From Massilia putida (GTDB taxonomy: Bacteria > Pseudomonadota > Gammaproteobacteria > Burkholderiales > Burkholderiaceae_D): 64,000 bases of DNA. Under the pieces are notes generated by a model. The model saw only the letters and a list, made by a program, of their open reading frames with translations, did no database searches and was not told the origin of the DNA. The translations under genes and the position numbers were made by a program. The stretch is taken from positions 2,356,001 through 2,420,000 of the forward strand of contig NZ_CP019038.1 in the NCBI RefSeq assembly GCF_001941825.1. Direction: 5' to 3'. The number at the start of each line of letters is the position of its first letter. The first letter of the stretch is position 1. Shown one piece after another: positions 1 through 64,000 of the stretch.

Positions 1-1086
1 GCGTCCCGGCGCGTGGCCGCTGCGCCCTGCCCGCTGCAGCAGCCGCGCGATACCCTTGGCGCTGCCGACCTGCAGCACGCGCTCGACGGGCAGAAAATCC
101 ACGCCGAGGTCGAGGCTCGCCGTGCACACGACGGCTTTCAGGTCGCCGCGCTTGAGCCCCGTCTCGACCCATTCGCGCACCTCGCGGTCGAGCGAGCCGT
201 GGTGCAGCGCGACGAGGCCGGCCCAGTCGGGACGCGCTTCGATCAGGTTCTGGTACCACAGCTCCGATTGCGAGCGCGTGTTCGTGAAGATCAGCGTCGC
301 CTCGTGGTGCTCGATCTCGTCGATCACCGGCTGCAGCATCTGCAGGCCCAGGTGGCCGGCCCACGGAAAGCGTGCGACGTTGGGCGGCACGAGGCAGTCG
401 ACGACGATCTGTTTTTTCAGGTCGCCCTCGACGAGCACGCCGCCGTCCGGATCGCCCAGCAGAACGCTGCGCGCGTCAAGCAGATTGCCCATCGTGGCCG
501 ACAGGCCCCACACGACGAGACCGGGATTCCAGCGCCGCAGCCGCGCCAGCGCCAGCTGCACCTGCACGCCGCGCTTGCTGCCCATCAGCTCGTGCCACTC
601 GTCGATGACGATCATGTCCAGGTGCTTGAACTGGTCGCGCGCGGCCGCATGCGACAGCAGCAGCGACAGGCTTTCCGGCGTCGTGATCAGCACGCCCGGC
701 AGCGATTTCGACTGGCGCGCGCGCTCGGCCGCGCCCGTGTCGCCCGTGCGCGAGCCGACGCTCCACATGCCGATGGCGTCCGGGCTCGCGGCCGAAAGCT
801 CGGCCGCCGACGTTTCCAGCGAGCGCTGCGTGTCCGCGGCCAGCGCGCGCATCGGCGTGATCCACAGTACGCGCAGGCCCGTGTTTGCGCGCCTGCTGCG
901 ATTGGCTCCCCGCAGCAGCGCCGCGAACCAGACAGCGTAGGTCTTGCCCGCGCCCGTGTTCGCGTGCAGCAGGCCCGATTCGCCGGCCAGCGCGGCCTTC
1001 CACACGGCGCGCTGGAACGGGAACACCTTCCAGCCGCGCGCCGCGAACCACGCGTCGACCGCCTGCTCTGCCTGCGCCTTCGTCAT
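1..1086 (-). CDS. Ligase-associated Lhr-like DEXH-box helicase, 3' part missing
   Basis: First 362 codons of a superfamily 2 helicase that runs off the left edge. The start is the ATG at 1086, which overlaps the ligase stop (ATGA), so the two are translationally coupled. Visible motifs are Walker A TGAGKT (residues 44-49), a DEWH box in a stretch reading [11 protein letters not shown], motif III-like LSATMGN and a C-terminal helicase region with [10 protein letters not shown] and [12 protein letters not shown] residues near the edge. The family is the ligase-associated DNA-damage-response helicase, related to Lhr, which usually sits with an ATP-dependent ligase and a beta-CASP/SNM1-like nuclease exactly as here. 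Role in repair is inferred from that context. The C-terminal domains cannot be seen. Confidence 0.87.
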
Positions 1087-2714
1087 GGCGTCACTGCTCC
1101 CAGCAGTCCCTTCAACGTATCGAGCGTATCGGCCTGCTCGACCGTCTTGTCGTCGCGCCGCCGCAGGATGCGCGGAAAACGCACGGCGATGCCGGCCTTG
1201 TGGCGGGTCGACAGGGCGATGCCCTCGAAGCCGATCTCGAACACCATCGTCGGCCGCACGGACCGCACGGGCCCGAATTTTTCCACCGTCGTCTTGCGGA
1301 TGATGTTGTCGACCTGGGCGATCTCCGCATCCGTCAGGCCGGAATACGCCTTCGCGAACGGGACGAGCTTGCGCGCATCGCCCTCGCCGTCCCACACGGC
1401 GAACGTGTAGTCCGTGTAGAGCGACGCGCGCCGGCCGCTGCCCGCCTGGGCATAGATCAGCACCGCGTCGACGGCATACGGATCGATCTTCCACTTCCAC
1501 CATGTGCCCACGTCCTTCGTGCGGCCCACGCCGTATTGCGCATCCTTCGCCTTGAGCATCATGCCTTCGACGCCGCGCGCGCGCGATTCGGCGCGCAACT
1601 TGCCGAGATCCTCCCAGCTGTCGGCCGTGACGAGGGGAGAAATCCGCAACCGCGGTTGCGCGGCACCCGTGACGAGCGTCTCCAGCAGCGCGCGCCGTTC
1701 GTGCTGGGGCAGCGCGCGCGTGTCGACGCCGTCCAGTTCCAGCAAGTCGTACGCGAGCAGCACGGCGGGCAGCTCGGCCAGCAGCTTGCTCGATAGCGTC
1801 TTGCGGCCGATGCGCTTCTGCAGGTCGGCGAACGGCGCGGGCGCGTCGCCCTCGGTCCAGACCAGCACCTCGCCGTCGACCACCGTCCCTTCCGGCAGAT
1901 GGATCCCCGCCAGTTCGGGAAAGCGCTCCGTGATGAGGTCTTCGCCGCGCGACCACAGGTAATTCTGGCCGCCGCGCCGCACGAGCTGGGCGCGGATGCC
2001 GTCGTACTTCCACTCGACCTGCCAGTCGCCCATGTCGCCGAGCGCAGCAGGGTCGCCCTGCAGCTGGTGCGCGAGAAAGAACGGGTAAGGCTGGCCGCCG
2101 CGCAGCTTGTGCTCGTCGTGGTTCTCCGCCGCGATCAGTTGCAGGAAGCCGGCCGCCGTCGGTTTGACGCGGCCATCCGTCCACCCCATCAGGCGCTGGG
2201 CGATCAGCTTCGAATCGACGGCCGCGATGGAGGCCAGCGCGCGCGTGACGAGCAGCTTCGACACGCCGACGCGAAAGCCCCCGCCGATCAGCTTCACGAA
2301 CAGGAAGCGCTCCCTCCACGTGAGCTCGTCCCAGTAGGAAAAGAGCGCCGCCCGGATCGTGCCCGGATCGGCGCCGCGCAGGGGCCCGATGCGCTCTTCC
2401 ATCCAGACGGCCAGGCCGACGTCGCTCGCGCGCTTGGGCGGCGGCAGGATGTGGGCGATGGTCTCGGCCGTGTCGCCGACCGCCGCATACGATTCGTCGA
2501 ACAGCCAGTCGTCCAGGCCCGCGTACTCGATCGCGTACTGGCGCAGCAGCTTGCTCGGCACGGCCTGGCGCGGCTTGCCGCCGGCGAGGAAGTACACGGC
2601 CCACGCGGCGTTTTCCGGGGCGGCGCTGGCAAAGTAGTTCTGCAGCGCCTCGAGCTTGCGGTTGGTGGCGGTGGTTTCGTCGAGTTCGGCGTACAGGCGG
2701 GCGAATTCACGCAT
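1083..2714 (-). CDS. ATP-dependent DNA ligase (repair operon type)
   Basis: 543-residue nick-sealing enzyme of the ATP-dependent ligase superfamily. The adenylation motif [10 protein letters not shown] places the catalytic lysine at about residue 236. It is followed by [18 protein letters not shown] and [15 protein letters not shown], which correspond to later nucleotidyltransferase motifs and the start of the OB fold. An N-terminal helical domain precedes the catalytic core. The start at 2714 (MREFARLY) overlaps the upstream nuclease stop by 8 bp; an in-frame extension of 32 arginine-rich residues is possible but lies inside the nuclease gene. Lies between nuclease and helicase in one operon, so a joint role in DNA damage repair is likely. 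Confidence 0.9.
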
Positions 2715-3756
2715 CCTTCGCCTCCTCCGCAGGCGCTTGCGGCTCGCCGGGCGTCGCGCCGACGGCTTCGTCGTCCTCCTCGCCATACTCCGTGTCGAAC
2801 GCTTTCGCATCGAGCCCGATCTGGCACAGCCAGCGCACCATCACGGGAATCGAGCCGTGCGTGACGATGACCTGCTGCGCGCCCGTCGCGTGGATCGCGT
2901 CCAGCAAGCCGGGCCAGTCGGCGTGGTCGGACAGCACGAAGCCGCGGTCGACGCCGCGCCGCCGGCGCGCGCCGCGCAGCAGCATCCAGCCGCTGGCGAA
3001 GGCGTCGGAATAATCGCCGAAGCGGCGCGTCCAGGGCGAGCCCGATGCGGACGGCGGTGCCAGCACGAGCGCCTTTTTCAGGTCCGCCTTGTCCGTTTCG
3101 CTGACGAGCTGCGTGTGCGGCAAGGCCACGCCGCCCTCGCGGTAGATGCGGTTCAGCGGCTCGACGGCGCCGTGGCAGACGATGGGGCCGATGGATGGAT
3201 CGAGGCCGCTGAGCAGCCGCTGCGCCTTGCCGAACGCATAGGCATACAGGACGCTCGTGCGGCCTTCATCGGCATTGCGGCGCCACCAGCGGTTGATCTC
3301 GTCGAACACGTCCTGCTGAGGATCCCAGCGGTAGATCGGCAGGCCGAACGTGGATTCCGTGATGAAGGTGTGGCAGCGCACGGCCTCGAACGGCGCGCAG
3401 GTGGCGTCGGGCTCGACCTTGTAATCGCCCGATGCGACCCAGATCTCGCCCTCGTACTCCATCCGGATCTGGCTCGATCCCAGCACGTGGCCGGCCGGGT
3501 GCAGCGAGATCGTCACACCGTTGTGGACGATTTTTTCGCCATAGTCGACGCCCTCGATATTGATGTCCTGGCCGAGCCGCGACTTCAGGATGCCGACGCT
3601 TTGCTGCGAGGCCAGGTAGTGCTTGTGGCCCCAGCGCGCATGGTCGCCGTGCGCATGGGTGATGACGGCCCGGTCCACCGGCCGCCAGGGGTCGATGTAG
3701 AACTGGCCCGGCACACAGTACAGGCCTTCCTTGCGTACGACGACCATGTCTCCCAT
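2707..3756 (-). CDS. Ligase-associated DNA-damage-response exonuclease (metallo-beta-lactamase fold)
   Basis: 349-residue member of the SNM1/beta-CASP-like nucleases. The metal-binding signature HAHGDH is at residues 34-39, with later HPAGHVLGS, SGDYK, STFGLP and a C-terminal LSDHADWPGL, all typical of this fold. Predicted to trim DNA ends or remove damaged ends before ligation by the adjacent ligase. The start at 3756 has AAGGAGG about 10 bases upstream; an internal ATG at 3747 is less well placed. It is 23 bp downstream of recQ on the same strand, so all four genes may be one transcript. Confidence 0.9.
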   Translation of the reverse strand: MGDMVVVRKEGLYCVPGQFYIDPWRPVDRAVITHAHGDHARWGHKHYLASQQSVGILKSRLGQDINIEGVDYGEKIVHNGVTISLHPAGHVLGSSQIRMEYEGEIWVASGDYKVEPDATCAPFEAVRCHTFITESTFGLPIYRWDPQQDVFDEINRWWRRNADEGRTSVLYAYAFGKAQRLLSGLDPSIGPIVCHGAVEPLNRIYREGGVALPHTQLVSETDKADLKKALVLAPPSASGSPWTRRFGDYSDAFASGWMLLRGARRRRGVDRGFVLSDHADWPGLLDAIHATGAQQVIVTHGSIPVMVRWLCQIGLDAKAFDTEYGEEDDEAVGATPGEPQAPAEEAKDA

Positions 3757-3779
3757 GCGGTTGGCGTCCTCCTTGTATT

Positions 3780-5492
3780 TTATGCCGGCGCGACGAAATC
3801 GGCGACGAAGGCGCGCTGCTCGCCGTCCGGGAATTCGATGTTGACCTGGTCCCCGGCGACGGACAGCACGACGCCCTCGCCATACTTGGGCACCGTCACG
3901 CGCGCCCCCGACTCGAACGCCGGGCCGGCCGGCGCATCGCCTTCCGGTTCGCGGTCGAATTCGTCGTCGCGGATCTCGATATCGTCAAGGAGCACGGCGG
4001 CCGGCGGATTCAGGCAGTTGTCGCAGCGGCAGCACTTCTCGAACCCTTCGACCTCGTCGCCGAAGTAATCGAGCAGCAGCTTCCAGCGGCAGAAACCACT
4101 GACGGCATACGATACCATCTGTTCCAGCGCTTCCTTGTCGCGCTCCTGCTTCTGGCGATACACCTCGGCCATCGCCGCGAACAGTTTATCGGCAGGCTCC
4201 GCGCTGCCCAGCGCGTATGCCAGCTTGCGGTTCTGGCGCAGCAGCTTCGCATCCTTCAGCAGCTTCAGGCAGACTTTCAGGTGCGGCCCGGCGAGGTCGC
4301 CCGCCACGTCCTCGACGCGGTCGGGCGTCGCCGTTTCGTTGTCCAGGAGTTCGCGCACGGCCTCGTACACGGCGCGGATCTCCTCGGCCGTCGGGTAGTG
4401 CTTCACGAGGAAGAACTGCTGCACGCGCTTGTCGTCCTGCAGGAACAGCAGCGTGCAGCGGGCGTCCTGGCCGTCGCGGCCCGCGCGGCCGGATTCCTGG
4501 TAATACGCTTCCAGGTTGGCGGGGATCTGCAGGTGGATGACGAAGCGCGTGTCCGGCTTGTCGATGCCCATGCCGAACGCGTTCGTCGCCACCATCACGC
4601 GCCGCTCGTCGTTCATGAACAGGTCCTGGTTCGCGCGGCGCTCGGCGGCATGCAGCTTGCCGTGGTAGAGCGTGACGGACTCGCCGGCATCCAGCAACAG
4701 CTGGTGCATCTCTTCCGCCGCCTTGACGGTGGCCGCGTAGACGATGCCCGTCCCCGCCGTCTCGCGCACGAGGCGCAGCGCCTCCTGGAATTTTTCGTCG
4801 GGGTTCGTCACCTGCACGACGCCGTACTGCAGGTTCGGGCGGTAGATGCCCGTGTTGATGACATTCATCCGCGGGCGGTTCAGCTGGCGGCCGATGTCGT
4901 CGATGACGTCTTCCGTCGCCGTGGCCGTGAGCGCCAGCACGGGCGGGCGGCCCAGCGCGTCGATCGCGCCGGCCATCTCGAGGTAGGCCGGGCGGAAGTC
5001 GTGACCCCATTGCGAGATGCAATGCGCTTCGTCGACGACCACGAGGGCGATGGGAACACGCCGGAGCACGTCGACGAATTCGGGCATGGTGAGGCGCTCG
5101 GGCGTGCAGAACACGATCTCGCAACGGCCGTCGAGCATCGCGGCCAGCGCCGTCCTCTCCTCCTCGGCCGACAGGCTGCTGTTGACCTGCTCGGCGCGGA
5201 TGCCGAGTTCCCCGAGCTTTTCCAACTGGTCTTTCATGAGCGAGATCAGCGGAGAAACGACGACCGTCATGCCGTCCTTGATGCGGGCGGGGATCTGGTA
5301 GCACAGCGATTTACCGCTGCCGGTGGGCATGATCGCCAGCGTGTCCTTGCCGTCGAGGACGCTGTCGATGACGCGTTGCTGGCCGTCGCGCAGGTGTTCG
5401 ATGCCGAACACGGTACGCAGCAGGCGGCGGATGGTGTTGCGGCGCACCGCGAGCACACCTTTGTGGAGGAGTTTGGGGTCGTGTGTGGTCAT
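3780..5492 (-). CDS. recQ: RecQ-family ATP-dependent DNA helicase
   Basis: 570-residue 3'-5' DNA helicase. Walker A TGSGKS is at residues 57-62, the DEAH box sits in VVVDEAHCISQWGHDFRP, and motif III is LTATATEDV. Later come GMGIDKPDTRFVIH and ESGRAGRDGQ, then the RecQ C-terminal zinc-binding cysteines CCRCDNC near residue 490. There is no HRDC domain; instead the C-terminus has a short basic-acidic segment (ARVTVPKYGEGVV...FPDG) like the small beta-barrel tails of UvrD/PcrA-type helicases. It is the first gene of the minus-strand repair block. The symbol is by family; E. coli RecQ has a different C-terminus. Confidence 0.9.
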   Translation of the reverse strand: MTTHDPKLLHKGVLAVRRNTIRRLLRTVFGIEHLRDGQQRVIDSVLDGKDTLAIMPTGSGKSLCYQIPARIKDGMTVVVSPLISLMKDQLEKLGELGIRAEQVNSSLSAEEERTALAAMLDGRCEIVFCTPERLTMPEFVDVLRRVPIALVVVDEAHCISQWGHDFRPAYLEMAGAIDALGRPPVLALTATATEDVIDDIGRQLNRPRMNVINTGIYRPNLQYGVVQVTNPDEKFQEALRLVRETAGTGIVYAATVKAAEEMHQLLLDAGESVTLYHGKLHAAERRANQDLFMNDERRVMVATNAFGMGIDKPDTRFVIHLQIPANLEAYYQESGRAGRDGQDARCTLLFLQDDKRVQQFFLVKHYPTAEEIRAVYEAVRELLDNETATPDRVEDVAGDLAGPHLKVCLKLLKDAKLLRQNRKLAYALGSAEPADKLFAAMAEVYRQKQERDKEALEQMVSYAVSGFCRWKLLLDYFGDEVEGFEKCCRCDNCLNPPAAVLLDDIEIRDDEFDREPEGDAPAGPAFESGARVTVPKYGEGVVLSVAGDQVNIEFPDGEQRAFVADFVAPA

Positions 5493-5705
5493 GATGAATC
5501 CACTCTAAGCCTGAGCACGTGGACACGCCATAGGACGCAACCTACAGGCACCGTAGGATCGCTACGACGAGGTACCACGACGGCCCATACATCGTCACGA
5601 GGCTTATTCCTACAGCGTGACGGATTGCCAGCCGATAGTTTCTCTAAGGCACACGACCTAAGATGGCATCAACAAAGACAGGATCCCGCATCCCGGAGGT
5701 TCATC

Positions 5706-5825
5706 ATGATCCGCTACTACCCGACAGCCTTGACCGCAGCCTACCTCGCCCTGACGACCACGGCAACGTGGCTGCTCTGTGCAACCGACGCGCTCGGCGG
5801 GGTGCCGCCGTTGTTCTTCCATTGA
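5706..5825 (+). CDS. Possible 39-residue membrane peptide
   Basis: Short open frame beginning at an ATG with GGAGG seven bases upstream (5695-5699). The peptide starts MIRYYPTALTAAYLAL and is hydrophobic for about 25 residues, consistent with one membrane segment. No family recognised. It is divergent from recQ. The good ribosome binding site is the main support; length makes chance occurrence possible. Confidence 0.35.
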   Translation: MIRYYPTALTAAYLALTTTATWLLCATDALGGVPPLFFH

Positions 5826-6014
5826 CGATGCAGCACCGCTCCGCTTCGCCGGCCGTGCGCCGGGAAATACGCGTTTCTCTGCCCGCCTGAACCGCGTGCG
5901 GCCGTCGCGGCTGCGCGCGTCCCAGTACACCGCCGCAGCGGTTGCAAGTCTGTTACAAATTAGCAGTTGAACAATACGAAGGAGCCGCCATACCTGAGGC
6001 AGGAGGATTCATCC

Positions 6015-6458
6015 ATGAAGTACGCTCTGTTATACGACGATGACGCGGCCGCGCGCCGCCACAGTGCCACTCTGCTCAAGTCGCTCGGCTACCTGGTCGC
6101 CGAGACAACGACGGTCGGGGCCGTGCTGAACGCCACCGGGGCCCTGCACTTCGACGTAATCCTCACCGCCAGCGCACACGCCGCCGGCGACCGGCGTTCC
6201 CTGCCCGGCGAACTGTCGCGCCTGGCGCCCGACACGCCCACGATCCTGCTGCTGGATGAGGGCGAGCCGTTCCCGCCGCTGTACCACGCGTTCAGCGCCA
6301 CCATCACGAAACCGGTCACCGTGCGCGCGCTGCGCCACGCGCTCGAATTCGGGCTGGACGGCACGGGTCCGCGGCCGGTGCCGCACGCCGTCCGCTACGA
6401 GCGGCGCGACGGCCAGCGGCGCCGGCAGATGCGCGAGGCCGCGACGACCGTGCGCTGA
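6015..6458 (+). CDS. Degenerate response-regulator receiver-like protein
   Basis: 147 residues with a CheY-like layout: acidic cluster YDDD at residues 7-10 and a conserved lysine-proline in ATITKP near residue 107. The expected phospho-acceptor aspartate after FDVILT (residue 52) is alanine, so it probably cannot be phosphorylated in the usual way. The C-terminus is arginine-rich. The start at 6015 has AGGAGG at 6001-6006; an upstream TTG frame extension lacks a ribosome site. Single gene between the RecQ block and ahpF. A pseudo-receiver role as an adaptor or DNA/protein-binding switch is inference only. Confidence 0.6.
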   Translation: MKYALLYDDDAAARRHSATLLKSLGYLVAETTTVGAVLNATGALHFDVILTASAHAAGDRRSLPGELSRLAPDTPTILLLDEGEPFPPLYHAFSATITKPVTVRALRHALEFGLDGTGPRPVPHAVRYERRDGQRRRQMREAATTVR

Positions 6459-6489
6459 GCGCCCGCCCAGCGCGCGGCGGCCGACGCAC

Positions 6490-6527
6490 AAAAAAGGCAG
6501 CGCCCCCTTCTGGAGGAACGCTGCCTT
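6490..6527 (-). terminator. Rho-independent terminator after ahpF
   Basis: GGCAGCG (6496-6502) pairs with CGCTGCC (6519-6525); read on the minus strand the stem is followed by TTTTTT. It lies 39 bp beyond the ahpF stop and may also slow plus-strand transcription from the receiver-like gene. Confidence 0.8.
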
Positions 6528-6565
6528 GCCTGCCGGACGATACGCCGCCCGGACCAGGAAAACAC

Positions 6566-8143
6566 TTACGCGGCTTCCACCGCCACCGGCATCCGGATCA
6601 GGTAATCGAACGCGGACAACGCCGCCTTCGCCCCCTCCCCCGCCGCGATCACGATCTGCTTGAACGGCGTCGTCGTCGCATCGCCCGCGGCGAACACGCC
6701 CGGGATATTGGTGCGGCCGTGCGCATCCACGACGATCTCGCCGAAGCGCGACAGTTCCACCGTGCCCTTCAGGAACTCCGTGTTCGGCACGAGGCCGATC
6801 TGGACGAACACGCCGGCGAGCGGAACGTGGTGCTCTTCACCGCTCAAGCGATCCTTGAACTTGATGCCATCCACCTTGCTGCCGTCGCCGGTGATCTCGG
6901 TCGTCTGCGCGTTCACGTGGATCGTCACGTTCTTCAGGCTCTCGACCTTGTTGACGAGCACCGCGTCCGCCTTCAGCTGCGGCGCGAATTCCAGCAGGGT
7001 CACGTGCTCGACGATGCCCGCGAGGTCGATCGCCGCTTCCACGCCCGAGTTGCCGCCGCCGATGACCGCGACGCGCTTGCCCTTGTACAGCGGGCCGTCG
7101 CAGTGCGGGCAATAGTTCACGCCGGCGTTCTTGTACTCTTGCTCGCCCGGCACGTTCACGTTCCTCCAGCGCGCGCCTGTCGACAGGATCACGGTGCTCG
7201 ACTTCAGCGAGCCGCCGTTCGAGAACTGCACTTCGACCAGTTCGCCCGAGCTTGAGGGCGGGATGATCTTCGCCGCGGTCTGCTGCGTCATGATGTCCAC
7301 GCCGTAGTGGCGCACCTGGGCTTCCAGCGCGGCGGCGAATTTCGGGCCGTCCGTTTCCAGCACGGAGATATAGTTCTCGATCGACATCGTGTCGTTCACC
7401 TGGCCGCCCATGCGTTCCGTCGCGATGCCGGTTCGGATGCCTTTGCGGGCTGCGTACACGGCCGCTGCCGCACCCGACGGGCCGCCGCCGACGATCAGCA
7501 CGTCGTACGGGTCCTTCGCGTTCAGCTTCGCGGCGTCACGGGCGCCGGCGCCCTTGTCCAGCTTGGCGACGATCTCTTCGATCATCATGCGGCCCGAGCC
7601 GAACATCTCGCCGTTCAGGAACACCATCGGCACGGCCATCACCTTGCGCGACTCGACTTCGGCCTGGAACGCGCCGCCTTCGATCACGGTCGTTTTCACC
7701 CGCGGATTCAGGATGGCCATCAGCGACAGCGCCTGCACCACGTCCGGGCAGTTATGGCAGCTCAGCGACATATACATCTCGAAGTTGTACTCGCCGTCGA
7801 GCGCTTTGATGGCGTCGATCGTTTCGGCCTCGACTTTCGGCGGATGGCCGCCCGTCCACAGCAGCGCCAGCACGAGCGACGTGAATTCGTGGCCCAGCGG
7901 CAGGCCGGCGAAGCGCAAGCTCGTGCCGGTGCCGACGCGCTGCAGGGTGAACGACGGTTTGCGGGCGTCGTTGCCGTCCGTGCGCAGGGAGATCTTGTCG
8001 GCGCGCAGGCCCTGGATCGTCTGGAGCAGGTCGAGCGTCTGCCTGGAGGTGTCGCTGTCGTCGAGCGAGGCGACGATTTCGAACGGTTGCTGGACGCGTT
8101 GCAGGTAGCCGGCGAGTTGGTTCTTCAGTTCTTGTTCGAGCAT
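6566..8143 (-). CDS. ahpF: Alkyl hydroperoxide reductase subunit F
   Basis: 525-residue FAD/NADH disulfide reductase that recharges AhpC. Order of domains: N-terminal thioredoxin-like pair with CHNC near residues 128-131, FAD-binding [10 protein letters not shown], redox-active CPHC near residue 342, NAD-binding [10 protein letters not shown], and C-terminal FAD motif GVFAAGDAT. Length matches the family (about 520). The start at 8143 (MLEQELKNQ) has GAAAGGA upstream; the longer frame adds residues without a ribosome site. Downstream of ahpC on the same strand with a 219-bp gap. No OxyR site could be assigned by eye. Confidence 0.95.
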
Positions 8144-8302
8144 GATCGTATCCTTTCGTTCAGTCGTGTTCAGGCCGATGCATCGCACATGCGGACGCAT
8201 CTATGAAATCTAAATAGTGAATCTGGACCGGCAGATCGGCTGGTTAGATCGCCTGTCTTGCCATGGCGGGCCCGTGCCAAGTGGGCTCGTGGGGAGGGGG
8301 TG

Positions 8303-8331
8303 GGCACCGGCCGCCCCTCGCGGCCGGTGCC
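8303..8331 (-). terminator. Strong hairpin between ahpC and ahpF
   Basis: Perfect 11-bp stem GGCACCGGCCG / CGGCCGGTGCC with a 7-base loop, about 30 bp after the ahpC stop. It lacks a T-run, so it may be an attenuator or mRNA-stabilising structure that sets a higher ahpC than ahpF level rather than a full terminator. A smaller AGATCT hairpin overlaps the ahpC stop codon. Confidence 0.5.
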
Positions 8332-8362
8332 TGTACTACGGTGTTACTTTTTCAGATCTGAA

Positions 8363-8926
8363 TCAGATCTTGCCGACCAGGTCCAGCGACGGCTTCAGCG
8401 TTTCAGCGCCTTCGGTCCACTTGGCCGGGCAGACTTCGCCCGGGTGCGATGCGACGTACTGGGCTGCCTTGACCTTGCGCATCAGCTCCGACGCATCACG
8501 GCCGATGCCGTTGTCGTGCACTTCCATGACCTTGATCTGGCCTTCCGGATTGATCACGAAGGTGCCGCGCAGGGCCAGGCCTTCTTCTTCGATCATGACT
8601 TCGAAGTTACGCGACAGCAGGCCGGTCGGGTCGCCGATCAGCGGGTAGTTGACCTTCTTGATCGCGTCCGAGGTGTCGTGCCATGCCTTGTGGGCGAAGT
8701 GGGTGTCGGTCGACACGCCATAAACCTTCACGCCCATCTTCTCGAACTCCGGCTGGAAAGCAGCCAGGTCTTCCAGTTCGGTCGGGCAGACGAAGGTAAA
8801 GTCGGCCGGGTAGAACATCAGGACCGACCAGGTGCCCTTGAAGTCGGCTTCGGTCAGGTCGATGAACTTGCCTGCGTGGTAGGCGGTTGCTTTGAACGGC
8901 TTGATTTCGGTGTTGATGATGGACAT
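8363..8926 (-). CDS. ahpC: Alkyl hydroperoxide reductase subunit C (peroxiredoxin)
   Basis: 187-residue typical two-cysteine peroxiredoxin reducing H2O2 and organic peroxides in the cytoplasm. Peroxidatic Cys47 is in FTFVCPTE and resolving Cys166 in GEVCPAKW. Full length for the family and very close to the enterobacterial type. GAGGAG precedes the ATG at 8926. The partner reductase AhpF is encoded next on the same strand. Confidence 0.97.
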
Positions 8927-9143
8927 GCAGTACTCCTCTTTCGGGGTTAAAAAAAGCTCAGGTGCGTACTATAACCCGCACACACGATCATGTGAAATTG
9001 ATTGAACAGATTTTATCAATTGATTTTAACTATCATCAGGGTGGAGACCCCGTGCCTACGTGACACTCGCGATGTGTTGGCGTTACGCGTGGGCACGTTC
9101 CATTTGAGGCCCCCGGCCTCAAATGTCCACCTTACGAAACGTG

Positions 9144-10361
9144 TCAGGCCGGCGCAGCCGCCGTCTGCATGGCCGTCTCCGTGCACGGCAGGATGAGACT
9201 GAAGCAGGCGCCCTGCCCCGGCGTGCTCTCGACCGTCAGCTGGCCGCCATGCGACGCCGCCAGTTGGCGCGAGATGTACAGGCCCAGGCCGAGACCTTTC
9301 GGCTCGCCGCTCCTGGCGCCCCGCTCGTAGGGTTCGAAGATGCGCTCGATGAAATCGGGCGCGATGCCCTTGCCGTGGTCGCGCACGGCGATCCGCACGT
9401 TGCAGCCCTCATCGTGCACGCTGACCTCGACCGTGCCCCCGCCGCCGTAGCGCAGCGCATTCGTCAACAGATTCACGACGACCTGCTCGATGCGGAACTC
9501 GTCCCAATAGCCTTCGACGGCGTGATGCGGCGCCAGCACGACGGTGGCGCCGGCCGCCGCGGCCTGCAGCGACAAATCGTTGACGACGCGCTCGAGCAAG
9601 GCCATCAGCTCGACCTTGGCCGGACGGATGGACAACGTCCCGCTCTTCATGCGCGACACGTCCAGCATGTCGTCGATGAGGCGGATCATCGCCTTGATCT
9701 GGCGCTCGTCGCGCTTGATCATATTGCCCATCTGCTCGGGATTGAACGCCGGCAGATTGCCCCGTTTCAGTTGCAGGCTGCGCATCTGGGTTTCCAGGAA
9801 CAGCGTGTTGAGCGGTGTGCGCAACTCGTGCGCGACGAGGGACATGAATTCGTCGCGCATGCGCAGCGAGCGCTGGAGCTCGGCCTGCGTCGCGTTCAGT
9901 TCGCCCAGCAGCACTTCCTGCTCGCGCCGCGCCGCTTCCAGCGCCTCCATCTGGCGCCGCATCTCGCGCCGCTGCTGGTCGAGGGTGACAAACACCTGGA
10001 CCTTGCTGCGCACGGCGTCCGGGTCCAGCGGCTTGTACAGGAAGTCGACGGCGCCCGTCTCATACCCTTTGAACGCATAGTTCAGCTCGCGGCCGGCGGC
10101 GGACACGAACACGATCGGGATGTTGCGCGTGCGCGAGGTCGAACGCATCAATTCCGCCAGTTCGAAGCCGTCCATCCCCGGCATCTGCACGTCCAGGATG
10201 GCCAGCGCGAACTCGTGTTCAAGCATCAGGGACAGGGCTTCTTCGCCGGACTGGGCCTGGAACACCTGGCGCTGCTCGTCGCGGATCAGGGCGTCGAGGG
10301 CGCGCAGGTTTTCCGGCAGGTCGTCGACGATCAGCAGTTTGCTAGGGTCGTGTCCGCTCAT
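9144..10361 (-). CDS. Receiver-histidine kinase hybrid
   Basis: 405 residues. An N-terminal receiver domain (acceptor Asp57 in AILDVQMPGMDG, conserved Lys in LYKPLDP) is followed by a coiled-coil linker, a HisKA domain with His178 in VAHELRTPLN, and a HATPase with N-box NLLTNALRYGG and G-boxes DHGKGIAP and GLGLGLY. No membrane segment, so cytoplasmic. The ATG overlaps the CheB-like stop (ATGA), so it is the last gene of a coupled four-gene signalling operon. Likely receives phosphate from, or signals with, the upstream hybrid kinase; that link is inference. Confidence 0.9.
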   Translation of the reverse strand: MSGHDPSKLLIVDDLPENLRALDALIRDEQRQVFQAQSGEEALSLMLEHEFALAILDVQMPGMDGFELAELMRSTSRTRNIPIVFVSAAGRELNYAFKGYETGAVDFLYKPLDPDAVRSKVQVFVTLDQQRREMRRQMEALEAARREQEVLLGELNATQAELQRSLRMRDEFMSLVAHELRTPLNTLFLETQMRSLQLKRGNLPAFNPEQMGNMIKRDERQIKAMIRLIDDMLDVSRMKSGTLSIRPAKVELMALLERVVNDLSLQAAAAGATVVLAPHHAVEGYWDEFRIEQVVVNLLTNALRYGGGGTVEVSVHDEGCNVRIAVRDHGKGIAPDFIERIFEPYERGARSGEPKGLGLGLYISRQLAASHGGQLTVESTPGQGACFSLILPCTETAMQTAAAPA

Positions 10362-10972
10362 GGTTCATTCATCTCCAACATGGGCAACAAAGCGTGGATG
10401 CGCGCCAGAGGCAATATCAGGTTCGGCTTGCAACGGTTGATGGCGCTCACCGGCATCGTGGGAACTTGCGCGTCTCCCGGGTCCTGCACGACGGTGAAAC
10501 CGCCGCGGGCGCGGATATAGGCCATGCCGTCGGCGCCGTCGTGGTTCGCGCCCGTGAGCAGGATCGCGGCCAGGCCGGGGCCGTAGGCGTCCGCGCTGGA
10601 TTCCATCAGCACGTCGATGGCCGGCCGCGCGAAGTGGACGGGCGGCTCGCAGCTGAGGGAAAAGGTGCGGTCGCGCTCGACGGACAGGTGGTAGCCGGAG
10701 CCGGCGAAATACACGGTGCCGGGCGCGATCTCCTCCTTGTCCACCGCCTCGCGCACGGGCACGGGCAGGCGTTCGTCGAACAGCTCGGCCAGACGGCTCT
10801 CGCGGCCGCCCGGCACGTGCAGGATGCAGAGCACGGGCAGCCTGAAGCCGGCCGGGATCGCAGGCAGCAGGGCGACGAGCGCGTCGACGCCGCCGGCCGA
10901 GCCGCCGATCACGACGGCCTCGAAATGGCGGCCGCGCAGGGTCGCGCGCATGGCATCGTCCCCAGGCGTCAT
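10358..10972 (-). CDS. CheB-type methylesterase domain protein, no receiver
   Basis: 204-residue stand-alone CheB catalytic domain, a protein-glutamate methylesterase/amidase. The catalytic triad is visible as Ser25 (GGSAGG), His52 (ILHVPGG) and Asp145 (GANHDGADG). The N-terminal receiver of classical CheB is absent, so it would be regulated by a partner. The start at 10972 overlaps the CheR stop (ATGA). With no chemoreceptor gene in the window, its substrate is unknown; it may act in kinase signalling rather than chemotaxis. Confidence 0.88.
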   Translation of the reverse strand: MTPGDDAMRATLRGRHFEAVVIGGSAGGVDALVALLPAIPAGFRLPVLCILHVPGGRESRLAELFDERLPVPVREAVDKEEIAPGTVYFAGSGYHLSVERDRTFSLSCEPPVHFARPAIDVLMESSADAYGPGLAAILLTGANHDGADGMAYIRARGGFTVVQDPGDAQVPTMPVSAINRCKPNLILPLARIHALLPMLEMNEP

Positions 10973-11811
10973 GACGCCACCTTGCGGAAGATGCGCTCGC
11001 GCTTGGCGAGCGGCTCGAAACGCTGGGCGTACGTGGAAAAGTCGATGCTTTCCTTGCTGCCGAGGCCGAGGAAGCCGCGGTGGCACAGCGAGTCGTGGAA
11101 CAGGCCCAGCACGCGGTTCTGCAAGCGCCGGTTAAAGTAGATCATCACGTTGCGGCAGCTGATGAAGTGCGTCTCGGCAAACACGCTGTCGGTGGCCAGG
11201 CTGTGGTCGGCGAACGTGACGTTTTCGATCAGCGCGCGGTCGAACAGCGCGCCGCCATAGGCCGCCGTGTAATAGTCGGAAAACGCGCGCGTGCCGCCCG
11301 CCTTCTGGTAATTCTCCGTGTACACGCGCATCTTCTCCAGCGGCATCACGCCGCGCCGCGCCGCTTCCAGCGAATCGGCATTGATGTCGGTCGCGTACAT
11401 CTGCGTGCGCTCCAGCAAACCCTCCTCGTGCAGCACGATCGCGAGCGAAAACACTTCCTCGCCCGTGCTGCAGCCGGCCACCCACACATTCAGCGACGGA
11501 TACGTCTTGAGGAACGGCACGACGAGCCGGCGTATGGCCAAATAATAATCCGGGTCGCGGAACATTTCGGTCACAGGGATGGTCAAAAACTGCAGCAGCT
11601 GGGAGAACGCTGCCGGGTCGTGCATGACGCGCGCCTGCAGGGCCGAGATCGTCTCGCATTCCATCGCGCGCAAGGCAGCGAGGACGCGTCGCTTTTGCGA
11701 AGCGCCCGTGTAGTCGCGGAAATCGTAGTTGTACTTGAGGTAGACAGCTTCGATCAGCATCCGCAACTCGATGTCGACGTCACTCGACGGATTATGCGTG
11801 GCTTTCTTCAA
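10969..11811 (-). CDS. CheR-type methyltransferase
   Basis: 280-residue SAM-dependent protein-glutamate methyltransferase. Visible are the N-terminal helical substrate-binding segment with YDFRDYTGASQKRR, the SAM-binding WVAGCSTGEEVFSLA, YATDINADSLEAARRG and the late FISCRNVMIYFNRRLQ. The best start is a TTG at 11811 that overlaps the kinase stop (TTGA) and has GGAG seven bases upstream; the first in-frame ATG at 11760 would give 263 residues. Coupled to the CheB-like gene downstream. Confidence 0.88.
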   Translation of the reverse strand: MKKATHNPSSDVDIELRMLIEAVYLKYNYDFRDYTGASQKRRVLAALRAMECETISALQARVMHDPAAFSQLLQFLTIPVTEMFRDPDYYLAIRRLVVPFLKTYPSLNVWVAGCSTGEEVFSLAIVLHEEGLLERTQMYATDINADSLEAARRGVMPLEKMRVYTENYQKAGGTRAFSDYYTAAYGGALFDRALIENVTFADHSLATDSVFAETHFISCRNVMIYFNRRLQNRVLGLFHDSLCHRGFLGLGSKESIDFSTYAQRFEPLAKRERIFRKVAS

Positions 11812-14800
11812 ATGCGCTCCAGCGTCGGCATCCACACGCGCAACAGCGAGTACAGCCGGGTCAGGTCGATCGGCTTGGCCAGGTAATCGTTGGCGCCGGC
11901 TGCCAGGCATTGTTCCTGGTCGTCCTTCATCGCCTTCGCCGTGATGGCGATGATGGGCAGGCGCGCGAAACGCTTGTCCTGGCGGATGCGGCGCGTCGCT
12001 TCCAGCCCGTCCATGCCCGGCATCATCACGTCCATCAGGACCAGGTCGATCGCTTCGTTGTCATCGAGTCTGGCAATGGCTTCGTAACCATTGCGGCCCA
12101 CCTCCACCTTGGCGCCGCGTTGTTCCAGTGCGCTGGTCAGCGCGAACACATTGCGCACGTCGTCGTCCACGAGCAGGATCGTGCGGCCTTCGAACACACG
12201 GTCGCGTCCGCGCACCGTCTTGAGCATCGACTGGCGTTCCGACGACAGTTCCGATTCCACCTTATGCAGGAACAGCGTCACCTCGTCCAGCAGGCGCTCT
12301 GGCGAGCGCGCGCCCTTGATGATAATCGAGCGCGAATACTTCAGCAGTTCCGCTTCCTCGTCGCGCGTCAGGTTGCGTCCCGTGTAGACGATCACGGGCG
12401 GGAACGAGCACAGTTCTTCCAGAGACATACGCTTGAGCAACTCGTTACCCTGCATATCGGGCAGCTTCAAGTCGATGATCATGCAATCGAAAATCTGCGT
12501 GCGCAACAGATTCAAGGCGTCTTCGCCCGAACCGACCGCGGCGATCTCGACGTCGGTATCGGCGATCAATTGCACGACGCTGTCGCGCTGGCGTTCATCG
12601 TCCTCGACGAGCAGCACGCGCTTGATCGTCTGCGACGACTTGTCCTTCAATTTGCGGAACACGTCTTCCAGCTGTTCGCGCGACGTCGGTTTCAACGCAT
12701 AGCCGATCGCGCCCAGGTGCAAGGCCTCGCCGCCATTTTCCTGGCTCGAGACGACGTGGACCGGGATGTGGCGCGTGGCCGGGTTGTCCTTGAGCTGTTG
12801 CAGCACGGACAGGCCGGAGCGGTCCGGCAGGCGGATGTCGAGCAGGATCGCGTCCGGGCTGTCGTTCGCGGCCAGCTCCAGGCCTTCCTGCGCCGTCAGG
12901 GCGACGAGGCAGCGGAATTCCATGTCGTGCGCGAGGCCGTACAGGATGCGCGCGAACTCCGGCTCGTCCTCGATCACGAGCACCGTGCGCACGCCGGCGG
13001 CGGGCTCGGTGCGGTCGTCGGCGAACGGCTGCGGCATCGCTTGCGGCTCGGCGGCGGCCGGCTCGGATGCGGATGCAAATGCGGGTTCGGGCTCGGGAGT
13101 ACGGACGGGCGGCTGGGCCGGCGGCAGTACGGGAGGCGTGGCGGCAACGGTGCCGTTGCGCGGCAGGCTGAGGATGAACGTGCTGCCCTCGCCCGGCGCG
13201 CTCGTCAGGCTCAAGGTACCACCGAGCAATCCGGTCAGGTCGCGCGAAATGGACAGGCCCAGGCCCGTGCCGCCGTATTTGCGGGCAGTCGAACCGTCGG
13301 CCTGGTGGAAGGCGTCGAAGATTTTTTCCTGTTGCTCGGGCGCGATGCCGATGCCGGAATCCTGCACGGCGAACTGGATCCAGCCGTCCGTATTCGCGCT
13401 GACGGTCAGGCTGACCTTGCCGGTGTCCGTGAACTTGACGGCGTTCGACAGCAGATTTTTGAGAATCTGCTCCAGGCGCTGGCGGTCGGTGTGGATGCTG
13501 ACGGGCACGTCCGGCTCGATCGTCAGATCGAACGCCAGCTGCTTCTGGCGCGCCAGCGGTTCGAACATGCGGGCCAGGCCCTCGATGACGCGGCGCAACG
13601 GCAAATCTTCCGGCACGAGTTCCAGCTTGCCGGCCTCGACCTTGGAAATATCCAGGATATCGTTGATCAGGTTGAGCAGGTCGTTGCCGGCCGAATAAAT
13701 CGTCTGGGCAAAGCGTACCTGTTCCTCGTTCAAGTTGCCGCTGCTATTGTCCGCCAGCAGCTTGGCGAGGATGAGCGAACTGTTCAGCGGCGTTCTCAGC
13801 TCGTGCGACATGTTCGCCAGGAACTCGGATTTGTAGCGGCTGGCCCGTTCCAGTTCCAGCGCCCGCTCGCGCAATTGCTCCTGCGCTTCCACCAGCGCCG
13901 TGTTCTTGTTGTCGAGGTGGGTTGCCTGCTCGGCCAGCTGTTCGTTCGTCTGCTCCAGCTCGGCCTGCTGGTTTTCCAGCGCCGACTGCGATTCCTCCAG
14001 CGCGCGCGACTGTTCCTCCAATTCCTCGTTCGCCGTGCGCAATTCTTCCTGCTGCACTTGCAGCTCTTCGTTCAGCGCCTGCTGTTCTTCCAGCGCGGCT
14101 TGCAGGCGCTGGCGGTGCAGGACGTTGGCGACCGCCGCGCCGACCGAGGCGGCGATGGTCTCCATGAACTGGACGTCGCGCTCGTGCACGCCATGCAGGA
14201 ACCCGATCTCGATGACCCCCTTGATCTTGCCGAAGTTCGACACGGGCGCGATCAAGAGTTCGCGCGGCGCCGCCTCGCCCAGCGCCGAGCCGACCCTGAT
14301 ATAGTCCGGCGGCAGCTCGCGCAGGATGATGACGCGGTTCTCGTTGGCGGCCTGCGCGGCCAGCGACTCGTCCGGCTGCACGATGCGGCCCCGTTCCGTA
14401 TCCGCATGCGCGAAGCCGTAGGCGCCGATGCGGACGAGCGTACCATCCTCGTTACGCATGTACATCGCGCCCACGACGCCGTTCAGGTAGCGCGCCACAT
14501 AGCTGAGCACGGCCTCGGCCAGCGGTTCCAGGCTGATGATACCCGTCGTCTTCGCGGACAACTCCGTCAGGCCGATGCGCAGCCAGGCCTGCTGGCGCAG
14601 CTGTTCGTTGTGCTCTTCTTCGTATTGCAGGATGGCGCCGTACGACTTCGACAACGCCATCAGCTCGCGCCGGCCGAACAGCGCCAGCAGCCCCGCCACG
14701 ACGAGGCTGAACGCGAGGAATGCGGCGACGGACCACGCGATCACGGAGCGGGACGTGGCGTTGCGCTCCTGCAGGATGCGTTGTTCTTCCAGGATAAAGT

Positions 14801-15296
14801 CGAGGAACTCGCGCCGGACCTGGTCCGTCAGCAGCTTGCCGCGGCCGGTCTTGATGGTCTGGACCATCTCGACGAAATCGCTGGTCTTGCCGCGCCGCGC
14901 GATCATCTCCTCGGCAAACTTCTGCCACTCGTTCTGCGCCGCGCGTACGCGCTCGATGCGCTCCAGCTGCCCCGGATTGGTGTCCACCAGGCGCGCCAGG
15001 TTCCTGAGCTCGGCCTCCATGCGCGGCTTGGCCGACAGGTAAGGCGCCAGGAAATCGTCGTCGCCGGACAGCAGGTAGCCGCGCATGCCCGCTTCCATGT
15101 CGGCCGACAGGCGGTTGACCTCGTTGGCGCGGCCGATCACGTGCTCGGAGTGCTCCACCCAGCTCAGGACGTTGATGAGGTACGCGATGATCCCCACGAA
15201 TACCAGCGCGCTGAGCACGCCCATGCCCAGGGGCATGGCGACGTTGCGCGACAGGATGCGGCGGAATTGGTCGCTATCGATACTTGAACCGGGCAT
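11808..15296 (-). CDS. Hybrid sensor histidine kinase: CHASE3, GAF, kinase, three receivers
   Basis: 1162 residues. N-terminal membrane segment (about 22-44), CHASE3-like periplasmic helices, second membrane segment (about 188-210), GAF domain (about 250-400), a long glutamine/glutamate-rich coiled coil (about 400-490), HisKA with His498 in MSHELRTPLN, HATPase with GGTGLGLSISRDL, then three receivers with acceptors Asp820, Asp942 and Asp1089. All three receivers keep the aspartate. First gene of the operon with CheR, CheB-like and receiver-kinase proteins. This architecture suggests a multi-step phosphorelay responding to an envelope or cytosolic signal; the ligand is unknown. Confidence 0.93.
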   Translation of the reverse strand: MPGSSIDSDQFRRILSRNVAMPLGMGVLSALVFVGIIAYLINVLSWVEHSEHVIGRANEVNRLSADMEAGMRGYLLSGDDDFLAPYLSAKPRMEAELRNLARLVDTNPGQLERIERVRAAQNEWQKFAEEMIARRGKTSDFVEMVQTIKTGRGKLLTDQVRREFLDFILEEQRILQERNATSRSVIAWSVAAFLAFSLVVAGLLALFGRRELMALSKSYGAILQYEEEHNEQLRQQAWLRIGLTELSAKTTGIISLEPLAEAVLSYVARYLNGVVGAMYMRNEDGTLVRIGAYGFAHADTERGRIVQPDESLAAQAANENRVIILRELPPDYIRVGSALGEAAPRELLIAPVSNFGKIKGVIEIGFLHGVHERDVQFMETIAASVGAAVANVLHRQRLQAALEEQQALNEELQVQQEELRTANEELEEQSRALEESQSALENQQAELEQTNEQLAEQATHLDNKNTALVEAQEQLRERALELERASRYKSEFLANMSHELRTPLNSSLILAKLLADNSSGNLNEEQVRFAQTIYSAGNDLLNLINDILDISKVEAGKLELVPEDLPLRRVIEGLARMFEPLARQKQLAFDLTIEPDVPVSIHTDRQRLEQILKNLLSNAVKFTDTGKVSLTVSANTDGWIQFAVQDSGIGIAPEQQEKIFDAFHQADGSTARKYGGTGLGLSISRDLTGLLGGTLSLTSAPGEGSTFILSLPRNGTVAATPPVLPPAQPPVRTPEPEPAFASASEPAAAEPQAMPQPFADDRTEPAAGVRTVLVIEDEPEFARILYGLAHDMEFRCLVALTAQEGLELAANDSPDAILLDIRLPDRSGLSVLQQLKDNPATRHIPVHVVSSQENGGEALHLGAIGYALKPTSREQLEDVFRKLKDKSSQTIKRVLLVEDDERQRDSVVQLIADTDVEIAAVGSGEDALNLLRTQIFDCMIIDLKLPDMQGNELLKRMSLEELCSFPPVIVYTGRNLTRDEEAELLKYSRSIIIKGARSPERLLDEVTLFLHKVESELSSERQSMLKTVRGRDRVFEGRTILLVDDDVRNVFALTSALEQRGAKVEVGRNGYEAIARLDDNEAIDLVLMDVMMPGMDGLEATRRIRQDKRFARLPIIAITAKAMKDDQEQCLAAGANDYLAKPIDLTRLYSLLRVWMPTLERI

Positions 15297-15412
15297 GCTG
15301 TGTCATGACTCTTATGAAAAAAATATCCTAAGTGTAACGCAAGCAAAGAAACCGACGCGTTCGTTTGAACATGTTTTTGCGAAGTCGCCGGTGTTACACG
15401 ACATTGATATAT

Positions 15413-17947
15413 TTATGACAGGAATGGCGCAAGATACCGTGCCGTTCGGCTCGCGCGGACCTTGACCACGTCGGCGGGCGGCCCTTCCGCCACGACCTTG
15501 CCCCCGGCCTCGCCCGCCCCGGGACCGATATCGATCACCCAGTCGCATGCGGCCACGACGCGCATCGTGTGTTCGACCATGATGACGGTGTTGCCGGCGT
15601 CGACGAGACGGTCGAGCTGGGCCAGCAGGCGGTCGGCGTCGAGCGGATGCAGGCCCGTCGTCGGCTCGTCCAGTACATACAGCGTGCCGCCGCGGCCCGC
15701 GCGCTGCAGCTCCGTCGCCAGCTTGATGCGCTGGGCTTCGCCGCCGGACAGCTCCGTCGCGCTCTGTCCCAGCCGCAGATAGCCGAGCCCCACCTCGCGC
15801 AATACCTGCAGCGGCCGCGCGACGGCGTCCTCGTCGGCGAAGAACGCGTGCGCCTCGTCGACCGTCATGCCCAGCACGTCGGCGATGTTGCGGTCGTTGT
15901 AGCGGATCGAGAGGGTGTCGGCGTTGTAGCGCGCGCCGCCGCACGTGGGGCAAGGCGCGTACACGCTCGGCAGGAACAACAGCTCGACCATGACGAAGCC
16001 CTCGCCCGCGCAATGCTCGCAGCGTCCTTTCGCCACATTGAACGAGAAGCGCCCGGCGTCGTAGCGGCGTTTCCTCGCGGCCGGCGACGCGGCGAACAGC
16101 TTGCGCACCTGGTCGAACAGGCCCGTGTACGTGGCGAGGTTCGAGCGCGGCGTGCGGCCGATGGGCTTCTGGTCCACGCGCACGAGGCGGCGGATGCCGT
16201 GCATCGGCCCCGCGATGTGGCCGACGGTCGGGATGTCGGCCTCGCGCTCGAGCTCCAGGCCCTCTTCCTGCTCCTCGTCCGCCCCGCCCTGGCCGAGCGC
16301 GGCGCCGACGAGGTCGACGAGCACCTGGCTCACGAGCGTCGACTTGCCGGACCCGGACACGCCCGTCACGCCCGTCATCACGCCCAGCGGGAAGCAGACG
16401 GCCAGGTCGTGCAGGTTGTTGCGCGTGACGCCTTCCAGCCGCAGCCAGCCGGCCGGCGCGCGCGGCGTGCGTCGCGCAGGCTTGAACGCATCGTCCATGT
16501 CAGGAAACAGGTAGCGCCGCGTGTGCGAACCGGCGACGCCGCGCAAGCCGTCGGGCGCGCCGCTATACAGGATCCGTCCGCCCTGCTCGCCCGCCTGCGG
16601 GCCGACATCGACGATCCAGTCGGCGTGGCGGATCACGTCCAGCGCGTGCTCGACGACGAACAGCGAATTGCCGGCCGCCTTCAGGCGCGCGAGCGCATCG
16701 AGCAGCGCTTCCGTATCGGCCGGGTGCAGGCCGGCGGACGGTTCGTCCAGCACGTACACGACGCCGAACAGGTTGGAACGCACCTGCGTGGCCAGGCGCA
16801 GGCGCTGCAGCTCGCCCGGCGACAGCGTCGGCGTGCTGCGCTCCAGCGCCAGGTAGCCGAGGCCCAGCGCCAGCATCGTGTCGAGCCGCGCGCACAGGTC
16901 GGCCGCGATGCGCTGCGTGACGATCAGCTGCTCGGGGTGTTTCGCGGTCCTCGTCCTGCCCTTCGGCTCGGTGCCGTCCGCATAAGGCCGCAGCAACTGC
17001 GCGAGGCGTTCGAGCGGCACCCGTGACAGGGTCATGATGTCCATGCCCGCAAACGTCACCGACAACGCTTCCTGGCGCAGGCGGCGGCCCTGGCACAGCG
17101 GGCATTCCGTGCTCACCATATAACGCGCCACGCGCTTCTTCATCGATGCGCTTTCCGTGTTGGCGAAGGTTTGCAGCACATAGCGGCGCGCGCCGCTGAA
17201 GGTGCCCTGGTAGCTGGGGGTCTCCTTGCGCTTCAGGGCGCGGCGGGTTTCTTCCGGCGTAAGGCCCGCGTACACGGGCACGGTCGGCGTTTCGTCCGTG
17301 AACAGGATCCAGTCGCGGTCCTTCTTCGGCAAATCTCTCCACGGCGTGTCGACGTCGTAGCCCATCGTGACGAGGATGTCGCGCAGGTTCTGGCCGTGCC
17401 ACGCGGGCGGCCACGCGGCGACGGCGCGCTCGCGAATGCTCAAGCTGTCGTCCGGCACCATCGATTGTTCGGTCGCGTCGTACACGCGGCCCAGGCCCGA
17501 GCACTGCGGGCAGGCGCCTTCCGCCGTGTTGGGCGAGAACGATTCGGCGTACAGCAGGTCCTGCCCGGGCGGATAATCGCCGGCGCGCGAGTACAGCATG
17601 CGCAATGAGTTCGACAACGTCGACACGCTGCCAACGGACGAACGCGTCGTCGGCGTGCCCCGCTGCTGTTGCAATGCGACGGCGGGCGGCAGGCCGTCGA
17701 TGTCGTCCACTTCCGGCACGGGCATCTGGTGAAACAGCCGGCGCGCGTACGGCGACACCGATTCCAGGTAGCGCCGCTGCGCCTCCGCGTACAGCGTCCC
17801 GAACGCGAGCGACGACTTGCCCGAGCCGGACACGCCGGTGAACACGACGAGCGCGTCGCGCGGGATGTCGAGGTCGACGTTTTTCAGATTGTGCTCGCGC
17901 GCGCCGCGCACGCGCACGTGGCCTGTCAGCGGCTTTTGGCTATGCAT
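15413..17947 (-). CDS. UvrA2-like excinuclease ABC subunit A paralogue
   Basis: 844 residues, shorter than UvrA (about 940). Two ABC cassettes: GVSGSGKSS near residue 30 and GVSGSGKST in the second half, with signatures [12 protein letters not shown] and [13 protein letters not shown]. Zinc-finger cysteines [14 protein letters not shown] and CEHC/CPTC pairs are present. The reduced length and divergent insert fit the class II UvrA2 group, which lacks the UvrB-interaction region and is linked to drug or DNA-lesion tolerance. The start at 17947 gives the normal N-terminus ([11 protein letters not shown]); the longer frame runs into a repeat element. Monocistronic as far as can be seen. Confidence 0.88.
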
Positions 17948-18029
17948 GCCTGCGGCTCCGGATGCTTCATGAAGCCCTATTCCAGCACGCGCGAGCCCGG
18001 CCGTCGGTGCGCTCGGCCACAGTCCCCGG

Positions 18030-18141
18030 TCGTTCCCGCGGAAGCGGGAATCCATACTGAGTTACAGTATTCGGTATGTCAAAGAGATGCTGTAAGTCTT
18101 TTAACAGACCGGCTTCGGCGCTTCGGCATGGGGGAATGACG
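18030..18141 (+). repeat. Dispersed intergenic repeat, copy A
   Basis: A hairpin CGTTCCCGCG-GAAG-CGGGAATC leads into CATACTGAG, then about 70 bases, then GCATGGGGGAATGACG. A clearly related sequence with the same order and orientation lies at 60611-60739 (GCATGGGGGAA spaced 71 bp from CATGCTGAG there, 73 bp here). Sits between the UvrA2 and reductase genes. Confidence 0.75.
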
Positions 18142-18146
18142 CCGGT

Positions 18147-19226
18147 TCAGGGAATCAGTCCCCGCGCCCGCAATTCGGAGAATAAATCGTAGAACGAATC
18201 CTCGGTCGATTGCCACGCGGCGAAGCCGAGGCGGCGGCTGTTCGCCATGTCCGTCATCACTTCGATGGGACGGCCGAGATCGAGGTCCGTGTGCCAGGGC
18301 GACACGAGGCGGTTCAAGTCCGCCTCGACGAGCCTGCGGCGCGTGGCGATGTCGCGCCACACGGCGTGGTCGTTCGCCATCTCCGCTTCCAGCGGTTTGA
18401 TCGCGCCGTCGAAGCCGGCCGCCTGGACGCCGAACCACGCCGCGAGCCGGCGCCACAGCCAGCTCCAGCGGAAATAATCGCCGTTCGCGATATTGAAGGC
18501 TTCGTTGCGCGCGGCGTCCGTGTCCGCGGCCCAGCGCAGCTGCCTGGCGAGCATGCGCGCGTCCGTCACGTCGGACAGTCCTTCCCACTGCGCTTGCGAG
18601 CCGGGGAACCGGAACGGGCGGCCGGTCTCCTTGCAGATCGACGCATACACGGCCAGCGTCGTGCCCAGGTTCATCGCATTGCCGATGGCCATGCCGATGA
18701 TCGTGTGCGGGCGGTGCACGGTCCACGTCAGCCGGTCGCGCGCGGCCGCCGCATAGACCTCGTCTTCCTGCGCGTAATAAAAATTGGCGAGCGGGAGGCG
18801 CGGCTGGGATTCGCGCAGCGGCGTGTCGGGCAAGGTGCCGGCACTGGCGTACGCCTCGAACGGGCCGAGGTAGTGCTTGAGGCCCGTCACCAGCGCCACG
18901 TGGCGCACGGTCTTGCGGTTGCCGAGCGCATCCAGCAGGTTGCGCACGAGGGCGGCGTTGACGCGGATGTTCTCGGCTTCGCTGTCCTGGCGCATCCACG
19001 CCGTGATGAACACGTGCGTCGGCCCCGCGGTGCCGAACGCAGTGGCCAGGGCCTCGCCCAGCCGCTCGGGATCCATCAGGTCGGCCGGCACGGGGATCAG
19101 GCCCGGCAGGTCGGCGGGCGGCCGGCGCGCGAGGCCGTACACGGTCCAGCCGTGGGCCAGCAGTTCCCGTGCCGTGGCATGGCCGCCGATGCCGCTGGCG
19201 CCCACGACGAGTGCGCTTCTTTGCAT
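18147..19226 (-). CDS. SDR-family reductase (PRISE-like)
   Basis: 359-residue extended short-chain dehydrogenase. The nucleotide-binding motif GASGIGG is at residues 9-15 and the catalytic-type tyrosine may lie in NFYYAQED, which fits the PRISE (progesterone 5-beta-reductase/iridoid synthase-like) group better than YxxxK classical enzymes. Later VHRPHTIIGMAIGNAMN is also typical of that group. GGAGG precedes the ATG at 19226. The substrate cannot be predicted; such enzymes reduce enones in vitro. Confidence 0.8.
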   Translation of the reverse strand: MQRSALVVGASGIGGHATARELLAHGWTVYGLARRPPADLPGLIPVPADLMDPERLGEALATAFGTAGPTHVFITAWMRQDSEAENIRVNAALVRNLLDALGNRKTVRHVALVTGLKHYLGPFEAYASAGTLPDTPLRESQPRLPLANFYYAQEDEVYAAAARDRLTWTVHRPHTIIGMAIGNAMNLGTTLAVYASICKETGRPFRFPGSQAQWEGLSDVTDARMLARQLRWAADTDAARNEAFNIANGDYFRWSWLWRRLAAWFGVQAAGFDGAIKPLEAEMANDHAVWRDIATRRRLVEADLNRLVSPWHTDLDLGRPIEVMTDMANSRRLGFAAWQSTEDSFYDLFSELRARGLIP

Positions 19227-19292
19227 GTGCCCCTCCGTGACGATGGCAATCCGTATTCTTGCCTTCTTGCGGAAAAGGCGTCGCGCCGTTGG

Positions 19293-20216
19293 CTAGTCGG
19301 CCTTGAAGTTCTGGCCCAGCGATACCGGCTTGTTCAGCAGGATCGTCTGCGGATTGCGGCAGATGACGACCAGCACGACGATCGTCGCCACGTAGGGCAG
19401 CATCGACAGGAACTCCGACGGGATCGGCACGCCGAGCCCCTGCCCGTGGAACTGCAGCACCGTCACGCCGCCGAACAGGTAGGCGCCCAGCAGCAGGCCG
19501 CGCGGCTTCCACGTCGCGAACACGACCTGCGCCAGCGCGATCCAGCCGCGCCCCGCCGTCATGCCCTCGACCCACATCGGCGTCAGCGCCAGCGACAGAT
19601 ACGCGCCGCCGAGTCCCGCCAGCGCGCCGCCCGCGAGCACGGTGGCATAGCGCAACCGGACGACCGGCATGCCGATCGCATGGGCGCTGTGCGGCGCCTC
19701 GCCGACGGCGCGGATCGACAGGCCCAGGCGGGTGCGCGCGAGTATCCAGCCCGTCAGCAGCACGAGCACGAGCGACGCGTATACCATCGCATCGAAGGAA
19801 AATAGCAGCGGCCCGACGAACGGCAGGTCCGACAGCACGGGCAGGTGCAGCCGGGGCAGCGGCACCACCGTCTGGCCGACGAGGTCGCGCCCGAGGAAGG
19901 CCGAGAGGCCGAGGCCGAACAGGGTCAGCGCGAGGCCCGTCGCGACCTGGTTCGTCTGCAGGGTGAGCACGAGCACGCCGAACAGCAGCGCCATCGCCAT
20001 GCCGGCGCCGAGCGCGGCGCCGAGACCCAGGCCCGCGGAACCGGTGTGCAGGGTGACGGAAAAACCGGCCACGGCGCCGACGAGCATGATGCCCTCGAGG
20101 CCGAGGTTGATGACGCCGGCGCGTTCGGCCACCAGCTCCCCGGTCGACGCGAGGACGAGCGGCGTGGCGGCGCCCGCCGTGCTGGCGAGGAAGGCGATCA
20201 GGTAATCGGGGCTCAT
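19293..20216 (-). CDS. Nucleoside ABC transporter permease (BmpA-type system), second subunit
   Basis: 307-residue integral membrane permease of the branched-chain/nucleoside permease family (NupC/YufQ-like). About eight to nine hydrophobic segments; family features include the EXNLGLEG-like [15 protein letters not shown] near the N-terminus and [14 protein letters not shown] in the cytoplasmic loop. The start at 20216 overlaps the stop of the upstream permease (ATGA). Works with the adjacent permease and ATPase and the BMP-type binding protein at 24813 to import nucleosides. Confidence 0.9.
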
Positions 20217-21301
20217 GCGGCCTCCTTCGCGACGATCGGCAGGGCCGCGTGGCGCGGCTTGACACGGTAGTGGATGAACAGGTCGGCCGCCAGCAGGTAG
20301 AACAGCAGCAGGCCCTGGAACAGGCCGGTGATGGCGGACGGCAGCTGCAGCTCGATCTGCGCCGTCTCGCCGCCGATGTACAGCAGCGACATCAGCAAAG
20401 AGGCCAGCAGCACGCCGACGGGATGCAGGCGGCCGACGTAGGCGACGATGATGGCGGCGAAGCCGTAGCCGGGCGACACCGAGGCCTGCAACTGGCCCAG
20501 CGGCCCCGCGACTTCGCCGACACCCGCCACGCCGGCCAGTGCGCCGCTCGTGAGAAAGGCGATCCACACGTTCTTCGGCTCGGAAAAGCCGGCGTACAGC
20601 GCGGCGGCCGGCGCCATGCCGGACGCCTGCATGCGGTAGCCCGCGAAACTGTGGCGGCAAAAGAACCAGGCGCCCGCGACCGCGGCCAGCGACAGCGGGA
20701 ACGCGGCATTCACGCGCAGGCCTTCCTTCAGCAGCGGCAGCATGGCGGCGTCGCCGAACATCTTCGATTGCGGGAAGTTGTAGCCGGCCGGATCGCGCAC
20801 GGGGCCATGCACGAGGTAGCCGAGGAACAGGTAGGCGACGTACACGAACATCAGCGACACCAGGATCTCGCTCGTATTGAAGCGCGTGCGCAGCAGCGCG
20901 GGCACGGCCGCCCACGCGGCGCCGCCCGCGGCGCCCGCCAGGATCATCAGCGGCAGCAGCCACGGGGCCTGGGTACCGTCGAAGTACAGCGCGACGCAGC
21001 CGGCGGCCACGGCGCCCATCGTCAACTGGCCGTCCGCGCCGATGTTGTGGACGTTGGCACGGAAGCCGATGGCGAGGCCGACGCCGCACAGGGTCAAGGG
21101 CGTGGTCTTGAGCAGCAATTCGCCAATGCCGTACATCGAGGTCAGCGGCTGGATAAAATAGACGTAGAACGCATGCAACGGCGCCTGTCCGAGGAACAGG
21201 AACAGCAGCGAGCCGGAGACGAGCATCGCGATGGCCGCAATGAGCGGCGACGACAGCATCATCGCGCGCGAGGGTTCGGGACGGGCTTCAAGCCGGGACA
21301 T
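20213..21301 (-). CDS. Nucleoside ABC transporter permease (BmpA-type system), first subunit
   Basis: 362-residue multi-spanning permease (NupB/YufP-like). Starts with a short cytoplasmic tail, then hydrophobic segments; the motif RANVHNIGADGQLTMGA and YRMQASGMAPAAA loop are characteristic. It overlaps the ATPase gene by 14 bp and the second permease by 4 bp, indicating coupled translation of the transporter. Confidence 0.9.
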   Translation of the reverse strand: MSRLEARPEPSRAMMLSSPLIAAIAMLVSGSLLFLFLGQAPLHAFYVYFIQPLTSMYGIGELLLKTTPLTLCGVGLAIGFRANVHNIGADGQLTMGAVAAGCVALYFDGTQAPWLLPLMILAGAAGGAAWAAVPALLRTRFNTSEILVSLMFVYVAYLFLGYLVHGPVRDPAGYNFPQSKMFGDAAMLPLLKEGLRVNAAFPLSLAAVAGAWFFCRHSFAGYRMQASGMAPAAALYAGFSEPKNVWIAFLTSGALAGVAGVGEVAGPLGQLQASVSPGYGFAAIIVAYVGRLHPVGVLLASLLMSLLYIGGETAQIELQLPSAITGLFQGLLLFYLLAADLFIHYRVKPRHAALPIVAKEAA

Positions 21302-22877
21302 GGACGACTCCTTGTGGTGCGAATGCCGCGGGAGAGGCTTCCTCGAAGTCTCCGCCCATCCAGCGGCCGATCTGGTTGACGCTGGTGGCGCTTGTCGCCA
21401 CGGCGGGCGACAGGCGGCCCTTGGCCAGCACGGCGATGCGGTCGCACATCATGAACAGCTCGTCGAGTTCTTCCGACACGACGAGCACCGCGACGCCCGC
21501 GTCGCGCAGGTCGATGATGGCCTGGCGGATCAGCATGGCGGCGCCGATGTCGACACCCCACGTGGGCTGCGCGACGACCATCACCCTGGGCGCCAGCCGG
21601 ATCTCGCGGCCGACGATGAATTTCTGCAGATTGCCGCCCGACAGGCTCGCGGCCACGGACTGCGTCCCGCCGCACTTGACCTTGAAGCGCTCGATGACGC
21701 CCGCCGCGAACGCGCGCACGGCGCCGCGCCGGATCACGCCGGCCCTGGCCATGCCGGCGTCCGGGTTCAGGTAGCCCGTCAGCAGCGCATTGTCGGCCAG
21801 CGACAGCGCGGGCACGGCGCCGCGGCCGAGCCGCTCTTCCGGCACGAAGCCCAGGCCCAGGCGGCGGCGCGCGGCGGCGGCCAGCCTGCCGGCGTCGCGC
21901 CCCAGTAAGCGGATGCTCGATGGCTTGGGCGCCAGCCGCTCGCCCGAGATGGCCTTCAACAGCTCCTGCTGGCCGTTGCCGGAGACGCCGGCCAGGCCGA
22001 CGATCTCGCCGGCGCGCAGCTCGAGCGAGATGCCGCGCAAGGCCGTGCCGAACGGGTCGTCGCTCGGCAGGTCCAGCGCAGCGAGCGCCATCAACACGTC
22101 GCCCGGCGCGCGCGGCGCGAGGCTGCACGTCGGCAGGTCGCCGCCGATCATCATTTCGGCCAGCGAATGCGCCGTCTCTGCGCGCGGGTTGGCGGTGCCG
22201 GCCACGCGGCCCGCGCGCAGCACGGTGGCGCGGTCGCACAGGGCCTGGATCTCGTCCAGCTTGTGGCTGATATACAGGATGCTGACGCCGTCGTCGCGCA
22301 GGCGGCGCAGCGACACGAACAGCTTCCGCACGGCGTCGGGCGTCAGCACGGACGTGGGCTCGTCCATGATCAGGAGACGCGGCGACTGCAGCAGGCAGCG
22401 CACGATCTCCACGCGCTGGCGCTCGCCCACGGACATGCTGTGCACGAGCCTGGCCGGGTCGAGCGGCAGCCCGTATTGTTCGGAGACGGCGCGGATGCGC
22501 GGCGCAAGCGTACCGGGCGTCGTCCTTTCGTCCAGCGCGAGCGCGATGTTCTCGGCCACCGTCAGCGTCTCGAACAGCGTGAAGTGCTGGAACACCATGC
22601 CGATGCCCAGCCGGCGCGCGGCCGACGGCGAATCGATGCGCACCTGCTTCCCTTCCCACATGATCTCGCCGGCGTCGGGCTTCGTGACGCCGTAGATCAT
22701 CTTCATGAGGGTGCTCTTGCCGGCGCCGTTCTCGCCCAGCACCGCGTGGATCTCGCCGGGCATGACCGTCAGGTCGACGTCCGCGTTGGCCACGACGGAC
22801 GGATAGATCTTGGAGATCCCGAGCAACCGCAGGCGCGGTTCGATCCGCGCTTCGGCGCCGATATGGGGATCGCTCAT
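21288..22877 (-). CDS. Nucleoside ABC transporter ATPase, tandem cassettes
   Basis: 529-residue ATP-binding subunit with two cassettes, like NupA/RbsA-type proteins. First cassette: Walker A GENGAGKST and signature MSVGERQRVEI with LLIMDEPTSVLTP. Second: degenerate Walker A GVSGNGQQELL and signature SLSGGNLQKFIVGRE. The start at 22877 (MSDPHIG) has GGAGTCAAG upstream. First gene of the leftward transporter operon, divergent from the GntR gene. Confidence 0.92.
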   Translation of the reverse strand: MSDPHIGAEARIEPRLRLLGISKIYPSVVANADVDLTVMPGEIHAVLGENGAGKSTLMKMIYGVTKPDAGEIMWEGKQVRIDSPSAARRLGIGMVFQHFTLFETLTVAENIALALDERTTPGTLAPRIRAVSEQYGLPLDPARLVHSMSVGERQRVEIVRCLLQSPRLLIMDEPTSVLTPDAVRKLFVSLRRLRDDGVSILYISHKLDEIQALCDRATVLRAGRVAGTANPRAETAHSLAEMMIGGDLPTCSLAPRAPGDVLMALAALDLPSDDPFGTALRGISLELRAGEIVGLAGVSGNGQQELLKAISGERLAPKPSSIRLLGRDAGRLAAAARRRLGLGFVPEERLGRGAVPALSLADNALLTGYLNPDAGMARAGVIRRGAVRAFAAGVIERFKVKCGGTQSVAASLSGGNLQKFIVGREIRLAPRVMVVAQPTWGVDIGAAMLIRQAIIDLRDAGVAVLVVSEELDELFMMCDRIAVLAKGRLSPAVATSATSVNQIGRWMGGDFEEASPAAFAPQGVVHVPA

Positions 22878-23106
22878 CTTGACTCCAATCGTTGTATACA
22901 AAACGAGGGTTGTCGTTTGCAATTTGCGTGCCCACGGCGTTGCGCACCGCGGAGCGCACGACTTGTATACGAAAACGCACCGTGTCGGCTCAGGGTCTCA
23001 CCGAAACAAGGCGCCTGCTTGCCCGCGATGCGAGCACGCGCGTGTGCACGATTCCTGCTTCATTTGTCGACGACGGCGGACACCCCGCCCCGACATGGAG
23101 ACCCGA
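22878..23106. promoter_or_regulatory. Divergent control region with two TTGTATAC operators
   Basis: Holds the perfect palindrome TTGTATACAA (22892-22901) and a near copy TTGTATACGA (22963-22972), centres 71 bp apart. Palindromes of the form TxGTATACxA are typical sites of GntR/FadR-type regulators, and a GntR gene lies directly to the right. The first site sits 15 bp upstream of the ATPase ATG. Operator assignment is inference from shape and context. Confidence 0.6.
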
Positions 23107-23817
23107 ATGACCGAGACCACCGCCGCGCCGGCCGCCCGCAAGCGCGGACTCACGGCCGTCGACGAGCGCATCTACCGCGCCGTCGTCAACGCCGTGATGA
23201 GCCACCGCCTGCCGCCCGGCACCCGCCTTGGCGAAGCGGATTTCTGCGAGCTGTACGGCGTGAGCCGCACCACCGTGCGCAAGGCCCTGCAGCGCCTCGC
23301 GCACGACCACATCATCGAACTGCGCCCGAACCGCGGCGCCGTCGTCGCCTCGCCCTCGCCGAAGGAAGCGCGCGACGTGTTCGCCGCGCGGCGCGCGCTG
23401 GAGCGCGAGATCGTGCCGCTCGTCGTCAAGCGCGCGACGCCCGCCTCGCTGCGCGCCATCCGCAGCGCGATCGAGGCCGAGGAAGCGGCGCGCCACGGGG
23501 CCGACCGCACCGCGTGGATCCGCCTCGGCGGCGAGTTCCACCTGCTGCTGGCGGCCCTTTCCGGCAACGCGGTGCTGGAGCGCTTCATGGCCGAACTGGT
23601 GTCGCGCTGCTCGCTGATCATCGCCCTGTACGAAAACCCGGGCGCCCCCATGTGCGGCAACCACGACCACCACGACCTGCTCACGCTGATCGAGAACGGC
23701 GACGCGGAGCTGGCCACGAGCCTCATCGAGCGCCACCTCGTCGAAATCGAAGCGCGCCTGCACCTGGGCGAACAGGATCGCAAGGTCAACCTCGCCGAAG
23801 CGCTGGGCGAGCGTTGA
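23107..23817 (+). CDS. GntR-family (FCD-type) transcriptional regulator
   Basis: 236 residues. N-terminal winged helix with LGEADFCELYGVSRTTVRKALQRL and a C-terminal all-helical FCD effector domain with the metal-ligand pattern GGEFHLLL and NHDHHDLL. Predicted repressor of the flanking transporter genes, perhaps released by a nucleoside or base. The start at 23107 has GGAG seven bases upstream; an in-frame ATG at 23094 has none. Divergent from the ATPase operon and co-directional with the porin, BMP protein and deaminase. Confidence 0.9.
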   Translation: MTETTAAPAARKRGLTAVDERIYRAVVNAVMSHRLPPGTRLGEADFCELYGVSRTTVRKALQRLAHDHIIELRPNRGAVVASPSPKEARDVFAARRALEREIVPLVVKRATPASLRAIRSAIEAEEAARHGADRTAWIRLGGEFHLLLAALSGNAVLERFMAELVSRCSLIIALYENPGAPMCGNHDHHDLLTLIENGDAELATSLIERHLVEIEARLHLGEQDRKVNLAEALGER

Positions 23818-23853
23818 AAGCCTGGCCCGCAACTTGCTAACGGATGAGATGGA

Positions 23854-23889
23854 GATTGCATCCGATCCCGCCCGCGATCGGATGCAATC
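23854..23889 (+). promoter_or_regulatory. Perfect 14-bp inverted repeat upstream of the porin gene
   Basis: GATTGCATCCGATC (23854-23867) and GATCGGATGCAATC (23876-23889) around an 8-base loop, 36 bp before the porin ATG. There is no T-run, so an operator, an mRNA 5' hairpin or a weak terminator after the GntR gene are all possible. Confidence 0.5.
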
Positions 23890-23925
23890 CACAACGTCGC
23901 CCACCCCAAACAATAAGGAAACTGC

Positions 23926-24780
23926 ATGAAGACGCCCCCGTTCCGCCTCGCCTTCCTCGCCCTGCTCGCCGCCTTCAGCGCCGGCGCCCACGCCGCCGAC
24001 TGGAGCGACACGTCGCTCAGCTGGCGCTACGGCACCAAGTTCTCCGAACCGTACAACGGCGAGGACATCACTAAGCACGTCATCAACTTTTCCAACGTCA
24101 GCGGGTACAAGTACGGCAAGAACTTCTTCAGTGTCGACTTCCTGTTCTCGGACTCGCACGACCCGTCCGCCGTGGGCGCGTCCAGCGGCGCGCACGAAGC
24201 GTATGCGCTGTATCGCCACACGCTCGACCTCGGCAAGGTCACGGGCGCCGACCTCGCGTTCGGTCCCGTGCGCGGCGTCGGCGTCACCGGCGGGTTCGAC
24301 GTCAACAGCAAGACGGACGCCGGCTACAACTCCAAGAAGCGCATGCTGGTGCTGGGTCCCACGCTGATGTTCGACGTGCCCGGCTTCCTCGACGTCAGCC
24401 TGCTCGCCCTGCGCGAGAGCAACGCACCATTCAACGGCTTCACCAGCGTCAGCACGCCGCGCTACACCTACAAGACGCACGCCATGCTGTCGGCCGCCTG
24501 GGGCATCCCGTTCACCCTGGGCGTGCCGCTGTCGTTCGAGGGCTACGCCAACTACATCGGCACCAAGGGCAGGAACGAATTCGGCGGCCCGACGGCCGTC
24601 GAGATCAACGTCGACATGCAGGTGATGTACGACCTGAGCCCGGCCATCGGCGCGGCCAAGAACACGCTCAAGCTGGGCCTCGAATACCAGTACTGGAAGA
24701 ACAAGTTCGGCAACCCGGAAAGCGTCGCACCGGGCGCCACCGCGAAGACCCCGATGGTCCGCGCCGAATACCACTTCTGA
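23926..24780 (+). CDS. Tsx-like nucleoside-channel outer membrane protein
   Basis: 284 residues with signal peptide (MKTPPFRLAF... ending AGAHA-AD). Alternating aromatic and polar beta-strands and a terminal phenylalanine (RAEYHF) indicate an outer-membrane beta-barrel. Features such as WSDTSLSWRYGTKFSEP, ITKHVINFSN and EYQYWKNKFG fit the Tsx/outer-envelope family. Placed between the GntR regulator and the BMP binding protein, so it is the likely outer-membrane entry step for nucleosides. Confidence 0.85.
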   Translation: MKTPPFRLAFLALLAAFSAGAHAADWSDTSLSWRYGTKFSEPYNGEDITKHVINFSNVSGYKYGKNFFSVDFLFSDSHDPSAVGASSGAHEAYALYRHTLDLGKVTGADLAFGPVRGVGVTGGFDVNSKTDAGYNSKKRMLVLGPTLMFDVPGFLDVSLLALRESNAPFNGFTSVSTPRYTYKTHAMLSAAWGIPFTLGVPLSFEGYANYIGTKGRNEFGGPTAVEINVDMQVMYDLSPAIGAAKNTLKLGLEYQYWKNKFGNPESVAPGATAKTPMVRAEYHF

Positions 24781-24812
24781 TCCATCCCACATTCCACCGA
24801 AAGAGGACCACC

Positions 24813-25883
24813 ATGAATCGCCGCAAGCTGCTTGCCCTTACCTTCCTGTCTTCCCTCGTCACACTGACCGCGCACGCGGCAGATCCGCTGAAGGTCGCCT
24901 TCGTCTACGTCGGCCCGGTGGGCGACGCCGGCTGGACCTATGCCCACGAACAGGGCCGCCAGGCCATGGAGAAGGCGCTGGCCGGCAAGGTCGTCACCAG
25001 CTATGTCGAGAACGTGCCGGAAGGCGCGGACGCCGAGCGCGTCATCCGCAAGCTGGCCGCCGACGGCAACAAGCTGATTTTCACCACGTCGTTCGGCTTC
25101 ATGAACCCGACGGAAAAGGTGGCCAAAGCCTTTCCGAACGTCGTGTTCGAGCACGCGACCGGCTTCAAGCTGGCCAAGAACATGGGGGTATATGAAACCC
25201 GCCAGTACGAGGGCACGTACCTGCAGGGCGTGATCGCGGCGAAGATGAGCAAGACCGGCACCATCGGCTTCGTCGGCTCGTTCCCCGTGCCCGAGGTGAT
25301 CCGCAACATCAACGCCTACACGCTCGGCGCGCAGAGCGTGAACCCGGCCATCAAGACGAAGGTCGTGTGGATCAACAGCTGGTACGACCCCGCCAAGGAA
25401 CGCCAGGCCGCCGAGACCCTGATCGCACAAGGCGCCGACGTCCTCACGCAGAACACGGACTCGCCCGCCACGCTGCAGGTCGCGCAGGAAAAAGGAAAAT
25501 ATGCATTCGGCTGGGATTCCGACATGGTCAAGTTCGCGCCCAAGGCCCACCTGACGGCGACGACGAATTCGTGGGGCGACTTCTACACCCGCACCGCCCA
25601 GGCCGTGATGGCCGGCACGTGGAAAAGTGCCGAGGTACGCGGCGGCCTGAAGGAAGGCATGGTCAAGATGTCGCCGCTGAACGCCGCGATCCCCGCCGAC
25701 GCGGCCAAGCTCTTCGAGGGGAAGAAAGCCGCGCTCATCGGCGGGGAGATCAAGCCGTTCCAGGGACCGTTGAAGGACCAGTCAGGCGCCGTCAAAGTGG
25801 CGAAAGGCAGCGAGATGTCGCTGGCCGACCTGAAGGGCATGAACTGGTACGTGCAGGGTGTCGAGGGCACGATTCCGAAATGA
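24813..25883 (+). CDS. BMP-family nucleoside-binding periplasmic protein
   Basis: 356 residues. Cleavable signal peptide ending TAHA-AD without a lipobox cysteine. The mature start LKVAFVYVGPVGDAGWTYAHEQG and later FGWDSDM and TNSWGDFY are typical of the PnrA/BMP family of nucleoside receptors. AAGAGGA precedes the ATG. The stop overlaps the deaminase start. Partner membrane subunits are in the divergent operon. Confidence 0.92.
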   Translation: MNRRKLLALTFLSSLVTLTAHAADPLKVAFVYVGPVGDAGWTYAHEQGRQAMEKALAGKVVTSYVENVPEGADAERVIRKLAADGNKLIFTTSFGFMNPTEKVAKAFPNVVFEHATGFKLAKNMGVYETRQYEGTYLQGVIAAKMSKTGTIGFVGSFPVPEVIRNINAYTLGAQSVNPAIKTKVVWINSWYDPAKERQAAETLIAQGADVLTQNTDSPATLQVAQEKGKYAFGWDSDMVKFAPKAHLTATTNSWGDFYTRTAQAVMAGTWKSAEVRGGLKEGMVKMSPLNAAIPADAAKLFEGKKAALIGGEIKPFQGPLKDQSGAVKVAKGSEMSLADLKGMNWYVQGVEGTIPK

Positions 25884-26362
25884 CCGCCCCGACCTCGCAA
25901 GACCATGACTTCCTGACCCGCGTGTTCGCGCTGGCGCAGCGGTCGCGCGACGAGGGCCACCATCCGTTCGCCGCCATCGTCGTCGGCGCGGACGGCGCCG
26001 TCATCGCCGAGGCGATGAACGATTCGTCCACGGACCGCACGGCCCACGCCGAGATGAACGCGCTGCGCCAGGCGTCGCGCCGCTACGCGCCGGCCGAATT
26101 GGCCGGCGCCACGCTGTACAGCAACGCGGAACCGTGCGCGATGTGCGCCGGCGGCACGTACTGGAGCGGCGTCGGACGCGTCGTCTACGGCTTGTCCGAA
26201 ACGAGCCTGCTGGCGTTGACGGGGAGCGATCCGGAGAACCCGACGCTGTCGCTGCCTTGCCGCGACGTGTTCGCGCGGGGGCAGCGAACGACGGCGGTGA
26301 TCGGACCGTTACGGGAAGACGAGGCGAGAGCGGCGCACGCCGGATTCTGGCACAAGGACTGA
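25880..26362 (+). CDS. Nucleoside deaminase (CMP/dCMP deaminase fold)
   Basis: 160-residue zinc deaminase. Zinc ligands and proton shuttle are visible as HAE (56-58) and PCAMC (85-89). The family includes guanine, cytosine and adenosine deaminases; the exact substrate is not certain. The ATG overlaps the BMP stop (ATGA), so it is coupled to nucleoside uptake and probably acts on the imported base or nucleoside. Convergent with the glycosyltransferase gene, 10 bp away. Confidence 0.88.
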   Translation: MTAPTSQDHDFLTRVFALAQRSRDEGHHPFAAIVVGADGAVIAEAMNDSSTDRTAHAEMNALRQASRRYAPAELAGATLYSNAEPCAMCAGGTYWSGVGRVVYGLSETSLLALTGSDPENPTLSLPCRDVFARGQRTTAVIGPLREDEARAAHAGFWHKD

Positions 26363-26372
26363 AGCCGCCGCG

Positions 26373-27716
26373 TCACGTGCGGGCGAGGCCTTCGAGTGCA
26401 GCGCACATCGATGCCACGCCCGCCCCTTCCACGAACCGCCCCGCCACGGCGCGCGTCCGCTCGTCCAGTCCCGGCGCCGCCAGCAATGCGCCCAGCGCGC
26501 GTACGAGCCGGCGTTCGTTGAGCCGCGCCGCCGGCAGGCTCGCACCGACGCCCAATGCCGTCACGCGCGCCCCGTTGTCGAATTGGTCGTGCGCCAGCGG
26601 CACGACGAGCTGCGGCGTCCCCGCGCGCAACGCTTCCGCCGTCGTGCCGATGCCGCCGTGGTGGATCAACGCTGCCGCACGCGGCAGCAGCGCCCGCAGC
26701 GGGACGTATGCCTGCCACAGCATGGCCGGCGGCAGGTCGGCCGGCACCTGGTCGCGGTGCGGCGTGAGAAAGATGGCGCGCCGGCCCAGGCGTTCCACCG
26801 CTGCCCGCGCATGGCGGAAATACGCGGCCGCCTGCGTGTTGCCGGTGCCGTGCGTGAACACGAGCGGCGGCGTGCCGGCCTGCAGGAACGCGATCAACTC
26901 GGGCGCCAGGGGCGCGTCGGCGTTCGGGTCGGCGTTCGGGTCGAATAGCGGAAAATCGCCGCGCACCAGTGGCCGCGGCCAGTCCGGCTGCGTGGGCGCG
27001 AACCACGCCGGAAACAGTGTGAGCGACAGGTCGGGCACGGTCGCGATCCAGTCCATCAGCGTCTCGACAGGCGCGAGGCCGTGCGCGGTGCGCGCCGCGT
27101 TCACGTCGGCCAGCGCGACGGGATCGATGAAGCGCTTGCCCACCCAGCGCCAGAAAGCGCGCCGCGCCGCCAGCGGCACCCAGGCGGGCACGCGCCACGG
27201 CCCGATCATCAACGGGTCGTGCACCGTCATCAGGTTCGCCGGCGCCAGGTACGCGGCCGCGATCTTCACGCCGGGATGCACCGCGCGGCACAGGTCCGCC
27301 TCGGGCAGCGCGAGCGGATGCACGAGCAGCACGCAGCGCTCATGCGCCGGCAGCGCCTCGACGAAAGGAACGATGCACGCCATCGCGGGCCGCGTCGCGC
27401 GCCAGACGACGCCGAAGCCGCGCGTCGGGTGCCACAGGTCGGGGTCGTGCAGCACGGCCTCGTCGGCGGGCAGGCCCGTGAACGGCAGGCCGGTCGGGCG
27501 CATCCACGGGCCGTGCTGCTCGGGCGCGAGAAAGCTCACGCGGTGGCCGCGCGCGCGCAGCGCGCGCGCCAGCGCCAGGAAGGGGAACAGGTCGCCGGCC
27601 GAGCCGATCGTGACGACGACGTAGTGGACGGGTTCGATGTCAGAGGAACCGGTCGAGAATCTTCCGGCTGCCTTTGTCGATGGCGAACATGTCGCGGATG
27701 AGGAAGTGGATGCCAT
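26373..27716 (-). CDS. UDP-glycosyltransferase-like protein in cyanophycin locus
   Basis: GT-B glycosyltransferase of the macrolide/sterol-type family: N-terminal VTIGSAGDLFPFLALARAL with the GS-G start, and C-terminal donor-site LIHHGGIGTTAEALRAGTPQLV with DQFDNG. Up to 447 residues. The start is uncertain: the only usable in-frame start codon upstream of the conserved domain is ATG 27716, which overlaps the DUF1854 gene by 77 bp. A start just after the DUF1854 stop would need a non-standard codon such as ATC at 27638. Third gene of the exporter/DUF1854 operon. Acceptor substrate unknown. Confidence 0.8.
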   Translation of the reverse strand: MASTSSSATCSPSTKAAGRFSTGSSDIEPVHYVVVTIGSAGDLFPFLALARALRARGHRVSFLAPEQHGPWMRPTGLPFTGLPADEAVLHDPDLWHPTRGFGVVWRATRPAMACIVPFVEALPAHERCVLLVHPLALPEADLCRAVHPGVKIAAAYLAPANLMTVHDPLMIGPWRVPAWVPLAARRAFWRWVGKRFIDPVALADVNAARTAHGLAPVETLMDWIATVPDLSLTLFPAWFAPTQPDWPRPLVRGDFPLFDPNADPNADAPLAPELIAFLQAGTPPLVFTHGTGNTQAAAYFRHARAAVERLGRRAIFLTPHRDQVPADLPPAMLWQAYVPLRALLPRAAALIHHGGIGTTAEALRAGTPQLVVPLAHDQFDNGARVTALGVGASLPAARLNERRLVRALGALLAAPGLDERTRAVAGRFVEGAGVASMCAALEGLART

Positions 27717-28104
27717 GGCTGTCCGCGATCAGCAGGGAATACGCGCCGAGGCGGCGGATGTCTTCCTCCCCTTTCAGCACGAATTCCGTGTCGCCGCGGT
27801 CCGTCTTGACGGTCCAGGTGCACGGCGTCGCGAAGCTGGACACCGCCTTGATCGACTGGATCTCGGGCATGAATTCGCGGCCCTCGAGTTCTTCCGTCAC
27901 GAGTGTGCGGATGTCGGCCGGCATCGTCTCGAGGTCGTCGATCCACCCGACTTCCTTGCCACCGTCGCGCACGAGCGAAATGCCCTTCGTCGGGGCCTGC
28001 ACGGGGAACGAGCGCACCGGCGCCACGCCGACGAATTCCTCGCCCTCGCCATTCGTCAGTACCAGCTTGCCGAACGCATCCCGGCGTAAGTTAAAAGTGG
28101 TCAT
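27640..28104 (-). CDS. Cyanophycin-associated DUF1854 protein
   Basis: 154 residues, no signal or membrane segment, with conserved-looking APVRSFPVQAP and GWIDDLETMPADIRTLV. It matches the small DUF1854 protein that habitually lies beside cyanophycin synthetase genes and their exporter in betaproteobacteria. Starts 3 bp after the exporter stop, so co-transcribed. Function unknown; link to cyanophycin is from conserved neighbourhood. Confidence 0.82.
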   Translation of the reverse strand: MTTFNLRRDAFGKLVLTNGEGEEFVGVAPVRSFPVQAPTKGISLVRDGGKEVGWIDDLETMPADIRTLVTEELEGREFMPEIQSIKAVSSFATPCTWTVKTDRGDTEFVLKGEEDIRRLGAYSLLIADSHGIHFLIRDMFAIDKGSRKILDRFL

Positions 28105-28107
28105 CGT

Positions 28108-30393
28108 TCAGTCTTCCTTGCTGCCGTCGTCCGGGTCCTGGTCCACATTGCGCGCCTGCGCTTCGTACAGGCGGAAATACGCGCCCTGGCGCGCCATCAG
28201 CTCATCGTGGTTGCCCTCTTCCACGACCTGGCCGCGATCGAGCACGACGAGGCGGTCGGCGCGGTGCAAGGTGGAGAGCCGGTGCGCGATGGCGATCGTC
28301 GTGCGGCCCTGCACGAGGTTGTCCAGCGCCTTCTGGATTTCCTTTTCCGTCTCCGAGTCGACGGACGACGTGGCCTCGTCGAGGATCAGGATCGGCGGGT
28401 CGATCAGCAGCGCGCGCGCGATCGAGATGCGCTGGCGCTCGCCGCCGGACAGGCCCTGGCCGCGCTCGCCGACCATCGAGTCGTAGCCCTGCGGCAGGCG
28501 CAGGATGAATTCGTGGGCGTGCGCGGCGCGGGCGGCGGCGATGATCTCTTCGCGCGTCGCATCCGGCTTGCCGTAGGCGATGTTCTCGGCGATGGTGCCG
28601 AAGAACAGGAACGGCTCCTGCAGCACGAGGCCGATGTGGCGGCGGTAGTCGGCCACGGCGAAGCTGCGGATGTCGCGGCCGTCCAGCAGGATCGCGCCTT
28701 CCGCCACGTCGTAGAAGCGGCAGATCAGGTTGACCAGCGTGCTCTTGCCCGAGCCGGAGTGACCGACGAGGCCCACCATCTCGCCGGCCTTGATGTTCAG
28801 CGAGATGCCGCGGTTGACGGCGCGGTTCCCGTAGCGGAAGCCCACTTCGCGCAGCGCGATATTGCCGTCGACCTTGTCCAGCTTCACGGGATTGACGGGG
28901 TCCGGGACGCTCGACACGTGGTCGAGGATGTCGAAGATGCGCTTGGCGGCCGACGCCGATTTCTGCGTGACGGACACGATGCGGCTCATCGAATCGAGGC
29001 GGACATAGAACCGGCCGCTGTACGCGATGAACGCGGACAGCACGCCGACGGTGATCTCCTGCTGGCTCACCTGCCAGATGCCGAAGCACCAGATGACGAG
29101 CAGGCCCAGTTCCGTCAACAGCGACACGGTCGGCGAAAACAGCGACCACACCTTGTTCAATTTGTCGTTGACGGCCAGGTTGTGCTTGTTCGCCTCGCGG
29201 AAACGCCACGCTTCGCGATGTTCCTGCGCGAACGCTTTCACGACGCGGATGCCGGGGATGGTATCGGCCAGCACGTTCGTGACCTCGCCCCACACGCGGT
29301 CGATCTTTTCGAAGCCGGTGCGCAGTTTGTCGCGCACGACGTGGATCATCCACGCGATGAACGGCAGCGGGACCAGCGTGATCAGGGCGAGCTTGGCGTT
29401 GATGCTGAACAGGATCGCGCCCGTCATGATGATCATGAGGACATCGGACAGGAAGTCGAGCAGGTGCAGCGACAGGAACACGCAGATGCGGTCCGAGCCG
29501 CTGCCGATGCGCGACATCAGGTCACCGGTGCGCTTGCCGCCGAAGAATTCCAGCGACAATCTCAGCAGGTGCTCATAGGTTTCGGAACGCATGTCGGCGC
29601 CCATGCGCTCCGACACGAGGGCCAGGATGTACGTGCGGCCCCAGCCCAGCGCCCAGGCCAGGATCGCGGACGCGAACAGGCCGCCCATGTACTGGTACAC
29701 GAGGCGCGTATCGATGTGCTGGCCGTTCTGGTACGGGATCAGGACGTTGTCCATCAGTGGCATCGTCAGGTACGGCGGGATCATGTGTGCGCCGGTACTT
29801 GCCAGCATCAGCAAGAATCCCAAAAGCAGCTGCCCCTTATATGGTCTGGCGAAGCGCCACAAACGGAACAAGGTCCAGGTCGACGGCGGGGTGTGCAGCA
29901 CCTTGGTGCAGATCGGACAGTCTTCCTGGTCCGGCTCGAGCGGCGCCTTGCAACTTGGACAAGTATGTTGTTCGGGCGGCTGCACGGCGACGCCGCTGAC
30001 GTAGCTGTCGACCTGGTCGTGGAACTGGTCGACGACGCGGATGGCTTGCAGGTTCTGCCCGAGGGTGAAGCGCCAGGCCGCCAAGAGGCCGTTCTGGTCG
30101 ACGAGTTCCAGGTGGCCGACACCCCCGTGATCGTAATGGCGCAAGGCCAGGCCGGCACGGTAAGGCCAGTCGCGCCACATCGTGTCGCCGGGGGCGCGGG
30201 TAAGCAGGCGATAATTGGTGACGACGAGGATGCCTTTGGTGAAACGTAATTTCGCATCGAGGTCAACCTCGACGCTGTTTAAAACGTTTTCCCCTGGCGC
30301 AAGCTTTTTCGCGACGTCCGCCTGCCAGTGCTCAGGCAGGAAACCGGCGGTCAAGGCCGGCGGAACGGAGGGAACAAGTTGTTGAGTTGTCAT
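28108..30393 (-). CDS. Cyanophycin-associated ABC exporter with PH-like and zinc-ribbon N-terminus
   Basis: 761 residues, longer than a standard half-exporter (about 580-600). Residues 1-140 look like a PH/GRAM-type beta domain (LRFTKGILVVTNYRLL). A zinc ribbon follows with Cys145, Cys148, Cys159 and Cys162 (CPSC...CPIC). Then six membrane segments (about 190-480) and a nucleotide-binding domain with GHSGSGKST, GLSGGERQRISIARAL and LILDEATSSVDSETE. Divergent from cphA', and followed by the DUF1854 and glycosyltransferase genes. Transported substrate unknown; it could be a cyanophycin-granule or envelope factor. Confidence 0.9.
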   Translation of the reverse strand: MTTQQLVPSVPPALTAGFLPEHWQADVAKKLAPGENVLNSVEVDLDAKLRFTKGILVVTNYRLLTRAPGDTMWRDWPYRAGLALRHYDHGGVGHLELVDQNGLLAAWRFTLGQNLQAIRVVDQFHDQVDSYVSGVAVQPPEQHTCPSCKAPLEPDQEDCPICTKVLHTPPSTWTLFRLWRFARPYKGQLLLGFLLMLASTGAHMIPPYLTMPLMDNVLIPYQNGQHIDTRLVYQYMGGLFASAILAWALGWGRTYILALVSERMGADMRSETYEHLLRLSLEFFGGKRTGDLMSRIGSGSDRICVFLSLHLLDFLSDVLMIIMTGAILFSINAKLALITLVPLPFIAWMIHVVRDKLRTGFEKIDRVWGEVTNVLADTIPGIRVVKAFAQEHREAWRFREANKHNLAVNDKLNKVWSLFSPTVSLLTELGLLVIWCFGIWQVSQQEITVGVLSAFIAYSGRFYVRLDSMSRIVSVTQKSASAAKRIFDILDHVSSVPDPVNPVKLDKVDGNIALREVGFRYGNRAVNRGISLNIKAGEMVGLVGHSGSGKSTLVNLICRFYDVAEGAILLDGRDIRSFAVADYRRHIGLVLQEPFLFFGTIAENIAYGKPDATREEIIAAARAAHAHEFILRLPQGYDSMVGERGQGLSGGERQRISIARALLIDPPILILDEATSSVDSETEKEIQKALDNLVQGRTTIAIAHRLSTLHRADRLVVLDRGQVVEEGNHDELMARQGAYFRLYEAQARNVDQDPDDGSKED

Positions 30394-30731
30394 GTGATGC
30401 CGCCGGTAAAGGCAAAGTTTCCGGTTCTATTTCGGGATTGGAGCGGCCAAAGGCTGGCAGATCTGTACGATGGAACGTCGTGAGCGGTAATGCCGTTGAC
30501 ACGCACACCGACTGAAAGGCGACGTGCGGGAGTGTACGGTATTCTATCGGAGGGCCAGACTGGCAGAAATCGGTTCGGCAAGGTAAAGTTCGTTCCGGCA
30601 AGTATATAACATGTGCATTGTGGAAAGAGAGGAAGCAGGGCCGCGATCCGGCGCCGGCTTTGACCAACGATGTGCAAACATAGGCAACGCCATGCGATGA
30701 GAGGGCGGTCATCGCGTGGCTGGATATTTTC
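30394..30731. promoter_or_regulatory. Divergent intergenic region between exporter and cphA'
   Basis: 338 bp without a supported gene. It must carry the promoters of both cyanophycin transcription units. AT-rich patches near 30600-30615 (AGTATATAAC) and 30721-30731 are candidates for promoter elements, but no clear operator or riboswitch was recognised. Confidence 0.4.
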
Positions 30732-32906
30732 ATGACAAATAAGAAAGACATTGCAATTCTTCGTGTAAACCACTTGCGTGGACCGAACATCTGGACCTAC
30801 CGCCCTGTCATCGAAGCATGGCTCGACATCGGCGAACTCGAAGAATGTCCTTCGAATAAACTTCCCGGCCTGTATGAACGCCTCACCGCCTGGTTGCCGG
30901 GCCTGATCGAACACCGCTGCGGCGTCGGCGAGCGCGGCGGTTTCCTGGAGCGACTGCGCGACGGCACGTGGGCCGGCCACATCCTCGAACACATCGTCCT
31001 CGAAATGCAAAACCTGGCCGGCATGAAGACCGGCTTCGGCAAGACCCGCTCCACCGCGGACCACGGCATTTATAAAATGGCATTCCGCACGCGCGACGAG
31101 ACCGTCGGCCGCGCCGCCCTGCAAGCCGGCCACGCGCTCCTGATGGCCGCCATCAACGACACCCCGTTCGACCTGCAAGCCAAGGTCGCGGAACTGACGG
31201 AACTGGTCGACCGCTACTGCCTGGGCCCGTCCACGGGCCACATCGTCGACGCCGCCACCGACCGGCGCATCCCGTCCATCCGCCTGACCGAGGGCAATCT
31301 CGTGCAACTGGGCCACGGCAGCGCGCAGCGCCGCATCTGGACGGCCGAGACCGACCGCACCAGCGCCATCGGCGAATCCATCGCCAGCGACAAGGACCTC
31401 ACGAAAACCCTGCTCGCCTCCTGCGGCGTGCCGGTGCCCGAAGGCTCGGTCGTCCGCAGCGCGGAAGCCGCGTGGGAAGAAGCGCAGGACATCGGCCTGC
31501 CCGTCGCCGTCAAACCGGTCGACGGCAACCACGGCCGCGGCGTGTCGCTGAACCTGATGTCGGAAGCGGACGTGCATGCGGCCTATGCCATCGCGTCCGA
31601 GGAAGGCGATTCCAGCGCCGTCCTCGTCGAACGCTTCATTCCCGGCAACGAACACCGCCTGCTGGTCGTCGGCTCGAAAGTCGTCGCGGCCGCCAAGGGC
31701 GAATCGCTGTGGGTCGTCGGCGACGGCACCTCCACCGTCACCCAGCTGTGCGACAGCCAGATCAACATCGACCCGCGCCGCGGCGACTCGGAAGAATTTC
31801 CGCTCGGCCTCGTCACGCCGCAGGACAGCGAGATCAAGCTGGACCTGAAACGCCAGGGCCTCACGCCGGAGTCGATCCCGCAAGCGGGTCAGAAAGTGCT
31901 GATCCAGCTGAACGGCAACGTCGCCGACGACGTCACGGACGAAGTCCATCCGGACGTGGCGTATGTCGCCGCGCTGGCCGCGCGCGTCGTGGGCCTGGAC
32001 ATCGCCGGCATCGACCTCGTGTGCGAAGACATCTCGCGTCCGCTGGAAGCGCAGCGCGGCGCCATCATCGAAGTCAATTCCAGCCCGGGCCTGCTGGCGC
32101 ACATCAAGCCCGCCAAGGGCGAGCCGCGCAACGTCGGCCGTGCCATCGTCGAGCACCTGTTCGCCGAGGGTGAAACGGGCCGCATCCCGCTCGTGGGCGT
32201 CACCGGCACCACGAACGCCGCACTGACCGCGCGCCTCGTCGGCACGGTGCTGAACCTGTCCGGCAAACACGTGGGCGTGGCGAACCGCGACGGCCTGTTC
32301 CTCGACGGCCGCCAGGTCACCGCGCAGGACGGCACCCGCTTCGACGCCGGCCAGCGCCTGCTGATCAACCGCACCGTGCAGGCCGCCGTGTTCGAATCGA
32401 ATGCGCGCACGATCCTGTCCGAAGGCCTGCCCTACGACCGCTGCCAGGTCGGCATCGTGACGGAGATGGGCATGGCTGCCGACGTGGCCGACCTGTACGT
32501 GCGCGACGACGATGCGCTGTACAACGTCGTGCGCAGCCAGATCGACGTCGTGCTGTCCGATGGCGCGGCCGTGTTGAACGCGGCCGACGCGCGCGTGGCC
32601 GCGCTGGCCGAACTGTCCGACGGCGCCGTGCTGTTCTACGCGCTGGACGAAGCCAACGAGACGCTCAAGGCGCACCGCGCCGCCGGCGGCCGTGTCGCGT
32701 TCGTGCGCGGCGGCCACATCGTGCTCGCGCAAGGCATTGAAGACATGCCGCTGCTGGGCATCGACAAGGTCAAGCCGGCCACCGCCGCGCAACCGGAAGC
32801 GCTGCTGGCCGCGGCGCTGGCCGGCTGGGCGCTGGACGTGCCGACGGACCTGATCTGCGCCGGCCTGCGCACGTTCGACGCAGCCGCCAAAAAGGGCAAG
32901 GCCTGA
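30732..32906 (+). CDS. cphA': Cyanophycin synthetase paralogue CphA'
   Basis: 724 residues. An N-terminal cyanophycin-synthetase domain (LRGPNIW), an ATP-grasp domain (about 210-470, with DGNHGRGVSLN, VERFIPGNEHRLLVV and EVNSSPGLLAH) and a shortened Mur-ligase-like domain. The nucleotide loop of the Mur part reads VTGTTNAALT (490-499), where the second gene has GTNGKTT, so this half is probably not an ATPase. This pairing of cphA' with cphA is known from other betaproteobacteria. Probably supports or modulates synthesis of the Asp-Arg polymer; exact role unsettled. First gene of a two-gene operon. Confidence 0.88.
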   Translation: MTNKKDIAILRVNHLRGPNIWTYRPVIEAWLDIGELEECPSNKLPGLYERLTAWLPGLIEHRCGVGERGGFLERLRDGTWAGHILEHIVLEMQNLAGMKTGFGKTRSTADHGIYKMAFRTRDETVGRAALQAGHALLMAAINDTPFDLQAKVAELTELVDRYCLGPSTGHIVDAATDRRIPSIRLTEGNLVQLGHGSAQRRIWTAETDRTSAIGESIASDKDLTKTLLASCGVPVPEGSVVRSAEAAWEEAQDIGLPVAVKPVDGNHGRGVSLNLMSEADVHAAYAIASEEGDSSAVLVERFIPGNEHRLLVVGSKVVAAAKGESLWVVGDGTSTVTQLCDSQINIDPRRGDSEEFPLGLVTPQDSEIKLDLKRQGLTPESIPQAGQKVLIQLNGNVADDVTDEVHPDVAYVAALAARVVGLDIAGIDLVCEDISRPLEAQRGAIIEVNSSPGLLAHIKPAKGEPRNVGRAIVEHLFAEGETGRIPLVGVTGTTNAALTARLVGTVLNLSGKHVGVANRDGLFLDGRQVTAQDGTRFDAGQRLLINRTVQAAVFESNARTILSEGLPYDRCQVGIVTEMGMAADVADLYVRDDDALYNVVRSQIDVVLSDGAAVLNAADARVAALAELSDGAVLFYALDEANETLKAHRAAGGRVAFVRGGHIVLAQGIEDMPLLGIDKVKPATAAQPEALLAAALAGWALDVPTDLICAGLRTFDAAAKKGKA

Positions 32907-32991
32907 ACAAATATACGTGCCCGGCACGACCGGGCCAGTGTGCGCCAGCTACCAGGAGTTCTGGCGCCGCAAGACCCTAAAGGAAAGATCT

Positions 32992-35562
32992 ATGGAAGTA
33001 ACACGCGTACGCGCCCTGCGCGGTCCCAACCTGTGGAGCCACCACACGTCGATCGAGGCGATCGTCACCTGCGCGCCGGAAGAGGAATCGATCGGCGCCC
33101 TGTCCGGTTTCGAGACGCGCCTGCGCGCCCTGTTCCCCGACATCGGCCCGCTGCAGCCGACCGGCCATGACGACACCGTCCCGCTGGCCCACGTGCTGGA
33201 AGTCGCGGCGCTGGCCCTGCAGGCGCAGGCCGGCTGCCCCGTCACGTTCAGCCGCACGACCGCCACGCTGGAGCGCGGCGTCTACCAGGTCGTCGTCGAA
33301 TACAGCGAGGAAGACGTCGGCCGCCTGGCCATGCAGCTGGCCGAGCAGCTGTGCGACGCGGCCCGCAACGACCAGCCGTTCGACCTCGAAGGCGCGCTCA
33401 AGCAGCTGCGCGACCTCGACGAGGACGTGCGCCTCGGCCCGTCGACGGGTTCCATCGTGCACGCGGCCGTCGCGCGCGGCATCCCGTACCGCCGCCTGAC
33501 CGAGGGCAGCCTGGTGCAGTTCGGCTGGGGCAGCCGCCAGCGCCGCATCCAGGCCGCCGAGATCGACGCCACCGGCGCCATCGCCGAATCCATCGCCCAG
33601 GACAAGGAACTCACCAAGACCCTGCTCAACGCGGCCGGCGTGCCGGTCCCGCTGGGCCGCAGCGTGAGCGACCCGGATGACGCCTGGGCCGCCGCGCAAG
33701 AGATCGGCCTGCCGGTCGTCATCAAGCCGAAGGACGGCAACCAGGGCAAGGGCGTGACCGTGAACGTCACGACGCGCGAACAACTGAACGCGGGCTTTGC
33801 CGCCGCGTCCGAGTTCCGCGACGACATCATGGTCGAAAAATACCTGCCGGGCCACGACTACCGCCTGCTCGTCGTCGGCAACAAGCTCGTCGCCGCCGCC
33901 CGCCGCGACCCGCCGCACGTCGTGGGCGACGGCGTGCACACCGTGCGCCAGCTCGTCGACATCGTCAACCGCGACCCGCGCCGCGGCGACGGCCATGCGA
34001 CGTCGCTGACGAAAATCCGCTTCGACGACATCGCCCTCGCGAGTCTGGCGAAGCAGGGTTACGACGCCGACTCCGTGCCGCCGAAAGGCCAGCGCGTCAC
34101 GCTGCGCAACAACGCCAACCTGTCGACGGGCGGCTCCGCGGCGGACGTCACGGACGACGTCCATCCGGAAGTGGCGGCCCGCGCGATCGCGGCCGCGCAC
34201 ATGGTCGGCCTGGACATCTGCGGCGTCGACCTCGTGTGCGACAGCGTCCTGAAGCCCATCGAGGAGCAAGGCGGCGGCATCGTCGAAGTGAACGCCGCGC
34301 CGGGCCTGCGCATGCACATCTCGCCGTCGTTCGGCAAGGGCCGCGCCGTCGGCGAAGCCATCATGGACACGCTGTACGCCCCGGGCGACGACGGCCGCAT
34401 CCCGGTGGTCGCCGTGACGGGCACGAACGGCAAGACGACGACCGTGCGCCTGATCGCCCACCTGCTCGCGAGCTCGGGCCTGCGCACCGGCATGACCAAC
34501 ACGGACGGCGTCTACATCCAGGGCCGCCGCATCGACAGCGGCGACTGCAGCGGCCCGCGCAGCGCGCGCAACGTGCTGCTGCACCCGGACGTCGACGCGG
34601 CCGTGTTCGAGACGGCGCGCGGCGGCATGCTGCGCGAAGGTCTCGCGTTCGACCGCTGCCAGGTCGGCGTCGTCACCAACATCGGCGCCGGCGACCACCT
34701 GGGCCTGAACTACATCACGACCCTGGAAGACCTCGCGGTATTGAAACGCGTGATCATCCAGAACGTGGCCCCTGGCGGCATGGCCGTGCTGAACGCGGCC
34801 GACCCGATCGTGGCCGCCATGGCCGAGAACACGAAAGGCGACGTCACCTATTTCGCGGCCGACGCCTCGCTGCCCCTCATGCAGAAACACCGCGCCCAGG
34901 GCCGCCGCATCGTCTACGTCAAGGACGGCCACCTCGTCGCGGCGCAAGGCAAAGTGGAAGAGCGCGTGCCGCTGCTCGACGTGCCGATCACCCGCGGCGG
35001 CGTGATCGGCTTCCAGGTCGAGAACGTGATGGCGTCCGTGGCGGCCGCATGGGCCGTCGGCATCTCGTGGGATGCGATCCGCCTCGGCCTCAAGACCTTC
35101 GTGGGCGAAAGCGACAACGCGCCGGGCCGCTTCAACGTGTTCGACTACCGCGGCGCGACGGTCATCGCCGACTACGGCCATAATCCGGACGCGATCCAGG
35201 CCTTGGTGAACGCCGTCGAATCGATGCCGGCCAAGCGCCGCTCCGTCGTGATCTCGGGCGCGGGCGACCGCCGCGACGAGGACATCCGCGACCAGACCCG
35301 CATCCTCGGCAAAGCGTTCGACGACGTGCTGCTGTACGAAGACCAGTGCCAGCGCGGCCGCCTTGAGGGCGAAGTCGTCGCCCTGCTGCGCGAGGGTCTC
35401 GCCGGCGCGCCCCGTACCACGCACGTCGAGGAGATCAAGGGCGAGTTCGTCGCGATCGACAAGGCGCTCGCGCGCTTGCAGCCGGGCGACCTGTCCCTGA
35501 TCCTGATCGACCAGGTCGACGAGGCGCTGGCGCACATCGCCAAGCGGGTGAAGGAAGGCTAA
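32992..35562 (+). CDS. cphA: Cyanophycin synthetase
   Basis: 856 residues, full family length. Catalyses ATP-dependent, template-free synthesis of multi-L-arginyl-poly-L-aspartate in the cytoplasm. N domain (RGPNLWSHHT), ATP-grasp domain (about 220-460, with DGNQGKGVTVN, EKYLPGHDYRLLVVG, EVNAAPGLRMH) that adds aspartate, and Mur-ligase domain with intact loop GTNGKTT (477-483) and late DYGHNPDA that adds arginine. The start at 32992 has AAGGAAAG seven bases upstream; the longer frame has no ribosome site. Follows cphA' by 85 bp. Confidence 0.95.
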   Translation: MEVTRVRALRGPNLWSHHTSIEAIVTCAPEEESIGALSGFETRLRALFPDIGPLQPTGHDDTVPLAHVLEVAALALQAQAGCPVTFSRTTATLERGVYQVVVEYSEEDVGRLAMQLAEQLCDAARNDQPFDLEGALKQLRDLDEDVRLGPSTGSIVHAAVARGIPYRRLTEGSLVQFGWGSRQRRIQAAEIDATGAIAESIAQDKELTKTLLNAAGVPVPLGRSVSDPDDAWAAAQEIGLPVVIKPKDGNQGKGVTVNVTTREQLNAGFAAASEFRDDIMVEKYLPGHDYRLLVVGNKLVAAARRDPPHVVGDGVHTVRQLVDIVNRDPRRGDGHATSLTKIRFDDIALASLAKQGYDADSVPPKGQRVTLRNNANLSTGGSAADVTDDVHPEVAARAIAAAHMVGLDICGVDLVCDSVLKPIEEQGGGIVEVNAAPGLRMHISPSFGKGRAVGEAIMDTLYAPGDDGRIPVVAVTGTNGKTTTVRLIAHLLASSGLRTGMTNTDGVYIQGRRIDSGDCSGPRSARNVLLHPDVDAAVFETARGGMLREGLAFDRCQVGVVTNIGAGDHLGLNYITTLEDLAVLKRVIIQNVAPGGMAVLNAADPIVAAMAENTKGDVTYFAADASLPLMQKHRAQGRRIVYVKDGHLVAAQGKVEERVPLLDVPITRGGVIGFQVENVMASVAAAWAVGISWDAIRLGLKTFVGESDNAPGRFNVFDYRGATVIADYGHNPDAIQALVNAVESMPAKRRSVVISGAGDRRDEDIRDQTRILGKAFDDVLLYEDQCQRGRLEGEVVALLREGLAGAPRTTHVEEIKGEFVAIDKALARLQPGDLSLILIDQVDEALAHIAKRVKEG

Positions 35563-35598
35563 CGCCTTGCGGCTGACGGCCGCGCCGCGTTGTTCCGT

Positions 35599-35630
35599 AA
35601 CGGGCGCCGCGTGCGCCCGTTTTGCTTTTT
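35599..35630 (+). terminator. Rho-independent terminator after cphA
   Basis: ACGGGCGC (35600-35607) pairs with GCGCCCGT (35613-35620), followed by TTTGCTTTTT. It closes the cphA'-cphA operon. Confidence 0.8.
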
Positions 35631-35765
35631 GTTGGTGCTGCTCAGAAACGTAGGGCCTTGCGCACGCTACGTTAAGCAACGAACGCGTTCAAGACGGCAT
35701 CTGGCATACCATGAGAGATCGTGGCCACCCGCCTGGCCATTGGCATTCAAGCGAGCGGTGCAACC

Positions 35766-36140
35766 ATGACGATCGACAAGGACAACCAACCACAGCCTGC
35801 CGCGGCCGAGGACACGGCGCCGGACATGCCGTTCCGGCGCCTGCTCTACCGCTTCCTGTTCTTCGACTGGCTGTTCCGGGACGTGAGCGCCGCACGCGAC
35901 CGCTTCGAACGCCACGCCGCGCACCAGCACAACCGCAAGATGAGCCGCTACCTGCCCGTCTACCTGCGGCGCTGGTCGTTCCTGACCGCGTTCGATTTCG
36001 CGCTGGGCATCCTGTTCGAAAAAGTCCTGCAGGCGGGGCTGCTGTCGGCCTGGTTCTTCACGTGGTCGTGCGTCACGTTCACGGGGATGATCGTCATCAC
36101 GGTGGCCTGGCTCATCCTCAATCATGCGCGGTTTTCCTGA
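35766..36140 (+). CDS. Small membrane protein, unknown
   Basis: 124 residues. N-terminal polar region, then basic amphipathic stretch (FRRLLYRFLFFDWLFRD) and two membrane segments (about 75-95 and 98-120). No family recognised. ATG 35766 chosen because the frame upstream (from 35721) overlaps no ribosome site; both are weak. Stands alone after the cphA terminator. Confidence 0.55.
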   Translation: MTIDKDNQPQPAAAEDTAPDMPFRRLLYRFLFFDWLFRDVSAARDRFERHAAHQHNRKMSRYLPVYLRRWSFLTAFDFALGILFEKVLQAGLLSAWFFTWSCVTFTGMIVITVAWLILNHARFS

Positions 36141-36223
36141 TCGATCTTTTGCTTGATGCATGGTAAGTTTCCGTCGTGCAATTGCGCGACGATAGAGTCC
36201 TCGACCAATACAAGGAGGACGTC

Positions 36224-36439
36224 ATGACTTACCGATGGATCGACGACCAGGGCTTGCTGAAGAAAATGCTCGGGGAACGGCGGATCGACCGCTGGACGGC
36301 CGACAATGTCCAGGACGCCTTGCGCGCGCAAGGGGTGCATGCGGCGGCGCGGGCGATGGAGTACCGGCGGGTGAGACTGGAGACGGCGCTGAGGGTGTTG
36401 GCGGTGCAGGGCAGGCGCCGCCGCTACCTGCTACCTTGA
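36224..36439 (+). CDS. Small conserved-looking protein, unknown
   Basis: 71 residues starting MTYRWIDDQGLLKKML with a strong AAGGAGG seven bases before the ATG. Charged, no membrane segment, C-terminus GRRRRYLLP. No family recognised. The ribosome site makes a real gene likely. Confidence 0.55.
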   Translation: MTYRWIDDQGLLKKMLGERRIDRWTADNVQDALRAQGVHAAARAMEYRRVRLETALRVLAVQGRRRRYLLP

Positions 36440-36649
36440 CCTGTCTCTCCGAAACCGGTTGCAACGGGGCCGCCCGTCGGCTCAAAAGCACACCCGCGGC
36501 CTGTCAGTAACTGGGCCAACGTCACCTGCTCAGCCAGCAACTTCTGCTTACAATCATTACAACCTTATCCGTCCTCTTGCCGCGCCACTCAGCCGTTATT
36601 GGCTCAGGTGATTCGTTTGAACATCACCACCAATTTCAGGAGAATGAAG

Positions 36650-37135
36650 ATGAAAACCACCGTCATGCTCGTCGCAGGTCTGCTGTCCGTCCTGGGCTCC
36701 AGCGCCTTCGCGCAAACCAACGCCGTCGACCAAGTCAAATCGGACAACTCCGCAATCCGCCACGACACGCGCGAAATCAAGCTCGATCAGCGTGACATCC
36801 ATCACGACAACCGGGCGATCGCATCGGAACAACGTGACATCGTCCATGACCGGAACGTCGCGGCCCTGGAAAAACGGGATGCCCGTCACGATCAGCGCGT
36901 CGAGGACAAACTGATCGCGAAGGGCGACCTCGCGGATGCGCAGAAGCTGGACAAAGCGCGTCGGCACGAACTCAACGAAGCGAAGATCGCCGCACGCGAC
37001 GCCCATCATGACCGCAACGTGATCGCCATCGAACGGAAAGACCGGGCGCACGACAAGGCGGCGCTGGCCGACGAGCGCGCCGAGCGCAGGGCCGAGGTCG
37101 CGCAGCGCGATCGCGACGCCGCGCACATCCGTTGA
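36650..37135 (+). CDS. Periplasmic HD/RD-repeat protein
   Basis: 161 residues with signal peptide ending SSAFA-Q. The mature chain is almost entirely charged and helical and carries a repeating RD/HD-x-R pattern (RHDTREI, DQRDIHHDNR, EQRDIVHDRN, KRDARHDQR, RDAHHDRN, KDRAHDK) about every 7 or 14 residues. Many His and Asp on the same face suggest metal or polyphosphate binding or a coiled coil. AGGAG lies six bases before ATG 36650. No family recognised with certainty. Confidence 0.65.
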   Translation: MKTTVMLVAGLLSVLGSSAFAQTNAVDQVKSDNSAIRHDTREIKLDQRDIHHDNRAIASEQRDIVHDRNVAALEKRDARHDQRVEDKLIAKGDLADAQKLDKARRHELNEAKIAARDAHHDRNVIAIERKDRAHDKAALADERAERRAEVAQRDRDAAHIR

Positions 37136-37151
37136 TGGCGGCGGAGCCGGT

Positions 37152-37991
37152 TCAATAGGTGTAAGCGATAGCGGCCGTCGCACTTGCCGACGTGCGCTGG
37201 GCCACGACGGGGCTGTCGCTCACCTTGCCGGTATAGCGGGTGCCGGTCAGTTGGAGCGTGCTCGACCAGTGGTGGTCGAGGTGATGTTCCCAACTGACGC
37301 CCGGCACCTGCTGATACACACCGGCGCCGGGGCCGAAGACGGGGAAGGCTGTCCGCGCCGCCTGCCGCGGCGTCACGCCGAACCAGGCTTGATTGTAGCG
37401 GCCGTCGCCCCACCAGCCGTCCAGGTCGATGGTGACGGTGTCCACGGCATTCTTGAGCGGTGTGAATTCGACGCCAAGGCGGTAGCGGTTGCGGCGCGCC
37501 GTGTCGCGCAGGGCCATTTCGGTTTCGGCACTGACCAGGAACCATGCCGTGAACGTTTGCGCAATCAGCGTGCGGGCAGTCGCGGACCCGGGCACATCGC
37601 CCATGCCGGCAAGCCGGTTGGAACCGGGGCGCCAGCTGTTGTTCCTGTCGAGACGGCCAAGGTCGTAGAAAAACGACTGCGCCACGTAGAATTCCGACGC
37701 CGACTGGTATTGCACGCCAATACCGCGCAGGGTGTCGGCGAACAGGATGCCGCGCTGGATGGACAGCACCGGATTGGGGACGAGCTGCCGGCTGGCCGCG
37801 CCGGGATAGCGCGCCGCGTACGTTGCACCGGCGCCGATCGTCACCTCGGTTTTTTCCCCGAACATGTTTTGCTCCGCCGGCTGGGCCGCCACGGGCTGCT
37901 CGGCCGGCGCGGGCACGTCCGCGCGCCCAATGTTCGGCAGGACGGCGAGCGCTACCGCGAGCAGCGTCATGGGCAGTGCGTATGTTTTCAT
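37152..37991 (-). CDS. MipA/OmpV-family outer membrane protein
   Basis: 279 residues with signal peptide (ending NIGRA-D). Beta-strand-rich, begins VTIGAGATYAARYPGAASRQLVPNPVLS, which is the usual MipA/OmpV opening, and ends with an aromatic residue (AIAYTY). Convergent with the HD-repeat gene. Family members act as outer-membrane scaffolds or channels; the specific role here is unknown. Confidence 0.85.
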   Translation of the reverse strand: MKTYALPMTLLAVALAVLPNIGRADVPAPAEQPVAAQPAEQNMFGEKTEVTIGAGATYAARYPGAASRQLVPNPVLSIQRGILFADTLRGIGVQYQSASEFYVAQSFFYDLGRLDRNNSWRPGSNRLAGMGDVPGSATARTLIAQTFTAWFLVSAETEMALRDTARRNRYRLGVEFTPLKNAVDTVTIDLDGWWGDGRYNQAWFGVTPRQAARTAFPVFGPGAGVYQQVPGVSWEHHLDHHWSSTLQLTGTRYTGKVSDSPVVAQRTSASATAAIAYTY

Positions 37992-38129
37992 CTGAGCTCC
38001 TTGCGTCGATCGGACGAGGGTAGCACGCGGGCGCGTTTGCCGGACAGTAGGCAGAAGGGAGAATATCCGCCGCTTACGCGATGGGTGAGTCGGCTGCGAC
38101 GAAGACCCGAGCTAACGTGTTGCCAAGCA

Positions 38130-38343
38130 ATCCAATGCTGCCCTTCGCTCCAGAGGGCTTAGCGGTACAACGACGGTCTTGTCCTTGTCGGCGCCCTTGG
38201 CCGGCCGTTACTATGCTGAACCATGACCGTTCCACACGAAATTGACGCCGCGACGAAGAGCCTGGCTGCACAGCCATCTGTCGAAAACACACACCCATCG
38301 ATCCGCAGGGTGCGAAGCCCGGGAAAGGCCCCTTCACCCCGAT
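38130..38343 (+). repeat. Decayed partial copy of the mutS promoter and 5' end
   Basis: Aligns base for base with 56700-56913 over about 190 bp, including TTAGCGGTACAA, the ATG (38223 here, 56788 in mutS), CACACGAAATT and ATCCGCAGGGTG. Small indels shift the frame: a frame from ATG 38223 stops after about 50 codons. The similarity ends where regulator coding sequence begins near 38343. Confidence 0.85.
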
Positions 38344-39685
38344 GGGCTGGCAACGCCTGTTGCCAGCCCAGTTGATGCGTGGCCAGGTGCGGGTGCGGCT
38401 GGCGATTGCATGGGGCATGGCCTTGGCGATGCGGGCCGACGAAGCGGAGGCGATGCTGGCCGATATCGAGACCGATAGCGCGACCGGCGCCATAGCGGAC
38501 AGCGAAGCGCTGTCATGCGAATGTAGCGCGATCCGCTCCGTGCTGGCGGCGTTTGCCGACGATTCCGCGCGCGCCGTAGTGCTGGCCGAATCCTGCCTTG
38601 CGCGCAATCCGGCCGACGCATGGACAGCCAATGTCGCGTCGAACGTGCTGCGGTTTGGCTACTGGAAAAGCGCTCGCTTCGACCTGTTTTATGCGGCGCC
38701 ATGGATACCTTATTCACTGGAGGAAGACCGACGCAACGTGTTTTCTTCGGTGTACCGGTTGTCCCTGCAGGGTTTGGCCGAATTCCAGCAATTGAGAATT
38801 GACGTCGCCGAGCGCCATTGCAACGAAGCGATGCGGCTGGCCGAGCTGTATGTGGGGCCCCATTCGGCGGCAGCAGCCCTGCCCTCGAACCTGCTTGCGC
38901 AAATCCGCTATGAACAGGGCCAATTTCAGCAGGCGGAAGACCTGATTGCCGATCGTCTGCCTACTATGAACGCAATCGGCATGATCGAGCACCTGATCTG
39001 CGCCTACGTCGTGCTGGCGCGCCTTTCCGCTCACAACATGAATCTTGAGCGCGCCTATGCACTGCTGGAACAGGCGGAAACGCTAGGCCACACGCGCGGC
39101 TGGAGCCGGGTCATCGCCACCGTGCTACTTGAGCGTCTGCGGCTGTTCCTAGGCGAAGGACGTAATTTCGAAGCGTCCGCCTGCTTGTTACGGATGGAGC
39201 GGATCGCGGCGCAGTATCCGGTGCAGGCGCGCTGTGCCCACACGGAACTGCACGAATTACTGGCACTTGGGCGGGAAACTATGGCGTGCGCCGACAGCAA
39301 CCCGGCCCAGGCGGTGGCCTGGCTGGAGCCTTTGCAGTCCGATTGTGAGGCGAGCCACAACTTGTTCATGTCGTTACGGACGGGTATGGCGTTGGCAACT
39401 GCCCTGTTCGCGTGCGAGCGCCAGGAACAGGCGATGCAGGTCTTCTGTACCGTTCTGCGACGGGCCGCCGCGGCCAAGGTCATTCAGGTCATCCTTGATC
39501 AGGGACCGGATGTCATTCCCCTGCTGCTGCACGTGCGGGGAGCGGCAGGGCATGTGTCCGGGCATGCGGTTGGTATCACACCGGAAACAGTGAAGTGACA
39601 CTTGAAAAACATTTTTGCCAAGCTCAAAGTCACCAAACGCCAGCAGGCGGTACAAGCTGCACAGACCATGGGATTGCTGGGGTGA
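38342..39685 (+). pseudogene. MalT/LuxR-type regulator remnant
   Basis: Reading frame 38342-39598 encodes a 418-residue TPR-like region characteristic of large MalT/LAL regulators (GWQRLLPAQLMRG, then helical repeats). The N-terminal ATPase is missing. Near the C-terminus a LuxR helix-turn-helix appears with its first half deleted: GITPETVK, then an in-frame TGA (39596-39598) where a Trp is expected, then HLKNIFAKLKVTKRQQ to a second stop at 39683-39685. So it has lost its 5' part, part of the HTH and one codon. The 5' side is replaced by the mutS-like fragment. Confidence 0.82.
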
Positions 39686-40297
39686 TTCGGCCAGGCGGGA
39701 TAGCAGGGCACGGCCATCCCTCCCTGGCAATCAGGCGCGCACCGCCCGGGCTGCTGGAATTACGGGTCGCCACTGGAGGTAGTTGGCGAAGAGTCCAGCG
39801 AATACGGCATCGGCCAGCAGAAAAGTCGAGATAGCCGGTTGGTATTTTTCAGCTACCATTGGCTCTGTTGCTCAAATCCGTCCCTGCAACGGCTAAGCCG
39901 GGCTACGGGTAAATTGAAATGCGATCCTTTCGTTAAGATTGGTCAGGATCCTACGTCGCTGAACATCTCTACCAGCAAGCGTCGGTCATTTTTCCTCGGC
40001 GGTGAGCGGATACACGTCGCGCATGCGCACGCCCACTAGTTCGGAAGCGCGAAGGTCGAGTTCGCGCAGCGCGACGAAGGCGGACCGGTCACGGGCCGCA
40101 GCTACTCTACTCCTCATTATGCCCGCCAGTTTCAAGGGCCAACTTCCTAGTAAAGCACACCAGCAATAAAATTGCAATATATGCAATATGTGAGGCATTT
40201 GTTTCACAAGGCGAGTGTCACAATCTGATTCGATGTCGCGACGCGACGTCGTAACGGTGCCCTTTCGACGACATTTACGCTCAATGTGGAGGTCTTT
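39686..40297. other. Gene-poor left part of the accessory region
   Basis: 612 bp without an intact gene. On the minus strand at about 39986-40120 a short frame reads LRELDLRASELVGVRMRDV, resembling the GLRxSELxxLR segment of tyrosine recombinases, but nothing else of the enzyme remains. AT-rich sequence at 40150-40200 may hold the promoter of the next gene. Confidence 0.35.
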
Positions 40298-42760
40298 ATG
40301 TTGCTTGCACGAATAGGTCTGGTTTCTCAATCCGCGTCAGTTGATTTTCCTGAACTTTCCAAAGTAGCGGCCGCGATCAATCTCCAAGTCGCGCGTGACC
40401 TGGCACCTATCTGGGGAGTGACCGGTGCAGTGTCGGCGCTCGCAAACGCCGAGGCAATCGAGCCGGGTGTCTGGCCTGTATATGTCTGTGATACGCTGGA
40501 CGACGACCTTGCGGGCTTCCACCTGACAGCCCACAACCAGCCCTACGCCATGGTTCAGTATGGACCGACCTGGTCGCTTGGTGCAAGCCACGAGGTTATG
40601 GAGATGCTGCTCGATCCAAGTGGGAACCGCCTGATCGCCGCGAACGCAGTCGGCATAGTCGACAACGAGATCTGCGACGTTCCCGGAAAAGTCGAGTACT
40701 TGCTCGAGATTTGCGACCCGTCTGAGGACGACAAAAACGCCTATCTGATTGACGGCGTCCTCGTGTCAGATTTCTATACGCCCGACTATTTCGCACCGTC
40801 CGGTACGATAGGTGGCCGCTACAGCTTCAGCGGCCGCGTCGAGCGGCCCCGCCAGGTCCTGCCGAACGGATACTTGACCTGGTTCGACCCGATCACGAAT
40901 CTGCTGCAGCAGGTCCGGCATTTCGGCGCACCAGCCGTCAGGACGTTGGCTACTGGCCGGCCTGGTGAGCAATCGCTCACCGGAGGTCTGTCGCTTCGGA
41001 CGTTCGTCGACGGCCTAACCCGCCCGATCAGACCACTCACGCGAGCGCTCGATCACTCGGCAGTGGTACGTGTGCGTGACGAACGCGAGCGCTTGGTTAA
41101 AGCGGCGGGTGTGAGCCGCGCAACACTGTTTTTAGCCGCAGCAAACAATGCGAAAAAGTATTTAGCTGCGAACGTGCACTCTGCGATGTCAAGCCACGAA
41201 CAGGCAGCCGCGGCATTGGCGGCGCATGTCAAAGAGGTCTCACTACCCGGCGTCCTTTCGGCGAGACCAAGCCTGCGCTGGGCCCAGCAGGCCGGTGCTG
41301 GGTATGAGATCCTTTTAACAGTCCAGCCTAATCAGCTCGCGGACCTCGAAACCAAAATTCCCCGGGAACTGGACGAAGTGCCAGTGCGCCTCCGGGCAGC
41401 CAGCGCGATGCAACGCATCCGTGCCGAACGTCCGGTCGAGTTCGTTACCCTTGCTGGCGCGCGCCACGAGCTGCGCGAACCGCAGTTCGACGACGAGATT
41501 TTTTTCGACGAAAACGGCACCCGTATCGATCCACCCTTAGCCACCGCCTTCGCTGCCCGTCCTGGCAAGGAACAGATCCCTTATTCCCAGCCCGACGATG
41601 CCACCTTGGACGAGGTGATGGATGACGTTTCTCTTGTGCTTCACGCGAGTCCCGACGCGGGTTGGGACCAGTTGTCCGGCTTCCTCGAAGCCGTCGAAGA
41701 GGAACTCGTGGTCGGGATGTACGACTTCACGTCCGCACACGTACTCCAAGCGGTCGAGCGCGCGCTGGCCGGGGCCGGAAAGCGCCTCATGCTAACGCTG
41801 GACCACCCAGCGCCCAATCCCAGCCGGGATCAGGACGACGATGCCACGTTCGCGGAACTAGCTGAAAAGCTGGACGTGCGTTTTGCCGGCGCGTGGGCGC
41901 TTACTCGCACTGACCCGAAAGCCCCAATATGGATCTATCCGAACGCCTACCACATCAAGGTGGCCGTTCGCGACCGTCATACCTTCTGGCTCTCGTCGGG
42001 AAACTGGAACAACAGCAACCAACCCGAGATCGACCTGAGCGACTTGGCTGCGGCACGGAAGATCGCGGCAGGACATGACCGTGACTGGCACGTGATCGTC
42101 ACCAGCCAACGCTTGGCAAACACGTTCCACGCCTTCCTAGCGCATGACTACGCCCTCGCGCATGACGCGGAGGCGAAAGCCGCGGCCATGGGCATCGCGG
42201 CTATGCCTGCCACACCGATGCCAGAAGTCCCTGTCGAGGCGTTTGCGGCCGGACGCGCGCCAAGAACATTCTTTACGCCGAAGACATTAAGCGGGACGAT
42301 GCGCATCCAGCCGCTACTCACCCCCGACAATTACTCAGCGAAGGTTCTGCCGCTGATCCAGAGTGCCACGCAGAAATTCTACATGCAGACCCAGTACATT
42401 CACCCGAGCGGCAAGCCAGGCGACGAAGAGCACGACCGCTTAATCACGGCCGTGCGAGACTTGGTCGAGCGCGGCCTGGACGTGCGCCTCATTACGAGCG
42501 AGTTCCAGACAGACGATTGGGTTGAGAAGCTCGTCACCGCGGGTATTCCAGCCTCGGTGCTGCGCCGTCAGCCCAAAGTGCACAACAAAGGTATCCTTAT
42601 CGACGGAGAGGTCGTTATGGTTAGCAGTCAGAACTGGTCGGCCGACGGCACACAACGCAACCGCGACGCGGGCCTGATCATCTACAACGCCGAGGCTAAC
42701 GCCTATTTCGAGCAGATCTTCCTGCACGACTGGGACAACCTCGCGTCACCGGCAGCTTAA
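40298..42760 (+). CDS. HExxE-motif and tandem phospholipase D domain protein
   Basis: 820 residues. N-terminal region has SHEVMEMLLDP with His98, Glu99 and Glu102, followed by DNEICDVPGKVEYLLEICDP, similar to zincin-like domains in phage and bacterial proteins. The C-terminal half has two HKD motifs: HIKVAVRD with Asn-rich GNWNNSN (from residue 552) and HNKGILID with SSQNWSADG (from residue 762), so a complete phospholipase D active site is likely. GGAGG (40288-40292) lies five bases before ATG 40298. No signal peptide. Function unknown; lipase, nuclease or toxin-like activity is inference. It is the largest gene of the accessory region. Confidence 0.8.
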   Translation: MLLARIGLVSQSASVDFPELSKVAAAINLQVARDLAPIWGVTGAVSALANAEAIEPGVWPVYVCDTLDDDLAGFHLTAHNQPYAMVQYGPTWSLGASHEVMEMLLDPSGNRLIAANAVGIVDNEICDVPGKVEYLLEICDPSEDDKNAYLIDGVLVSDFYTPDYFAPSGTIGGRYSFSGRVERPRQVLPNGYLTWFDPITNLLQQVRHFGAPAVRTLATGRPGEQSLTGGLSLRTFVDGLTRPIRPLTRALDHSAVVRVRDERERLVKAAGVSRATLFLAAANNAKKYLAANVHSAMSSHEQAAAALAAHVKEVSLPGVLSARPSLRWAQQAGAGYEILLTVQPNQLADLETKIPRELDEVPVRLRAASAMQRIRAERPVEFVTLAGARHELREPQFDDEIFFDENGTRIDPPLATAFAARPGKEQIPYSQPDDATLDEVMDDVSLVLHASPDAGWDQLSGFLEAVEEELVVGMYDFTSAHVLQAVERALAGAGKRLMLTLDHPAPNPSRDQDDDATFAELAEKLDVRFAGAWALTRTDPKAPIWIYPNAYHIKVAVRDRHTFWLSSGNWNNSNQPEIDLSDLAAARKIAAGHDRDWHVIVTSQRLANTFHAFLAHDYALAHDAEAKAAAMGIAAMPATPMPEVPVEAFAAGRAPRTFFTPKTLSGTMRIQPLLTPDNYSAKVLPLIQSATQKFYMQTQYIHPSGKPGDEEHDRLITAVRDLVERGLDVRLITSEFQTDDWVEKLVTAGIPASVLRRQPKVHNKGILIDGEVVMVSSQNWSADGTQRNRDAGLIIYNAEANAYFEQIFLHDWDNLASPAA

Positions 42761-42791
42761 CCGATCGGGTCTTTGCTGCCCCTATGCTTGG

Positions 42792-42821
42792 GACTGTGCG
42801 CGGCTTCACCCGCGCACAGTC
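42792..42821 (+). terminator. Hairpin after the PLD-domain gene
   Basis: 12-bp perfect stem GACTGTGCGCGG / CCGCGCACAGTC with a 6-base loop, 31 bp past the stop. The following sequence has few T residues, so termination strength is uncertain. Confidence 0.6.
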
Positions 42822-42920
42822 ACGGAATCTTGCTTTCTACGGATGATCGCAACCATACGGCGCTCGAAGTCGCTGAGCAAATTACCTATGTGCCCCTCGT
42901 TCCGTTCGCCGGAGAATAAC

Positions 42921-43727
42921 TCAAGTGTTCATCCACGAACTGTGGCCTGCTGCCGATTCGGATGACACCGCTTTAAGCTTTTTAGCTTCTTCAAACTGTA
43001 CCGGACTAACGTATCCCAAGATCGAATGGCGCTTCGCCGTTCCGATGCGTTTGCCCTCGCGTAAACGTCCCTTGCTGCGAAGCTTTCCCCGCATAATGAC
43101 CCGCCACCAGTTCGGCACCTCCTCGGGCAGTTTGCCCGCGTCATGACCGAAGTCCCAGGCGGTGCCAAGCTCTAGCCGAACCCGCCCCGCTTGCACGGGG
43201 GTTTCGATAAATGTGTGAAGCAAGGCGAATGCCCGCGCACGGGTGACCTTCGCCGGGTCGAGCTCTCCAAACTCTCCGGACCACTCCTCGGGACACGTCG
43301 CACATAACGCGTAGTTCAGCGTCCGGCGAGTCTCGTCGATCCCTTTCTGTTTGCGCTTTCTTTCGACATGCCCGGCCAGATAAAAATTGACTAACGTACG
43401 CACCGTCAGCGTTCGGCTCGACTTCGAGCGCGCAGCTTCCTTCTCTTCGTTTTCCTGGGCACGTTTGGCGCGACGCTCGACAGCAGGATCCTCGCCCCGC
43501 GCGCGCTGGTCGCGCAGCTTTTCCCATTCGGCCTTCGCCGCGTTGATCGATACCGCAGGCCAAGCACCAATCTTCACCTGACGCATCTTGCCGTCGACGG
43601 GACTCTTGTAGCGATAGATCCATGCGCGTGTCGTCGATGACACTTCAAAGCGGAGACCCGGGCAGTCGGGCATGGTGTAGTGCTCACCGGGGGCCAGCAG
43701 CTTGGCCGCCCTGGCGTCGAATACCAT
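42921..43727 (-). pseudogene. Truncated integrase fused to an IS3-type transposase tail
   Basis: 268 residues. Residues 1-60 are an arm-binding DUF4102-type domain (LRFEVSSTTRAWIYRYK) and about 100-230 an SAM-like core-binding domain ending MRGKLRSKGRLREG. The catalytic domain with the R-H-R-Y residues is absent. From residue 234 (base 43028) the frame reads HSILGYVSPVQFEEAKK, which is the conserved C-terminus of IS3-family OrfB. So an IS end has replaced the catalytic half. AAAGGAGG precedes the ATG. The protein should be recombination-dead but may still bind DNA. Confidence 0.78.
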
Positions 43728-43983
43728 TTGTTTCCTCCTTTCGCATACGTTGACTTATGCCGTGCAACCAAAGTGTAGGGTCCGTTCTGCAGCGTATCCT
43801 TGAGCGTCCTCGGATTGTCGGTTCCACACGTTCAGGCATAGGCTCAGCGTAGCTTTTCACGTATACTTGCCGACCCTGCATCTCGCGCCGCAGGTCGACC
43901 GGTGGGACATGGTAAAGTGCACGTCTGGCGACAGCTGCTCGGCCCCTCGGTATCGAGCGCATCACTCTCCCAGCAGAGGGGCC

Positions 43984-44064
43984 GGCGTAGCTTTTTGACC
44001 GTCCGCGACACCGGTTTGCTCCCTAGGCGTAGGTTCGACGGCAGAGCATCGAAAAAGCTACGCC
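43984..44064. repeat. 81-bp segment bounded by 13-bp inverted repeats
   Basis: GGCGTAGCTTTTT and its exact complement bound a 55-bp core. A shorter copy of the same arm is 130 bp to the left. This may be a miniature inverted-repeat element or the stem of a large RNA hairpin. Confidence 0.5.
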
Positions 44065-44551
44065 AATCCGTGAAGTGAAGTGAAGCGATGCCGCCTGATG
44101 CGTCGTGATGTGATCGAGAGCCACGCGAGCCCAAAGAATCCGCAACAAAATCATGAAGTTAGACGACGACATGCCGTTAGATCAACAAGTTACCAAGTCC
44201 GGAAAAAGCCAGCACACCCCGATGATGCATGGGTGTGTTCTCGAATGAACATTTGCGGTGAACAGGGAAACCTACGCCAAAAACTGCGCCAGTCGAGTTC
44301 GGCATTGGCCTGTTTCGACGACATTCATCCGCAGGACGCGGCCCGTCGCGGATTCTCCCTGCATGCTATCGATGCGGGCCAATTAATACCTTGATTTATA
44401 TTGTTTATATTGTTTTTTAGATTCAAATAGGCACTTTTTGCGACTACACTGCTCATCCAGGTTCGCGCGGCCGTGCTTAAGGCGACCTGGAAATGCTAGA
44501 CGTGCTCGAACTACGCCAGCAGATATTCCCTGAGCCGTAAATGCTAAAATA

Positions 44552-44570
44552 CGAATCAAATCCTGATTCG
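44552..44570. promoter_or_regulatory. Palindrome immediately upstream of fic
   Basis: CGAATCA-AATCC-TGATTCG ends 8 bp before the Fic ATG, overlapping the expected ribosome-binding area. No clear Shine-Dalgarno is seen, so it could be an operator for autoregulation or a translational hairpin. Confidence 0.45.
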
Positions 44571-44578
44571 AAAAAAGC

Positions 44579-45742
44579 ATGAATACGCCTCAAACCCCCA
44601 TGTACGTATGGCAACACAAGGACTGGCCGCAGTGGAAGTTCGATCCCGCGGCAGTTCAGAAAGCTCTTAGCTCTGCTCGCCTCGCGCAGGGGATGCTGCT
44701 GGGCGCGGTGCACGCAATCGGCTTCGGTTCCGCAGACCTGGACAACGTGCTCAGCGAGATATGGGTGCAGGAAGCGATTTCGACCGCGGCAATCGAGGGG
44801 CAGTCCCTCGACCTTGACCAGGTGCGATCGTCAGTGATGAGGAAAGTGGCCAACAGGTACATCGGTCCGTCATCACGACACATCGACGGGCTGGTCGACA
44901 TGATGGATGACGCTATCGCCAATTGCGATCAGCCTCTCGACGAAAATAGACTTTGCAGCTGGCAAGCCGCCCTCTTCCCAACTGGGCGTTCGGGTGTCGA
45001 GAAGATCGAGGTTGGACGATACCGTTCCTTTGATGAACCAATGCAGATCGTTAGCGGGCGGCCCGGGCGCGAGGTCGTTCACTACCGAGCTCCTGACTCA
45101 AGAGATGTGCCGGCGGAGATGGATAAGTTCTTGAGGTGGTTCAACCAGGCGCCACGGATGGACATCGTAGTCAAGGCAGCGATCGCTCATCTATGGTTCG
45201 AGACGATCCATCCCTTCCACGATGGGAACGGACGGATCGGGAGAGCCATCATCGACAGCGTCGTCGCGCAGGAGACAGGGGGCGATAAAAGGCTTTACAG
45301 CATGTCGCGGCAGATGGAGGAAAACAGAGGGCGATACTACGAGCAACTGAACCAGGCGCAAAAAGGAGATCTCGATATCACCGACTGGATCATATGGTTC
45401 GCAGACCAGTTCGCGGCCTCGTGCCAGAAGTCCCTGAAACATATTGACGTCGCTCTTGAAAAAGCGCGCTACTGGGCAGCCCATTCGGGAGACGAGTTCA
45501 ATGAGCGGCAGAAGAAGGTGCTCGAAAAATTGCTGGATGCCGGAAATGGCGGATTTCTCGGCGGGCTTACGCGAGAGAAATACACGAAAATCACAGGCTG
45601 CTCGGATGCGACGGGGACGCGTGATCTGGCCGATTTGTTGCAAAAGGGCGCCCTAACCTCCGCCGGCGTCGGGAAAGGCACCAAATACTTTGCGAACGTA
45701 CCTGGGTGGCATGGGAACACTGAACAGCCGCAGCTGCCCTAG
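44579..45742 (+). CDS. Fic-domain AMP-transferase-type protein, class II
   Basis: 387 residues. Complete Fic motif HPFHDGNGR (211-219). The inhibitory helix motif STAAIEG (68-74, Ser-x4-Glu-Gly) lies on the same chain, N-terminal to the Fic core, which marks class II proteins that self-inhibit and need no separate antitoxin. The C-terminus (about 310-380) looks like a winged helix (TREKYTKITGCSDATGTRDLADLL). Predicted to transfer AMP or a similar group to a target protein. No separate antitoxin gene is adjacent. Codon use is more mixed than in the flanking genes. Confidence 0.9.
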   Translation: MNTPQTPMYVWQHKDWPQWKFDPAAVQKALSSARLAQGMLLGAVHAIGFGSADLDNVLSEIWVQEAISTAAIEGQSLDLDQVRSSVMRKVANRYIGPSSRHIDGLVDMMDDAIANCDQPLDENRLCSWQAALFPTGRSGVEKIEVGRYRSFDEPMQIVSGRPGREVVHYRAPDSRDVPAEMDKFLRWFNQAPRMDIVVKAAIAHLWFETIHPFHDGNGRIGRAIIDSVVAQETGGDKRLYSMSRQMEENRGRYYEQLNQAQKGDLDITDWIIWFADQFAASCQKSLKHIDVALEKARYWAAHSGDEFNERQKKVLEKLLDAGNGGFLGGLTREKYTKITGCSDATGTRDLADLLQKGALTSAGVGKGTKYFANVPGWHGNTEQPQLP

Positions 45743-46297
45743 ACACTGCCAAACCGCAATCCAACTTTTGCCCGCTGGGCCAGGATGCTACGCCGACGAA
45801 GCACAGCAATTTGCCAGCGTCGGCAATGCTCATTTTCTGCCATAACACACCTTGCCCTCTGTTGTCGCCAATAGTAGGTTTGCCTCAGTCTCCGCTCGCG
45901 GAATATAGCCGAGTGGTTCCTGTATCGGTGATGGTTAAGCCAAGGCACCTGTTTCAGGTGCTAAACCTTGGCAACTTGACTGTGCGCGACATCACCTGCC
46001 TCTCGCGGAAGGCGTTCCGTTACAACCGCTCACACTGTGGACTCAACAAGCACGATCATGTCTATAGAATAGACAACAAGTCGATGTGATATCGGGGACA
46101 TCGGGCCAGGCGGGGAGCTTTCCCGCCGACTACCCCATTTGCCTGCCAGCGACAGGGACTGCTATGCCGGAACGAAGAACCGATGACGAAACCGCACTCG
46201 TTACAGAGTATGCTTTGTTCCTGTCCGAGACATCTCGTCGACGATCGGAACGCCGGCGCAAAAACCGCAACTGAACCATAGGCGTAGATCCCGAACG
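45743..46297. other. 555-bp stretch after fic, little content
   Basis: No recognisable gene. A small frame at 46164-46274 (36 residues, ending RRRSERRRKNRN, AGGGA upstream) could be a short basic peptide, but support is weak. This marks the right edge of the accessory region before dedA. Confidence 0.35.
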
Positions 46298-46948
46298 TTA
46301 CGAAGTCGCTCTCCGTCGACCGAATTTTTGCTTGGCCCAGGCAAACACACCAGGCAGGATGGACAATAAGACGACCCCGATCAGCACCATCGAAAGATGG
46401 TCGCGGATCCAGCCCACGTTACCTAGTTTGTAGCCGGTGCCAACCAGCAGTCCGACCCAAAGCAGACCGCCGCACACGTTGTAGGCGATGAAGCGGCCGA
46501 AGTGCATACTGCCGAGTGCCGCCACGAAGGGCGCGAACGTCCGCACAACCGGGACGAAGCGGGCCAGGATAATCGCCTGCGGTCCGTGTCTGTCAAAGAA
46601 TTCGCGGGTCCGGTCCAGGTGTCGCTGGTTGATCAAGCGCGCCCCCGCCCCTCCGGCAGCCAGGTGCTTGCGCATTATCGTGCCCGCTGCAAAATTCGCC
46701 GCGTCTCCGCCTATCGCCGCGAGCGCGACGGCAATGAGCAGGATCGCCAGGTGCAGGGCGCCGCCGGCAGCCAGCGTGCCGGACACGAACAGCAAGGAGT
46801 CGCCGGGCAGGAACGGCAGCAGGACAACACCTGTCTCGACAAAGATCACGGCGAACAGCATCAGATAGACCCACGCCCCATGCGCTGCGGTGAACGCGGC
46901 AAGTCTGGTATCGAGATGAAAAATCCAGCCTGATGCTGCCTGGAGCAT
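46298..46948 (-). CDS. DedA-family membrane protein
   Basis: 216 residues with about five membrane segments. Family features: PFLPGDSLLFVSG near the N-terminus, GGDAANF, and FARFVPVVRTFAPFVAGL-type sequence (ARFVPVVRTFAPFVAAL) with the two conserved arginines. The family acts in membrane-lipid (undecaprenyl phosphate or phospholipid) translocation. ATG 46948 has GAGAAAG upstream. Near the border of the accessory region but typical chromosomal in composition. Confidence 0.88.
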   Translation of the reverse strand: MLQAASGWIFHLDTRLAAFTAAHGAWVYLMLFAVIFVETGVVLLPFLPGDSLLFVSGTLAAGGALHLAILLIAVALAAIGGDAANFAAGTIMRKHLAAGGAGARLINQRHLDRTREFFDRHGPQAIILARFVPVVRTFAPFVAALGSMHFGRFIAYNVCGGLLWVGLLVGTGYKLGNVGWIRDHLSMVLIGVVLLSILPGVFAWAKQKFGRRRATS

Positions 46949-47200
46949 GACTTTCTCTTTGCTGATCGATTCGTATGACCACGCCCGGCTCGTGGCGCGT
47001 GGCAGGTTCCGGTGGTAAGCCCAAGAATAACCTGTCGCTCGGGCACGCACGAGACAGATAACGAAAAAAAATCACGCATGGGCAAGGGCACGATGCGTCT
47101 CTGGTTGGCAGCCGCACGATTGTGTACGTCGCGCAGTAGCAGCTAAGTTTCCTCCGTAGCCTCTCGTTTGCACAACTCTTGCGCTTTTTGGCGAGGCATC

Positions 47201-47413
47201 ATGCACCGCTACGCAGAACTCACCCTGTTAGTCCTCGTCATTGCCGCGGCCGGCACTACAGGCTACGTCACCGGGCTCAGCCCACCCCAGCAACCCGCCG
47301 CTCTGGTGTTGGCGGTGGCGAATTTCCTTGCCGAGCGGCTCCTCTGGGCGATTCCATTCCTGATCGGCATCGGCCAGCGCGGCAGGGCTCGGTATCTGGC
47401 CGCAATCCTTTAA
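47201..47413 (+). CDS. Small membrane protein, unknown
   Basis: 70 residues, mostly hydrophobic with two probable membrane segments (LTLLVLVIAAAGTTGYV and WAIPFLIGIG). Start at 47201 with GCGAGG upstream; an in-frame ATG at 47168 is less likely. No family recognised. 59 bp upstream of the efflux operon on the same strand. Confidence 0.5.
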   Translation: MHRYAELTLLVLVIAAAGTTGYVTGLSPPQQPAALVLAVANFLAERLLWAIPFLIGIGQRGRARYLAAIL

Positions 47414-47472
47414 TCGTCCATTCATTGTCCGATTGGTAAGCTGGGCAATAATGTCACGTGTGCCCCACTACG

Positions 47473-48837
47473 ATGGTCTACCGATTCCTTTCGTGTATGT
47501 GTTGTCTGGCAGTAGCCGGCTGTGCGACCTACCGGCCGCTGCCGCTCGGACCTGTCCCCGAGCTGCCCGGGTGTCCTGCCCAGATCCAGGTCGACACGCG
47601 CAGCCTGCCGTTTCCCGTATTGGCCGCGCATCCCTTCGATCCGCACGACGGCCTCGACGAGATCGAGGTCGCGACGCTGGCCGTGGTGAACAATCCCGAT
47701 CTGAAACTGGCGCGCGACGATCTTGCCGTGTCGCGTGCCCAGGCCTTCGCCGCAGGCCTGCTGCCCGACCCGCAGCTGGCGCTGGCGGGCGATGTGTCCA
47801 ACAGCGACGCCAGTCCGGGCGGCACACGCGCTTTCAGCTTTGGCCTCAACTACGACGTCGGGGCGTTGATCAGTCACGCCGCCGGCCGCCGCGCCGCCCA
47901 GGCCGACGTGCGGAAGACCGACCTGGCGCTGCTGTGGCAGGAATGGCAGGTCGCCTCGCAGGCGCGGCTGGCGTTCGTCCGGTTGACCCATGGCCGGCGG
48001 CTGCTGGCCGTGCTGGACGCGAACCGGGCGCTGTTCGCCGACCGCGCCACGCGCACGGAACAAGCCCAGCAGCGCGGCCTGCTCACCAGCGACGCGGCGC
48101 TGCCCAATCTGACGGCGCTGCAGGACATCGATAAACAAATCCACGACCTGCAGCGCCAGCTGAGCCAGACCGCGCATGACCTGAACACCTTGCTCGGCCT
48201 GGACGCCCGCTTCGATCTGCGCCTTCAGGACGGCACGCCGCCCGCGTTCGCGGACGAGGGTGCGGCGGATAGCGCGCTGACCGACCTTCACCGGCGCCGT
48301 CCCGACCTGCGCGCCCTGGTCGCAGGCTACACGGCACAGGACCAGCGTTACCGTGCGGCGCTGCTAGCCCAGTTTCCTTCACTGAACGTGGGCCTGACCC
48401 GCTCGCGCGACAACAGCAACGTATATTCGAACAGCCTGGGCATCACGCTATCGCTGCCCTTGCTGAACCGCAACCGCGGCAACATCGCCATCGAGCAGGC
48501 CACGCGCCAAAAACTGCACGACGAATACCAGGTGCGCGTCCAGGCGGCGCGTAACGAGATCCGCGCCGTCCTCGATCAGCAGCGCCTCGACCGCGCGCAG
48601 CTGGAACGCATCGATACCGCGCTGGCCCGGCTGGAGCCGGCCATCCAACGCAGTGACCTGGCGGCGCGCGCCGGGTTGATCGATGCGCTCGCGTACACGA
48701 ATGCGCGAGCAGCGCTGCTGGCCAAGCAGGCCGAGCGGATTACCCTGCAGCAGCAGATCGCCGAACAGCGTGTCGCGCTGCAAACCTTGCTCGGGATCGC
48801 TCCCGATGCATCCTCGACTGAACATCCCCAACCATGA
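47473..48837 (+). CDS. TolC/CzcC-like outer membrane efflux lipoprotein
   Basis: 454 residues. A short signal peptide with lipobox LAVAGC predicts lipidation. Two repeated long helical regions rich in A, Q and R alternating with beta segments (GGTRAFSFGLNYDVG and SNSLGITLSLPLLNRNRGNI) are typical of the OEP family. Outer-membrane channel of the RND system encoded next. ATG 47473 chosen because the lipobox then sits at about residue 17. The stop overlaps the adaptor start (ATGA). Confidence 0.88.
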   Translation: MVYRFLSCMCCLAVAGCATYRPLPLGPVPELPGCPAQIQVDTRSLPFPVLAAHPFDPHDGLDEIEVATLAVVNNPDLKLARDDLAVSRAQAFAAGLLPDPQLALAGDVSNSDASPGGTRAFSFGLNYDVGALISHAAGRRAAQADVRKTDLALLWQEWQVASQARLAFVRLTHGRRLLAVLDANRALFADRATRTEQAQQRGLLTSDAALPNLTALQDIDKQIHDLQRQLSQTAHDLNTLLGLDARFDLRLQDGTPPAFADEGAADSALTDLHRRRPDLRALVAGYTAQDQRYRAALLAQFPSLNVGLTRSRDNSNVYSNSLGITLSLPLLNRNRGNIAIEQATRQKLHDEYQVRVQAARNEIRAVLDQQRLDRAQLERIDTALARLEPAIQRSDLAARAGLIDALAYTNARAALLAKQAERITLQQQIAEQRVALQTLLGIAPDASSTEHPQP

Positions 48838-49904
48838 AGACATCCATTCTCGTGATCGGCGCGCTCGTCGTGGCCGTGGGTGCCGCGGTTGCATGGCACT
48901 GGCACGCCGGCGCCGGCACCGCCGATGCCGCGCCGGAAAATGCGGCAGAGCCCAGCGCGCTGGTCCGCGTGCAGCAGGTAGCCCGCCAGAGCATGCCCCG
49001 GACCCTCGACACCTTCGGCGACATTGCAGCGGGCAAGCCGGAATCGCTCAGCTTTCCTCAACCCGGCCAGTTGCTCCGCTTGCCGCTGGTGCCGGGTCAG
49101 CGCCTGCGTCGCGGCGATATCGTCGCCGTGATCGGTACCGATCCGAATACCGCCGCCGCCTATGCGCAGGCAGCGAACGCGGTCGGCTTCGCCCAACGCG
49201 AATTGAAGCGCCAGCAGGAACTCGCTGGCTTGCAGCTGGCCACGCAGTCCCAGGTCGATGCCGCGCGCAAGCAGCTGGAGGACAGCCAGGCCGCGCTGGC
49301 GGCGCAGGCGAAACTGGGCGGGGCCCATGCGAGCGTGACGCTGACGGCGCCGTTCGATGCCGTCGTGACCGCATTGCCGGTCGCGCAGGGCGAACGTGTC
49401 GCCGCCGGCGCGCCGGTCGCCCAGCTTGGTCCCACCGGCCATCCGCGCGCACTGCTGGCGATCGAGCCGGCCCGCAGCGCGGCCGTGAAACCGGGCATGG
49501 CGGTCACGCTCAAGCCGCTGCTGGACGGTGCCGCACCGATCATAGCGCACGTCGCGACTGTCGATGGCGTGATCGACCCGAAGAGCCAGATGGTGACCGC
49601 GATCGTGAACCTGCCTGCGAGCGCGGCTGCGGGCCTTGTGATTGGGACGCGCGTGGAGGCGACGATCACGCTTGGCGAAGGTAGCGCCTGGAGCGTCCCC
49701 CGCCAGGCCGTGCTGAGCGACGACCAGGGCAGCTACCTGTTCCAGGTCGCGGGCGGCCATGCGCGTCGCGTCGCCGTGAACGTGCTGGACGAGACCGCGA
49801 GGACCTATGGCGTGGACGGTCGGATCGACCCGGCGCAACAGGTGGTCGTGCTCGGCAACTACGAGCTGCACGACGGCATGCCGGTACGCGAGGCGAAGCA
49901 ATGA
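48834..49904 (+). CDS. RND efflux periplasmic adaptor (MFP)
   Basis: 356 residues. N-terminal membrane anchor, then lipoyl-type halves (SFPQPGQLLRLPLVPGQRLRRGD and TAPFDAVVTALPVAQGERV) around a coiled hairpin, and beta-barrel and membrane-proximal domains. Connects the pump with the outer membrane channel. Overlaps both neighbours by 4 bp, so the tripartite system is translationally coupled. Confidence 0.9.
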   Translation: MKTSILVIGALVVAVGAAVAWHWHAGAGTADAAPENAAEPSALVRVQQVARQSMPRTLDTFGDIAAGKPESLSFPQPGQLLRLPLVPGQRLRRGDIVAVIGTDPNTAAAYAQAANAVGFAQRELKRQQELAGLQLATQSQVDAARKQLEDSQAALAAQAKLGGAHASVTLTAPFDAVVTALPVAQGERVAAGAPVAQLGPTGHPRALLAIEPARSAAVKPGMAVTLKPLLDGAAPIIAHVATVDGVIDPKSQMVTAIVNLPASAAAGLVIGTRVEATITLGEGSAWSVPRQAVLSDDQGSYLFQVAGGHARRVAVNVLDETARTYGVDGRIDPAQQVVVLGNYELHDGMPVREAKQ

Positions 49905-52900
49905 CGCTGGCCGGGTGGACCCAGGCGCACCGGCGCTCGATTCTGTTCTTGCTCGCGCTGCTGGCGTTGGCGGGCCTCGTCGCGGCGTTCCGCCTGCCGG
50001 TATCGCTGTTCCCGACCGTGGACTTTCCGCGCGTGGTTGTCTCGATCGATGCGGGCGACCAGCCCGCCGAGCAGATGGAAATGCTGGTCACGCGGCCGGT
50101 CGAGGAGGCGGTGCGCCGCGTGCCGGGTATGCGCAACGTGCGCTCGACCACGAGCCGCGGTTCGGCCGAAGTCTCGATCACCTTCGACTGGGGCCTCGAC
50201 ATGGCGGCCGCCGCGCTGCAGGTGAACGCGGCCATCGCCCAGGTGCAGGGCTCGCTGCCCGCGGCGACGCAGGTGCTTGTGCGGCGCATGGACCCGACCG
50301 TGTTCCCGATCATCGCCTACAGCCTGGTCTCGAGCACGATGTCTGAGGTTGCACTGCACGACCTGGCCGAGTTCCAGTTGCGTCCCGCGCTGTCGAGCGT
50401 GGATGGCGTGGCGCGCGTGCAGGTGCAGGGTGGCGCGATCGAGGAATACCGCGTGACGGTCGATCCGGCGCGCCTCGCGGCGGTCGGCCTGGCGCTGGAC
50501 GACGTGGCGAAGGCCGTGTCGGCGGCGAACGTGATCAGCGCGGTCGGCCGGCTGGAAGACCACTACAAGCTGTACCTCGCGGTGTCGGACACCCGCCTCG
50601 ATTCCCTCGCGCGGCTGCGCGCACTGGTGCTGCGCAACCCCGCTGGCGGCATGGTGCGGCTCGCCGACGTCGCCAGCGTCGATGCCAGCACGGCGCCGAA
50701 CTGGACCCGCGTGACCGCCGACGGCCGCGACGCCGTGCTGTTCTCCGTCTACCAGCAGCCGGGCAGCAACAGCGTGCAAATCGCACAGGACATCAAGGCG
50801 CGCCTGGACGGCCTGCGCAAGCAACTGCCGCCAGGTGTGCAAATCGCCAGCTGGTACGACCAGAGCGAACTGGTGACGGCGTCGGCGGCCAGCGTGCGCG
50901 ACGCCGTCCTGATCGGCATCGGTCTGTCGGCGGCCGTCCTGCTGCTGTTCCTGCGCAACGTGAAGGTCACGCTGATCGCGATCGTCGTCGTGCCGGCCGT
51001 GCTGGCCAGTACGGTGGTGTTGCTGTACGTGCTCGGCATGAGCTTCAACATCATGACCCTGGGCGGCATGGCGGCCGCGGTCGGCCTGATCATCGACGAT
51101 GCGATCGTGATGATCGAGCACATCATGCGGCGCCTCCAGGGCGGCGAAGGCGAGGTGCACAAGCGCGTGATGGCCGCCGCGCTGGAATTCCTGCGCCCCT
51201 TGGCCGGCTCCAGCGCGTCGACTCTGGTGATCTTCGTGCCCCTGGCTTTCCTCTCCGGCGTGACCGGTGCGTTCTTCAAGGCGCTGTCGCTCACGATGGC
51301 GGCGGCGCTGTTCATCTCCTTCCTGATCAGCTGGCTGGCGGTGCCGCTGCTGGCCGACCGCTTCCTGAATGCGAAGGACGCCGAGCACGCCCCCGATTCT
51401 CGCCTGGTGCGCTGGCTGCACGGGCACTACCGGCGCGTGTTCGGCGCGCTGCTGGCGCGGCCCTGGCTGCTCCTGATCGGCGTCCTACCGCTGCTGCTGG
51501 CCGGTTTTGTCGCCTACCGCGCGGTCGGCTCCGGCTTCATGCCGGCCATGGACGAAGGCGGCTTCGTGCTCGACTACCGCGCGCCGCCCGGCACCGCACT
51601 CACCGAGACCGACCGTCTGCTGCGCCAGGTCGAAGGTATCATCCGCGCGACGCCCGATGTCGCCACCTATTCGCGCCGCACCGGCGCCGGCCTGGGCGGC
51701 GGCCTCAACGAAGCCAACCAGGGCGACTTCTTCGTGCGTCTGAAACCGTCGGGCCGGCGTCCGGTGGACCAGGTGATGGACGACATCCGCGGCCGCATCG
51801 AGCACGAAGTACCCGGCATCGAGGTCGAGATGGCCCAGCTGATGGAAGACCTGATCGGCGATCTGACCGCCGTGCCGCAGCCGGTCGAGATCAAGATCTT
51901 CGGCGACCGTCCCGGCACGCTGGCCGCGAGCGCGCGGGCGGTGGCGGCGCGCCTCTCCAAGATCGACGGCGTGGTCGACGTCAAGGATGGCATCAACCCG
52001 GCCGGCGACGCGCTTGACATCCGCGTCGATCCGGCGCGGGCGGCACTCGAGGGCATGGACGCCGACGCCATCACACGCTACGTGTCCAGTGTCCTCTCCG
52101 GCACCGTCGCGACGCACGTGCCGGGCGGCGTCAAGATGGTCGACGTACGCATCTGGGTGCCGCAGAACCAGCGCGCCACCGAGACCGATCTGCGCCGGCT
52201 GCGCGTGGTCGCGCCGGACGGTCACGTGTTCCCGCTGCAGCGCGTGGCCGAGATCCATGCGGTCACCGGCCAGGCGCAGATCACCCGCGAGAACCTCAAG
52301 CGCATGGTGGCCGTCACCGCGCGCATCAGCGGGCGCGACCTCGGCTCCGTGATCGCCGATGTCCAGAAGATGATGGCCCAGCCGCGCACGCTGCCTGCCG
52401 ACAGCTATTACCAGCTGGGTGGCCTGTACGAGCAGCAGCAGATCGCCTTCCATGACCTGATGGCGGTGTTCGCCGCCGCCAGCACGCTCGTGTTCCTGCT
52501 GCTGCTGTTCATGTACGAGAGCTTCCGGCTGGCGCTGTCGATCCTCGTCACCGCGCTACTGGCCGTGTCGGCCGTGTTCATCGGCCTGTGGCTGACCCAC
52601 ATCGAGCTGAACATCTCGGCCATGATGGGCATGACCATGATCATCGGCATGGCCACTGAGGTAGCGATCTTCTATTACTCGGAGCAGCAGGAGCTGGTCG
52701 CCGACCGCACGCGCGAGCAGGCCTTGCTGGAAGCGGGATTGAACCGCATGCGGCCGATCGCGATGACGACGCTGGCCGCGATCCTGACCTTGCTGCCGCT
52801 CGCGTTCGCGCTCGGGCGGGGCTCCGAAATGCAGCAGCCGCTGGCGATCGCCATCATTTCCGGGCTGGTCGTGCAACTGCCGCTCGTGCTGCTGCTGATG

Positions 52901-52954
52901 CCTGTCCTGTTTCACCTGATGCGCGGACGCTCGTCCGGCGCCGACCAAGTCTGA
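49901..52954 (+). CDS. RND-family efflux permease
   Basis: 1017 residues with the usual duplicated architecture: TM1, a large periplasmic loop starting LPVSLFPTVDFPRVVV, a TM2-6 block with GLIIDDAIVMIEHIM, a second periplasmic loop, and a final TM block ending MRGRSSGADQV. The TM4 acidic pair is the proton relay. The closest type is the HAE/HME group related to CzcA and MdtB. Substrate (metal or drug) cannot be decided from the sequence. Followed by a beta-propeller gene and a two-component system, likely its regulator. Confidence 0.93.
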   Translation: MTLAGWTQAHRRSILFLLALLALAGLVAAFRLPVSLFPTVDFPRVVVSIDAGDQPAEQMEMLVTRPVEEAVRRVPGMRNVRSTTSRGSAEVSITFDWGLDMAAAALQVNAAIAQVQGSLPAATQVLVRRMDPTVFPIIAYSLVSSTMSEVALHDLAEFQLRPALSSVDGVARVQVQGGAIEEYRVTVDPARLAAVGLALDDVAKAVSAANVISAVGRLEDHYKLYLAVSDTRLDSLARLRALVLRNPAGGMVRLADVASVDASTAPNWTRVTADGRDAVLFSVYQQPGSNSVQIAQDIKARLDGLRKQLPPGVQIASWYDQSELVTASAASVRDAVLIGIGLSAAVLLLFLRNVKVTLIAIVVVPAVLASTVVLLYVLGMSFNIMTLGGMAAAVGLIIDDAIVMIEHIMRRLQGGEGEVHKRVMAAALEFLRPLAGSSASTLVIFVPLAFLSGVTGAFFKALSLTMAAALFISFLISWLAVPLLADRFLNAKDAEHAPDSRLVRWLHGHYRRVFGALLARPWLLLIGVLPLLLAGFVAYRAVGSGFMPAMDEGGFVLDYRAPPGTALTETDRLLRQVEGIIRATPDVATYSRRTGAGLGGGLNEANQGDFFVRLKPSGRRPVDQVMDDIRGRIEHEVPGIEVEMAQLMEDLIGDLTAVPQPVEIKIFGDRPGTLAASARAVAARLSKIDGVVDVKDGINPAGDALDIRVDPARAALEGMDADAITRYVSSVLSGTVATHVPGGVKMVDVRIWVPQNQRATETDLRRLRVVAPDGHVFPLQRVAEIHAVTGQAQITRENLKRMVAVTARISGRDLGSVIADVQKMMAQPRTLPADSYYQLGGLYEQQQIAFHDLMAVFAAASTLVFLLLLFMYESFRLALSILVTALLAVSAVFIGLWLTHIELNISAMMGMTMIIGMATEVAIFYYSEQQELVADRTREQALLEAGLNRMRPIAMTTLAAILTLLPLAFALGRGSEMQQPLAIAIISGLVVQLPLVLLLMPVLFHLMRGRSSGADQV

Positions 52955-52975
52955 CGCTGTCCATATGGAGAAACC

Positions 52976-53953
52976 GTGAAACCTGTCCTGATCAAACCGT
53001 TCCTCGTCGGCGCCGCGCTGGCGGCCTGCCTGTCCTCGGCCGCCGCCGCGGAGCCCGTCCACTACGCTGTGCAACAGCGCTGGGACCTCGGCCCGGCAAC
53101 GCGCTGGGATTACCTCGCGCTCGACACCCAGCGCAACCGGCTGTTCGTCACGCGCGGCGACCGGGTGCAGGTGCTCGACGCCGCCAGCGGCAAGCCGGTC
53201 GGCGAGATTCCAAATACGGCCGGCGTGCACGGCGTGGCATTCGCGCAGGACCTCAAGCTCGGCTTCACCAGCAACGGCCGCGCCAACAGCATCACCGTGT
53301 TCGACCTCAATACGTTGCAGGTCAAGGGCGACTGGAAGGTGGCAGGCGCCAATCCGGACGCGATCCTGTACGCCCCCGCCACCCGCAAGCTGTATACGTT
53401 CAACGGCAAGAGCCAGGACGTGAGCGTGTTCGATGCCGCGAGCGGCAAGCCGATCGCCACGATCGCGGTCGGCGGCAAGCCGGAATTCGCGGCCACCGAC
53501 GGCAAACGCGTCTACGTGAACGTCGAGGACAAGAACGAGATCGTTGCGATCGACGCAGAGACCGACCACGTGCTGGCGCACTGGCCGCTGGCCGGCTGCG
53601 ACGAACCGAGCGGACTGGCGCTGGACAGCGCGCACGCGCGGCTGTTCTCGGTATGCGGCAACCGCGCGATGATGGTCACCGACAGCGCGAGGGGCAAGGT
53701 GGTGGCGCACATCGCGATCGGCGACCATCCGGACGCGGCATATTACGATCCCGGTACCGCCACGGTGTTTTCCTCCAATGGCGCGGGCACGCTGAGCGTG
53801 GTGCGCCAGCTGGACGCCGACCGTTACGCGCCCGCGGTCGAGGTGCCGACTGCGAAGGGCGCGCGCACCATGGCGTTCGATCCGGCGAGCGGTCGGGTGT
53901 ACCTGCCGACCGTCGTCGACAAAACGTTCACGATGGTGGTGGTCGGCCCATGA
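52976..53953 (+). CDS. Periplasmic YncE-like beta-propeller protein
   Basis: 325 residues with signal peptide (ending SSAAAA-EP). Repeated blades of about 40-45 residues (RLFVTRGDRVQVLDAASGKPVGEI, and similar units) form a YVTN/YncE-type propeller. The start is GTG 52976 with GGAG six bases upstream; the next ATG is far inside. Same operon as the RND genes; a metal- or drug-binding or assembly role is inference. Confidence 0.82.
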   Translation: MKPVLIKPFLVGAALAACLSSAAAAEPVHYAVQQRWDLGPATRWDYLALDTQRNRLFVTRGDRVQVLDAASGKPVGEIPNTAGVHGVAFAQDLKLGFTSNGRANSITVFDLNTLQVKGDWKVAGANPDAILYAPATRKLYTFNGKSQDVSVFDAASGKPIATIAVGGKPEFAATDGKRVYVNVEDKNEIVAIDAETDHVLAHWPLAGCDEPSGLALDSAHARLFSVCGNRAMMVTDSARGKVVAHIAIGDHPDAAYYDPGTATVFSSNGAGTLSVVRQLDADRYAPAVEVPTAKGARTMAFDPASGRVYLPTVVDKTFTMVVVGP

Positions 53954-54031
53954 GCGCGCGGTTTGCGGTAAGCTGGCGGCGCGATTTCCGAGGTGTTCCA
54001 TGACTAATTCACGCTCCCGCGACAACCACCC

Positions 54032-54694
54032 ATGCGCCTGCTGCTGATCGAGGACGACCCGATGATCGGCGACAGCATCGCCGAAGGCCTGCGCGCGGAA
54101 CGCTATGCGCTCGACTGGGTGCAGGACAGCGGGGCCGCCCAGCTGGCGCTGGTGACGGACGTCTACGACCTGTTGTTGCTCGACCTCGGCCTACCGGGCC
54201 GAGACGGCCTCGACGTGCTGCGCCAGTACCGCGCCCGCGGCGGCCAGGCACCGGTCCTGATCATCACGGCGCGGGACAGCACCGCCGACCGCGTGCAGGG
54301 ACTGGACGGCGGTGCCGACGATTACCTGGTCAAACCGTTCGATCTGGAAGAGTTGTTCGCGCGGGTACGTGCGCTGCTCAGGCGCGGCGCCGGCCGCGCG
54401 CAACCTGACATCGTGCACCGCGGCGTGACCTTGCGCCTGACCGCGCACGAGGCCCTGCTCGACGGGAAGCCGTTACCGTTGTCGGCGCGCGAATTCGCGC
54501 TGCTGGCCGCGTTGCTCGACCCGCCCGGACGCGTCATGTCGAAGGCATTGCTGGAACAGAAGCTGTACGGCTGGAACGAGGAGGTCGAGAGCAACACTGT
54601 GGACGTGTACGTGCACCGCCTGCGCAAGAAGCTCGGCGCGGATTTCATCAGGAACGTGCGCGGCGTGGGCTACCTGGCGCCGCTGGCTTCATGA
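54032..54694 (+). CDS. OmpR-family response regulator (QseB/PmrA-like)
   Basis: 220 residues: receiver with EDD near the N-terminus, acceptor in DLLLLDLGLPGRDG and Lys in VKPFDLEEL, then winged helix with RLTAHEALLDGKPLPLSAREFALL and ESNTVDVYVHRLRKKLG. The partner kinase starts 18 bp downstream. Likely controls the upstream efflux operon. Confidence 0.92.
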   Translation: MRLLLIEDDPMIGDSIAEGLRAERYALDWVQDSGAAQLALVTDVYDLLLLDLGLPGRDGLDVLRQYRARGGQAPVLIITARDSTADRVQGLDGGADDYLVKPFDLEELFARVRALLRRGAGRAQPDIVHRGVTLRLTAHEALLDGKPLPLSAREFALLAALLDPPGRVMSKALLEQKLYGWNEEVESNTVDVYVHRLRKKLGADFIRNVRGVGYLAPLAS

Positions 54695-54712
54695 AGACCG
54701 CATGAGGATCCC

Positions 54713-56061
54713 ATGAGGACAATCCGCAGCCAGCTGCTGCTCGGCCTTTTGGGCGGGACCCTGACCTGCACCCTCGTGGCCGGTGGCGCCATCTACTTCA
54801 AGGTCCTGGAAGAATCCAACGAACTGTTCGACTACCAGCTGCGCCAGATGGCGACGACGCTGCCGACCACGCAGGCTGGTTTGCCGGCGCGGCACGAGCA
54901 TGGCGATCCCGAGGAAGAGGTGGTGATCCAGGTCTGGGACCGGTCCGGGCGGCTCGGCTACGTCTCGACCACCGCACATGTCCTGCCAGCCGCGTCACGG
55001 CCCGGCTACGCGACACTGACCAGCAACGACGATACGTGGCGCGTGTACCTCGCCGAGCGCGGCGGCGACAGGGTACAGGTGGCGCAATCCGTGTCGGCGC
55101 GTGAAGAACTCGCGGCGCGGCTGGCGTTGCGCTCGCTGCTCCCGTTCCTGGTCATGCTGCCGATACTGGGGGGCTGATCTATGCCGTCGTGGGGCGCAGC
55201 TTGAAACCCTTGACCCGGCTCGCGCAAGCGCTGGGCCGCCGGTCGCCGAGCGACCTCCAGCCACTTGCCGAGCGGGACGAGCCGCCAGAGCTCAGGCCCG
55301 TCGTCGCGGCAATGGACGACCTGCTGCTACGGCTCGACCATGCATTGCACAGCCAGCGCACCTTCGTGGCGGACGCGGCGCATGAGCTTCGTACGCCGCT
55401 GACCGCCCTGCAGCTGCAGTTGCAACTGGCAGAGCGCGCTGGTGACGACGAACAGCGCGCAGCCGCCTTCACCAAGCTGCATCAGCGCCTCGATCGCGCC
55501 ATCCATCTGGTGCAGCAGTTGCTCACTGCGGCGCGGCAGGAAGGCGGCACGGGCGAGGCGGCCCAGGTACCGGTCAATCTGCTAGAAGTGGCGCGTGCCT
55601 GCATCGGGGAGCGCTACGACCAGGCCAGCGCGAAGAATATCGACCTGGGGATCGTCGAGGCCGAGGCGGATCTCGATGGTCCGTGCCTGCCCGGAAACGC
55701 CGATGGTCTGCGTATCCTGATCGGCAACCTGCTCGACAATGCGTTGCGCTACACTGCGCCGGGCGGCCGTATCGACGTGACCGTCGCGCAAACCGAGCGG
55801 GAGATCGTGCTGCAGGTGGCCGATGACGGAATCGGCATCGCGCCTACGGAGCGGGCACGGGTGTTCGACCGGTTTTATCGGGGCGCGGGGCATGCCGAAT
55901 GGGGCAGTGGGCTAGGCCTGTCGATAGTGCGCAGCGTCGCGAATGCCCATCAAGCCACTGTGGCACTTTGCGACGGACCGACAGGGCGTGGGCTATTGGT
56001 GACGGTGCGCTTTAGTATGCCTGACAAGACCGTCGGCGTCGGATCGACTAATCGGAGTTAG
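54713..56061 (+). pseudogene. QseC-like sensor kinase split by a frameshift
   Basis: 5' frame 54713-55177 encodes an N-terminal membrane segment and a periplasmic sensor part, stopping in FLVMLPILGG. The 3' frame continues to 56061 with IYAVVGRSLKPLTRLAQAL, HisKA AAHELRTPLT, N-box NLLDNALRY and GSGLGLSIVRSVAN. One extra base near 55174-55175 would join them (GGCTGATC read as GG-C?TG-ATC), so a one-base deletion in a GGGGGGC run is the simplest cause. Could be real, a programmed event or a sequencing error. Confidence 0.85.
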
Positions 56062-56648
56062 TCACCTGCGCCGGCAGATTGTTTGCGGCGGAGCATCTCC
56101 AAACGCAGGCTTTCCAGATCCTTTTGAATACGGGATGCGATGGCCGTATCGGCGATCCCGAATGGTAGCCAGTATCCCATGGTCGCCTTGCTGTCGTAGG
56201 TGACGACTGTTTGTCCATTCGACTCCTGAAGGGATGTCGTGACGTCGCCCTGCTTGACACTGCCCGACACGACATGCGAGACGAGTCTCGTGCCTGGAAA
56301 AAGCTCGACACGTCTCACGTATTCGAACGGGATGCTAAACCAACCGAATCGCACCTTGCCGGATTGCCGGACCAGCATGCTGTCTTCCGTACGCGATAAA
56401 ATGCGGCTCTCGTCCAGGTCGGCCAGGAAGTCCGTCATATGGTCATAGTCGGTCAGGACGGCATATGCCTGCCGGGCGCTGACCGGCACCGCAAATTGCG
56501 CATGAGCGGTGACGACATCACCATGCCGGCTCACCTTGACCTGCATATCTTCCTCGAGGCGTGCGGCACGGCTGCCAACCGGCGTGGCCAACAGCAAGAC
56601 AAGGGACAAAGCCCGGCATGCGGGTCGGAGGTCGATAGAAAATGACAT
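56058..56648 (-). CDS. START/SRPBCC-like periplasmic protein
   Basis: 196 residues, signal peptide ending VGSRA-A, then a polyketide-cyclase-like fold (VPVSARQAYAVLTDYDHMTDFLADLDES, LVRQSGKVRFGWFSIPFEYVR). Ligand-binding family, function unknown. ATG 56648 chosen because it begins the signal peptide; the frame upstream to 56705 is unsupported. Its stop overlaps the kinase stop tail-to-tail. Confidence 0.75.
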   Translation of the reverse strand: MSFSIDLRPACRALSLVLLLATPVGSRAARLEEDMQVKVSRHGDVVTAHAQFAVPVSARQAYAVLTDYDHMTDFLADLDESRILSRTEDSMLVRQSGKVRFGWFSIPFEYVRRVELFPGTRLVSHVVSGSVKQGDVTTSLQESNGQTVVTYDSKATMGYWLPFGIADTAIASRIQKDLESLRLEMLRRKQSAGAGD

Positions 56649-56787
56649 GTGCGGGCACGCGGCGAAGGAACACGAGCATATTAGACCACGTTGGCTGAAT
56701 CCCATGCCCTTCCATCCGCTGGCCTTAGCGGTACAATGACGGCCTTGTCCTGGTTGGCGCCCTGCCCGGCCGATACTTTTCTGAATT

Positions 56788-59523
56788 ATGACTGTCCCAC
56801 ACGAAATTCACGCCGCCATGGCGAATAGCATTGCTGCACAGCCATCGGCCGAAAAACACACGGCTATCAATCCGCAGGGTGTGAAGCCTGGGAAAAGCCC
56901 CTTCTCTCCTATGATGCAGCAATACCTCAGCATCAAGGCCGACTACCCCACGATGCTCGTCTTCTACCGGATGGGCGACTTCTACGAGCTGTTCTTCGAG
57001 GACGCCGAGAAGGCCGCGCGCATTCTGGGCATCACGCTGACGGCGCGCGGCAGCTCGGGTGGCAATCCGATCAAGATGGCGGGCGTGCCCTTCCACTCGC
57101 TCGATCCCTACCTCGCCAAGCTGGTGAAACTGGGCGAGTCGTGCGCGATTTGCGAACAGATCGGCGATCCGGCGCTGAGCAAAGGTCCCGTCGAGCGCAA
57201 GGTCGTGCGCGTCGTCACGCCGGGGACGCTGACGGATGCCGATCTGCTGCCCGAAAAGGCCGAGCGTCCCCTGCTCGCCGTGTGCACGGTCACGACGCGC
57301 AAGGTGGTCACGACCGGTCTCGCATGGATGTCGCTGGCGAGCGGCGCATTGAAGCTGATGGAATTCGCGGGCGACGCGCGCACGGCCGCGACCCGCCTGA
57401 CCCAGGAACTGGAACGCATCGCGCCGGCCGAAGTGCTGCGCGCGGATGGCGGCGCGGATCTGTTCGAAGAGTCGCCGGTCGGCCACACGGCGCGCGTACC
57501 GGAATGGCATTTCGACGTCGTGCACGGCCACAAGGCGCTGCTCGACCAGTTGGGCGTCGCCACGCTGTCCGGCTTCGGTGCGGACGGTCTCGGCGCCGCG
57601 TTCGGCGCGGCCGGCGCGCTGCTGCGCTATGCCCAGGCGACGCAGGGCCGCGGCCTGCAGCACGTGAAGAGTCTCGCCGTCGAATCGGAGAGCGAATTCA
57701 TCGGCCTCGATGCGTCCACGCGCCGCAATCTCGAATTGACCGAGACGATCCGCGGCCACGAATCGCCCACGCTGTTTTCTCTGCTGGACGGCTGCCGCAC
57801 GGCGATGGGGTCGCGCCTGCTGCGCCACTGGCTGCATCACGCGAAGCGCGATCAGCGCGTGGCCCGTGCGCGTCACGAGGCGATCGAGGCGCTGGCCCAG
57901 CGCGACGCCATGCAGGACTTGTCCGCGACGCTCGCGCACGTGCCGGACATCGAACGCATCACGACGCGCATCGCGCTCTTGAGCGCGCGTCCGCGCGATC
58001 TCGCCAGCCTGCGCGACGGCCTGAAACAGCTGCCGGCCCTGCGCGAGCAGGTGGCGCGCTGCTTTATCCCGGGCGACTCGTGCCTGCTGCGCGACATCGT
58101 CGATGCCATCGCGATTCCCGAGGCGTGCGCCGACCTGCTTCAGCGTGCCATCGCGACGGAGCCGGCCGCGATGGTGCGCGACGGCGGCGTGTTCGCGCGC
58201 GGCTTCGATGCGGAGCTCGACGAGCTGCGCGCGCTGTCCGAGAACGCCGGCCAGTTCCTCGTCGACCTGGAGGCGCGCGAGCGCGCACGCACGGGCATCG
58301 CCAACCTGCGCGTCGAGTACAACCGCGTGCACGGCTTTTATATCGAGGTCACGAACGGCCAGGCCGACAAGGTGCCGGACGATTACCGCCGCCGCCAGAC
58401 GCTGAAGAACTGCGAGCGCTACATCACGCCCGAACTGAAGGCGTTCGAAGACAAGGCCTTGTCCGCGCAGGACCGGGCGCTGGCGCGCGAGAAGCTGCTG
58501 TACGACCTGCTGCTGGCCGACCTCGCGCCGCACATCGTCTGCCTGCAGCGCATCGCATCCGGCATCGCGCAGCTCGACACGCTGACCGCCCTCGCCGCCC
58601 ACGCCACGCGCAACAACTGGTGCATGCCGCAGCTGGTCGAGGAACCATGCCTGACGATCGTCGAAGGCCGCCATCCGGTCGTCGAAAACCAGATCGAACG
58701 CTTCATCGCCAACGACTGCAAACTGTCGAACGACCGTCGCCTGCTGTTGATCACCGGTCCGAACATGGGCGGCAAGTCGACGTTCATGCGCCAGGTCGCG
58801 CTGATCACGCTGCTGGCCTATGTCGGCAGCTACGTGCCGGCGACGAGCGCGACGATCGGCCCGATCGATCGCATCTTCACGCGCATCGGCGCGTCGGACG
58901 ACCTGGCGGGCGGCCGCTCCACGTTCATGGTGGAGATGACGGAATCGGCCACGATCCTGAACGGCGCGACCGAGCACTCGCTGGTACTGATGGATGAAGT
59001 GGGCCGCGGCACGTCGACGTTCGACGGCCTCGCGCTCGCGTGGGCCATCGCGCGCCACCTGATCGAGACGAGCCGCAGTTTTACCCTGTTCGCCACGCAC
59101 TACTTCGAACTGACGCAGCTGCCGGAACAGAATCCGAGCGCGGCCAACGTGCACCTGTCGGCCGTCGAGCACAAGGACAGCATCGTGTTCCTGCACGCCG
59201 TGCAGGACGGTCCCGCGTCGCAGAGCTACGGCCTGCAGGTCGCGCAGCTCGCGGGCGTGCCGCCTGGCGTGATCCGCGCCGCGCGCAAGCACCTGGCGCG
59301 GCTGGAAGCGCAGGCGCTCGATGCGACGCCGCAGCTCGATCTGTTCGCGCCGGCGCCGTGCGACGAGTCCGAAGCGGACACCGAAGCCGCGGCGCCGGCA
59401 GCAGTGCCGCAGTCGGCCGAATCGCCCGCACTGGCGCTGTTGGACGCCATCGATCCGGATGCCCTGAGCCCGCGCGAAGCGCTCGAACGCTTGTACGAGC
59501 TCAAGCGCCTGGCCTCGGCCTGA
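56788..59523 (+). CDS. mutS: DNA mismatch repair protein MutS
   Basis: 911 residues. N-terminal mismatch-binding domain with the Phe-x-Glu in [10 protein letters not shown], connector, lever and clamp, then ATPase with Walker [10 protein letters not shown] (657-665), [16 protein letters not shown] and THYFELTQL, and a C-terminal dimerisation tail. About 55 residues longer than E. coli MutS. The start at 56788 fits; an in-frame ATG at 56818 is also possible. A decayed copy of its 5' end lies at 38130-38343. Confidence 0.97.
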
Positions 59524-59525
59524 CG

Positions 59526-60521
59526 ATGCAGCGGCTGTCGATACAGCGGCTGTCGATACAGCGGCTGTCGATACAGCGGCGCCGTTCGTACGCCCTGTTC
59601 GCTCTCCTCTGCGCCCTCGCGGGCGGCGCCCATGCGGACGGGCGCGACGAGGACGGCCACCGCTTCGCCATCGTCGGCCACGGTTTCACGGACGGCGGCG
59701 AAAAGCGCCTCAGGGAGGCGCTGCGCGACAACGACGACAATGCCGTCGCCTTCCTCGTCGTCACGGGCATCAAGGGCGCGAACGAACCCTGCTCGGACAA
59801 GCTGTACCAGAAGCGGCGCGAGCTGATCGACGAGGCGCGCCGGCCCGTCGTCGTGCTGCCGGCCGGCAGCGACTGGGCCGAGTGCCGGAACAGCGCCGGC
59901 CGCTCGAACGCCATCGAGCGCCTGAACCGCATGCGCGAATTGTTCTACGGCGAGCCGAACACGCTCGGCGAACGCAAGCTCGCGCTGACGCGCCAGTCGA
60001 TGAGCCCGCGCTTTCGCAGCTATGCGGAAAATGCCCACTGGTCGGTCGGCAAGGTACTGTACGCGACCGTCAACATGCCTGCCAATAACAACCACTACCT
60101 GAACGAAGCCGGCCGCAACAGCGAGTACGAGGACCGGCTCGTCGCGAACCGGTTCTGGCTGAACCGGCTGTTCGCCATCGCCAGGCGCGACAAGCTCGAA
60201 GCGGTCGTCCTGTTTTCCGAAGGGGACGTCAAGGCGCTCTCGCAGCCGACGGGCCTGCGCGCCCTGCTGCGCAGCGCCGTGCCGGACAACGACGGCTTCG
60301 CGGAACCGCGGCGGCTGATCATGTCGCTGGCGCAGAAATTCCCGGGCAAGGTGCTGCTGGTGGACGGCACGCGCGTGCGCGCGAAGCCGGTGATCGAATG
60401 GCACGGCAATGTCGGCCATCTGGCGGCCGGCGCGGATGCGCTGGAAGTGGTCGTCGATCCGGGAACGAAGACCCTGTTCAAGGTCGATTCCCGTAAGGTG
60501 GAGGCCGCGAAAGACCAGTGA
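59526..60521 (+). CDS. Secreted protein of unknown function, repeat in signal region
   Basis: 331 residues. The N-terminus is three copies of QRLSI before a hydrophobic core and cleavage near HA-DGRD. The mature part (GHGFTDGGEKRLREALRD, VVLPAGSDWAEC, NMPANNNHYL) has some look of a degenerate calcineurin-like phosphoesterase, but metal ligands are not complete. ATG 59526 is 2 bp after the mutS stop. If the ATG is real, no classical ribosome site precedes it beyond what mutS translation provides. Confidence 0.65.
   Translation: MQRLSIQRLSIQRLSIQRRRSYALFALLCALAGGAHADGRDEDGHRFAIVGHGFTDGGEKRLREALRDNDDNAVAFLVVTGIKGANEPCSDKLYQKRRELIDEARRPVVVLPAGSDWAECRNSAGRSNAIERLNRMRELFYGEPNTLGERKLALTRQSMSPRFRSYAENAHWSVGKVLYATVNMPANNNHYLNEAGRNSEYEDRLVANRFWLNRLFAIARRDKLEAVVLFSEGDVKALSQPTGLRALLRSAVPDNDGFAEPRRLIMSLAQKFPGKVLLVDGTRVRAKPVIEWHGNVGHLAAGADALEVVVDPGTKTLFKVDSRKVEAAKDQ
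59529..59573 (+). repeat. Three 15-bp tandem repeats in the signal-peptide coding region
   Basis: CAGCGGCTGTCGATA occurs three times in a row (59529-59543, 59544-59558, 59559-59573), followed by a partial CAGCGGC. The unit is in frame (QRLSI), so copy-number change would lengthen or shorten the n-region by five residues without breaking the gene. Confidence 0.9.
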
Positions 60522-60922
60522 CCAGGTCGCGGTGACTCTGGCCGACACAAATGAACGTCGTCCCCGCGATGCGCACCAGCGTCCGGAATGAAATTCGAAA
60601 AAAGTTACGTCATTCCCGCGAAAGCGGGATTAGTGCCCCCGGCACTATTCCCCCCATGCTGAGCCGCAGAATTCTGTACGTCAAAGGTACCGTAGTCTCG
60701 TACACGGACTGACGTCGGCACTTCTGCATGGGGGAACAGCCCGGCGGGCCGTTCCCCCTTTCGCGGGAGCGACGGCTTTTACCTATGAAAGTCATATTGC
60801 GCGGGTGGAATTATTCCGGACACCAGTGCGCGCATGCGGGGACCCAGGCTTTGGGTCCGAAGCCGAATGCATCGGGTTCCCGCCAAGGGCCGCCCGGGCC
60901 GGGAACGACGAGCTAACGATGC
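60522..60922. other. 401-bp non-coding stretch with repeat copy
   Basis: No supported gene. Carries the dispersed repeat copy at 60611-60739 and further GTTCCCCCTTTCGCGGGAGCGAC-like sequence, plus a GGACCCA/TGGGTCC hairpin at 60840-60858. Confidence 0.6.
60611..60739 (+). repeat. Dispersed intergenic repeat, copy B
   Basis: CATTCCCGCG-AAAG-CGGGAT hairpin, then AGTGCC-CCC-GGCACT, then CATGCTGAG, about 62 bases, and GCATGGGGGAACAG. Same order as copy A at 18030-18141, with an extra 24 bp between hairpin and CATGCTGAG. TTCCCCCCATGC and GCATGGGGGAA form a long-range inverted pair. Confidence 0.7.
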
Positions 60923-61465
60923 TTACTGCAGCGGCTGGCTGCGGAAGTGATCGCCCTCTTCGCTGTCCCCGATGTCGTCGTGGCCGTGATCGTGGCCATG
61001 GGCCCCGTGCACGTGGCCGTGCGCGATCTCTTCCGGCGTTGCCGCGCGGACGTCGATCACGGACAGGTCGAAGCGCAGGGCCATGCCGGCCAGCGGGTGA
61101 TTGCCGTCGAGGACGACCTTGTCGTCGGCGATTTCGGTGACGGTGAAGATAACCGGCTCTTCCTCGCTGCCCTCGGCCACGCCTTCGAACTGCATGCCGA
61201 CTTCGATCGGCTCCGGGAGGCGGTTGCGTTCTTCGACCTTGACCAGGTTCGGATCGTAGTCGCCGAACGCGTCTTCCGGCTCGATCTGGATGGTCGACGT
61301 GTAACCCACGTCCTTGCCGTCCAGCTCTTCTTCGATCTTGGGCAGCGTGTTTTCGTAGCCACCGTGCAGGTAGACCATCGGCTGGGCGCCGTCTTCGATC
61401 AGGTTGTTCTGGGCGTCGGACAGTTTATAGTTCACCGACACAACCGTGTTCTGGGCAATCTTCAT
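60923..61465 (-). CDS. SlyD-type FKBP peptidyl-prolyl isomerase
   Basis: 180 residues: split FKBP domain with an insert-in-flap (YTSTIQIEPEDAFGDYD), and a His/Asp-rich tail HGHVHGAHGHDHGHDD that should bind nickel or zinc, as in SlyD. Cytoplasmic chaperone/isomerase. ATG 61465 has AGGAAG upstream; the longer frame is unsupported. Divergent from the cupin gene. Confidence 0.9.
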   Translation of the reverse strand: MKIAQNTVVSVNYKLSDAQNNLIEDGAQPMVYLHGGYENTLPKIEEELDGKDVGYTSTIQIEPEDAFGDYDPNLVKVEERNRLPEPIEVGMQFEGVAEGSEEEPVIFTVTEIADDKVVLDGNHPLAGMALRFDLSVIDVRAATPEEIAHGHVHGAHGHDHGHDDIGDSEEGDHFRSQPLQ

Positions 61466-61544
61466 TGCACTTCCTTTCGTGGGTAAGGTTGCGATTATAA
61501 CCCTACCACCGGTTTGCCCCGCCCGGCGCTGGTTATAATGACGC

Positions 61545-62666
61545 ATGCAAAAATTACAGCTCCTCGGGAACATCACCCCCGCCCAGTTCCTCCGCGATTA
61601 CTGGCACAAGAAACCTCTGCTGATCCGTCAGGCGATCCCCAATTTCAAGCCGCTGCTCAAGTTCGAGAAGCTGGCCGAACTGGCGACTTTGAACCACGTG
61701 GAGTCGCGCCTCGTCACGCTGGCCGATGGCCAATGGGACATGCAGCAGGGCCCGCTGGCCGAACTGCCGCCGCGCACCCAGCGCGAATGGACCATGCTCG
61801 TCCAAGGCGTCAACCTGCACGACCCCAAGGCGGACGCCCTGCTGCGCCAGTTCCGCTTCGTGCCGGACGCGCGCCTGGACGACCTGATGGTCAGCTATGC
61901 GACGGACGGCGGCGGCGTCGGCCCGCACTTCGATTCCTACGACGTGTTCCTGCTGCAGGCGCAAGGAACCCGCCGCTGGCGCATCGGCGCACAGCAGGAC
62001 CTGACGCTCGTCGACGGCCTGCCGCTGAAGATCCTGGCCAATTTCGAGCCCGAGGAAGAATTCGTGCTGGAACCGGGCGACATGCTGTACCTGCCGCCGC
62101 ACTACGCCCACGACGGCGTGGCCGAGGGCGAATGCATGACGTATTCGATCGGCTTCCGCTCGCCGTCGTTCCAGGAGCTGGGCGAAGCTTTCCTGCAGTT
62201 CATGGCCGACTCGATCGACCTGCCGGGCCGCTATGCCGATCCGGGCCTGCAGCCCGCGAAGAACCCGGCCGAGATCCCGCGCGACATGCTGGCGACCATT
62301 ACCGAAGAACTCAACAAGGTACGCTGGGACGAGGAAGACGTGACGATCTTCCTGGGCGAATATCTGTCCGAGCCCAAGCACAACGTGTTCTTCACGCCGG
62401 TGGCGAAGCCGCTGACGGTGGGCCGCTTCATGGAGCAGGCCGCGAAGAAGGGCCTCAAACTGTCGCCCAAGACGCTGATGCTCTACCGCGGCAAGCACGT
62501 GTTCATCAACGGCGAATCGTTCGCCGTCGGGCGCGCGGACAAGACCGTGCTGGATGTGCTCGCCAACGAGCGCGGCTTGGGCGGCGCCCTGCTCGACCGG
62601 GCGTCGGACGACGTGCTGGAAGCGCTGTACACCTGGTACCAGGACGGCTGGTTGGAGCTCGCCTGA
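61545..62666 (+). CDS. roxA: Cupin/JmjC 2-oxoglutarate oxygenase (RoxA/YcfD-like)
   Basis: 373 residues. Iron triad is visible as His128, Asp130 (GPHFDSYD) and His189 (HYAHDG). The N-terminus (MQKLQLLGNITPAQFLRDYWHKKPLLIRQA) and length match bacterial ribosomal L16 arginine hydroxylases. C-terminal winged-helix-like region follows. Symbol given by family resemblance. The next gene begins 2 bp after its stop. Confidence 0.87.
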   Translation: MQKLQLLGNITPAQFLRDYWHKKPLLIRQAIPNFKPLLKFEKLAELATLNHVESRLVTLADGQWDMQQGPLAELPPRTQREWTMLVQGVNLHDPKADALLRQFRFVPDARLDDLMVSYATDGGGVGPHFDSYDVFLLQAQGTRRWRIGAQQDLTLVDGLPLKILANFEPEEEFVLEPGDMLYLPPHYAHDGVAEGECMTYSIGFRSPSFQELGEAFLQFMADSIDLPGRYADPGLQPAKNPAEIPRDMLATITEELNKVRWDEEDVTIFLGEYLSEPKHNVFFTPVAKPLTVGRFMEQAAKKGLKLSPKTLMLYRGKHVFINGESFAVGRADKTVLDVLANERGLGGALLDRASDDVLEALYTWYQDGWLELA

Positions 62667-62668
62667 TC

Positions 62669-63148
62669 ATGACCGCGCCCTCGCTTCTGCCCTTCGACAC
62701 CCGCGCCGCGTTCCAGCAGCAGCTCGGCGAGGCGATGGCGCGGGCGCGGTCGACGCTCGACATGTTCGATCCCGATGTTTCCCTGTTCCGGCTGGGCGCG
62801 CCGGACGTCGATGCGGTCTTGCGCCGCTTCCTGCACGGCGGCGGCCGACTGCGCCTGGCGCTGCACGAGACGTCGCACCTGGAGCGCGACGCGCCGCGCT
62901 TCCTGCGCCTGCTCAAGGATTATGCGCACGGCATCGAATGCCGCCGGACGCCGCGCGCGCTGCGCGACCTCACGGATTCGTTCTGCATCGCGGACGATCT
63001 GCACATCGTGCGGCGTTTCCACAGCCATCATATGCGCGGTGAAGCCGCATTTGACGCACCGCAACAAACCGAGGTATCGCGTCTGCGTTTCGAGGCGATT
63101 TGGGCAGAATCGCAGCCTGGTCTGCGGACCAGTGTTACCGGACTGTAA
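62669..63148 (+). CDS. Small protein of unknown function
   Basis: 159 residues, basic and acidic, no signal. FDPDVSLFRLGAPDVDAVLRRFL and LRLALHETSHLERDAPRFLRLL recall the C-terminal appendix of some betaproteobacterial acetyltransferases, but no acetyltransferase motif is visible. Its ATG is 2 bp after the roxA stop, so co-translated. Confidence 0.65.
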   Translation: MTAPSLLPFDTRAAFQQQLGEAMARARSTLDMFDPDVSLFRLGAPDVDAVLRRFLHGGGRLRLALHETSHLERDAPRFLRLLKDYAHGIECRRTPRALRDLTDSFCIADDLHIVRRFHSHHMRGEAAFDAPQQTEVSRLRFEAIWAESQPGLRTSVTGL

Positions 63149-63367
63149 GTACGTACTATGCGTCATTTCTCCTATGAGAATTGGCGCACGGACATGCCAT
63201 GTGGCATTGCAAGAAAATGCACGTTACCCGTTCTGGCAACTGTTACGTCTTGACACGACTTTTCTATTGCGATTCAGTAAATTTGGCTATAATATCGGGT
63301 TAGGAAGGTTCCGTTGTCTGTAGGCACTTTTTCCAAAGTATACAAACAAGAGAATTCCTGACGAGCG

Positions 63368-63385
63368 ATAATTACCGGTAATTAT
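63368..63385. promoter_or_regulatory. Perfect 18-bp palindrome upstream of the lipoprotein gene
   Basis: ATAATTACCGGTAATTAT, 38 bp before the ATG. A promoter-like TATAAT is at 63288-63293 upstream. Candidate operator. Confidence 0.5.
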
Positions 63386-63423
63386 TCATCGCACCACCCT
63401 TTTGAATTAATTAAGGAAAAACC

Positions 63424-63696
63424 ATGAAAAAATCTCTGCTGATCGTTTCCCTGCTGGCTGTTGCCCTGGCTGCTTGCTCGAAGAAAGAAGAAGCTCCGGC
63501 CGCTGCTCCGGCTGCTCCGGCTGCTGAGACCGCCCCGGCTGCTGCTCCGGCCGCTCCGGCTGCTGACGCTGCCGCTACCCCGGCTGCTCCGGCCGCTGCT
63601 GAAGCTGCTGCTTCGGCCGCTTCGGCTGCTGCTTCGGCTGCTTCGGCTGCTGCTGAAGCCGCTTCGGCTGCTGCTGCTCCGGCTGCTTCGAAGTAA
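63424..63696 (+). CDS. Alanine/proline-rich lipoprotein
   Basis: 90 residues. Signal peptide with lipobox VALAAC (Cys18), then KKEEA and an almost pure Ala/Pro/Ser/Glu tail. Alanine codons are nearly all GCT with some GCC; GCG and GCA are absent, unlike the rest of the window. AAGGAAA precedes the ATG. Probably an abundant envelope lipoprotein of low complexity; function unknown. Confidence 0.75.
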   Translation: MKKSLLIVSLLAVALAACSKKEEAPAAAPAAPAAETAPAAAPAAPAADAAATPAAPAAAEAAASAASAAASAASAAAEAASAAAAPAASK

Positions 63697-63713
63697 TTCG
63701 AACCGCCCGATTG

Positions 63714-63742
63714 AAAAAACCGGCCCGCGGGCCGGTTTTTTT
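63714..63742 (+). terminator. Terminator after the lipoprotein gene
   Basis: AAAAAA-CCGGCCCGCGGGCCGG-TTTTTTT, a near-perfect hairpin with T-run, working on either strand. Confidence 0.9.
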
Positions 63743-63773
63743 ACGTCCGCGGTTTTGTTTATCCATACGCGGA

Positions 63774-63804
63774 TAAAAAAACCGGCCTCGCGGGCCGGTT
63801 TTTT
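63774..63804 (-). terminator. Second, near-identical bidirectional terminator
   Basis: AAAAAAACCGGCC-TCGC-GGCCGGTTTTTT, a close copy of the first one 60 bp away; likely ends the BamC-like gene. Confidence 0.85.
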
Positions 63805-63825
63805 CATGCGCTGACGAATACGGGT

Positions 63826-64000
63826 TTATTTCAACTCGTCCGCCAGCAGCTTGAGGATCTTGGCGCCGGTCGGCGACGTCTCCGGCTTGCCGTCGTTCGT
63901 CTGGACGGTCACGTCGGTCGACGTCGCGCCCTGCACGGTCGAGACGAGCACGCGGTACTTCTGCGCTTCCTTGTTCTTGTCGTCGCCACCGAACAGCTTG
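63826..64000 (-). CDS. bamC: BamC-like outer membrane assembly lipoprotein, C-terminal end only
   Basis: Only the last 57 codons (ending LKLLADELK) are inside the window; the start is beyond the right edge. The visible part, with QKYRVLVST and GKPETSPTGAKIL, resembles the C-terminal helix-grip domain of BamC, a component of the BAM complex that folds outer membrane proteins. Identification rests on a short stretch. Confidence 0.55.
   Translation of the reverse strand, partial: KLFGGDDKNKEAQKYRVLVSTVQGATSTDVTVQTNDGKPETSPTGAKILKLLADELK

Follow-up and report, generated by a model that had tools for sequence, protein, structure and literature searches.

Orphaned mutS starts at the boundaries of putative mutS-targeted integrative modules in Massilia putida

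Three mutS starts are found in a stretch of 64,000 nt of the Massilia putida genome (NZ_CP019038.1, positions 2,356,001-2,420,000; assembly GCF_001941825.1), which was analysed as a whole and is referred to as the window in the following. One of them (56690-56913) is in use, while two (38115-38344 and 44095-44229) are orphaned. Judged from comparisons of the sequence with itself and with relatives, the segment 38115-38344 is very probably an orphaned mutS start located at the boundary of integrative modules that target mutS. There are at least two island modules between the three starts, and a rearranged older module probably lies left of the first one.

The orphaned starts and the modules of the window

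The first orphan had been described in a sequence-only reading of the window as a partial duplication of the mutS promoter and 5' end, comprising TTAGCGGTACAA, the ATG and about 40 codons with indels, which ends exactly where MalT/LuxR coding sequence begins; a pairwise alignment had been named as the check. All of these elements are confirmed by the alignment. Hereby, positions 38139-38344 and 56705-56913 are 81% identical over about 205-209 bp with few small indels, and the local alignment score of 217, compared to a maximum of 29 among 500 shuffles, places the identity well beyond chance. In a search of the whole 7.5-Mb genome (E ≤ 0.001) the orphan copy matched two places, itself and the mutS 5' end, the latter with an E value of 4e-48 (reverse query: 1e-48), where 40 of 48 first-look candidates were scored for the forward query and 27 of 27 for the reverse query. 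The orphan copy carries TTAGCGGTACAA at 38159-38170 and its ATG at 38223, and the similarity to the mutS start reaches 38344, i.e. about codon 41. The last ATG shared by both copies (38342-38344) is also the first codon of the MalT-like open reading frame (ORF), and the junction is thus exact. The third, diverged start at 44095-44229 had been overlooked in that reading. The features of the window are, from left to right:

36424..38114, minus strand, probable rearranged remainder of an older module (module 1)
36596-37183, minus strand, ORF neighbouring the MipA-family gene, within the block 36424..38114
37152-37991, minus strand, MipA-family gene (Pfam PF06629)
38115..38344, plus strand, orphan mutS start 1, type I, frameshifted; comprises the upstream region, the ATG (38223) and the first 41 codons or so
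38342..39598, plus strand, MalT-like TPR ORF, remnant of a LuxR/MalT-type regulator (PF17874)
40286..42760, plus strand, PLD-domain protein, cargo of module 2 (PF13091)
42921..43727, minus strand, truncated integrase of the mutS-associated family with arm-binding domain; residues to about 233 are kept
43984..44064, no strand assigned, TACGCC/GGCGTA repeats at the right end of module 2 (starts at 43984, 44026 and 44059)
44095..44229, plus strand, orphan mutS start 2, type II, right end of module 2; ATG at 44153
44222..44226, plus strand, recombination core ATGAT; core length taken from the empty-site comparison with genome G009
44227..56913, plus strand, module 3, with an intact left end at 44227 and a type I start as right end
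44579-45742, Fic protein, the gene nearest to the left end of module 3
46298-47050, minus strand, VTT-domain protein, module 3
47458-52954, OEP-MFP-RND efflux operon, module 3
YncE-like gene, module 3
54032-56061, two-component system, module 3
56058-56705, minus strand, polyketide-cyclase-like gene, module 3
56690..56913, plus strand, in-use mutS start, type I, right end of module 3
56788..59523, plus strand, mutS, complete ORF with MutS domains I-V matched
56863..56907, plus strand, 15-codon tail, absent from host-type starts and resembling type II tails

The proposal that the junction might place a regulator remnant under the promoter of a repair gene is judged unlikely with regard to function. 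The MalT-like ORF is partial and is not read in the frame of the orphan ATG, from which it is offset by 2, and MalT under mutS control was for the same reasons set aside as a working arrangement. The reading frame of the orphan ATG itself meets a stop after 50 codons. Only a TPR region is recognised in the MalT-like ORF, whereas the sole paralogue that the own genome yielded, with 25% identity, is part of a 920-aa open frame; thus, most of such a protein is missing, and by eye the C-terminal DNA-binding part is broken as well. With regard to the copied "mutS promoter", conservation of the upstream region is confirmed, but no sigma-70-like consensus site was detected at either type I copy (0 sites), and the upstream region is therefore a putative promoter by virtue of this conservation.

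Since the left end expected for module 2 at 38344 is missing, the MalT junction is probably the result of a later deletion. In support of this, orphan start 1 is frameshifted and the MalT piece is a remnant; of the core ATGAT only the ATG remains at the 38344 junction. Further to the left, positions 35400-36423 are similar to G009, G030 and G035, and the similarity to relatives without the MipA block stops at around 36423 (relatives are given by genome, G, contig, C, or locus, L). The segment 37025-38072 matches contig C6 of G031 in opposite orientation, where its counterpart lies to the right of an orphan mutS start, at a distance of about 440 bp.

Orphan start 2 reads MKLDDDMPLDQQVTKSGKSQHTPMM, followed by HGCVLE and a stop, which are supplied by the next module, whose left end, GCATGGGTGTGTTCTCGAATGA, follows directly after the core. 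This start is recognisable through relatives only. Compared with the own mutS start it shows no significant similarity, the score being 20 over 35 bp and the maximum of the shuffles 28. A repeat search yields 64% identity between 44164-44224 and orphan start 1. What identified it was its identity to the starts that mutS uses in two relatives, 93% over 150 bp in G035 and 96% over 109 bp in G030. The integrase next to it lacks the catalytic part. Pfam matches no family either in the tail of this integrase, which by eye looks like the end of an IS3 transposase, or in the ORF 39986-40330, which by eye resembles an integrase remnant. The repeats at 43984..44064 are possible arm sites of the integrase.

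Two side observations concern module 2. In G035 the integrase adjoining mutS (L040) is broken at about the place where the integrase of the window ends (residues 233-241), and the ORFs that follow it resemble, by eye, an IS3-type transposase pair. The cargo protein encoded at 40286-42760 has a length of 824 aa, with a C-terminal PLD domain and weak DrmC/MkoB matches in PADLOC, whereas no Pfam family was matched in its N-terminal 680 residues or so.

Module 3 contains no integrase match (PF00589, PF13356). The segment 47403-56918 is 95.3% identical to G031, where the counterpart of the module 3 cargo (95.3% over 9.29 kb) ends in an orphan start, to which the in-use start of the window is 95.6% identical (229 bp). 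Compared to this, the mutS bodies of the window and G031 are only 90.8% and their in-use starts 74% identical. Because start and cargo both match this G031 segment at about 95%, the present mutS start most likely arrived with module 3. Hereby, the element supplies the upstream region and the start codons, and the mutS ORF stays open. No integrase lies beside mutS in the window; the only one found is truncated and located 13 kb upstream of mutS at orphan start 2, and these parts of the window therefore show no sign of present mobility. As a separate observation, the Fic-domain protein matches the SoFic model of PADLOC with an E value of 3e-50.

Empty, filled and stacked sites in relatives

An empty site is present in G009, where mutS comes directly after a cyanophycin-synthetase-like gene and a small ORF and has a start that reads MNVPREINADAAKRLATEKH-TPMMQQ. 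In G070 and G066, a host start is stranded about 1.5 kb after the pair of cyanophycin-synthetase-like gene and small ORF and is cut after P-M-M; over 136 bp these stranded starts are 100% (G070) and 97% (G066) identical to the G009 start. Both continue into a common left-end sequence, ATGATGCATGGGTGT, and mutS, now with another start, is found 27.6 kb further on in G070 and 50.8 kb further on in G066. A host start that is cut likewise (ATGATGTATGGGTGT; 95.5% identical to G009) is stranded 12.4 kb before mutS in G035. In the latter genome about 10 kb of other DNA separate the conserved neighbours from the stranded start, and G035 is thus not a simple single insertion. Altogether, the three stranded host starts are 95-100% identical to the G009 start over about 135 bp.

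The stranded starts of the window (44229), G070, G031 and G035 run from PMM into HGCVLE-like codons (variants: HGCVLD, HGGVLE, HGCILE and YGCVLE) and a stop provided by the left end, while in G066 the left end contains no stop and the frame runs on. At orphan start 2 as well as in G031, G035, G066 and G070 the junction lies within the HTPMMQQ codons (P-M-M). The left-end string ATGATGNATGGGTGTRTTCT gave ten matches in 6 of 62 genomes of the same genus, compared to none for a reversed control pattern.

The relatives show empty sites, single insertions and stacks. Tandem modules on one contig each are present in the window and in G070, the latter with two modules. In G031, six core sites including the one at mutS are spread over contigs C6 and C34, which we take to be one stack with a presumed contig order; a search of 82.9 kb read from C6 did not reveal the conserved neighbour gene, and at the leftmost core site no start can be recognised beyond KSAFTPMM. 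A stranded host start is present in G035, G066 and G070, whereas the stranded starts of the window are of the module type, and a true host mutS start was not found in the window. As orphan start 1 itself is of the module type, the first insertion has to be inferred. Starts, cores, left ends, the linkage of module and start, and the empty and filled sites are seen directly in the comparisons.

We propose that a module would insert by site-specific recombination at the core ATGAT, within the P-M-M codons of the MutS TPMMQQ motif. As the right end of the module would carry its own upstream region and first mutS codons, mutS would remain whole but receive a new start, with the previous start being stranded at the left of the module, and repeated insertion at one core would give rise to a stack. 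For the window, the resulting order would be the remains of module 1 with a type I start, module 2 with a type II start and module 3 with the in-use type I start; most likely, the left end of module 2 would then have been lost in a later deletion that brought orphan start 1 next to the MalT remnant. In this scheme we infer the insertions by the integrase family, the role of the upstream regions as promoters, the deletion and the order of events.

An ordinary segmental duplication of the mutS 5' end, due to homologous recombination or a replication error and followed by divergence and fusion to MalT, would be compatible with the 81% identity and with the exact junction. However, the similarity ends at the very recombination core of the relatives; in G031, G035, G066 and G070, stranded starts are joined to one and the same left end, and the in-use start is linked to the module cargo and not to the mutS body. 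We consider such an origin highly improbable, and a plain duplication of the mutS start was rejected on the basis of the shared core, the left ends and the linkage between start and cargo. The earlier suggestion that the duplication may affect recombination at mutS thus holds with respect to the link to recombination, but not to its direction, as the evidence points to the copy being a product of site-specific recombination.

Kinds of mutS start, the integrase family and modules without integrase

Starts in relatives were typed only where PMMQQ[YF] is present. Among 26 mutS starts read in this way, six are of type II, two of type I (the window counted) and 18 of other kinds, some of which are perhaps also occupied. 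Type II starts (MKLDDDMPLDQQVTKSGKSQHTPMMQQ and kin) are found at mutS of G035, G027, G003, G005, G030 and G017. In the first four genomes a tyrosine integrase with arm-binding domain, whole or broken, lies just upstream of mutS, the one of G027 being intact (437 aa, PF13356 and PF00589); in G030 only DNA from beside the integrase is kept, and in G017 no integrase was seen. An integrase remnant of 68 residues or so (residues 1-68) is also located beside a type II start on contig C6 of G031.

Type I starts are host-like as far as EKHT-P, followed by 15 extra codons. Their first part is 79% identical to host starts in the 12 nt that precede the insertion point, and the host-like match returns at a shift of exactly 45 nt, compared to 12-48% at the other shifts tried. 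The type I tail in turn shows a mean nucleotide identity of 52% (range 38-64%) to type II tails, whereas codon-permuted controls give 26% and none of 2000 reaches the observed value, a statistic that is not a formal probability because the rows are related. Moreover, two forms are present in G031, a short one that lacks the tail and a long one, and their leading sequences are nearly identical. The in-use start of the window thus looks chimeric at the sequence level, with a host-like start joined to a 15-codon, element-like tail. In our reading, type I arose when a host-type start was fused in frame to the tail of an element, in a way that is conjectural. A type I start could alternatively be a diverged host start whose 15-codon tail is an unrelated insertion. 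The match of the first part to host starts and the 45-nt shift would fit here, but the similarity of the tail to type II tails, twice that of the controls, makes this unlikely.

An alignment search for integrase relatives in named genomes found 207 loci, 80 of which were kept. In 56 of these 80 the integrase is located 129-552 bp (median 239) from the TPMMQQ codons of MutS, and in the remaining 24 no MutS was seen. Three of the 24 contain an orphan HTPMMQ-like start (L108, L110 and L139, with L108 and L110 representing one strain), and four reach a contig edge with less than 400 bp of upstream DNA (L077, L123, L124 and L125), L124 stopping at HTPMM. For the other 17, whose identity is 46-53% throughout, 1.2 kb of sequence contained no motif of this kind, and their targets may be different ones. 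With regard to the putative arm sites, TACGCC/GGCGTA occurs 17 times in 1650 bp at 11 left ends, with at least one copy each and at fixed offsets, and 15 times in 2100 bp at five type II right ends, compared to a background of 0.56 per kb over the sequences used for a motif that was chosen after looking. Within 420 bp of type I right ends the repeats are absent in 9 of 9 cases.

The type I modules of G000, G009, G031, G066 and G070 contain no PF00589 or PF13356 match in genome-wide searches, and an integrase-family protein query (E ≤ 1e-20) finds no match in G009, G031, G066 and G070. A decayed integrase could escape the profile searches, since even the intact one scores weakly against PF00589 (27.9 bits). 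Judged by PF00589 and PF13356, these are thus modules bounded by recombination sites and without integration genes. Their cargo was scanned against Pfam for 10 of 40 ORFs of the 50.8-kb module of G066, for 20 of 27 listed ORFs of the G070 modules and their edges, and for 17 of 17 ORFs in G009. It comprises mixed functions in G066, citrate/malate use and detoxification operons in G070, and genes for salt and osmotic tolerance in G009 (Na+/H+ antiporters, BCCT, MscS and GT20); the scanned cargo therefore reads as metabolic or stress operons.

The G009 module (C43:7990-29814; L038, L061, L210) is 21.8 kb long, with a left end and a type I cap, and occupies a site outside mutS. The mutS gene of G009 is uninterrupted; the module separates a gene that by eye is of the GNAT type from its neighbour. 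The left flank has some match, mostly short, in 43 of 62 genomes, and 11 places, the one in G009 included, were taken up. Among the other ten, the site is uninterrupted in six genomes, that of the window among them, with both flanks 8-155 bp apart. In G061 the flanks are about 1 kb apart, G030 and G031 retain the left flank only, and G004 gives a weak partial match. The uninterrupted site reads CATGATAGCAGA in five genomes and CATGATAACAGA in one. Compared to these, the G009 module is inserted within ATGAT without visible loss of target bases, and it appears from this sequence context to have moved together with its type I cap.

To account for these modules we tentatively propose, at slightly less than an even chance, that integrase-less cassettes, with a left arm end and a captured chimeric mutS start at the right, move in trans with the mutS integrase. 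Adaptive operons for efflux, citrate/malate use, salt tolerance and detoxification would in this way accumulate as stacks at mutS, and now and then at other sites, each insertion replacing the N-terminal tail of MutS and the upstream region. Alternatively, type I modules could be CIME-like elements that decayed after insertion, i.e. lost integrase and right arm sites in place. Module 2 of the window, whose integrase is cut at about residue 233, has indeed decayed, and for integrated elements of other kinds decay combined with tandem accretion has been described (PMC5704250). Decay in place would however require independent losses of the same parts with retention of the same cap, given the missing TACGCC repeats at all nine type I right ends and the lack of integrase domains in the modules of five genomes; moreover, the G009 cap sits exactly at the core of a non-mutS site. 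We regard decay in place as a serious but less than probable account.

Known elements at mutS and repeats at its end

Mobile elements within mutS, which insert at HTPMMQQ and replace the upstream region and start, were described by Chu et al. in 2017 (mBio, PMC5296598). According to the main text of that study they are spread across Beta- and Gammaproteobacteria, and their excision was detected in four of five bacteria tested. The elements of that report and those described here have in common the HTPMMQQ insertion, the supply of a new start and a related integrase family near mutS, to which the relatives G035, G066 and G070 add the orphaned host start upstream. The published screen required an integrase adjacent to mutS, whereas here a module without integrase match caps mutS; the stack of starts and the chimeric-looking in-use start likewise go beyond the cases in PMC5296598, from the main text of which the words tandem and Massilia are absent.

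In Burkholderia, Tuanyok et al. (2008, PMC2612704) reported the mutS islands GI8c and Bt-GI4 with a 15-bp direct repeat, ACGCCGATGATGCAG, which corresponds to the same place as the core found here. The passages of that paper on islands at mutS treat GI8c as a putative prophage and contain no stacks or integrase-free modules. As in the CIME/accretion model summarised in a 2017 review (PMC5704250), att-flanked modules without integration genes are stacked here at one target; the worked example of the review is the 3' end of a tRNA gene, whereas the modules described here target the 5' end of a coding sequence, and each of them provides the gene with a start as a cap. Two further reports were set aside, PMC2647930 because its prophages lie at a different place, between mutS and cinA, and PMC7168690 because mutS is only a typing gene there.

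As far as the literature examined goes, the cause is thus of a known type, and the stack, the chimeric in-use start and the integrase-free modules capped with a mutS start, one of them outside mutS, go beyond published cases; for integrase-free stacks at mutS, no description was found in the open-access texts examined. Elements of the SXT/R391 type are inserted in the 5' end of prfC and replace promoter and N-terminus of their target gene; compared to the mutS modules they differ in target and integrase, and they are conjugative. The mutS gene sets the mutation rate. If modules with cargo repeatedly exchange the upstream region and first codons of mutS, gene acquisition would be coupled to the control of repair, and past insertions could be read from the stranded starts. 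Modules without an integrase would escape screens for an integrase beside mutS, and the traffic at this site may therefore be underestimated.

Apart from the modules, repeats were observed at and beyond the end of mutS. Four 15-bp tandem units extend from the mutS stop codon (59521-59523) over 59520-59579. At 63472-63705 there are GCT/GCC/CCG codon repeats in 14 overlapping copies of an 87-nt unit, and beyond this stretch, at 63709-63806, lie two inverted repeats that resemble each other and look like terminators.
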